In this document: positions 1-32,392 of the stretch, piece by piece | Numbering within the stretch: the stretch's first letter is position 1 | Layout of the letters: the number at the start of each line of letters is the position of its first letter | Source: Gammaproteobacteria bacterium | GTDB lineage: Bacteria; Pseudomonadota; Gammaproteobacteria; S012-40 | Assembly (NCBI GenBank): GCA_029883265.1 | Contig: JAOUJM010000026.1 | Span: forward strand, 1 to 32,392 | Reading direction: 5' to 3' | DNA: 32,392 nt | Position numbers and translations under genes: made by a program | The notes under the pieces: generated by a model | What the model was told of the DNA's origin: nothing | The model's input: only the letters and a program-made list of their open reading frames with translations | The model's database searches: none

Positions 1-130
1 TTGTTTATATGGGCATAAGTAGATTCAAATGAGCTTGATGAGTGACATAGGGCTTCTCTTTTTTGGTGAAAATTGGTTGTTCATAGTGGTATTATTATAA
101 CCTATTCAATGGGTTAATGCTTAACTTTCT

Positions 131-154
131 GGCATTGGGCCTGACCCCATTGCC
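131..154. repeat. REP-like hairpin
   Basis: Two 9-base arms (GGCATTGGG and CCCATTGCC) pair with one mismatch around a short CCTGAC loop. GGGGTCAG-type palindromes of this kind are often seen near RAYT genes, and a RAYT gene lies about 2 kb away. No coding feature was found in positions 1-193. The REP identity is inferred from the motif and needs a genome-wide copy count. Confidence 0.4.
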
Positions 155-193
155 ACAGGCCAATTGGAAAATTGACCGTTGTTAATTGAATTG

Positions 194-685
194 TTAGAAA
201 TATTTTACAGCTCCTAATTCTATTGACATTTTATTGTCGCTAAGCTTAACCAATGGTTTAAAGCCTTTCTTTCCTTCTTTTTGCTCTGTTCTTTTTTCAA
301 AATATGAAGCCCCTAATGCCCATAATGTCATACTCAGTGCATTGAAATTCGCTGATTTTCGATTGGTAGAATCTTTATTGTCATACTTTGAAAAATATAA
401 ATAATTCAATGATGCGATACCTAGAAGGCTATACTGAAAAACAGCTAAATCTGGGTCATTTTTGCTCGAGGGGAACAAGCTTAATACCAACATAGTACTT
501 TGTACACCTGCAGCTATTTTAGCGCTTCCTCTTCCTAGATAATAAAAAATGCCTCCATAGAAAACAGATAGTCCAAATTCCTCCAAAGTGACATTATTAC
601 TAGTGCTCATATCTTTTATATCACTAGCGTAGGAGCTTGAAAATAGAATAGATAGCAACATTAAAGTAGTAATAATTAATTTCAT
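194..685 (-). CDS. Small exported or inner-membrane protein, unknown family
   Basis: This 163-residue protein is not a family I recognise. Residues 1-21 look like a signal peptide: Lys-2, a long Leu/Ile/Thr core, then Ser-rich residues ending in SYAS. Three further hydrophobic stretches lie around residues 38-70, 80-98 and 115-127, so it may be a small multi-pass inner-membrane protein. The tail is Lys-rich. The ATG at 685 is preceded by an AGGAA ribosome site about nine bases upstream. That site lies just downstream of a 46-bp palindromic repeat, so the translation signal belongs to this gene's own unit and not to the repeat. It is the last of three small co-directional genes separated by that repeat, and is visibly more AT-rich than the giant gene to its right. 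Confidence 0.6.
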   Translation of the reverse strand: MKLIITTLMLLSILFSSSYASDIKDMSTSNNVTLEEFGLSVFYGGIFYYLGRGSAKIAAGVQSTMLVLSLFPSSKNDPDLAVFQYSLLGIASLNYLYFSKYDNKDSTNRKSANFNALSMTLWALGASYFEKRTEQKEGKKGFKPLVKLSDNKMSIELGAVKYF

Positions 686-698
686 TTCAATATATTCC

Positions 699-744
699 TA
701 ACAGTTTCATCAGCGAGACCCGCTGTCTCGCTATTCATTTTTAT
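699..744 (-). repeat. 46-bp palindromic intergenic repeat, copy A
   Basis: Read on the minus strand, the repeat has a perfect hairpin AGCGAGAC / GTCTCGCT with a five-base loop, then GATGAAACTGTTA. It matches copy B (1108-1153) with one difference across 46 bases, and the first 31 bases of copy C. Sequence similarity ends right after GTTA on the gene-start side. The embedded ATGAAACTG makes a seven-codon reading frame here. It sits between two small co-directional genes. Confidence 0.85.
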
Positions 745-774
745 GTGTTTTATTGTGTTCGACACAACAATCAT

Positions 775-1119
775 CTACCTAATTAGTTTAACACCATATT
801 GTTTTAAATGAGCTTCTAATAGCTCTAAATAGTTTAGAACCAAGTCAATATACTCTTTATAGTCCGTACAATCTTTCGAATTTTTTTCAACAAAGATGTG
901 CGAACGTTCAATAAAAATTGGAATAGGTTCAACATTTCTTGAAACATAACAACCGATAATATTATTCACGTAACAAACAAGCTCATAAATAACCACATTT
1001 CGCATAAACCCTCGCGGCGGAATATTTGCCGGTGCATTTAACTTTTGATGCAAAACATCAAGTTCCTTTGATTCAAACAATTGTTCTATCATTTTAATTT
1101 GTGCACATAACAGTTTCAT
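775..1119 (-). CDS. Small protein of unknown function, 105-114 residues
   Basis: I do not recognise the family. The protein has no signal peptide, looks soluble and mostly helical, and ends in a Leu/Glu-rich helix (residues about 88-108). The first possible start, an ATG at 1117-1119, lies inside the palindromic repeat, so residues 1-4 (MKLL) are repeat-encoded. A second ATG at residue 10 (MIEQLF) is the more natural start, because the other two copies of the repeat encode the same MKLL without belonging to a gene. Neither start has a strong ribosome site. Just after the stop there is a TTGTGT / ACACAA hairpin with a CGA loop. The neighbours are similarly small genes in the same direction. 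Confidence 0.55.
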   Translation of the reverse strand: MKLLCAQIKMIEQLFESKELDVLHQKLNAPANIPPRGFMRNVVIYELVCYVNNIIGCYVSRNVEPIPIFIERSHIFVEKNSKDCTDYKEYIDLVLNYLELLEAHLKQYGVKLIR

Positions 1120-1153
1120 CAGCGAAACCCGCTGTCTCGCTATTCATTTTTAT
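1108..1153 (-). repeat. 46-bp palindromic intergenic repeat, copy B
   Basis: This copy is identical to copy A except for one base in the stem (GCGAAACCC in place of GCGAGACCC on the plus strand). It overlaps the stop codon of the DUF5958 gene on one side and the first possible start codon of the 114-residue gene on the other, so the two genes are separated by the repeat alone. Confidence 0.85.
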
Positions 1154-1542
1154 AAGCCTTCATTATTGTGCCACTCATGACTACAACCTCCGTTACACTC
1201 CGAATCTCTTCTTCTTTTATCAGCATTGCTGAAAATAGCGACAAAAAGCTTAAAAGCTCGCTCCTGATCCAACCCCCTCATACCCAACACTTTTTGTCTT
1301 GCTTCATTAAGCGGCTTCTCCTTAACCAGAACGCAGGGAGAATATGTTTCTTTCAATTTTGAAAACTTTATACCTTGCACAATATCTTCAGTCGTCGGGT
1401 GGGACTGAAAAATACACATATCTAGAGAGCGCATGATATCTTGTTTTTGAACATCATCTGACGCCTCAAACCATTTCATTCCGTCTTCAATGGACGCGAA
1501 TCCCTGAGCTAGTTTGTTTATGTACAGTTCTCGATCATTCAT
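1150..1542 (-). CDS. DUF5958 family protein
   Basis: This 130-residue protein matches what I remember of DUF5958. It has an N-terminal LAQGFASIEDGMKWFE segment, a central HPTTEDI motif, a Pro-Cys segment (SPCVLV, about residues 69-74), and a C-terminal ADKRRRDSECNGGC-SHEWHN segment rich in Cys and His that could bind metal. The family is small, cytoplasmic and without an established function; it is common in accessory regions of diverse bacteria. The ATG at 1542 lies about 15 bases downstream of repeat copy C, and the TAA stop lies in repeat copy B. The gene is therefore bounded on both sides by the palindromic repeat, like a cassette. The family call rests on recalled motifs, not on a search. 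Confidence 0.7.
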   Translation of the reverse strand: MNDRELYINKLAQGFASIEDGMKWFEASDDVQKQDIMRSLDMCIFQSHPTTEDIVQGIKFSKLKETYSPCVLVKEKPLNEARQKVLGMRGLDQERAFKLFVAIFSNADKRRRDSECNGGCSHEWHNNEGL

Positions 1543-1553
1543 TCTTGTGCTTA

Positions 1554-1584
1554 TAACAGTTTCATCAGCGAGACCCGCTGTCTC
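1554..1584 (-). repeat. Palindromic repeat copy C, cut by an IS110-type element
   Basis: Thirty-one bases match copies A and B. Similarity stops inside the second arm of the palindrome (GCTGTCTC, then unrelated AATGG). The sequence that follows is the left end of a degenerate IS110-family element, so the element appears to have inserted in the palindrome. No continuation of the repeat was found on the far side. Confidence 0.75.
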
Positions 1585-1968
1585 AATGGTATGGACTCCC
1601 CCACTTAACGAAAATTATTCGTTAAAGTGAAAGGCGAATCAAACCATAGGAGCCATACTATGGAAAATTCTACCACTATTACAATCGACCTTGCTAAAGA
1701 AGTTTTTCAAGTTGCGGTATTTAATAAATTGGGTAAGGGGTTGATTAATAAGGCAATGAATGCCAAATAAATGCAACAGCTGGTTTGCCAACATCCTGAA
1801 GCGACTATTTTTATGGAAGCCTGTAGCTCTGCACATCACTGGGGACGAATATTTTCAGAGTAAAATCGTAAAGTACACTTAATCCCGCCACACATTGTTG
1901 CAAAGTTGCGATATGGCAACAAGAGTGACAAAAATGACACGATCGCAATCTACCAAGAGCGTACACCG
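1585..1968 (+). mobile_element. IS110-family element remnant, left part
   Basis: The non-coding leader (1585-1659) carries a perfect 8-base inverted repeat, TTAACGAA / TTCGTTAA (1605-1612 and 1618-1625), and a good AGGAGC ribosome site before a transposase start. IS110 elements encode their guide (bridge) RNA in non-coding ends, so this leader could be its remnant, though I cannot assign the RNA. Only the first third of the transposase is present. The right end is not recognisable, and similarity fades into the duplicated GCGTACACCG stretch near 1958-1982. Confidence 0.65.
1660..1968 (+). pseudogene. IS110-family transposase fragment (degenerate)
   Basis: Translation from the ATG at 1660 gives an N-terminal TITIDLAKEVFQVAVF segment, the RuvC-like DEDD beginning typical of IS110 transposases, where the Asp of IDLAK is the first catalytic acid. 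It then continues as MEACSSAHHWGR and LIPPHIVAKLRYGNKSDKND, the usual KTDKNDA region. Two in-frame stops interrupt it (TAA after residue 36 and TAA after the FSE segment). The reading then runs into unrelated sequence after IAIYQE. The C-terminal Tnp20 domain is absent, so no active enzyme can be made. Confidence 0.8.
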
Positions 1969-2236
1969 GCAGCGTACACCGGGACACCCTTTCAGTATTC
2001 CCTTTCAGTATTTCCACAAAAATCACTCTTAAGCACACAAACACCTCACCCCCATTCATCGCCTAAGTTACCTTGCCAGTCGACTTTCATTCCTGGTCGT
2101 GTGAGCAACAACCATCAAGTGGTTATCCACGATTTATCGACCCAGCAGAACTGTTGCTCGGTTTACCGTGTTTTCTAAGCGGTGAATGTTAATTAAGATC
2201 CGGCAGCCTATGCTGAAAATAACATTTTCGACTGAC
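1969..2236. other. Intergenic stretch without a supported gene
   Basis: I see no credible gene here. The stretch holds a direct repeat of GCGTACACCG (around 1958-1982), the tandem CTTTCAGTATTCC / CTTTCAGTATTTCC, and a GGGACACCC motif that reappears inverted on the other side of the RAYT gene. The longer open frames lack ribosome sites and look random. Confidence 0.5.
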
Positions 2237-3199
2237 TTACACCGCGTATAAATCGCTGCGGTAGGCGTTGAAGTGCGTTCTGCAAACGAGTGTATGACCA
2301 AGCATGCGCGGTGTGGAAAGTTTCTGGCGGCCTTGCATGTGATGGAGATAGCTTTTGGGATTGATGTTGAGGCGGGTTAAGATGGGTGGAAGGTGTTCGG
2401 GGATCGCGCCGCGTTTATGCGGCAGGATGGCGCGGCCACTCCAGTCGAGGAGTTCGAGGTAATCCCGTGTGGTGTAGCCGATGCTGTTTTTATGCGGGTC
2501 TTGGCTTTGTTTAACCAAGGGCATGAGTTTAGGTCGATCAGCAATGGTGGAGCTGTTTTGTTGTCGTTGTTGGATGCGTTGTTGAACGCTGGTGTATTCG
2601 GAGGTTTCCGGTGTTGGGTTGATACCTGCGCGGATGGGGTTGAGGTCAACATAGGCCATGCAAGTGAGAACCGCTTTTTCATCCAATAAGGCTTGGCTTT
2701 TGTAACGTCCTTCCCAGAATCGGCCTTTACATTGGTCTTCCTGGTTGGCTTTGCGGGCGAGATGTTCGTTGAGATTGCGCATGAACCAGGAGATGTCCTG
2801 TAAACGTTGACGCCAGGTTTTGATAATGGTTTGTGCGGCGATGGCCTCCGCTTCTGTGGTTGTTTGATCTTTTGAATAAGACTGCACCAATGGCGGCAAG
2901 TTAAAAAGTTGTTGCCAGCGGTGAACCACCTGTTGATCCGTCCAATCCTCTGCTTTCGCTGTGTCTACGCGTATAACTAAGTGATAGTGGTTCGACATGA
3001 CTGCATAGGCGCATAGATCAATCGCAAACACTTTTACTAAAAGCTGTAAACGCTCAGTCACCCAAGCCTTGCGATGCTCGAAGTCCTTTCCGGAGAAATG
3101 ATCCCGACCGCACAAAAAGGCCCGCCGGACACAGCGACAGATGCAGTGGTAATACGGCGTGACGCTCAGATCAATTTGTTGTGACCGCGGCTGGGTCAT
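2237..3199 (-). CDS. REP-associated tyrosine transposase-like protein (Y1/HUH, RAYT)
   Basis: This 320-residue protein belongs to the Y1_Tnp (IS200/TnpA-REP) superfamily of single-strand DNA transposases. The HUH metal site is visible as MSNHYHLVI (His-71, Tyr-72, His-73). The downstream KGRFWEGRYKSQ and CMAYVDLNPIRAG blocks are family signatures. The canonical tyrosine helix reads RNLNEHLARKAN, and I cannot assign a catalytic Tyr in it; several relatives look the same, so this is a subfamily trait or a domesticated enzyme. The C-terminal 100 residues are an extension. The ATG at 3199 is chosen because GGACGGAGC lies just upstream. The gene is intact and stands alone; such genes usually do not move with terminal IS ends but are associated with dispersed palindromes. 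Confidence 0.85.
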   Translation of the reverse strand: MTQPRSQQIDLSVTPYYHCICRCVRRAFLCGRDHFSGKDFEHRKAWVTERLQLLVKVFAIDLCAYAVMSNHYHLVIRVDTAKAEDWTDQQVVHRWQQLFNLPPLVQSYSKDQTTTEAEAIAAQTIIKTWRQRLQDISWFMRNLNEHLARKANQEDQCKGRFWEGRYKSQALLDEKAVLTCMAYVDLNPIRAGINPTPETSEYTSVQQRIQQRQQNSSTIADRPKLMPLVKQSQDPHKNSIGYTTRDYLELLDWSGRAILPHKRGAIPEHLPPILTRLNINPKSYLHHMQGRQKLSTPRMLGHTLVCRTHFNAYRSDLYAV

Positions 3200-3380
3200 G
3201 GCGCTCCGTCCTTGGAAGTCACTAACTGTGTATATAGCCAGGTGCTGTTTATATGTACAGCTTTGCAGTCAAGTGTTTGATTTGAGCTGGATGGGTGTCC
3301 TGCTGTTTTCGTTTTTAAAATAGTAGACCCCGTTTTTCTTCGCGTTTTTTCTTGTTGTTTGGTTAATTTTCTTAAATTGA
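3200..3380. other. Intergenic, with GGGTGTCC motif inverted relative to the far side of RAYT
   Basis: No gene is supported. TGGGTGTCCTG near 3293 is the inverse of GGGACACCC near 1981, so the RAYT gene is flanked by the same 8-base motif in opposite orientations. This may mark the ends of the RAYT unit. The stretch also holds the region downstream of the putative immunity gene, with T-rich runs but no clear hairpin terminator. Confidence 0.35.
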
Positions 3381-4301
3381 CTATTCGATTTTTGTAAGTT
3401 GTTCTTTGCTATAAGACCATAATTCACCTGGTGAAGATCCCCATACAAAAAATCTAAGCTGTACTTTGTTATCATTATAGGATGAAAAGACGACTGGATT
3501 GCAGTTCCCAAATTCTGGGGATATATATTTTGCATCATTGTTATCAAATTCAATAAGAAGCAGTTTGCTATCACAACCATCTATCTTTGCTATCAATCGC
3601 AAAACAACAGTTTGTGCTATTTGACTATCTGGGTGATAGGAATGAATGTCTGCATAGCGATATTGATTTGAACTAAATATTAGCTTGCCATCTAATAGTA
3701 AAACAACCTTTCTAGTTTTGTTTGGTAATTCCCTAGTTACTATTTTGAGATCACCAGCAATTGTTAGAAGACTATCTTCACGATGGAACAACTGCTCGCT
3801 AGTATTATTTTCCTCAATTCCTTTCTCCTCATTTGCGAAAATTAAAGATCGGTTTGAATACTCATAAATGGGTTTTTCCCCATCAATGGACAGTTTTGAA
3901 AATGTCATTCTTATCTTTCCAGCAATAATCTTTGTGTCGAGCAAAACACTACAAGTCCCAAATAAGTCTGACCTGTAAACGTTAGTAGGATCACTAATAT
4001 CAAAAAGGATGTAATCCGCTGCACATTTGTTGCCCCCAGTATATTGAGCCATAACGACAATCTTTCTCTGCTCTACATAAGCGACAAACTCAGAAGACAA
4101 ATATTTATGTCCGGGGGAAATTTCTTTACTATTTAAATAAACATGATAAGACTTTGATCCTCTTGCTTGATCTTTTGAGATAATTTCCATTTTACCAAAT
4201 GGAGTATATATTTTGCTTTTTCTATAATGCTTGTCGAACACCTCTGCGCTGGAGAAATTACTTAAAATGGACAAAATAATTATCAGCACGATGCTTTTCA
4301 C
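3381..4301 (-). CDS. Exported protein, candidate periplasmic immunity protein of the giant Rhs toxin
   Basis: This 306-residue protein has no family I recognise. Residues 1-19 form a signal peptide (MKSIVLIIILSILSNFSSA, cleavage likely before Glu-20), so the mature protein should be periplasmic. The mature part is two similar halves. Each has a Gly-x-x-Cys, a hydrophobic strand ending in FD, and a later Gly-x-Cys or Gly-Thr-Cys, with Cys spacing of exactly 24 in both (Cys93/Cys117 and Cys243/Cys267), which suggests a disulfide in each repeat. The start is a GTG whose G is the last base of the TAG stop of the giant rhs gene (TAGTG), so translation is coupled. A gene placed directly after an effector with a peptidoglycan-cutting C terminus, and exported to where such an enzyme acts, fits an immunity role. 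That role is inferred. Confidence 0.6.
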   Translation of the reverse strand: MKSIVLIIILSILSNFSSAEVFDKHYRKSKIYTPFGKMEIISKDQARGSKSYHVYLNSKEISPGHKYLSSEFVAYVEQRKIVVMAQYTGGNKCAADYILFDISDPTNVYRSDLFGTCSVLLDTKIIAGKIRMTFSKLSIDGEKPIYEYSNRSLIFANEEKGIEENNTSEQLFHREDSLLTIAGDLKIVTRELPNKTRKVVLLLDGKLIFSSNQYRYADIHSYHPDSQIAQTVVLRLIAKIDGCDSKLLLIEFDNNDAKYISPEFGNCNPVVFSSYNDNKVQLRFFVWGSSPGELWSYSKEQLTKIE

Positions 4302-7300
4302 TATTTGTTTCCTTTCTCGAGAAAATTAAAAATTGAAGGATCAATTTTCTTATCTATATAACTATTAAGCCACATTCTATAAGCTTCTGGGGCGTTATTT
4401 TCAGATTTGTTCAAAAGAATAGAAGCCTTTCTTTTACCAACATTGCCCTCTAGCAATTTCGTTGCCCGAGTTTGATCAAGTTTTACACTAGGATACGGAG
4501 ACTTTCCTGTTAAGAAAACTGTGGCCCCCTCAAGCCCCTCATGGTGTGCAAGATAAATCATTTTGCTTTTATCCTTTTCAGAAGCTGATTTTGAAATCAA
4601 ATCTCTGTCAATCATTTTTTCCAAATTCGATGCCGAATGTTCACCAATTGACGTAAGAGCTATTCTCGGTACAGTACGTAACCGAAGTAGTGTATCTTCT
4701 TTACCTTCAACGATTTGGTTTTTTTCATTTACAAGACCAAGTTCTTTCGCTTTTTCATTTAAATATGTCCCTTGCTTTTCGGCAATATTTTTCCAGGTTC
4801 CTGGCAAAAATTGCCCTAAACCTAGGGCTTCAGACAATTTTTCGCCCCTACTATTATATGGTCTTGCATGTGTATCCCAGTTACTTGTTTCGGCTGTAAC
4901 CAGAGTTGCGATGGTTTTCATGCCAGTTCCAGATCTTTTTTCTGCGAATTCTAAGTCTGCTTTGAATGTCATTGCTTTTTGTTGAACAATTTTAGAAACA
5001 ATTATTTTAGCATTGCCTTTCACGCTATGTGTCGGTGCCTGAACAACCTTTCCTGTACCTTTCGCTATATTAGGTTCTTCGGATGGATATGCTTTAGATT
5101 CTTTCGATACGCTAGGAACCTGCAAAGTCTTACCCACATATATCTTGTTCGCATCTTCAATACCATTTAATGTAACCAATTCCTGAACTGATACGCCATG
5201 CGCTTTTGCAATTTTAGAAAGTGTGTCTCCTTTTTTAATTTCATAACCACCATTCTTTGATTCGATTGGCGCAGGGCCGGCTGCTACTGCTTTTGCTTGT
5301 TCAGTTACGTTTTCACCTACTGGTTGGTCACTATCAATTTCCTGATATTGCACACCTTCATAAATATGTCCCTCTCCAAACGTACCTTCTTCAGGCTGGT
5401 TACCAATTAGGCTCGCCATCCAAAGAGTTGCTTCTGTGCTATCACCCCAATCTGTTTTTGGCGTATCAGACTGGTTAGGCAATAGTGCTCCTTGATTACC
5501 GGCTACCTTGCCATCACTATATCCTTTCAGTTTCCATTCAGGTATACCTGTTCCTGGTTTTACTACAGCTGATGCCAATCCAGCTGCCATTCCCGCCATC
5601 GCAGGCTCAGGTCCTTTAGCCATATCAACCAATGCTTGTACGCCACTGACAAAATTACCACCTAGCCATTTCGCAGCTTTTGTGACACCTAACCGGTCTG
5701 CTGTCGCTTTAATTGCCCCTTGTACCATCGCTGATTCACCAATAACGGAACCCATCTTGTTGCTAAAATAGTTAAACCCTGCACCTTCTTGGTAATGCTC
5801 TGCAACCATTGATCCGGCTGCGATAAAAATGCTCTCGCGTGCGATGGCTTTTAGTTGCTGATGAACATCTGGTGACGATATATCACCAACCCCATCTAAT
5901 CCTTCCACAGTCGCACCGGCTAATTCGATCCAATCGATTAAATTGACTTTGTTCTCATCACCGGGGCGAACGGCTTTTTCGATCATCTCTAGCCCTTTAG
6001 TGACCGCGCTCTTGTGCTCATTGACCAGTGTTTTGGCCCAACCAAGTTTCTCACTGGAGAACATCGATAATGTATCGGGTAGGGCCGCCATTACAATATT
6101 AGAATAACTTAAGTTGAAGCCTTCTTTGTCATCCCTACCTTTTGCATATTGTCTTCCGACCTCAATAGTCGCCTTAGTAATCCCTTTCACGAGGTAAGAG
6201 GTTTCCGCAGCAGTCGCCCAAGTACCCAATGCTCCCGCGAGTGCTGTGATTGCAAAGCTCTGACCCATATCTTTCATTGCATCGCGATCATAATCTTCAC
6301 GCAATCCAGCTGCTTTCTCGATGCCTTGTGTTAAGGCTGATGTTGCATAACCAATGGCATAACCACCGGCTGCTATAGCGACTGCCGTGACTAACAAGAG
6401 CCCAACCGCTGCTACTGTGCCCAGTACACCTGCTGCAGCAAGGCCGCCTGCTGCTGCCCAAGCAGCACCTGCCACTGCAGCGGCTGCGCCAGCCGTGGCG
6501 ATAGTAGCGGCGACAACAATGATCACCACTAACACCATGACTAGTTTTTGCCACCACTCCAGTTTCTTCTGTTTTACTTGAATGTATGGTGACTCAGAAC
6601 CAATAATTTCTGATTCTGAATACATCTTGTAACTTTCTTTATTGTTGATTGAGTTCGCAGCAACATTTGGAATAAGTAATGTGGTTCCGGCTTTTAGTTC
6701 TTCGGTCCCTTGCAGATTATTGGCTTCTGCAATTAAGTACCAATACGATGGTGAACCAAAATATGCAGAGGAGACCGCTTGCAATGTTTCGCCGGTGTTT
6801 ACAGTGTGCGTTTGTGCTGAGATACCTGGTTGACTACCTGACGCGCTGATCTTCTGATAGGTATAGTCTGCTTTTGATGCTTCAGAGGAACTCAACTCAT
6901 CAAGAATTAAAATATAATTATCGAGTTTTAGCGCACTGCCCGCTTCAAGCTGTTGTGGTAATTGATTTTTAACATACTCAATAATTGAAGCTTGAGCTTT
7001 CTCAGTTAAATCATAATACCCTCGGATACCACCGTAGATTCGGCGTGCGATGTTTGTCGCTGTTGCGGTTAGATCGACTGAACCCTGGTCATCATATGCG
7101 ATATCACCATAATCCAGCATAAAGTGATTTTCGAGAACGAACTCGTCACCTTCAACAATCGTGTCGGGCAACAAACTAACAACATAGTTTAGTGCCATGG
7201 CTTTTTGGTACTCCGTATATCCACTATATTCGTAATACACCATGTTGATGACGTTTAGCGCGGTCGCTTCTTTGTCTAAGTTGCCGTCTTCGTGTAACAC

Positions 7301-10300
7301 AATGTCCCAGTCATTGAAGGAATAACTGCGTACGAAGTCGTTATTGAACACACGATAGTTCTCATCTGCTGTGATCGTTCTTCTATCTAGACGCAAACTT
7401 CGTTCAGAGTCGGCAACCTGGTTACCATCAACATACAAATAGCTAGCGAGTTTATCCCAGGCACCTGCTAATCCTGATCGGCCAAACACCTCTAACCCAA
7501 ATTGTTGTCGAAGACTTTCAGTTTCAAAACTATACGTTCCGTCTGGATCGACATTAGCCGTCAACATGTAGCCAATATCTTGTAGCACTTCGTTGCTACC
7601 ACTATAGTCATTGTGACGATTCAGAATTTTGCCTTCGTTATTGTAAGCAAAATAGCGCATACCGCCGCTTGAGCCATAAATTCGATGCAACTGGCTATTT
7701 AGATCGTATGCATAATGCGTCTTACCGGTAAGCCCATCCGTATCTTCTGCCCAACTATCTTCGATTGTTTTGCTCAGCGTTTTGTAGAGCACATCAAATC
7801 GAGTAACCTCGGAGAATTTGCTATCGTCAGCAATAGTTCTGGTTTTATATGCGTTACCCGCGCCATCAAAATACGTGTAAGTCTTTTGTCCTGACGAGTT
7901 CGTATAAGTGTTTCGATTGAGACGATCATAGGCGTTTGAGGTGCCAGTACCAGAGGCATTGCGTTTATATGTAACGTTTCCGTTTGCATCATATTGCCAC
8001 TGTTCGTTTGCACTGCTGGATATTACACGGCCATTGTGGTCATATTGATAGGTAATTGTATTTCCATTTTTGTTTTCAGAAATACGATTACCAAATGCAT
8101 CATATTGGAAGACATAACCTGCGCCATCGCCGCTTTCGATTGTGATGAAGCGACCGTTTTGGTCATAGCCATATCGATTTTCTTGTTCAAGCATGCCATT
8201 GATGTATTTTTGGATGGCAACTCGATTTCCGTTTTGATCATAGCGATACACAACACCCACTTGATCATAACTGGTGGTGACGCCACCCTCGTAGTTCATA
8301 TCGCTGTTAACACCGGTTAGCCAGCCGTGACGGTTATAGGTGTTCTGTTGATGATGCAATTGGATCGAATCGCGCGTAAGTGTTTCTTCGATGACACGGC
8401 CCGCCGCGTCATAGATATAGTCAACTGTCTGATCGGCATCGACACTCGAAGAGTCTCGTGCAACGCGTGTTAGACTGGCGACTTGATCGGCATCGTTATA
8501 CACATAACGATCATACTTACCACGAGTATCGGTGATTGTGATTTTTTGACCGAGCCAATCGTATTCGTTAAATTCTTGATATAGGCGATCACCTTGCATG
8601 TTACCATGTGCTTCATCCATACGAATGGTCATACTTAGAATCTGACCATAGGCTCCAATCTCATAGCTGGTTACACGACCGTTACCATCGGTTTCTGAGA
8701 CTTTTGTGCCGTATGCGTCGTAGGCGGTTAGCCATTCCTTATCTAAGCGGTCGATGCGTTTTATCACACGATTATCGGCATCATATTCAAAATGCTCTGT
8801 GTAATCAGCTAATACCTGATCTTTGTCGTCAGCGCTTGCTTCAATCCATTTTTTGTAGCCCACTGCATCAAGTTTTGAAACAAGGTTTCCACCCTTGTCG
8901 TATTCCATTTTGGTGACACCGTTCATGGCATCAACATACATCGTGACTTGATCGAAACTATCATATTGATATTGGTTAATACGTAATGCACCCGTATCCA
9001 AATCTTTGTAATGCTTGTTCGATATACGACCCAGACTGTCATAAAAGTATTTGGTCTCTAGGCTACCTTTAGCATCCCATTCTTTTTCCAGTCGTCCTAA
9101 ATCATTGTGGTAAAATTTTGTGGTATAGCCACCGGCATCGGTTTTGGTCGACTGATTACCTTGCTCATCATAAGTCATGTGCAGGGTAACCTCGGCGGAA
9201 AATGAATTGCCCGCCGTATCGAAGAATTGTAACTCGCCATGATTAACCATGGTTTGTTGGTTCATGCCATCAAAAACATGGGCCGTGCGTTGTTCAACAC
9301 CGACAACACCTTTTTGCGCGATTTCGAGAATGACATTATTGAAGGCATCGTAATACCATTCGTCGCGTACTGTGCCATGGGTTTGAGAATGCGTCTCTTC
9401 CGCGCGTTTTTGATTGGTCGCATCGTATTCCATAGTGGTAACGCGAATCGTATCCAAACCTTGAGAGGCCGCATCAACAGCCGCCGCGTAGTTTTGTTGC
9501 AGTTGCTCCAGCGATGGTCGAACCGATAGATTCACGACCTGATCAACAAAGTTGCCGGTGCTTGGATCTTGATATTTGAAGCGAACTTCTTTTGTTAAGT
9601 TACCACTTTCATCATAGAAATAACGCGTCCACACCCCGCCTTTCTCATTAGAGAAAATGCGATTACCGTTTTGGTCGTAGTAGTGATAGACATAATCCGT
9701 ACTGCTGGCATCGCCCGTGGTGGTAAAGTTCACAGGAACAGTCGATTGCTCATTTACCTGATAGGTCGTTGCATAACGTAAACCGGTTAATTGAGATTCT
9801 TCTGCCGAATGCAGTTGCAGTGCGGACACTGTTATACTGCCGCTAATATCATTGAGGGTACTAACCACGGTTTGTACTTCCGTGTATTCAACACCGTTCT
9901 CATCGGTGTGTACCGTTTCTATTTGTTCCGTGAGTGTTTTAACAATGTGTAATTGATAATGGCCGACTGCAAGCTGATCAAGATCAAAGGTGGCCGCATC
10001 AAATGGATAGTGTGTGGTTTGTCCATCACTATCGGTAATCGCTAGTGATAAACTTTCACCAGCGTTTAGCGGAAGTAAACTATCAATTGAAAACTGATTG
10101 TCCAATACACTGTGCAATACTGCTTGATCCGGTGCAGTTGCATCCACCAAACTACCCATGTTTGCTAGCTCAGTGAGACGAAAACTGCCTTGTGCATTTC
10201 TAAGTACTTGACCGTTTTCAGAAAGCACCGCTTGGTATTCGTAGTCACCTTCGGCAAGCATCGATAGATTGATAACATCGCCACTAATATTCGCGACATC

Positions 10301-13300
10301 CAGATCTGCCCATTCACTACTACCAACACTGCGATAGCTAAACTGTAAGGTAGTTGATTCACTTTCAGCATATGGGAAGTTTAGTTTCAATCGTTGATAT
10401 GACTCATCAACATTCGCTAATGAAAGCAACCGCACTGAATCATATTCAACGATGTCTCCATCCTTGTTGAAATATTGAAAATATACATCGTAAGCGCCTT
10501 CCGGAATATCGAGGTAGTTTAATTCAAATTTTCCAGAAAGTTCATTGTAGTCCGCGCGTTGAAAACTCGGCTCATCGGTTGAACCTGCCGGTAAATATGC
10601 GACATATACTTTGTGATGTGTTTGAGTGTACGGATTACCCAGTTCATCCGTATAACTTTGGATATAGGTATCGACTTGAGCTAAGTCAAGATTCCAGGTT
10701 GTATTAATATCGTAGACACCGGATGTGCTACCTGCTTGGGTGCTAACCGTGCCATTAAAAATATCCAATACCTGTTGTTGCTGTAACGATTCAACATTGG
10801 TATTAAATACTTGCCCCTGGCTATCGGTCCATTGGATTTGAAAGCCAATGCCATCTAAGCTTGATACATTAACGTGTGCGGTATAGCTACCATCACCTTG
10901 TGCTTGAACACTTTGTGTCTGAGCAGCAATTAGGGTCTGCGAATCACTACCGGTTTGACCCGTGAGTAAACTCACATTGAGCGCACCAACCGGCGGCACA
11001 AAATCCACGACTAATTGATAACTACCATCGGCAAGCTGGGTTAAATCGCGAACTGCGATCGCTTGAATATCGGTTAAGGTTCTAAATGTTTGCGTATCGG
11101 TGGTTATGGTATATCCGAACGCGTCAGATGATTGAACATAATATTCGTATTGCGTGTCTGCCGATAAACCTTTCAGCGCAATACTATGAGTACGAGAATA
11201 CTGACCTTCGACACCATAGCGAACCCAGGCATCACTACTACCGGCTTTACGCACATAGACCGCACTGTCGGTGGCGTGATCCGTTGACCACTCAATGAGG
11301 GCGCCATCTGACGTGGCCAGTGTATGGTTGATCTGATTATTGTCAAATGTCGGTGCGTTCCAGCCACCGGTTTGCGTGGCTAGCACCTGACCTCTTGCGT
11401 CATAAGTCGTCGCACTTACACCGCCATTGGGATTAACGGTGCCGACTACTTGATTTAGACCATTGTAGAAAAACGTGGTTTGGTAACCACGGGCATCAGT
11501 CATTTCAACTTTATTACCGTTTGCATCAAAAGCGGTTGTGCTAACACGATCATCGTGGACATCCGCTAAATCACCTAACTGACGCTCTTCAACAATGCGA
11601 CCAATTCGGTCGCGAACGTATTCGGTTCGTTGATCGTGTGTCGCGTTAACTTGCGGCTTTTGCGGAAATTGGAAACTGGTTGTGTTCCAATAGGTATGTG
11701 AAAATAAGGCTTCGCCACTTAAGCTATAACCGTATTCAGTGTAGGTTCCATTTTCTTCAATCGATGCGGTCTTGCGATTTGCTCGATCATATTGATGACG
11801 TAATCGAGTGCCATCTACTCGTGTCTCTGAAACAATATTGTCGTTAGCATCGTAGCTCATGCTAGCAACAATGCGATAGTTTTCGGTCGTGATAACGTTG
11901 CCGTTAACATCCACATCCACTTTGGTATAATGCGGCATGTGCATGTGCGTCATGCGATTATTTAGATCGTATTCAAACGTTGTTAACCGACCGCCTTGAT
12001 CTTTTTCTCGTAGATTACCAGCGGCATCGTACTGATAGTGCGTACTAAATATTGTTTGGATTTGTGCATGATCCGCGTCACTTAGTTGGCTCAGTTGTTT
12101 CCCGCTACCATCCGCATTCACAATGCCAAGTTGCTTGCGATGCTCAATTGCATATTCATCATCGGTTTGCAGCAACTCTACCGCACTCGGTAACACTTCG
12201 AGTGTCAATCGACCCGCTACATCGTAGGCTCGCACGGTGTAATATGGACTGTTTTCTTCTGCAAGATGAATATTGGTTTCAGTTAAGATATTGCCAAAGG
12301 CATCGAATGTTCGATCAACTTCACCACGTGCGGTAATTTCCTGTCCGTCGACAAATAAGCTAGAAGACGGAAGCACGGTTTTGATGGCATTATTGCCAAG
12401 GTCATAAACATGTTCGGTTGTCCGGCTATCACCGACGGGTACAAATGTGTCAGTGTTAAGCGTTAGCGCTTCTGATTCAGTGATGCTTTGTTTCTCTAGG
12501 AAAATATCTTCGCGTGTCATGTTACCGAAGGCATCATATTCCATGCGAACGAAATATCCTTCAGCATCAAGTCGAGCAGTGATTTGACCGTTTGCATCAT
12601 AGTAAAAATAAGTCTTGTTGCCATTGGGATCGATCTCAACAATCTTATTGCCGACTTTGTCGTATATATTCGTCGCCGTTGGTGAAATGATCTCAGCGGT
12701 ATATCCGCCTTGACCATCAAGTACAAAGTTTTCTACCGCATCGAGTTGTGAACTGATCATGCGGTTCGCTTTGTCATAGCTCATGACCACGGTTCGATCA
12801 TGTTCTGCATTCGGGGTTACATTCGGTAGGTTGCCATCGGCAATGCTTAATACGTTGATTGCGTGAGCATATTGAATTGTTTTGACCTGGTTTCCAACGG
12901 CATCATATTGTGATTCTTGTACAAAGCCATGTGGCTCAACCTGGTAGATTGCGCGGCTGGCAGCATCATAAAATGTATAGGTGGTATATTGTGCTAACAA
13001 TGAATCACGGGCACTTCCCGTTAAGTGGCCGCTGACTGCGAATCCATTGGCACTAATCTCGGCAACCGTGTTACCCAGTGCATCATAGCGATAACCGGTT
13101 CGAATATTTAAGCCATTGGGGTCGATGGCACGTTCTGTAATTCGATTATTGAGGTCGTATTTAAACTGCGTTGTCTGTACTTGTTCAACGCGTGTCGCGG
13201 GTTCAACCAGTGTGTTATACCAAGTATTTAAGACATTCTTTTCGATAAGATTATAAACAGCGTCATATTCGTAGTCTGTTTTGACGGTTACGCCATCAAT

Positions 13301-16300
13301 AAACACCGGTTCACCGGCTTGATCCAAGCCCATGTGTTCATACTGTGTAACAACGACATTTGCGTGATTGTATTCATTTTTGCGCACACGAGCGGCTTCA
13401 CCATTCCAATTATTGGCATTTTCTATATTCAGAACCAGATTGCCGACTGCATCGTATTGCAAGGTATTGATTATACCGCGTGCATCCGTGCGACTGATCA
13501 AGCGATCGTTGTTGTCGAATTGATAGCGAACCGTTTTGTCTTTGGCATCAATCGTGGGTAACTCGCCACGGAGCAAGCTGCTGCCATCAATTGCAAAAAA
13601 ATGTTCGGCGATGCGATTGCTGCGTGCGTCGTAGTCGAATGTTTTAATATCACCCTCACCATTGCGTTGCCAGATTAAGCGATCGGCTTTGTCATAAGCG
13701 CTTTCACCGCGATTGCCATTGGCGTCAACGATCGCAATGGAGTTTCCCCGTTGGTCATATTCATATTGCGTGGTGATAGCAAGACCATTGGGATCAATGA
13801 TCTCAGCCGTTTTGCGATTGGCAAGATCGTAGCTATAGCGCGTTGTTCGGGCATCGGTGGTTAACGCTGTACTCGGTTGATTATTCCCATCAAGCGCTAA
13901 GCCTTTGGTTTCAGCAATGAGATTACCAAAGTCATCGTATTCAAAATGGGTGACGTGACCCATCGGGTCAACGATAAATTGCACCTGACCGCTGGCATCA
14001 TAAAAATATTGCGTGGTGACATTCAGTTTACCTTCACCGTGATCCAATATTTTTTGGCATTGTAAGCCAGCGTCATTGTAATCCGTGTGAGCGACAGTTC
14101 CATTAGGTTGAATCGTGTTAACGATTTGATCACGTAAGTTGTACTCATAACGGAACGTGCGTGCGTCAGTGAATAGAACCTCGGTTTGCACGCTACTGAT
14201 TCGCACCATATTCGCTTCGATGACCGAATCCGTTGGTGCCAGATACGCATACGCTTGTGTGTCTTCGATTTTATTTCCGCGCGCATCATAGTCATACTTT
14301 GTCACAACGCCGAGACTGTCAACCATGAACGTCTGACGATTCATGGCATCGTAAGCAAAACGCGTGGTCGTCTCGTGGGCAAGCAATGCCTTGTTCGCAT
14401 CATAGTTTGCATCACCCGGTGAAACCAAGTATTGACCTAAAGTGATACTGGTTTGATTTCCAAATACGTCATAAGCAAAACTCGTACTAAAGCCTTCCCC
14501 ATCAGTGACCACCAACGCATGATTCATCACATCGTATTCAGTGTTACGCGTCACACCGCCGCGTGTTTCTGAAACCAAATTACCGTAAACGTCATACGCT
14601 AACTGTGTGCTTAGGGCCAAACCATCGGGATCAATGACTTTTTCCACAAGTCGGTTGGCTTGGTCATAACTGAAAGCCGTTACAACCGCATCGGATGTAT
14701 TTGCTGCCACTGTTTGATCAATTAAATTACCAGCAGCGTCATAACGCATCAATGTGGTGACGTTGTTTGCATCGCTCGTGGATACCAGCAGGTTACGACC
14801 ATCGTATTGCATCTGTGTTGCTTGTGTAATGCCACTATTACGGTCGGTAATGGATTGTTGAATTAAGTTGCCGAAGGCGTCGTAGCTATAGATGGTGGTC
14901 GCGCCGATACCGTTCGTTTGCGCAATCATTTGATTACGATTATCAAAAACTTGTGTGGTGGTTAGTGCATCCACGGTGTTGGGTGCGATGGTGGTCAGCA
15001 CACGGTTTCCGAAACTGTCGTATTGATGAATAGTCGTTAACGCATCGGTGCTGCCGGCGGCGATGGTTTCCTCAATCATACGATTCATTGCATCGTAATT
15101 GAACGTCGTGAGTCGTTGATCCGCAGTACCCACAGCATCTGTTTTTTGTACCAGCTGACCGGTGCCATTGTATTGGAACTGCGTGATGGTTTGATCGGCA
15201 TGGGTTTGCTGAATTAGACGACCCAATTCATCATAACTAAATTGAGTCACGCGTTGTGATGGTAAACCATAAGCTTCGATGATTGCGGTTTGTTGTCCCG
15301 CTAAATCATATTCAAATTGGGTTACAATACCAGCAGGATCGGTTTTACTCACCATGCGATTCATCTCGTCGTAGCTGAATGACCACTGCCGTGATTGATC
15401 TGTATTTGCGCCTTCAATAATTGCGATTCGATTTCCCAACTTATCGTATTGATAGTTGGTCACAACATTCAGGCTATCTTGCATGCTGACTAAGCGATTC
15501 AGTTCATCGTAACTGTATTGAACCTGCGTCGGATGGGCGAGATTGATTTTGCTTGAGTCGTAGTTCGGATCGTTACTATCCAGTAAATACAATCCCGACT
15601 CTATAAGTGTTGTGTTTCCGAAGACGTCATATTGGTAACGGGTGCTATAACCTTCCGCATCCGTGGTAAGACTCAGTTTTCCTACGTTATCATATTCAAA
15701 TTGTTGAAGATGATCTAAGGCTGATGGTGTGAGTTCGAGGTCACGTGCTTGAGCATAATCGGTAACGTTAACCGAATTTGCATAGGCATGTATCTGTGTT
15801 TGGTTACCCATTTCATCGTATTGATACTCAACCACATGCCCAAGTGAATCAACTGACCGAACTAGATTACCCGTATGATCAAATACAAAAAACCGTGTTT
15901 GGTCATTTTCACTCGCGATCACCGTGGGTAGCGTATTCGGATCGACTTCAGCGGCTAAACGGTTGGCAAAGCGTGTTTCGCTAATACGATTACCAAACGC
16001 GTCATATTCATACTTAACGACGGAACCGTCAGCGTTAACAAGTACGCTCAGCTGGTTAAGCTTATTAAAGTATTGCGTCGTGGTTTGTCCTAAGGCATCG
16101 ATGACCTGGACTGCATTACCATAGGCATCATATTCATAGCGCGTGACGGACCCGTCAGCGGCAACGATTTGAGATAGTTGATTCTTGCTGTCATAAACAT
16201 AGCGAGTTTCATGGCCGTTCGCATCAATAATGACCGTCCGGTTACCCGCGGCATCGTATTGAAAGTGTTTGCTGGTGCCATCTGCAAATATCAGTTGTCG

Positions 16301-19300
16301 CACTTGACCGTTTTCATCGTATACGGTTTGACTAATACGTTGTTCCGGTTGATCCCACGCCTCATATACCAGGCGTCGTTGATTTTCACTATCATATTCA
16401 AAGCGCGTAATGATGCCAGCCGCATTGCGGGTTTCAATTTGACGATTCATGTCGTCGTAGGCAAAATAAGTGGTACGGCTTGCCTCGGTATTGGCGCCGT
16501 GAGTCACGCGTATCTTGTTACCAAATTGATCATAGATCGATTCAGCGGTGATGCCTGCGGCATTGGTCACATGCGTCATACGATTCATATCGTCGTATTG
16601 GTATCGCATGACTTGTTGTTTGGTAAGATCTACAAGATCGCTTGCATCTTCAAACCGTACTAGTGTTGTACGATTACCCAATGCATCGTATTGATAGTGA
16701 GTTAGGTATCCTTCGGCGTCGAGTTTTTCGACCAATTGATCTTTACTATCATACACAAATGATGTGGTGCGATCGTGCGCTGACGCAGATACAACTTGTG
16801 CATTGATCGACACAGCACTGTCAACAACCACCGCGTCGGCATGATGTACCGTTGCAATAATATTTTGTGTATTGTCATAAAGATGATCGGTCACGTAGCC
16901 ATTGGCATCGATGGATCGGACTAATCGATTCGTTACATCGTAGCCATAGCGAATGACCTGATCGCCAGTTGATTCAATCAGCACGGGCTGCTGTGCGGGG
17001 TCAAATGTGTTATCGATGGCTTGTTGATAGCGGACTTCTTTGATCAGATTACCATTGTTATCGTAAAAATAGGCGGTCGCAAAGCCCAAACTATCAACGG
17101 ATACGCTTAACTCATTATTACTATTAAAGTACTGCGTTGTAATGTTACCTTGGGCATCAATGATCTGAGAACGATTTCCAACTTCGTCATAGTTAAACGA
17201 GGTGGCGTAATAAAGTTGAAGTTGTAATTGTTGTTCGCTACTAAGCTGTTGACTATCAGCTGCGAATCCCATGTTGACTCGCATGACTTGAATGTAATCT
17301 GCATTGCTGGTGGCGAGTGCGTGACCCATCGGTTCAATAATGCGAATCACTTGGTTGTTTTCGTCGTATTCATAACTCGTCACACGGTCTAATGAATCGG
17401 TCACTTGAATCACGTTACCGTTTTCATCGTAAGTTTGGTGTGTACTGTATTGTTCAGCTATCGCCGCTTTTTGTGCATCGGTCAAGTCACTGGTTAAGGC
17501 AGCATAGCCGAGCTCAACCCGTAGAATGCGGTAATAGGCTGTGTCCTTACTTATTAGGGCATTACCAAATGCGTTGGTTGTTGTAACTAGACGATTGTTT
17601 TTATCAAACACAAAGCTTGTCTGTTGTGCTGCACTTGTACCCGCGCCAACAACAATATCGGTTTGATTTAGGTGCGCATCATAGGTATAAGTACTGACAA
17701 CACCCGACGCACTTACACGTTTAATGACTTGGTTTCGATTGTCATAGTTAAAAGAACTGGTATAGGCATTTAGCAAGGCATCTTTTTGTTCGACAGTCAG
17801 TTGATCAACTAGCAAACCCGCACCGGTGCTATCGGTATAGCCCATGGATTGGCGTAATGTCTGATAATAGGCGTCATTACTGCTAATAATTGCATAACCA
17901 TTTGCATCGGTGATCGAAATTTGATTGCCGTTAGCATCGTATTGATATGTGGTTTTACCGCCTAATGCATCGATCACTTCGATAACGCGATTCACGGCAT
18001 CGAAGGCATACTGAGTCTGATGCCCATTGGCATCAGTTACGCTGATTTGGTTGTAGACACGGTCATAATCATTCACGGTTTTATTGCCGTGCGCATCGAT
18101 GACTGCACGCAAATTATTCTCGGCATCATATTCAAATTGTGTGGTTTGTTGGTCAGTTGTACCGAATGCGGTTGTCTGTGTAATCAGATTACTACGTGCA
18201 TCGTATTCGAATTGAGTAATACGCCCTTGTGCATCGGTGCTACTAATCATGCGATTGGTGGGATCGAATGCCATCGAGGTCAAGCCACCGCGTGCATCGA
18301 TGATAGATAGACGGTTGCCGACACCATCGTATTGATAAGTCGTGGTGTGATTGCTAGGGTCGATGATTTGAATAACACGGTTTTCTTGATCGTAGATATA
18401 TTGAGTAGCAAATCCGCGTGCGTCGACCGACCGTGTACGATTACCAACGGCATCATATTCGAAGTAAACCGGATTACCTTCCGCATCGGTTTGTTGTATT
18501 AAGCGGTTATTCAAATCGTACTGATAGGTCGTGGTTTGTGCTTCTAGTGTGCCGGCGGAAACGGTTTCGCTTACAAGATTGCCCACATTGTCAAACACGC
18601 GTTGGGTCACTACACCTAGTGGATCAATGACGTTGCTGATGCGATTATTACCGTCATACTCAAACTGGGTTGAATAGAGAGCAAGCAATGCGGCTTTGTC
18701 AGCATCAGATAGAGCCGATGCATATTTTGAATAACCATGTGCGGCACGGATGTCTTGATAGTAAAACTCATCACTTGATATGAGTTTGTCACCCACTGCA
18801 TCAGTAGTTTTGATTAGGTTGTTATTTCCATCATAACTTAATCGTATCTTCTCGCCATTTTCATTGACCTCAGCGATTAAGCGGTGGAGTGCATCATATT
18901 CTTTGGTCGCAACATGTCCCAGATGGTTGCTTGTTTCAATCAAGTTACCGGTACGATCGTAGGCATAGCGTTCAGTATATAGTGCTTTGAGTTGCGCTTT
19001 TTCTAGGTCGCTCAATTGCGCAACCAATTTACCCTGACCGGTGGATGAATCAATATAACCAAGTGCTTGTCGCATGGTGACGTAGAGTGGGCTGTCTGAA
19101 CTAGTCAGCGCATTCCCCACTCCATCAACTTTACTCACTACTTGGTTGAATTCATCATAGGTATAGCGTGTGGTGCTGGACTGACTTACATCGTCAAACA
19201 CGATCGAACCGGTCGTTTCATCGACGTGTGCTTGCACACCAATATGCACTGCTGTGCGATTATTGCGGCCGTCATACTCAAAAACGGTTTCAATATCGTT

Positions 19301-22300
19301 CGCATCACTTATCATCACTACGCGATTGTTTTTATCAAACGTAAAACGTGTCAATTGGCCATTTTCATCGCGTGTCGCGATTTGATTGTTTTCGCCATCA
19401 AAGTAGTGATTGACAGAATGTTCGACTGTGAGACCGGTCACTGGGTCTGTGGTCGGTGCACGATACTCGGTAATGAATCGATTTTGGTGATCATAGGCGA
19501 AACGACGTTCTTGGCCATTTTCATCGACCACACGAATAATATTGCCCACGGCATCGTGCTCGATGGTTTTACGATTTCCTAGTGCGTCAAGCTGGGCGAC
19601 CAGTTGGTCTTCTTCATCGTAAACATAGCTCAGTATACGGCGCTGTTGTTCTGGTAGCTGCACACCAATAATTACTTGAACCTGATTGAAGTTTGCGTCG
19701 TATCGGTATTGGGTTATATTCCCTTCGGGATCTGTTTGTTGCACCAATAGGCCGGCGTTGTTATACACATACTCAGTCACATAACCATTGTTGTCGTTAA
19801 CGGCAATACGGTTACCAATCGCATCATATTCATAGCTAGTTTGATAAGAAACCGTGGTGCCATCATGACTAACCATCGGGGTAAGTATCTCAAGTAGACG
19901 GTTATCTTCGCGGAATACATAGTTTGTTGTATTCCCTTCGGCATCCGTGACGGCGGTGCGATTGCCGACCACATCATATTTATAGTTGGTCGTGCGATCT
20001 TGGGCAGGGTCATTTTCAGATGGGTCAATGACACTGATAAGTTGATTGTTCTTGTTATAAACATAAACCACTGTATGACCATTCACGTCCGTCACGCCGA
20101 TACGGTTACCCACTGCATCGTATTGATAAAAAGTTGCGTGACCTTCTGGGTTGGTGACAGAGGTTAGGCGATTGTCGTTATCATACGTGAAATGAGTGAC
20201 GCCACCATTCCCATCCGTATGGGTTAAACGGTTCCCAAATAGATCATAACTGTTGTAACTGGTAAAATGGGATATGAGATAGGCTTCTTCAAGTGGTGTT
20301 ATCTGAGCGCGCCATTTACCGTTATTGTTGCCATCAACCACGCCCAGTTCGGCACGTAGATCCCGCCAATACTCGTCATCACTTTGAATGAGCAGCCAAG
20401 CATTTGCTTCGATCGTTTTAATATTGTTGCCATATGCATCGTAAAAATATTGCGTGACTTGTTGCTTCGATGGGTCGACCAAGTCAGTCGCATCGAGAAA
20501 ACGGATTTGTCGTGTCACATTTCCAAATTCATCATACTCAAATCGTGTGATGTCACTACCTTGTGCGAGAATCTCGATTAGGTTTTGATTTTGGTCATAG
20601 CTGTAATAAATTGTGTGTAACGCTAATAGTGCTTGCTTGTCCGCGTCAGAGAGTTGTTCGACTAGAGCCGAATAACCAAGCTCACTACGTTTTTCTTGAT
20701 AAAGTTCTTCGTTGGATTGGGTAAGTGCATAACCCATGGCATGGGTTTCAGTGGCTAATTTATTGAAGTCCGTGTAGGTAAATTCAGTGACATTATCCTG
20801 ATTGTCTTCTCGACGAATTAAATTGCCGTGTTCGTCATAGTGCAATTGCGTTGTAAAAAATGCGTTCAGTTGTTCAATATCTTCAGTGGTAAGATTTGCA
20901 ACCTGTTTGCCTTCACCAGCGGCATCGATAAATCCTAACTGCTTACGTTGGTCCCGCCAATATGGGTCATCACTATGAGTAATGGCATAACCATTTGCAT
21001 CTACAATCGCGATTAAGTTTTCTTGATCATCATAAACATATTGTGTTTGATAGTCGTATACGACGACGCCATCAATTGTTTTCGCGTTGGTGACCTGGGT
21101 GATCGCTCCATTTTCATCATAGGAATACGAAACAGCATGATTATGTAAAATTTCATCGACTTGATGTACGTAACTATCCCAACGCGCTTGATCAAATACA
21201 TAGTTTCCATTTGCATCAAGGAATAGACCATCGTCATAGGATTTCTGATCCCATTGTGCATAGTATCCATTCTCGATACGCCATTGCACACTGACAGAAT
21301 CATTCGATTCCGCTCGCTCAATCCCAAGCGCATTGGTTACCCAAGTTGTGCCACCCGCGTATTGTGACCAGTTGCCACTTGCCAAATCATAGCTAAAACG
21401 AGTTTCGTTGCCTTGTGCATCGATAATGGATGACAGCAAGGGTGTTTTACTCGTCATATCTTTTTTCGAGGCTTGGTATTCGAAGCGAACAATACGTTCG
21501 TCGGTGTTTACATCGGTAGGAAAACGAATTGAGGATAATGAGCCATCCATGAAATAGGTGTACTCTGTGATATGGCCTTCCCGGTCTATGACACGATGCA
21601 ATCCGTTTTGGTTATACTCATAGGTCACTAAGACATTTCCGTTTTCATCAGAAATTTGCGTAAGGTTGGAGCCTTCATAGGTATAGCTAATGACGTGACC
21701 CGTATCATCGAGTACGCGAGTCAGTCGATTAGATTGATATTCGTATTGAATGATATTGCCATTGGTGTCGACACTTTGAATAAGCGAGCCATTGACATCA
21801 AAGTAAAGAATGGATTGATCAGCACGGGTTAGGGTATACCCAGTTACGGTTTCTGTATTCCAAACCATATCACCATTGTTTTTCATCGACATGCGGTGAT
21901 AGTCAAAATCACCTTTTACGATGGTTTCATATGAACCGGCGCCATCGACGGATGTAAACGTATCGGTTGCGCTATCATAATAAAAACGGAACTGGCTACT
22001 GTCCCAATTAGAGATACGGATTTCGTTTGCTGTGATTTGCTCTAAGGTCATCGGTGTGGAGATATTCCAGCCTTCAGCCAGATTCTCATCGAGTGTGCCA
22101 CGGCTGTTGTAAGTACGAATCACCGAGAAGTCTTCACCTTGTGATGGTAAATAACCATCGGTGTGACGAATCACTAGGTTCCCATTACTCACATTTACAA
22201 AGATGTCTTCATCACCATTTGATGAACCCAATTGCGTTTGGTCATCTCGATTGAGTAAGAACAAAGAACTGTCGAGCAAGCCCGTGTCGTATCCGCCAAT

Positions 22301-22312
22301 GATAGTAGCCAT
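4301..22312 (-). CDS. Giant Rhs/YD-repeat protein with LysM and C-terminal lysozyme-like domain
   Basis: About 6003 residues, several times the usual Rhs length of 1300-2000. I chose the ATG at 22312 (MATIIGG) over an upstream TTG because TGAGGAA lies just before it. Order: N-terminal cap with VIRTYNSRG (about residue 62); YD repeats (about 140-3645); beta-rich fibronectin-like insertion (about 3650-4160); YD repeats (about 4200-4900); two related 65-residue helical repeats (about 4980-5140); LysM 1 (about 5167-5216); Ala/Gly/Val hydrophobic stretch (about 5250-5330); LysM 2 (about 5690-5734); C-terminal domain (about 5770-6003). The last domain has TAETSNWD with a likely catalytic Glu-5808, then ALGLGQFLPGTW, the pattern of lytic transglycosylases and lysozymes (GH23-like). 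YD shells usually encapsulate a C-terminal toxin, so I infer a peptidoglycan-cutting antibacterial effector. There is no signal peptide, PAAR or VgrG domain, so the export route is unknown. Confidence 0.85.
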   Translation of the reverse strand: MATIIGGYDTGLLDSSLFLLNRDDQTQLGSSNGDEDIFVNVSNGNLVIRHTDGYLPSQGEDFSVIRTYNSRGTLDENLAEGWNISTPMTLEQITANEIRISNWDSSQFRFYYDSATDTFTSVDGAGSYETIVKGDFDYHRMSMKNNGDMVWNTETVTGYTLTRADQSILYFDVNGSLIQSVDTNGNIIQYEYQSNRLTRVLDDTGHVISYTYEGSNLTQISDENGNVLVTYEYNQNGLHRVIDREGHITEYTYFMDGSLSSIRFPTDVNTDERIVRFEYQASKKDMTSKTPLLSSIIDAQGNETRFSYDLASGNWSQYAGGTTWVTNALGIERAESNDSVSVQWRIENGYYAQWDQKSYDDGLFLDANGNYVFDQARWDSYVHQVDEILHNHAVSYSYDENGAITQVTNAKTIDGVVVYDYQTQYVYDDQENLIAIVDANGYAITHSDDPYWRDQRKQLGFIDAAGEGKQVANLTTEDIEQLNAFFTTQLHYDEHGNLIRREDNQDNVTEFTYTDFNKLATETHAMGYALTQSNEELYQEKRSELGYSALVEQLSDADKQALLALHTIYYSYDQNQNLIEILAQGSDITRFEYDEFGNVTRQIRFLDATDLVDPSKQQVTQYFYDAYGNNIKTIEANAWLLIQSDDEYWRDLRAELGVVDGNNNGKWRAQITPLEEAYLISHFTSYNSYDLFGNRLTHTDGNGGVTHFTYDNDNRLTSVTNPEGHATFYQYDAVGNRIGVTDVNGHTVVYVYNKNNQLISVIDPSENDPAQDRTTNYKYDVVGNRTAVTDAEGNTTNYVFREDNRLLEILTPMVSHDGTTVSYQTSYEYDAIGNRIAVNDNNGYVTEYVYNNAGLLVQQTDPEGNITQYRYDANFNQVQVIIGVQLPEQQRRILSYVYDEEDQLVAQLDALGNRKTIEHDAVGNIIRVVDENGQERRFAYDHQNRFITEYRAPTTDPVTGLTVEHSVNHYFDGENNQIATRDENGQLTRFTFDKNNRVVMISDANDIETVFEYDGRNNRTAVHIGVQAHVDETTGSIVFDDVSQSSTTRYTYDEFNQVVSKVDGVGNALTSSDSPLYVTMRQALGYIDSSTGQGKLVAQLSDLEKAQLKALYTERYAYDRTGNLIETSNHLGHVATKEYDALHRLIAEVNENGEKIRLSYDGNNNLIKTTDAVGDKLISSDEFYYQDIRAAHGYSKYASALSDADKAALLALYSTQFEYDGNNRISNVIDPLGVVTQRVFDNVGNLVSETVSAGTLEAQTTTYQYDLNNRLIQQTDAEGNPVYFEYDAVGNRTRSVDARGFATQYIYDQENRVIQIIDPSNHTTTYQYDGVGNRLSIIDARGGLTSMAFDPTNRMISSTDAQGRITQFEYDARSNLITQTTAFGTTDQQTTQFEYDAENNLRAVIDAHGNKTVNDYDRVYNQISVTDANGHQTQYAFDAVNRVIEVIDALGGKTTYQYDANGNQISITDANGYAIISSNDAYYQTLRQSMGYTDSTGAGLLVDQLTVEQKDALLNAYTSSFNYDNRNQVIKRVSASGVVSTYTYDAHLNQTDIVVGAGTSAAQQTSFVFDKNNRLVTTTNAFGNALISKDTAYYRILRVELGYAALTSDLTDAQKAAIAEQYSTHQTYDENGNVIQVTDSLDRVTSYEYDENNQVIRIIEPMGHALATSNADYIQVMRVNMGFAADSQQLSSEQQLQLQLYYATSFNYDEVGNRSQIIDAQGNITTQYFNSNNELSVSVDSLGFATAYFYDNNGNLIKEVRYQQAIDNTFDPAQQPVLIESTGDQVIRYGYDVTNRLVRSIDANGYVTDHLYDNTQNIIATVHHADAVVVDSAVSINAQVVSASAHDRTTSFVYDSKDQLVEKLDAEGYLTHYQYDALGNRTTLVRFEDASDLVDLTKQQVMRYQYDDMNRMTHVTNAAGITAESIYDQFGNKIRVTHGANTEASRTTYFAYDDMNRQIETRNAAGIITRFEYDSENQRRLVYEAWDQPEQRISQTVYDENGQVRQLIFADGTSKHFQYDAAGNRTVIIDANGHETRYVYDSKNQLSQIVAADGSVTRYEYDAYGNAVQVIDALGQTTTQYFNKLNQLSVLVNADGSVVKYEYDAFGNRISETRFANRLAAEVDPNTLPTVIASENDQTRFFVFDHTGNLVRSVDSLGHVVEYQYDEMGNQTQIHAYANSVNVTDYAQARDLELTPSALDHLQQFEYDNVGKLSLTTDAEGYSTRYQYDVFGNTTLIESGLYLLDSNDPNYDSSKINLAHPTQVQYSYDELNRLVSMQDSLNVVTNYQYDKLGNRIAIIEGANTDQSRQWSFSYDEMNRMVSKTDPAGIVTQFEYDLAGQQTAIIEAYGLPSQRVTQFSYDELGRLIQQTHADQTITQFQYNGTGQLVQKTDAVGTADQRLTTFNYDAMNRMIEETIAAGSTDALTTIHQYDSFGNRVLTTIAPNTVDALTTTQVFDNRNQMIAQTNGIGATTIYSYDAFGNLIQQSITDRNSGITQATQMQYDGRNLLVSTSDANNVTTLMRYDAAGNLIDQTVAANTSDAVVTAFSYDQANRLVEKVIDPDGLALSTQLAYDVYGNLVSETRGGVTRNTEYDVMNHALVVTDGEGFSTSFAYDVFGNQTSITLGQYLVSPGDANYDANKALLAHETTTRFAYDAMNRQTFMVDSLGVVTKYDYDARGNKIEDTQAYAYLAPTDSVIEANMVRISSVQTEVLFTDARTFRYEYNLRDQIVNTIQPNGTVAHTDYNDAGLQCQKILDHGEGKLNVTTQYFYDASGQVQFIVDPMGHVTHFEYDDFGNLIAETKGLALDGNNQPSTALTTDARTTRYSYDLANRKTAEIIDPNGLAITTQYEYDQRGNSIAIVDANGNRGESAYDKADRLIWQRNGEGDIKTFDYDARSNRIAEHFFAIDGSSLLRGELPTIDAKDKTVRYQFDNNDRLISRTDARGIINTLQYDAVGNLVLNIENANNWNGEAARVRKNEYNHANVVVTQYEHMGLDQAGEPVFIDGVTVKTDYEYDAVYNLIEKNVLNTWYNTLVEPATRVEQVQTTQFKYDLNNRITERAIDPNGLNIRTGYRYDALGNTVAEISANGFAVSGHLTGSARDSLLAQYTTYTFYDAASRAIYQVEPHGFVQESQYDAVGNQVKTIQYAHAINVLSIADGNLPNVTPNAEHDRTVVMSYDKANRMISSQLDAVENFVLDGQGGYTAEIISPTATNIYDKVGNKIVEIDPNGNKTYFYYDANGQITARLDAEGYFVRMEYDAFGNMTREDIFLEKQSITESEALTLNTDTFVPVGDSRTTEHVYDLGNNAIKTVLPSSSLFVDGQEITARGEVDRTFDAFGNILTETNIHLAEENSPYYTVRAYDVAGRLTLEVLPSAVELLQTDDEYAIEHRKQLGIVNADGSGKQLSQLSDADHAQIQTIFSTHYQYDAAGNLREKDQGGRLTTFEYDLNNRMTHMHMPHYTKVDVDVNGNVITTENYRIVASMSYDANDNIVSETRVDGTRLRHQYDRANRKTASIEENGTYTEYGYSLSGEALFSHTYWNTTSFQFPQKPQVNATHDQRTEYVRDRIGRIVEERQLGDLADVHDDRVSTTAFDANGNKVEMTDARGYQTTFFYNGLNQVVGTVNPNGGVSATTYDARGQVLATQTGGWNAPTFDNNQINHTLATSDGALIEWSTDHATDSAVYVRKAGSSDAWVRYGVEGQYSRTHSIALKGLSADTQYEYYVQSSDAFGYTITTDTQTFRTLTDIQAIAVRDLTQLADGSYQLVVDFVPPVGALNVSLLTGQTGSDSQTLIAAQTQSVQAQGDGSYTAHVNVSSLDGIGFQIQWTDSQGQVFNTNVESLQQQQVLDIFNGTVSTQAGSTSGVYDINTTWNLDLAQVDTYIQSYTDELGNPYTQTHHKVYVAYLPAGSTDEPSFQRADYNELSGKFELNYLDIPEGAYDVYFQYFNKDGDIVEYDSVRLLSLANVDESYQRLKLNFPYAESESTTLQFSYRSVGSSEWADLDVANISGDVINLSMLAEGDYEYQAVLSENGQVLRNAQGSFRLTELANMGSLVDATAPDQAVLHSVLDNQFSIDSLLPLNAGESLSLAITDSDGQTTHYPFDAATFDLDQLAVGHYQLHIVKTLTEQIETVHTDENGVEYTEVQTVVSTLNDISGSITVSALQLHSAEESQLTGLRYATTYQVNEQSTVPVNFTTTGDASSTDYVYHYYDQNGNRIFSNEKGGVWTRYFYDESGNLTKEVRFKYQDPSTGNFVDQVVNLSVRPSLEQLQQNYAAAVDAASQGLDTIRVTTMEYDATNQKRAEETHSQTHGTVRDEWYYDAFNNVILEIAQKGVVGVEQRTAHVFDGMNQQTMVNHGELQFFDTAGNSFSAEVTLHMTYDEQGNQSTKTDAGGYTTKFYHNDLGRLEKEWDAKGSLETKYFYDSLGRISNKHYKDLDTGALRINQYQYDSFDQVTMYVDAMNGVTKMEYDKGGNLVSKLDAVGYKKWIEASADDKDQVLADYTEHFEYDADNRVIKRIDRLDKEWLTAYDAYGTKVSETDGNGRVTSYEIGAYGQILSMTIRMDEAHGNMQGDRLYQEFNEYDWLGQKITITDTRGKYDRYVYNDADQVASLTRVARDSSSVDADQTVDYIYDAAGRVIEETLTRDSIQLHHQQNTYNRHGWLTGVNSDMNYEGGVTTSYDQVGVVYRYDQNGNRVAIQKYINGMLEQENRYGYDQNGRFITIESGDGAGYVFQYDAFGNRISENKNGNTITYQYDHNGRVISSSANEQWQYDANGNVTYKRNASGTGTSNAYDRLNRNTYTNSSGQKTYTYFDGAGNAYKTRTIADDSKFSEVTRFDVLYKTLSKTIEDSWAEDTDGLTGKTHYAYDLNSQLHRIYGSSGGMRYFAYNNEGKILNRHNDYSGSNEVLQDIGYMLTANVDPDGTYSFETESLRQQFGLEVFGRSGLAGAWDKLASYLYVDGNQVADSERSLRLDRRTITADENYRVFNNDFVRSYSFNDWDIVLHEDGNLDKEATALNVINMVYYEYSGYTEYQKAMALNYVVSLLPDTIVEGDEFVLENHFMLDYGDIAYDDQGSVDLTATATNIARRIYGGIRGYYDLTEKAQASIIEYVKNQLPQQLEAGSALKLDNYILILDELSSSEASKADYTYQKISASGSQPGISAQTHTVNTGETLQAVSSAYFGSPSYWYLIAEANNLQGTEELKAGTTLLIPNVAANSINNKESYKMYSESEIIGSESPYIQVKQKKLEWWQKLVMVLVVIIVVAATIATAGAAAAVAGAAWAAAGGLAAAGVLGTVAAVGLLLVTAVAIAAGGYAIGYATSALTQGIEKAAGLREDYDRDAMKDMGQSFAITALAGALGTWATAAETSYLVKGITKATIEVGRQYAKGRDDKEGFNLSYSNIVMAALPDTLSMFSSEKLGWAKTLVNEHKSAVTKGLEMIEKAVRPGDENKVNLIDWIELAGATVEGLDGVGDISSPDVHQQLKAIARESIFIAAGSMVAEHYQEGAGFNYFSNKMGSVIGESAMVQGAIKATADRLGVTKAAKWLGGNFVSGVQALVDMAKGPEPAMAGMAAGLASAVVKPGTGIPEWKLKGYSDGKVAGNQGALLPNQSDTPKTDWGDSTEATLWMASLIGNQPEEGTFGEGHIYEGVQYQEIDSDQPVGENVTEQAKAVAAGPAPIESKNGGYEIKKGDTLSKIAKAHGVSVQELVTLNGIEDANKIYVGKTLQVPSVSKESKAYPSEEPNIAKGTGKVVQAPTHSVKGNAKIIVSKIVQQKAMTFKADLEFAEKRSGTGMKTIATLVTAETSNWDTHARPYNSRGEKLSEALGLGQFLPGTWKNIAEKQGTYLNEKAKELGLVNEKNQIVEGKEDTLLRLRTVPRIALTSIGEHSASNLEKMIDRDLISKSASEKDKSKMIYLAHHEGLEGATVFLTGKSPYPSVKLDQTRATKLLEGNVGKRKASILLNKSENNAPEAYRMWLNSYIDKKIDPSIFNFLEKGNK
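12025..20985 (-). repeat. Nine copies of a helical insert between YD repeats of the giant Rhs protein
   Basis: At nine places the YD chain is interrupted by a related insert of about 40-50 residues. It begins S-x-D-x-x-Y-x-x-x-R-x-x-LG, may have a short Gly-rich turn, then reads QLSDADKAALLALY-like helix before the next YD motif. Approximate positions: 20840-20985, 20605-20730, 20255-20395, 18970-19110, 18665-18787, 17755-17890, 17430-17560, 17195-17320 and 12025-12175. It is predicted helical, unlike the beta-strand YD units, and is diverged between copies, so the copies are old. Confidence 0.75.
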
Positions 22313-22685
22313 TTCTAATTCCTCATTGAGTCTTTTTCTAAAAAATTGCAACTTTCCGCTACAACTTTGCTAACCTAACTTTTCCAGTGAAATAGTTTTT
22401 TGTTTATGAAACGACGCACCGATCACAAGAATACTGTGACAAATGTCATGATTTTTTGTGCAGGAGAGCTAGGGATAGTTGTTTGGGCGAGTGGACGACG
22501 GAAATGCAGCGCTGTCCAATGAATCACAACCACGATTAAAACAAGACAAATAAGCAGATTCTTACTAAACTGTGATTCACATCTCACTTTTTTGATATAC
22601 AACACTCAGAAAAGATGGACATTCTAAGTAAGACAATGCCGCTATCCTTGAATCAAACGATTAGAATATTGCATGGGGTTTTATT
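22313..22685. promoter_or_regulatory. Divergent intergenic region between giant rhs and TPR gene
   Basis: No gene is supported in these 373 bases. The region must hold the promoters of both divergent genes. A 9-base inverted repeat, TGAATCACA (22520-22528) and TGTGATTCA (22571-22579), could be an operator. A TGAGGAA ribosome site precedes the rhs ATG, and a GGGG run precedes the TPR ATG. I found no convincing -35/-10 pair. Confidence 0.4.
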
Positions 22686-23276
22686 ATGTCATTACAGAAC
22701 TATGAAGCATTTGATAACGACGAGCTTCTTAATCTTGCCCTAGACGCTTCGCGTAAGGAAGATTTTCAAAAGTCCTTAGAATTGCTAAAAGCAGTTATTG
22801 GACAAGATGATAAAAATGCAAAAGCACATTATTTGTTGGGTGCCGTGCATGCGCAACTTAGCTTATATGATAAAGCCGTTGATGACTTAGCCCGTGCACT
22901 CGATATTGATCCTAACTTGGACTCGGCTCGTTTCCAACTCGGATTATTATTTATTAGTTCACATCGATTAGATGATGCTATTCAGGTATGGGAAAAACTC
23001 GATCGCTTAGGTGATGACAATCCACTGGTGTTGTTCAAGACGGGCTTGGTTCATTTGGCAAATGATGAATATGATCAATGCATTCGTTTGCTCGAGCAAG
23101 GTATCGAAAAGAATAACATATTGGAATCGCTCAATAACGATATGCGAAAAATAATGGCATCTGCGCAAAGTGCACTGGATGGCACGTCAAGCAATACCAG
23201 TGACGATGCAACCGGTGTTCAACGACATGTATTTTTATCGTCATATGAAAACCAAGATGACAAAAAGAATGACTAG
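22686..23276 (+). CDS. TPR-repeat protein
   Basis: This 196-residue protein consists of tetratricopeptide helices. The clearest units are around residues 12-45, 46-79 (AHYLLGAVHAQLSLYDKAVDDLARALDIDP) and 80-113 (ARFQLGLLF...), with a weaker one to about 150. The last 45 residues are Ser/Asn/Asp-rich and look disordered. There is no signal peptide, so it is cytoplasmic. TPR proteins act as binding platforms. Its position, divergent from the giant rhs gene and directly before another small gene, makes it a possible chaperone or adaptor for effector folding or delivery, which is inferred from context only. The ATG is preceded by ATGGGG about eight bases upstream. The stop is 24 bases before the next gene, so the two probably form an operon. 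Confidence 0.75.
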   Translation: MSLQNYEAFDNDELLNLALDASRKEDFQKSLELLKAVIGQDDKNAKAHYLLGAVHAQLSLYDKAVDDLARALDIDPNLDSARFQLGLLFISSHRLDDAIQVWEKLDRLGDDNPLVLFKTGLVHLANDEYDQCIRLLEQGIEKNNILESLNNDMRKIMASAQSALDGTSSNTSDDATGVQRHVFLSSYENQDDKKND

Positions 23277-23300
23277 TAACGCACATTAGCATTAATTATT

Positions 23301-23687
23301 ATGGAACGGATATTTAGATCAAATCAGGGCCTATCCAGCATCAATCAAGTTGTTGAGGCTCTGCGCCAACAGATTGCTGGCAAAGAAAAAGTCGACAGCC
23401 GCGATGGTAACACTCGAATTAGTAAAAAACGGCAGACTGAAAAGCTGTCAATTGAACAACTTGAGCAAAGCATCATAAATCGTATTAAACAAATCCCAGC
23501 TGATGCCGTCGCACGTGATGAACAAATCTCACAAGTGTTTATTGGTTCGATACTCGCTTGGGAATTTGGTGATGCATTTCTACAAGATGCAATGTTTGTC
23601 GACATTATGAGTGACGTGATGGATATGATTGCGAGCAATGACTCATTAAAAAAGACATTCCGAGATTTTATCCAGTCACTCAGTTGA
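23301..23687 (+). CDS. Unknown protein truncated by an IS3-family end
   Basis: The 128 residues have a charged, Gln/Lys-rich N-terminal half and a helical C-terminal half (VFIGSILAWEFGDAF and later). I do not recognise the family. The TGA stop at 23685-23687 is the first three bases of the IS3 terminal repeat (TGATCTTCCCCAAC), so the natural C terminus is missing and the insertion supplies the stop. The gene follows the TPR gene in the same direction after 24 bases. Its start has only a weak ribosome site. Since the rest is not seen beyond the IS fragment, it may be non-functional. Confidence 0.65.
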   Translation: MERIFRSNQGLSSINQVVEALRQQIAGKEKVDSRDGNTRISKKRQTEKLSIEQLEQSIINRIKQIPADAVARDEQISQVFIGSILAWEFGDAFLQDAMFVDIMSDVMDMIASNDSLKKTFRDFIQSLS

Positions 23688-24201
23688 TCTTCCCCAACAA
23701 AATCGGACACCCAATCAAGCAACATTTGCATTTTGCTCTTCAAACATCATCGGTGGCATATAGCCAATGGTACTATGGCGGCGGTGCCGGTTGTAATCCA
23801 CTTCAATGTATTCAAATATTACACGCTTGAGTTGTTCGCGGGTAGCAAACTGTTCACCGTGAATGGCTTTTACTTTTAGTGTATGAAAAAAACTTACAGT
23901 GACAGCGTTATACCCCAAGAGCAGGCTGCGCGCTCATAGCAACATCCTTTCGCACTCATACTACCAATTAGCTCATGATCTTTGAGCATCTGTTGATAGT
24001 CGTTCGAACAATATTGACTTCCACGATCACTATGAACAATGACTTGCGTGGGAAAATCCCGTCGCCATAAGGCCATGGTTAGCGCATCACAAATCAATGC
24101 GGCATTGATGCGCCTCGATATCGACCAACCAATCACTGCACGAGAATACAAATCAATAATCGTCGCCAAATAAAGCCAGCCTTCTTGGGTCCACAAGTAC
24201 G
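23685..24201 (-). mobile_element. IS3-family insertion sequence fragment (transposase 3' end and right end)
   Basis: The right terminal repeat is at 23685-23711 (plus strand TGATCTTCCCCAACAAAATC and on to GGACACC), the usual IS3-family form. The orfB coding part reads inward from it on the minus strand. The left part of the element (orfA, first half of orfB, left end) is absent: a group II intron fragment sits where orfB should continue, and beyond it is unrelated sequence. Confidence 0.85.
23715..24201 (-). pseudogene. IS3-family transposase OrfB (rve integrase core), broken
   Basis: The integrase core is clear: [26 protein letters not shown], then [11 protein letters not shown] with the second catalytic Asp, then a C-terminal SFFHTLKVK and YNRHRRHSTIGYMPP. 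Four faults show. The first catalytic Asp (DVTY block) is lost where the group II intron fragment joins. A 23-base insertion (23911-23933) follows GCCYE and shifts the frame. The normal catalytic Glu before SFFHTLK reads Val (NAVTVSFF). No N-terminal half is present. The enzyme cannot be active. Confidence 0.85.
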
Positions 24202-24241
24202 GTTGAGTAGACCGAGGGAATTTCACCCTCAGCCCCTCCAA

Positions 24242-24275
24242 GAACTGTACGTGAACGTCTCCGCTCATACAGCTC
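24242..24275 (-). ncRNA. Group II intron domain V
   Basis: This 34-base hairpin has the standard domain V layout on the minus strand. GAGC at the 5' end holds the catalytic AGC triad, ten base pairs follow, then a two-base bulge on the 3' side, four pairs, and a GAGA tetraloop of GNRA type. It is the most conserved part of the ribozyme and appears undamaged, although the intron is incomplete. Confidence 0.85.
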
Positions 24276-25105
24276 CTACCACGTCACCGCCTGGAAATAC
24301 CGCTAGCCTCCAATGAATAAACAGGTTTGGATTCGCACGAGAAATGCGATTGATATAATCTCTTGCTAACCTTTTATGCTCGGCAAATCTTTTGAATTTT
24401 CGCCTAACCCACCTAACAAGGTATTCATTGAAATTACGCCAAATCAATCTTAGTGCTGAAGGATAGAACCGACCATAATAGGTGTTCCAGCCCGATAAGA
24501 TAGGATTAAACATCGATGCAAGATCGACCAAGGTTGTGTCATTCTTCAACTGGACATGCCAGCGGCGAATGGCCTGATTGATCGCTTTCTTTGATGCCTT
24601 GCTTATCGCGGGCAGAAAGTTCGGATGCACTTCGCCTTTCTTGTTTACACACCGTCGTGGACGAAAGGTGTAGCCGAGAAAGTCGAAACGAATGACCGAG
24701 TAGTTACCTTTGCGATTCTTATCTTTGCAGGAGACGATGCTACTTTTGTCGGGATGGATTTCAAGACCACATTTCTTTAGTCTCGCTGTGAGTTTCTTCA
24801 TGACGAGTTCCGCTTGCCGTTTGCTTTTACAATGCAATAAGCCATCATCGGCATAGCGACAAAAGGGTACGTCAGGTAGTTCCCGTCTTACCCAAGTGTC
24901 GAACGCATAGTGTAAAAACAAATTAGCAGCAGTGGACTCGCCACGCCACCTTGAGGGGTTCCGCATATCCGTTGTGTCTTATTACCATTACTATCTTCAA
25001 GCGGCGCTTTTAACCATCGCTTAACATACAATAAGACCCACGGGATATTGCAATGTTTACTGAGTGCTTTCAAAAGAAGGTCATGCCGAATGTTGCAAGA
25101 TACGC
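24265..25105 (-). pseudogene. ltrA: Group II intron reverse transcriptase/maturase, truncated and frameshifted
   Basis: The remaining part starts at NIRHDLLLKALSKHC and runs through the RT palm: CGTPQGGVASPLL, then LFLHYAFDTWVRREL, then CRYADDG with the YADD catalytic motif. It continues to the maturase (GIIM) domain, which ends with NLFIHWRLAVFPGG. There is no HNH endonuclease domain. The N-terminal RT blocks are missing. A one-base deletion near 24930 (CTGCTGCTAATTTG, where GGCT is expected) puts GVASPLL and ANLFLHY in different frames. The stop codon TGA falls inside domain V. Neither piece can encode a working enzyme. Confidence 0.85.
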
Positions 25106-25152
25106 CTTGTTGAATAACATAGTCTTGTATTACACAAACAAAGGACCATGCA

Positions 25153-26004
25153 ATGCATTCAAATACTGACGACGTGATAGATGACAATGAGCGGGCGTTT
25201 TCTACCGTTGTAAAGACGTTATCTCCACCAGTTGAAAAATTCCACCGCATAATTGAACGCTGCAATCAGTCTATTAGCGAACTAGAAAAAGGATTGAAGG
25301 CATTGCAACTGGCCAGTGAAATTTGTCCCGGTTTTTGTCTTTCAGGTGCTTTTGGCAATGCGAGTTGGTATAACGATGACCTATATAACAACAATTTCGA
25401 TAAAATAAGAAAGAATATATATCTAAATACTTGGCATGCTCTATTCGAAGAATCCAATCTTACAACAGTAATGAACCATGAGGACATTAAACATCTCAAG
25501 GAACAAATCGAGAAAGAAGCGCCTGAAGTGGATATCAACATCGTTATTTCCACATTTCAAGAGGCCTTTGCACATCGACACTCAACATTTCAACGAGGAT
25601 TGGTGACAGTCTTTCAAAACCTCTATGCATGCTATAAGTCAAATGATCCATTTCGAATTGAAGATCGTGTAATTATTCATAGCGCACTATGTGAGAGCCT
25701 AATGTACTGGAATCGTGGTCGTGGTGATGAGATTAATGACTTAGCGCGTATATTTCTATTACTCGATGGGTCGGATCCGGGGGCCTTAAGTCGCGAGCAA
25801 CAGTACGATCAACGCCTGCTTAAGCTGATTCGTAACAATCGAAGCAGCAGTGCAGAAAAGCTAATTTCACTCGACTATTTTCGAATACGATGGTATCAAA
25901 ATGGGAATGTTCATTTGTGGTTTCCGCGCCAGGATTTGGTTGATAAGGCTAATAAGATAATCGCGGGCTACTATGGTAATGTGTTGGCACAAAGAGCCAA
26001 ATAG
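25153..26004 (+). CDS. DUF4942 domain protein
   Basis: The protein has 283 residues. The C-terminal two-thirds match what I know of DUF4942: a FQRGLVTVFQNL helix, a FRIEDRVII block (about residues 173-181), and a closing DYFRIRWYQNGNVHLWFPRQDLVDKANKIIAGYYG segment. The family occurs mainly on plasmids, phages and integrative elements, sometimes fused to DNA methyltransferases; its biochemical function is not established. The N-terminal 90 residues are variable. The ATG at 25153 has AAAGGA upstream, and the group II intron similarity ends about 50 bases before it, so the gene looks complete. It suggests that this segment arrived on a mobile element. It precedes another small gene on the same strand. 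Confidence 0.75.
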   Translation: MHSNTDDVIDDNERAFSTVVKTLSPPVEKFHRIIERCNQSISELEKGLKALQLASEICPGFCLSGAFGNASWYNDDLYNNNFDKIRKNIYLNTWHALFEESNLTTVMNHEDIKHLKEQIEKEAPEVDINIVISTFQEAFAHRHSTFQRGLVTVFQNLYACYKSNDPFRIEDRVIIHSALCESLMYWNRGRGDEINDLARIFLLLDGSDPGALSREQQYDQRLLKLIRNNRSSSAEKLISLDYFRIRWYQNGNVHLWFPRQDLVDKANKIIAGYYGNVLAQRAK

Positions 26005-26037
26005 ATAATACTTGATATTAGGATACGACAAACCTAG

Positions 26038-26600
26038 ATGCAGTTTGAAGAAACCGAAAAACGATTGACGAATTAAAGTCTATAGGGTGGGATCCTTTTA
26101 GACAAACGCCGATTGAGGACTCGATTAGTGGACTCACACTCTACCTCTGTGATGTTGAGACAAGTACACAGATTTTGTTACGTACCATCGAAACCGTTGA
26201 AACTGTCGTACAAGCTCATTCGAATTTGTCGAACTTATCGTTCAAACAGATATGTAACAATTTAGGATTAATAATTGAGGTGATCGTCTGTGGAAATCTT
26301 GAGTCAAACGATGAGTCACAAATTTTGCTGTCTTACTTTGCCGTGAGCTATCTTCTTCAGACTCAAAGCTATATCTATATGAAAGCGAAGAATGAACATG
26401 ATGGTGGTTTTCTAATTGTTCGTTATTTTAATCATGAGCGGCAATGTCATTTGTTAAGACCAAATCCTTTGCATGCACCACAAGTTGATGTGGCGCGCTA
26501 CAACAATCCTAGATATTACACTGTATCAGCATGTGCCGCCGGCAAAGCTGAAAGCTGTTTTTCAATAAACCAATCAGGCTCAAATCTAAAATCGGTCTGA
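26038..26600 (+). pseudogene. Unknown gene following the DUF4942 gene, frameshifted near its start
   Basis: An ATG at 26038 opens a frame (MQFEETEK) that stops after 12 codons. The neighbouring frame then stays open to 26600, reading DELKSIGWDPF and on through RTIETVETVVQAHSNLSN. One extra A in the CGAAAAACG run near 26060 would join the two, so I read this as one gene with a one-base lesion. The predicted protein is helical and soluble and has no family I recognise. Its last 28 codons overlap, on the opposite strand, the 3' end of the TIGR02270 gene, and may not be native coding sequence. A start at a TTG (26175) would avoid the shift but leaves a well-coded upstream part unexplained. Confidence 0.45.
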
Positions 26601-27829
26601 TAACGAATAGAGAGCTCCAAGTGGACTAACTGTCTTTTTTGATAAATGACACAAGGATGGCGAATTTCAACCAATAGTCGATCTTTATTCAAAGGATGCC
26701 CATGCCGCCAACGATGTGAAAAATCAAATTGGTTTTGATGAGTTTGCCACCAATCCACCCATATTTTTTAATCCACGCAGGGCAATTCCATTTCTATTTC
26801 GTGTTGTTGGTCATCATTTTGTGAAGGTACTGGAGTGAAGGCTTGATATTGAATAATACTATCAGGTTCAAGATCTGGCACGTCGACAATAGGTACAGTA
26901 ACAGTTTGCGTCAAATTCGCTCCAGTTAAATAGTTTAACGCAGTAGCGGCGGCAATGGTTTCGTTATCTGCTATTCCATTCAATCCTGTAATCAGAAAAG
27001 GGATGCTTTGAACATCGCCAAGTATTCCAAGACTCTCATATACTGCTGTTTTCATTTCTGGGAAACTTAATGCATTTATCAATATAGAAAAATCTTGAGT
27101 TCCACCAAAAAGAGCCAGAAATATTAAACGTTGCTCGCTGACAGTATCTGCATTCTGGCAAGAGTTGCGAATGTAGGTTTGCGCATTCGGAGATCCGAGC
27201 ACTAGCAAAAGTAGTAACATTTCATCTTTGATTTCGGCTTTCCTCAGCAATAATTCTTCGACAACAGGTCGTGCTTGGCGATAGCCGAGGCGCATCAGTG
27301 CAATCATAACAGATGTTTGAACGAGTTCATTGGTTTCATGCAGTAAAGGCCAAAGTCTTTTGGGGTCGATATCACCACGATAGCCTAATATTTCAACCGT
27401 GGCTGCTCGTATCAATGGTGTTTCAATTTCAAGGAGAGGTAATAGTTGCTGACTGAGCGTGTTGCGCAAGCCATGCTTAAGTGCATCAATATAGTTTGGC
27501 AGGATGTCTTCATCGACTATTTGAAATGCCTCGATGACGGCTATCATTCCTGGACTGAATTCATCAATTGAAACTAAGGAAAAAACAGCTCCTAACACTT
27601 CATCTTCGTCTACTGATTCGAGTAGTTCTAGAAGTACCTGATAAGCTTCTTGACCACCTAAACGTAGTGCACTTAAGTGTGCTGCAATATACTGTTCAAG
27701 TTCCACACAATCTTGCCAAGATTGCGTGTCTGTCTGAAGGATTGTTTGTCGATCACTTAGGTTAAAGCCGATTTCTGCAATGTGTTCAGCATAAAGGGAC
27801 CGGTAGAGTTGTTGTTGTGATATATCCAT
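26516..27829 (-). pseudogene. TIGR02270 family HEAT-like protein with an in-frame stop
   Basis: The first 353 residues are alpha-helical HEAT-like repeats (for example LLEIETPLIRAATVEILGYRGD), and the beginning HIAEIGF...LRLGGQEAY resembles TIGR02270 proteins, which are found beside PAAR, VgrG and Rhs-type effector genes. TAA at 26768-26770 ends this part. The same frame then continues with KIWVDWWQTHQNQFDF, a WW...F segment and a final ELSIRYQTDFRFEPDWFIEKQL, matching the C-terminal region of the family. The full product would be about 437 residues. A CAA to TAA change would explain the stop. The family's role is not established; the truncated form lacks its conserved end. The start at 27829 has GGAAGA upstream, and the gene is the last of the effector operon. 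Confidence 0.75.
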
Positions 27830-27853
27830 CTAAATCTTCCAATGTCGAAATTA

Positions 27854-28307
27854 CTATTTTTTGCAAATTAGACAACAGGATTTAATTTCTTGTGCGATTA
27901 CGACAATAGGTGCTTGTAGTACAGGGACTGGAGGTGTGTTCTTGTCATTATGCAGCATCAAGTCAAAGGCTCTTGGTACGTTTTTTTTTCCCAAATTTAA
28001 CATCAAATGAATAATTTACAAATTCTGCTTTACCTTTAGTCTTGCTTGATGCAATTCCTTTAAGCGCGCCGGGTTCCTCACCGACACTGGTTTTAAAATT
28101 TGAATCTTTCACACAAACGGAGTTGCCATCACATTTTACTTTCTTTGTGCCTTTCGCAGTATCAGATGACTTAGCAATATTCGGGTATGGGATAGGAATG
28201 ACTGGCGGTCCACATTGTGTTTTGCATACATCCGGGAACGCGATGGTAACGCCACTACTACCTTTGTGGACTACCGATAAATTATTAACACCGACCGTGA
28301 CACCCAT
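27854..28307 (-). CDS. DUF4150 PAAR-like protein with an A9 frame change
   Basis: DUF4150 proteins are PAAR-like and are thought to cap a type VI secretion spike and carry effectors. The family sequence is clear: GVTIAFPDVCKTQCGPPVIPIPYPNIA, KVKCDGNSVCVKDSNF and GKAEFVNYSFDVKFG. Read straight, the frame ends at 27963 with 114 residues (FGKKKRTKSL). If one A of the nine-A run at 27981-27989 is skipped, it continues as NVPRAFDLMLHNDKNTPPVP and ends at 27854 in CCLICKK, which is the C terminus expected for the family. The longer form also leaves a normal 24-base gap to the next gene, whereas the short form leaves about 130 bases. AAAGGAG precedes the ATG. Whether the run is a mutation or a slippage site cannot be decided from one sequence. 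Confidence 0.75.
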
Positions 28308-28367
28308 CGAAATTTCTCCTTTTGTTCTACTACGTTAGTTTTGCCGAAGAGCGTTCTTCACGCTCAT

Positions 28368-28915
28368 TTACTCAACCGAAATCAATTCTAGATTCAAATT
28401 TGTAATATCAGGTTTTACTTCTCGAATCGCATCGACCAAGGTTTGGCTAATAAAGTAGACATACTTGTCATGCGGTATTCTGAAAAGTGAGGGAACATCT
28501 TTAACTTTATTTTTATCCAATACAAATTGACTAACGTGTATGACATCGCCATCATCTGACCATCCAATATCAGATGCCGTTTCATTTAGACAATCATGGG
28601 TTCCTAATGGATTGATATAGAAATAATCGTTGGATGCAACTCGTCCCTTGTGATTGATAATGCTAAGCGGCAAGTATTCACACGTTTGGCCGCAATTATT
28701 TTCTATGATTGTTTTAACACTTTCGTGGACAATCAAACTAAGATTTTTATTGGCAACGATATCGCTAAGAACAATACCACCCTTCTCATCAGACATCCTT
28801 GCTTGGACATCACTTGGATAATCAGATAGAGCCGATTCGCCAGAGCTTATATACGATGACAAAAGCGGAAGTCTTCATCCTGGCGATCGTATTCGTCAAG
28901 TTGGTAATAGTTCAT
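28368..28915 (-). pseudogene. Imm11-like (DUF1629) immunity protein, frameshifted
   Basis: The main frame (164 residues from a TTG at 28862) carries the DUF1629/Imm11 pattern: LPLSIINHKGRVASNDYFYI, NPLGTHDCLNETASDI, VSQFVLDKNKVKDVPSLFRI and a C-terminal LVDAIREVKPDITNLNLE. The family includes predicted immunity proteins encoded beside polymorphic toxins. The natural start is probably ATG at 28915, three bases after the toxin's stop, reading MNYYQLDEYDRQDEDFRF, which matches how such proteins begin. That frame is out of register with the rest by one base near CGCTTTTGTC; one more T would join them. So the gene is frameshifted, or the TTG start gives a protein lacking 18 residues. It lies directly after the AHH toxin, its likely partner. 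Confidence 0.7.
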
Positions 28916-28918
28916 GGA

Positions 28919-29857
28919 TTAATTGGCCTCATTCATTTTGGCAATACTATCCAAGGATCGCCCACCTTCTGAAGATAATATCATGTTCATGAGACGGGTC
29001 GAGAGCGATTCTAGTTTTTGCTTGCTGAGTGTAAACTTTGGTTTTTCGCAATTTTCTTTAATTGCTTTTTGAATTTTAGTCTTAAACTCTTCGACAACCT
29101 TGCCTAGTCCCCTATCAATTTCTTTGACCATTTTGTCGTAAACTGGATGCTGGACACAGTGTGCCGCGATACTATCGTCATCACCTTCTTTTAATTGGAT
29201 ATGTCGTGGCATATCGAGAATTTCGCCAACTTCTTTGTCTTGAGGTAGAAACAACATATTGATTTTATGATTGATGTTGTACTCAACTTCGAGCAAGCCC
29301 TTCTCCATTAAAGCGCCAATCTCTATACCTATTTTCGGATCCATTATTACTTTTCTGAGTGTACCTTTGGGTATAAGATGGTGTGCATTGTTCCAATAGG
29401 GCCAGGTATCTTGGGTAAAGTTATAACCTTTCGGAATGATGATTTTCTCTCGCTTAAAGCTTTTCCTTCGGATGACGCGATTGGGACCACCCACATCCCA
29501 GTCTTTTCGTCGTGGAGGTGCTATCGTTGCACAGTAGTTTGCAGGATTCTTCCCACCCGCTTCTGTGCTATAAGCAGAGGTGCGAACACTATCGAATTGA
29601 TCGTGAATGAGAATTTGCTGAGTTCGATCATTGTAGGTATGAAGATAGTCTTTAATTTTCTTCTCACTTGTAGCTTGCTCATAGGCCTGGTAACGATAAT
29701 TGCAGCTGTTCCTATGTTTCCTTGCGCTGCCATCTTTTTTCTTTGCAAAATTACTGAAGTCACCCTCGTGTCCGACAAGACACTTTCCACCTTCTGTTGA
29801 GTTCTCAGCAGGCCAATGTCTATGTTCATTTTGGGGGTAAAAATGCGGTTTGCTCAT
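28919..29857 (-). CDS. AHH-domain nuclease toxin (predicted antibacterial effector)
   Basis: The 312 residues include the AHH motif of the HNH/ENDO VII nuclease superfamily: WNNAHHLIPKGTL (Ala158-His159-His160), then NINHKINMLFLP (about 194-205), MPRHI and HPVYDKMV (about 237). In known AHH toxins these His and Asn residues bind metal and cut nucleic acid. The N-terminal 150 residues are Cys/His-rich and probably mediate loading onto the secretion machinery. There is no signal peptide. The ATG has TAGGAG upstream, overlapping the TAG stop of the preceding gene, so translation is probably coupled. The immunity-like gene begins three bases after its stop. Reading frame and motifs are intact, so the toxin could be made. 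The delivery route (type VI, from the PAAR-like partner) is inferred. Confidence 0.85.
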   Translation of the reverse strand: MSKPHFYPQNEHRHWPAENSTEGGKCLVGHEGDFSNFAKKKDGSARKHRNSCNYRYQAYEQATSEKKIKDYLHTYNDRTQQILIHDQFDSVRTSAYSTEAGGKNPANYCATIAPPRRKDWDVGGPNRVIRRKSFKREKIIIPKGYNFTQDTWPYWNNAHHLIPKGTLRKVIMDPKIGIEIGALMEKGLLEVEYNINHKINMLFLPQDKEVGEILDMPRHIQLKEGDDDSIAAHCVQHPVYDKMVKEIDRGLGKVVEEFKTKIQKAIKENCEKPKFTLSKQKLESLSTRLMNMILSSEGGRSLDSIAKMNEAN

Positions 29858-29870
29858 GACGCTCTTTCTC

Positions 29871-30503
29871 CTATTTTTCTAATAATATGACACCAACATC
29901 ACCGACTTCGCCCACACTAACAATGAGTGCGTACCTCGAGCTTGCATAATTCTCAGCGAAGCTGCGTATTGCTAGGGCCATATGAAGCAGTGGTGTGGTG
30001 ACTCCGATATCGCCGACACTTGTGCCTGGTATAATTTCTTCGCTTTGTTCCCAGTCAATCAGTTGCTTCTGTTGCAAAATGATTTGTGCACTCGCCCATG
30101 CTTTGGCCCGCCAATTCTCGCCGTTAAGGTCAAGATAGATGTCGCCGGAAAATGGTTTTGCATCGAGCACACGACAAGCGTCATCTATCGCGTGCCCTAG
30201 TTCCCGACCAATCGTATAGGCCGCATGATCACGCCATTGCTCATCGTCTAAATTAAATGAAAGCGACTTATAGACTGTATTCAGAATTGTTGCTCCGTGT
30301 GTCGATGCGCGCTCTTGTGCTCTATCAGATGTGTCTAGCAATAATGCCACGCTAGCTTCACCGGGAATCAATCCATTTTTTTCAACCGCGGTTTTTACTA
30401 GTCCGTCACTTAGAAGACCTTGCAGTATTCTCGGTTCTAAGAGCGAATCAACGCCAAGACAAATGATACGAGAGCATGTGGATTCAAAAATGTCTTTTAC
30501 CAT
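29871..30503 (-). CDS. Thiolase-fold / beta-ketoacyl-synthase-like protein, N-terminally truncated
   Basis: The 210 residues resemble the C-terminal part of condensing-enzyme-like proteins found beside PAAR-type effector genes: CLGVDSLLEP, then NGLIPGEASVALLLD (a PGEG-like block), then IYLDLNGENWRAKAW, then GVTTPLLHMALAIRSF, and a closing strand GVILLEK. Complete relatives are roughly twice as long and carry an N-terminal half that is absent here. The catalytic Cys region is missing too, so enzymatic function is unlikely. The ATG at 30503 has no ribosome site and lies 40 bases from the end of hipA, so the start is probably the junction created by loss of the upstream half. The AHH toxin gene begins 13 bases after its stop. 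The role in type VI loci is not known, and the assignment is by motif memory. Confidence 0.6.
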   Translation of the reverse strand: MVKDIFESTCSRIICLGVDSLLEPRILQGLLSDGLVKTAVEKNGLIPGEASVALLLDTSDRAQERASTHGATILNTVYKSLSFNLDDEQWRDHAAYTIGRELGHAIDDACRVLDAKPFSGDIYLDLNGENWRAKAWASAQIILQQKQLIDWEQSEEIIPGTSVGDIGVTTPLLHMALAIRSFAENYASSRYALIVSVGEVGDVGVILLEK

Positions 30504-30542
30504 GGGGTACTAGGGACAGGTTTATATTTACATCGCTCAGCT

Positions 30543-31799
30543 TCACTCTGAGATCTCTAGAATCCGCATCACTTTCGTGACTCGTTGTGCAATGACTTTA
30601 TTTATCTGTACGATCGTATCTCGTGATCCATACCGCGAACTACAATGATCCTGCAGTTGCGCCGCAACATTCGTAATCTTATGACTCATTGCCGCCAACA
30701 GCCGTCGCACCAATTTATAGTCAATTTCCAAATCGTTTGCCATGTCATTCCAGCGTCGCTCAATCACCCAATCCGGACGATCTTCATTACCAATTTTCAT
30801 AGCCAGTCGATCACTGAGCCCTTCATAGATTGCGGTGCACATCAAATCATAAAAGGGTGCGAGTCTTGGTCCTTGCTGAGTTAATAACAACGCAATGTTC
30901 TTTGCGTGAGCATCGGCATTTCCAATCAAATAATTAAAAACGACCCACTTAAGCGCTGTATTCAAATCCTTTGCAGGTTGAATACTCGCCGAACGAATTA
31001 ATCCAAAACAGTCGCGTAAACTTGGCCCACCCTCTTTTTCATATTTAACATCCGCTGCGACACCCAAGGCCTGACAGAAATCTTCCTGATGTAAACGTTC
31101 AACGTGTTCGTCAGTCACGATGATTCGATCATAACGCTCAACACAATACACCGGCGTCTCGGTGCCAATGATCAACACGTCCGGCACGGGTAAATCCATT
31201 AACTTCGCCAAGCGCATACAAAACCACTCATTCATAACCGAACTCTCATAGTGAGTAATTGCTGGCTTTATGATATGCGTGCTGGCGGCTCGCCCATAAG
31301 GCAAACTCACCTGTCCATTGCGATAACGAATCGGCAACTTATTTTGCGCTCCAGCCAAGGACAAACGGATCCCTGCCTCGCCCGCCAACAGGGGGCGCGT
31401 TGGTATGGCTTGAATGAGTTGATTCAATTGATTATCGGTAAGCTCGTGATAAGCGCCGGATTCTTTTGGAAGAGATTCACCTTCTGGCAACAGCGAAATC
31501 GCACCGGCGCACTCGCCACCGATAGCTTCTAATAAAGCAAAATCATTTTTTTCTGACAGACCTAGCTTTCTAGTGATTTGCTGACGTAACTCAGACTCAG
31601 GTAAAAGATTGGAAAAAAACGGTCGTGCACAATCATCGTCAAACACGGCATCGCACAACGGTAAACTCAATGAAATCGGTTGCGCCCTATCACTGGCAAG
31701 CCACGATGATGCATATCGGAACACAAAACGCCGCTGCGCATCCAATTTCAATTCACCGACAAGGTGCTCATCCCAATAAACCATCAAACACTGGCTCAT
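30543..31799 (-). CDS. hipA: HipA-family serine/threonine kinase toxin
   Basis: This 418-residue protein has the full HipA layout. An N-terminal couple_hipA domain runs over residues 1-110 (SLSLPL near 44-49, FFSNLLPE near 61-68). The HipA kinase core has the SLAGAQNKLP loop (Ser147 is the equivalent of the autophosphorylated Ser), the catalytic loop NYLIGNADAHAKNIALL with Asp296 and Asn301, and the metal-binding FYDLM with Asp318. HipA kinases of this type inactivate glutamyl-tRNA synthetase by phosphorylation and cause growth arrest; the target here is by family analogy. It overlaps hipB by ATGA, so the two are translationally coupled, and the antitoxin comes first, as usual. All key residues are present, so it looks functional. 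Confidence 0.92.
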   Translation of the reverse strand: MSQCLMVYWDEHLVGELKLDAQRRFVFRYASSWLASDRAQPISLSLPLCDAVFDDDCARPFFSNLLPESELRQQITRKLGLSEKNDFALLEAIGGECAGAISLLPEGESLPKESGAYHELTDNQLNQLIQAIPTRPLLAGEAGIRLSLAGAQNKLPIRYRNGQVSLPYGRAASTHIIKPAITHYESSVMNEWFCMRLAKLMDLPVPDVLIIGTETPVYCVERYDRIIVTDEHVERLHQEDFCQALGVAADVKYEKEGGPSLRDCFGLIRSASIQPAKDLNTALKWVVFNYLIGNADAHAKNIALLLTQQGPRLAPFYDLMCTAIYEGLSDRLAMKIGNEDRPDWVIERRWNDMANDLEIDYKLVRRLLAAMSHKITNVAAQLQDHCSSRYGSRDTIVQINKVIAQRVTKVMRILEISE

Positions 31800-32050
31800 T
31801 GAGCCCTATCCTTAGGCCATTGCCGTGGTGCGATACAACATTCCAAACCCAGCGCTCGCAATACTTGCAGTGTTTTAGCGAGCTCAATAGTCGGCTTGCC
31901 ATTCTCTAAATCAGAAACGAACCGTACACCTACACCGCAGAGTGCGGCAAAATCCGCCTGGCTGAGACCCTGCTTTTTGCGCTCCAAACGCACCATATGT
32001 CCGATATCTTTCACTGTGTTTACATTACCGTGCGGGAATGAGTAATTCAT
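31796..32050 (-). CDS. hipB: HipB-family antitoxin, XRE-type helix-turn-helix repressor
   Basis: The protein has 84 residues from the ATG at 32050 (MNYSFPHG). A TTG six codons earlier is possible but lacks support. The XRE helix-turn-helix is visible: IGHMVRLERKKQGLSQADFAALCGVGVRFVSDLENG, then ELAKTLQVLRALGLEC. HipB represses its own operon and neutralises HipA by binding to it. Two palindromes of a common type (ACCGAACGGT and CCCGAACGGG cores) lie at the promoter and are its likely operators. The TGA stop overlaps the hipA ATG by four bases. It is a complete partner, so the toxin is likely under control. Confidence 0.9.
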   Translation of the reverse strand: MNYSFPHGNVNTVKDIGHMVRLERKKQGLSQADFAALCGVGVRFVSDLENGKPTIELAKTLQVLRALGLECCIAPRQWPKDRAQ

Positions 32051-32073
32051 CTTATAGCCATAGCCCAATAATT

Positions 32074-32089
32074 ATTACCGAACGGTAAT
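32074..32089. promoter_or_regulatory. hipBA operator 1
   Basis: The perfect palindrome ATTACCG-AA-CGGTAAT overlaps the -10 element of the hipB promoter and lies just upstream of the hipB start. It shares its core CCGAACGG with operator 2. A HipB dimer bound here would block transcription. Confidence 0.75.
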
Positions 32090-32116
32090 TATAGCGCACC
32101 ACAAACACCAGCACAA
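32088..32116 (-). promoter_or_regulatory. Predicted hipBA promoter
   Basis: Reading leftward, TATAAT (32088-32093) is a perfect -10 match. A weak -35 element, TTGTGC, lies at 32111-32116, 17 bases upstream. The -10 touches operator 1, and the -35 lies just inside operator 2. The 5' leader would be short, about 30 bases. Confidence 0.6.
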
Positions 32117-32123
32117 AAATGTA

Positions 32124-32137
32124 TTCCCGAACGGGAA
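32124..32137. promoter_or_regulatory. hipBA operator 2
   Basis: The perfect palindrome TTCCCG-AA-CGGGAA is upstream of the -35 element. Its centre is 49 bases from that of operator 1, close to five helical turns, which would suit cooperative binding of two HipB dimers on one face. Confidence 0.7.
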
Positions 32138-32204
32138 AGGCCGAATACAAGAATACGCCATAACGTATTGAAAAAACACGACTTACTAGATGAGGAGACT
32201 AGAA

Positions 32205-32318
32205 ATGCTCACGCCAAACGATACGCTAGGACCCCCAAGAAAATATAGGGCTAAAACAAAGATTAGGCCGGGGAAACGAAGCATACCGGTTCTGTCGCAT
32301 ATAGGCGATCAATTGTAA
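32205..32318 (+). CDS. Small basic ORF, 37 residues, unknown
   Basis: This short frame begins at an ATG preceded by GAGGAG eight bases upstream, a good ribosome site. The peptide is rich in Lys, Arg and Pro (for example RKYRAKTKIRPGKRS) with no hydrophobic segment. I do not recognise it. It is divergent from hipBA. The ribosome site is the only real support, and the frame could be a fortuitous one. Its last codons overlap the left arm of an inverted repeat. Confidence 0.35.
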   Translation: MLTPNDTLGPPRKYRAKTKIRPGKRSIPVLSHIGDQL

Positions 32319-32392
32319 ATCATGCTACTCTTTTCCTACCAACAATGACAATAGTGAACATCGTATGAGCAGCTTTAGAGGTCGCCTATATG
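32298..32392. repeat. Inverted repeat CATATAGGCGA / TCGCCTATATG at the window edge
   Basis: Two perfectly complementary 11-base arms lie at 32298-32308 and 32382-32392, 73 bases apart. The right arm reaches the last base of the window, so the repeat may be longer. It could be an operator pair, an attachment-like site or a large hairpin. Confidence 0.4.

Follow-up and report, generated by a model that had tools for sequence, protein, structure and literature searches.

A giant Rhs/YD-repeat protein with a predicted gp144-like lytic transglycosylase end and a candidate immunity protein of an undescribed family

The gene pair described here very probably encodes an Rhs toxin of the polymorphic type together with a periplasmic immunity protein whose family is undescribed. 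It lies in a window of 32,392 nucleotides, by which we mean the whole stretch of DNA analyzed (contig JAOUJM010000026.1, positions 1 to 32,392, of assembly GCA_029883265.1), from a member of the Gammaproteobacteria placed in GTDB group S012-40. Both genes and all of their features are on the minus strand (Table 1). An Rhs toxin with an immunity protein is a known kind of system, and the new part is the candidate immunity domain family. The toxin-immunity reading given to the pair by the initial annotation is supported by the analysis, and from it we infer lethality of the first protein and protection by the second.

Table 1. Features of the giant Rhs gene and the partner gene, in window coordinates
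Feature	Position	Strand	Details
Giant Rhs/YD-repeat gene	4301..22312	-	6003 aa from ATG
Alternative start of giant gene, TTG	22351	-	6016 aa
DUF6531, residues 39-110	21983..22198	-	Pfam E 6.8e-8, above cut-off
RHS/YD-repeat shell, about residues 250-4780	7973..21565	-	Pfam RHS_repeat in all four segments; YD density
LysM domain 1	6668..6820	-	Profile match
Hydrophobic segment, residues 5250-5324	6341..6565	-	Hydropathy
LysM domain 2	5114..5245	-	Pfam LysM
Lytic transglycosylase-type (gp144-like) C-terminal domain, residues about 5781-6003	4304..4972	-
Catalytic Glu5808	4889-4891	-	Glu of TAETSNW
Tyr5920, in the YLAHHEG motif	4553-4555	-
TAGTG stop/start overlap of toxin gene and partner gene	4299..4303	-
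Candidate immunity (partner) gene, exported product	3381..4301	-	306 aa
Partner domain copy 1	3783..4241	-	hhalign, N half versus C half, E 8e-13
Partner domain copy 2	3384..3782	-	hhalign to single-domain relatives, E 5e-15; domain E 9e-45

Architecture of the giant protein and its locus

The anatomy outlined in the initial annotation was borne out. The gene had been called uninterrupted over 18 kb, and indeed no stop occurs in its 6003 codons, against about 330 expected in random codons of equal base composition; the GC content at the three codon positions (54/38/40%) follows a coding-frame pattern. The protein opens with DUF6531, a domain typical of Rhs protein starts. The YD repeats noted earlier match Pfam RHS repeats with E values down to 4e-156, and the shell that they form contains a repeat-poor stretch around residues 3500-4250. 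The two LysM domains seen in the first reading were both matched (Pfam E 2e-23), and the hydrophobic stretch was located at the residues given in Table 1. The reported TAET...GLGQFLPGTW signature is present as TAETSNW at residue 5806 and GLGQFLPGTW near residue 5831. A size of about 6000 residues had also been called unusual, and the protein is indeed unusually long, though no record: published RHS toxins peak at 1400 to 1600 aa, compared with 6003 aa here, and the same survey's maximum over all toxin types is 13652 residues (PMC3482391).

The features shared with Rhs/YD-repeat polymorphic toxins are DUF6531, RHS repeats, a C-terminal enzymatic domain, and an immunity-like gene directly downstream (PMC3482391). 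However, most polymorphic toxins carry domains that target nucleic acids (PMC3482391), and the domain here is a predicted cell wall enzyme. The canonical DPxGL-type core junction of Rhs toxins is also missing near the toxin domain of the giant protein; its DPDGL and DPNGL motifs are confined to residues 2561 to 3064, and a DPDGT occurs at residue 4922, some 860 residues ahead of the toxin. There may be a divergent core junction before the toxin domain. Pfam matches in its N-terminal segment were limited to DUF6531 and RHS repeats, and no delivery domain, whether PAAR, VgrG-binding, or of another kind, was recognized in the protein. Among 13 genomes of the family, no second copy of the Rhs body or linker was found, nor a body with another C terminus.

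The TAGTG overlap reported earlier is present as described. The partner gene starts with the GTG that overlaps the TAG stop of the giant gene, and an AAAGGA lies 8 to 9 nt upstream of that GTG. The overlap suggests translational coupling of the toxin and partner genes.

The rest of the window contains other elements, all on the minus strand. The giant gene is flanked by pieces of mobile elements, at 23715-25265 and 2237-3199, comprising IS3-type transposase-like and group II intron reverse transcriptase-like fragments recognized by eye and a Y1-type transposase open reading frame found by Pfam. A likely second toxin-immunity operon at 26768-30503 encodes, in order, a ketoacyl-synthase-like protein, an AHH-nuclease-like protein (a weak match, E 0.0055), Imm11 (E 5e-11), a PAAR-like protein (E 7e-33), and a TIGR02270/HEAT protein. 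Next to it, at 30543-32068, a HipA-kinase-like open reading frame and a HipB-type helix-turn-helix partner were recognized by eye only.

The C-terminal domain and its relatives

The initial annotation had proposed a lysozyme-like C terminus and a structure prediction with fold search as a check, which we ran. In a profile search, an alignment of four rows covering the C-terminal domain of about 215 residues matched the phiKZ endolysin gp144 (E 6e-4). An AlphaFold2 model built with ten sequences reached a mean pLDDT of 88, and its best match in the PDB was again gp144 (3BKH; Foldseek probability 1.00, E 1.4e-3, TM about 0.5), followed by MltE, MltF, MltC, Slt, and goose lysozyme. A PHROG transglycosylase family was matched by 8 of the 10 members of the enzyme family, and Pfam SLT by three. 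Glu5808 is invariant across the 10 aligned homologous sequences and aligns beside Glu115 of gp144, and gp144 Tyr197 lies in the region that aligns with the YLAHHEG motif (gp144 residues from PMC5406664). The model thus confirms the predicted lysozyme-superfamily fold, more precisely that of a gp144-like lytic transglycosylase, and the domain would be enzymatically active. It shares with gp144, a class 1 lytic transglycosylase (PMC5406664), the fold, the aligned Glu, and the YLAH motif, at 18% identity in the structural alignment. However, gp144 is a phage lysis enzyme, and the domain here is the candidate toxin end of an Rhs shell.

These intact residues bear on another explanation, in which the giant protein is a LysM-anchored surface adhesin or matrix protein with a vestigial enzyme and a partner that has nothing to do with protection. 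Surface binding would fit with the YD shell and the LysM domains, and the length is far beyond the usual Rhs range. However, the catalytic Glu and the YLAHHEG motif have been kept, and the linkage to the partner is conserved across two phyla, as described below; we regard such an adhesin as very unlikely.

Nine relatives came from a scan of genome contigs with the enzyme alignment; they belong to Acinetobacter, to Acidovorax and further members of the Burkholderiales, to the Alphaproteobacteria, to an acidobacterium, and to a gammaproteobacterial metagenome-assembled genome (MAG). In single-sequence tblastn searches, enzyme homologs were present on plasmids, where the partner was not found, and no enzyme homolog was found in annotated phages. 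The closest relative in architecture is from the gammaproteobacterial MAG (locus L025, contig JABDBK010000015.1), where the enzyme domain terminates an Rhs protein that has hydrophobic and, by eye, LysM-like stretches. The order of Rhs, LysM-like, hydrophobic, and transglycosylase regions is the same as in the window, and the partner genes are likewise overlapping and encode exported proteins of the same family. The toxins of the two loci share 32% identity, and L025 has two adjacent single-domain partners where the window has one fused two-domain partner.

The Acinetobacter homolog is a LysM-LT-M23 protein whose gene stands between vgrG, immediately upstream, and a gene for an exported protein. 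Two loci, L029 and L030, have the Tse4-like layout of a transglycosylase domain plus M23. Tae17 and Tse4 are antibacterial bifunctional wall hydrolases of the Acinetobacter type VI secretion system that have a transglycosylase domain and an exported neighbor downstream (PMC11796386), and we liken the window pair to them by layout. Tae17 depends on its transglycosylase Glu, and its toxicity is confined to the periplasm (PMC11796386). LysM is common to Tae17, L029 and L030, and the giant protein. However, Tae17 and Tse4 have a second catalytic domain and vgrG-adjacent genes, in contrast to the single enzyme on a giant Rhs shell here.

Other homologs of the enzyme are in different surroundings. 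In the Sphingomonadales, they adjoin FliI and other flagellar genes, and on a Burkholderiales contig one lies near a FliR-like gene recognized by eye. The homologs at L053 (3135-4121, plus strand) and L024 (5611-6594, plus strand), beside a FliI that is annotated in Erythrobacter and recognized by eye in Pacificimonas, are probably assembly enzymes. Because homologs also occupy flagellar loci, the enzyme domain alone is no proof of a toxin. The giant protein's enzyme might, like such assembly enzymes, be a self-acting tool that opens the producer's own peptidoglycan for the passage of the giant protein itself or of a secretion machine, with the partner as a restraining regulator. We consider this quite unlikely, given that the nearest architectural relative is an Rhs protein with partner genes of its own, that partner copies, in the manner of immunity genes, outlast decayed enzymes and are found in tandem, and that standalone enzyme-plus-partner cassettes occur in the window's own genome and in a family relative, those of the relative standing beside other wall-hydrolase genes with exported neighbors. 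An enzyme tree did not resolve whether the partner-carrying enzymes form one clade.

The partner protein and its linkage to the enzyme

The signal peptide claimed for the partner stands as a signal-peptide-like start judged by eye: the N terminus, MKSIVLIIILSILSNFSSA^EV, looks cleavable and has no lipobox. Profile comparison with hhalign revealed that the protein is a tandem duplication of a domain of about 130 residues. None of 20 column-shuffled controls for the comparison of the halves did better than E 0.12, and the duplication is visible by profile comparison only, BLASTP giving no similarity between the halves. Each copy has one Cys pair, Cys93/Cys117 and Cys243/Cys267, and one pair per domain was likewise found in all complete domains of the family examined, with a spacing of 24 residues (23 in L027). 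The pairs are consistent with a periplasmic disulfide. As the first reading had held, the family appears novel: neither Pfam nor NCBIfam gave a match to the partner, the PDB offered no credible sequence match, and no known Imm or lysozyme-inhibitor family of Pfam was matched by profile. Its structure model was poor (pLDDT 61), and therefore no inhibitory surface can be argued from it; a beta-propeller-like fold was rejected, with Foldseek TM below 0.3 and a model too weak.

The layout of enzyme gene followed by partner gene, which the initial annotation had singled out, recurs elsewhere. An exported partner directly follows the enzyme in the window, on contig C150 of the same genome (a partner fragment that overlaps another on contig C83), on contigs C28 and C31 of the family relative G008, and in L025 and L027. 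The linked loci thus include an acidobacterial locus and an Rhs gene with the same layout from a distant gammaproteobacterium (L025), and linkage is kept across two phyla. The partners downstream of the enzyme, two adjacent single-domain proteins in L025 and one single-domain protein in L027, are independent evidence, because both loci were fetched by the enzyme alone. In genome G007, the partner is kept and the enzyme is reduced to a 16-residue C-terminal stub directly upstream, 81% identical; the stub marks a decayed toxin gene and rules out this partner as an unlinked homolog. A second copy in L027 similarly keeps the partner behind an enzyme stub.

Searches that started from the partner were less uniform. 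The partner protein by itself matched nothing in a scan of 84,980 species genomes, and a reverse search with the partner-domain profile over 398 genomes of the phylum led to three other genomes. In one of these (G530), the relative lies in a vgrG-effector locus; in the other two (G621 and G391), no enzyme of the gp144-like type was found within the stretch read. The linkage is thus strong but not universal. The initial annotation had named unlinked homologs of the downstream gene as evidence against the pairing; these two genomes supply a weak form of it. Orphan copies are a frequent fate of immunity genes.

The same copies could favor a partner that is an accessory, such as a periplasmic chaperone, with the immunity factor elsewhere, as could the linkage of the G530 relative to a different effector type. 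However, the exported gene stands directly behind the enzyme in several separate contexts, it is duplicated in tandem in L025, and it has been retained in G007 and L027 although the enzyme next to it has decayed. We judge an accessory role unlikely and keep to immunity as the preferred reading.

Relatives of the partner at two loci deserve mention. At L069 (2289-9572, minus strand), vgrG is followed by an effector of 770 aa that weakly matches M23 and has, by eye, a GH19-like look, then by an exported protein, a small open reading frame, and a partner-domain relative, a candidate for another immunity use of the family. At L068 (1593-3426, minus strand), two adjacent two-domain relatives with no recognized toxin nearby are possibly an orphan immunity pair.

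Two short contigs of G008 (L010, which is C31, and L011, which is C28) contain LysM/linker modules with shared linkers and differing wall-hydrolase ends: gp144-like transglycosylase, SLT, Hydrolase_2, and another that by eye is M15-peptidase-like. Behind these modules lie differing exported proteins that belong to no known family. One 6064-bp unit is present twice in C31, which may be an assembly artifact. Polymorphic toxin cassettes are laid out as arrays of this kind (PMC3482391), and the likeness supports the toxin-immunity reading of the family.

Delivery, proposed mode of action, and implications

The giant gene is not adjacent to vgrG, and the protein has no recognizable PAAR, VgrG, or Hcp fusion. 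Type VI secretion would be the most likely route of delivery, because TssC/VipB is encoded in the genome (E 7e-131; the presence of the system was judged from TssC), homologs lie beside vgrG, and the PAAR-like gene of the other operon in the window is about 5.7 kb away. The repeat shell would carry the C-terminal lytic transglycosylase into the periplasm of a competitor, where the enzyme would cleave MurNAc-GlcNAc bonds of the peptidoglycan and the LysM domains may aid wall binding. The exported partner would shield the producer and its siblings when they are hit by the toxin. Each half of the partner is probably a disulfide-stapled, beta-rich domain that would most likely bind and block the enzyme in the periplasm.

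We lean toward the view that the Cys-pair domain of about 130 residues makes up a new family of periplasmic proteins that inhibit glycan-cleaving wall enzymes, a portable one found in at least two phyla in single, tandem, and fused forms, with the two fused copies here acting as a double inhibitor of the giant protein's transglycosylase. Most catalogued polymorphic toxins have their targets, nucleic acids, in the cytoplasm. An Rhs toxin of this size that cuts the wall must deliver its tip to the periplasm and so offers a test case for the release of cargo from Rhs shells. The candidate immunity family is recognizable by one Cys pair, 23 to 24 residues apart, per domain, and lytic transglycosylases, which are common to several secretion effectors and endolysins, would gain a new protein inhibitor in the partner domain.
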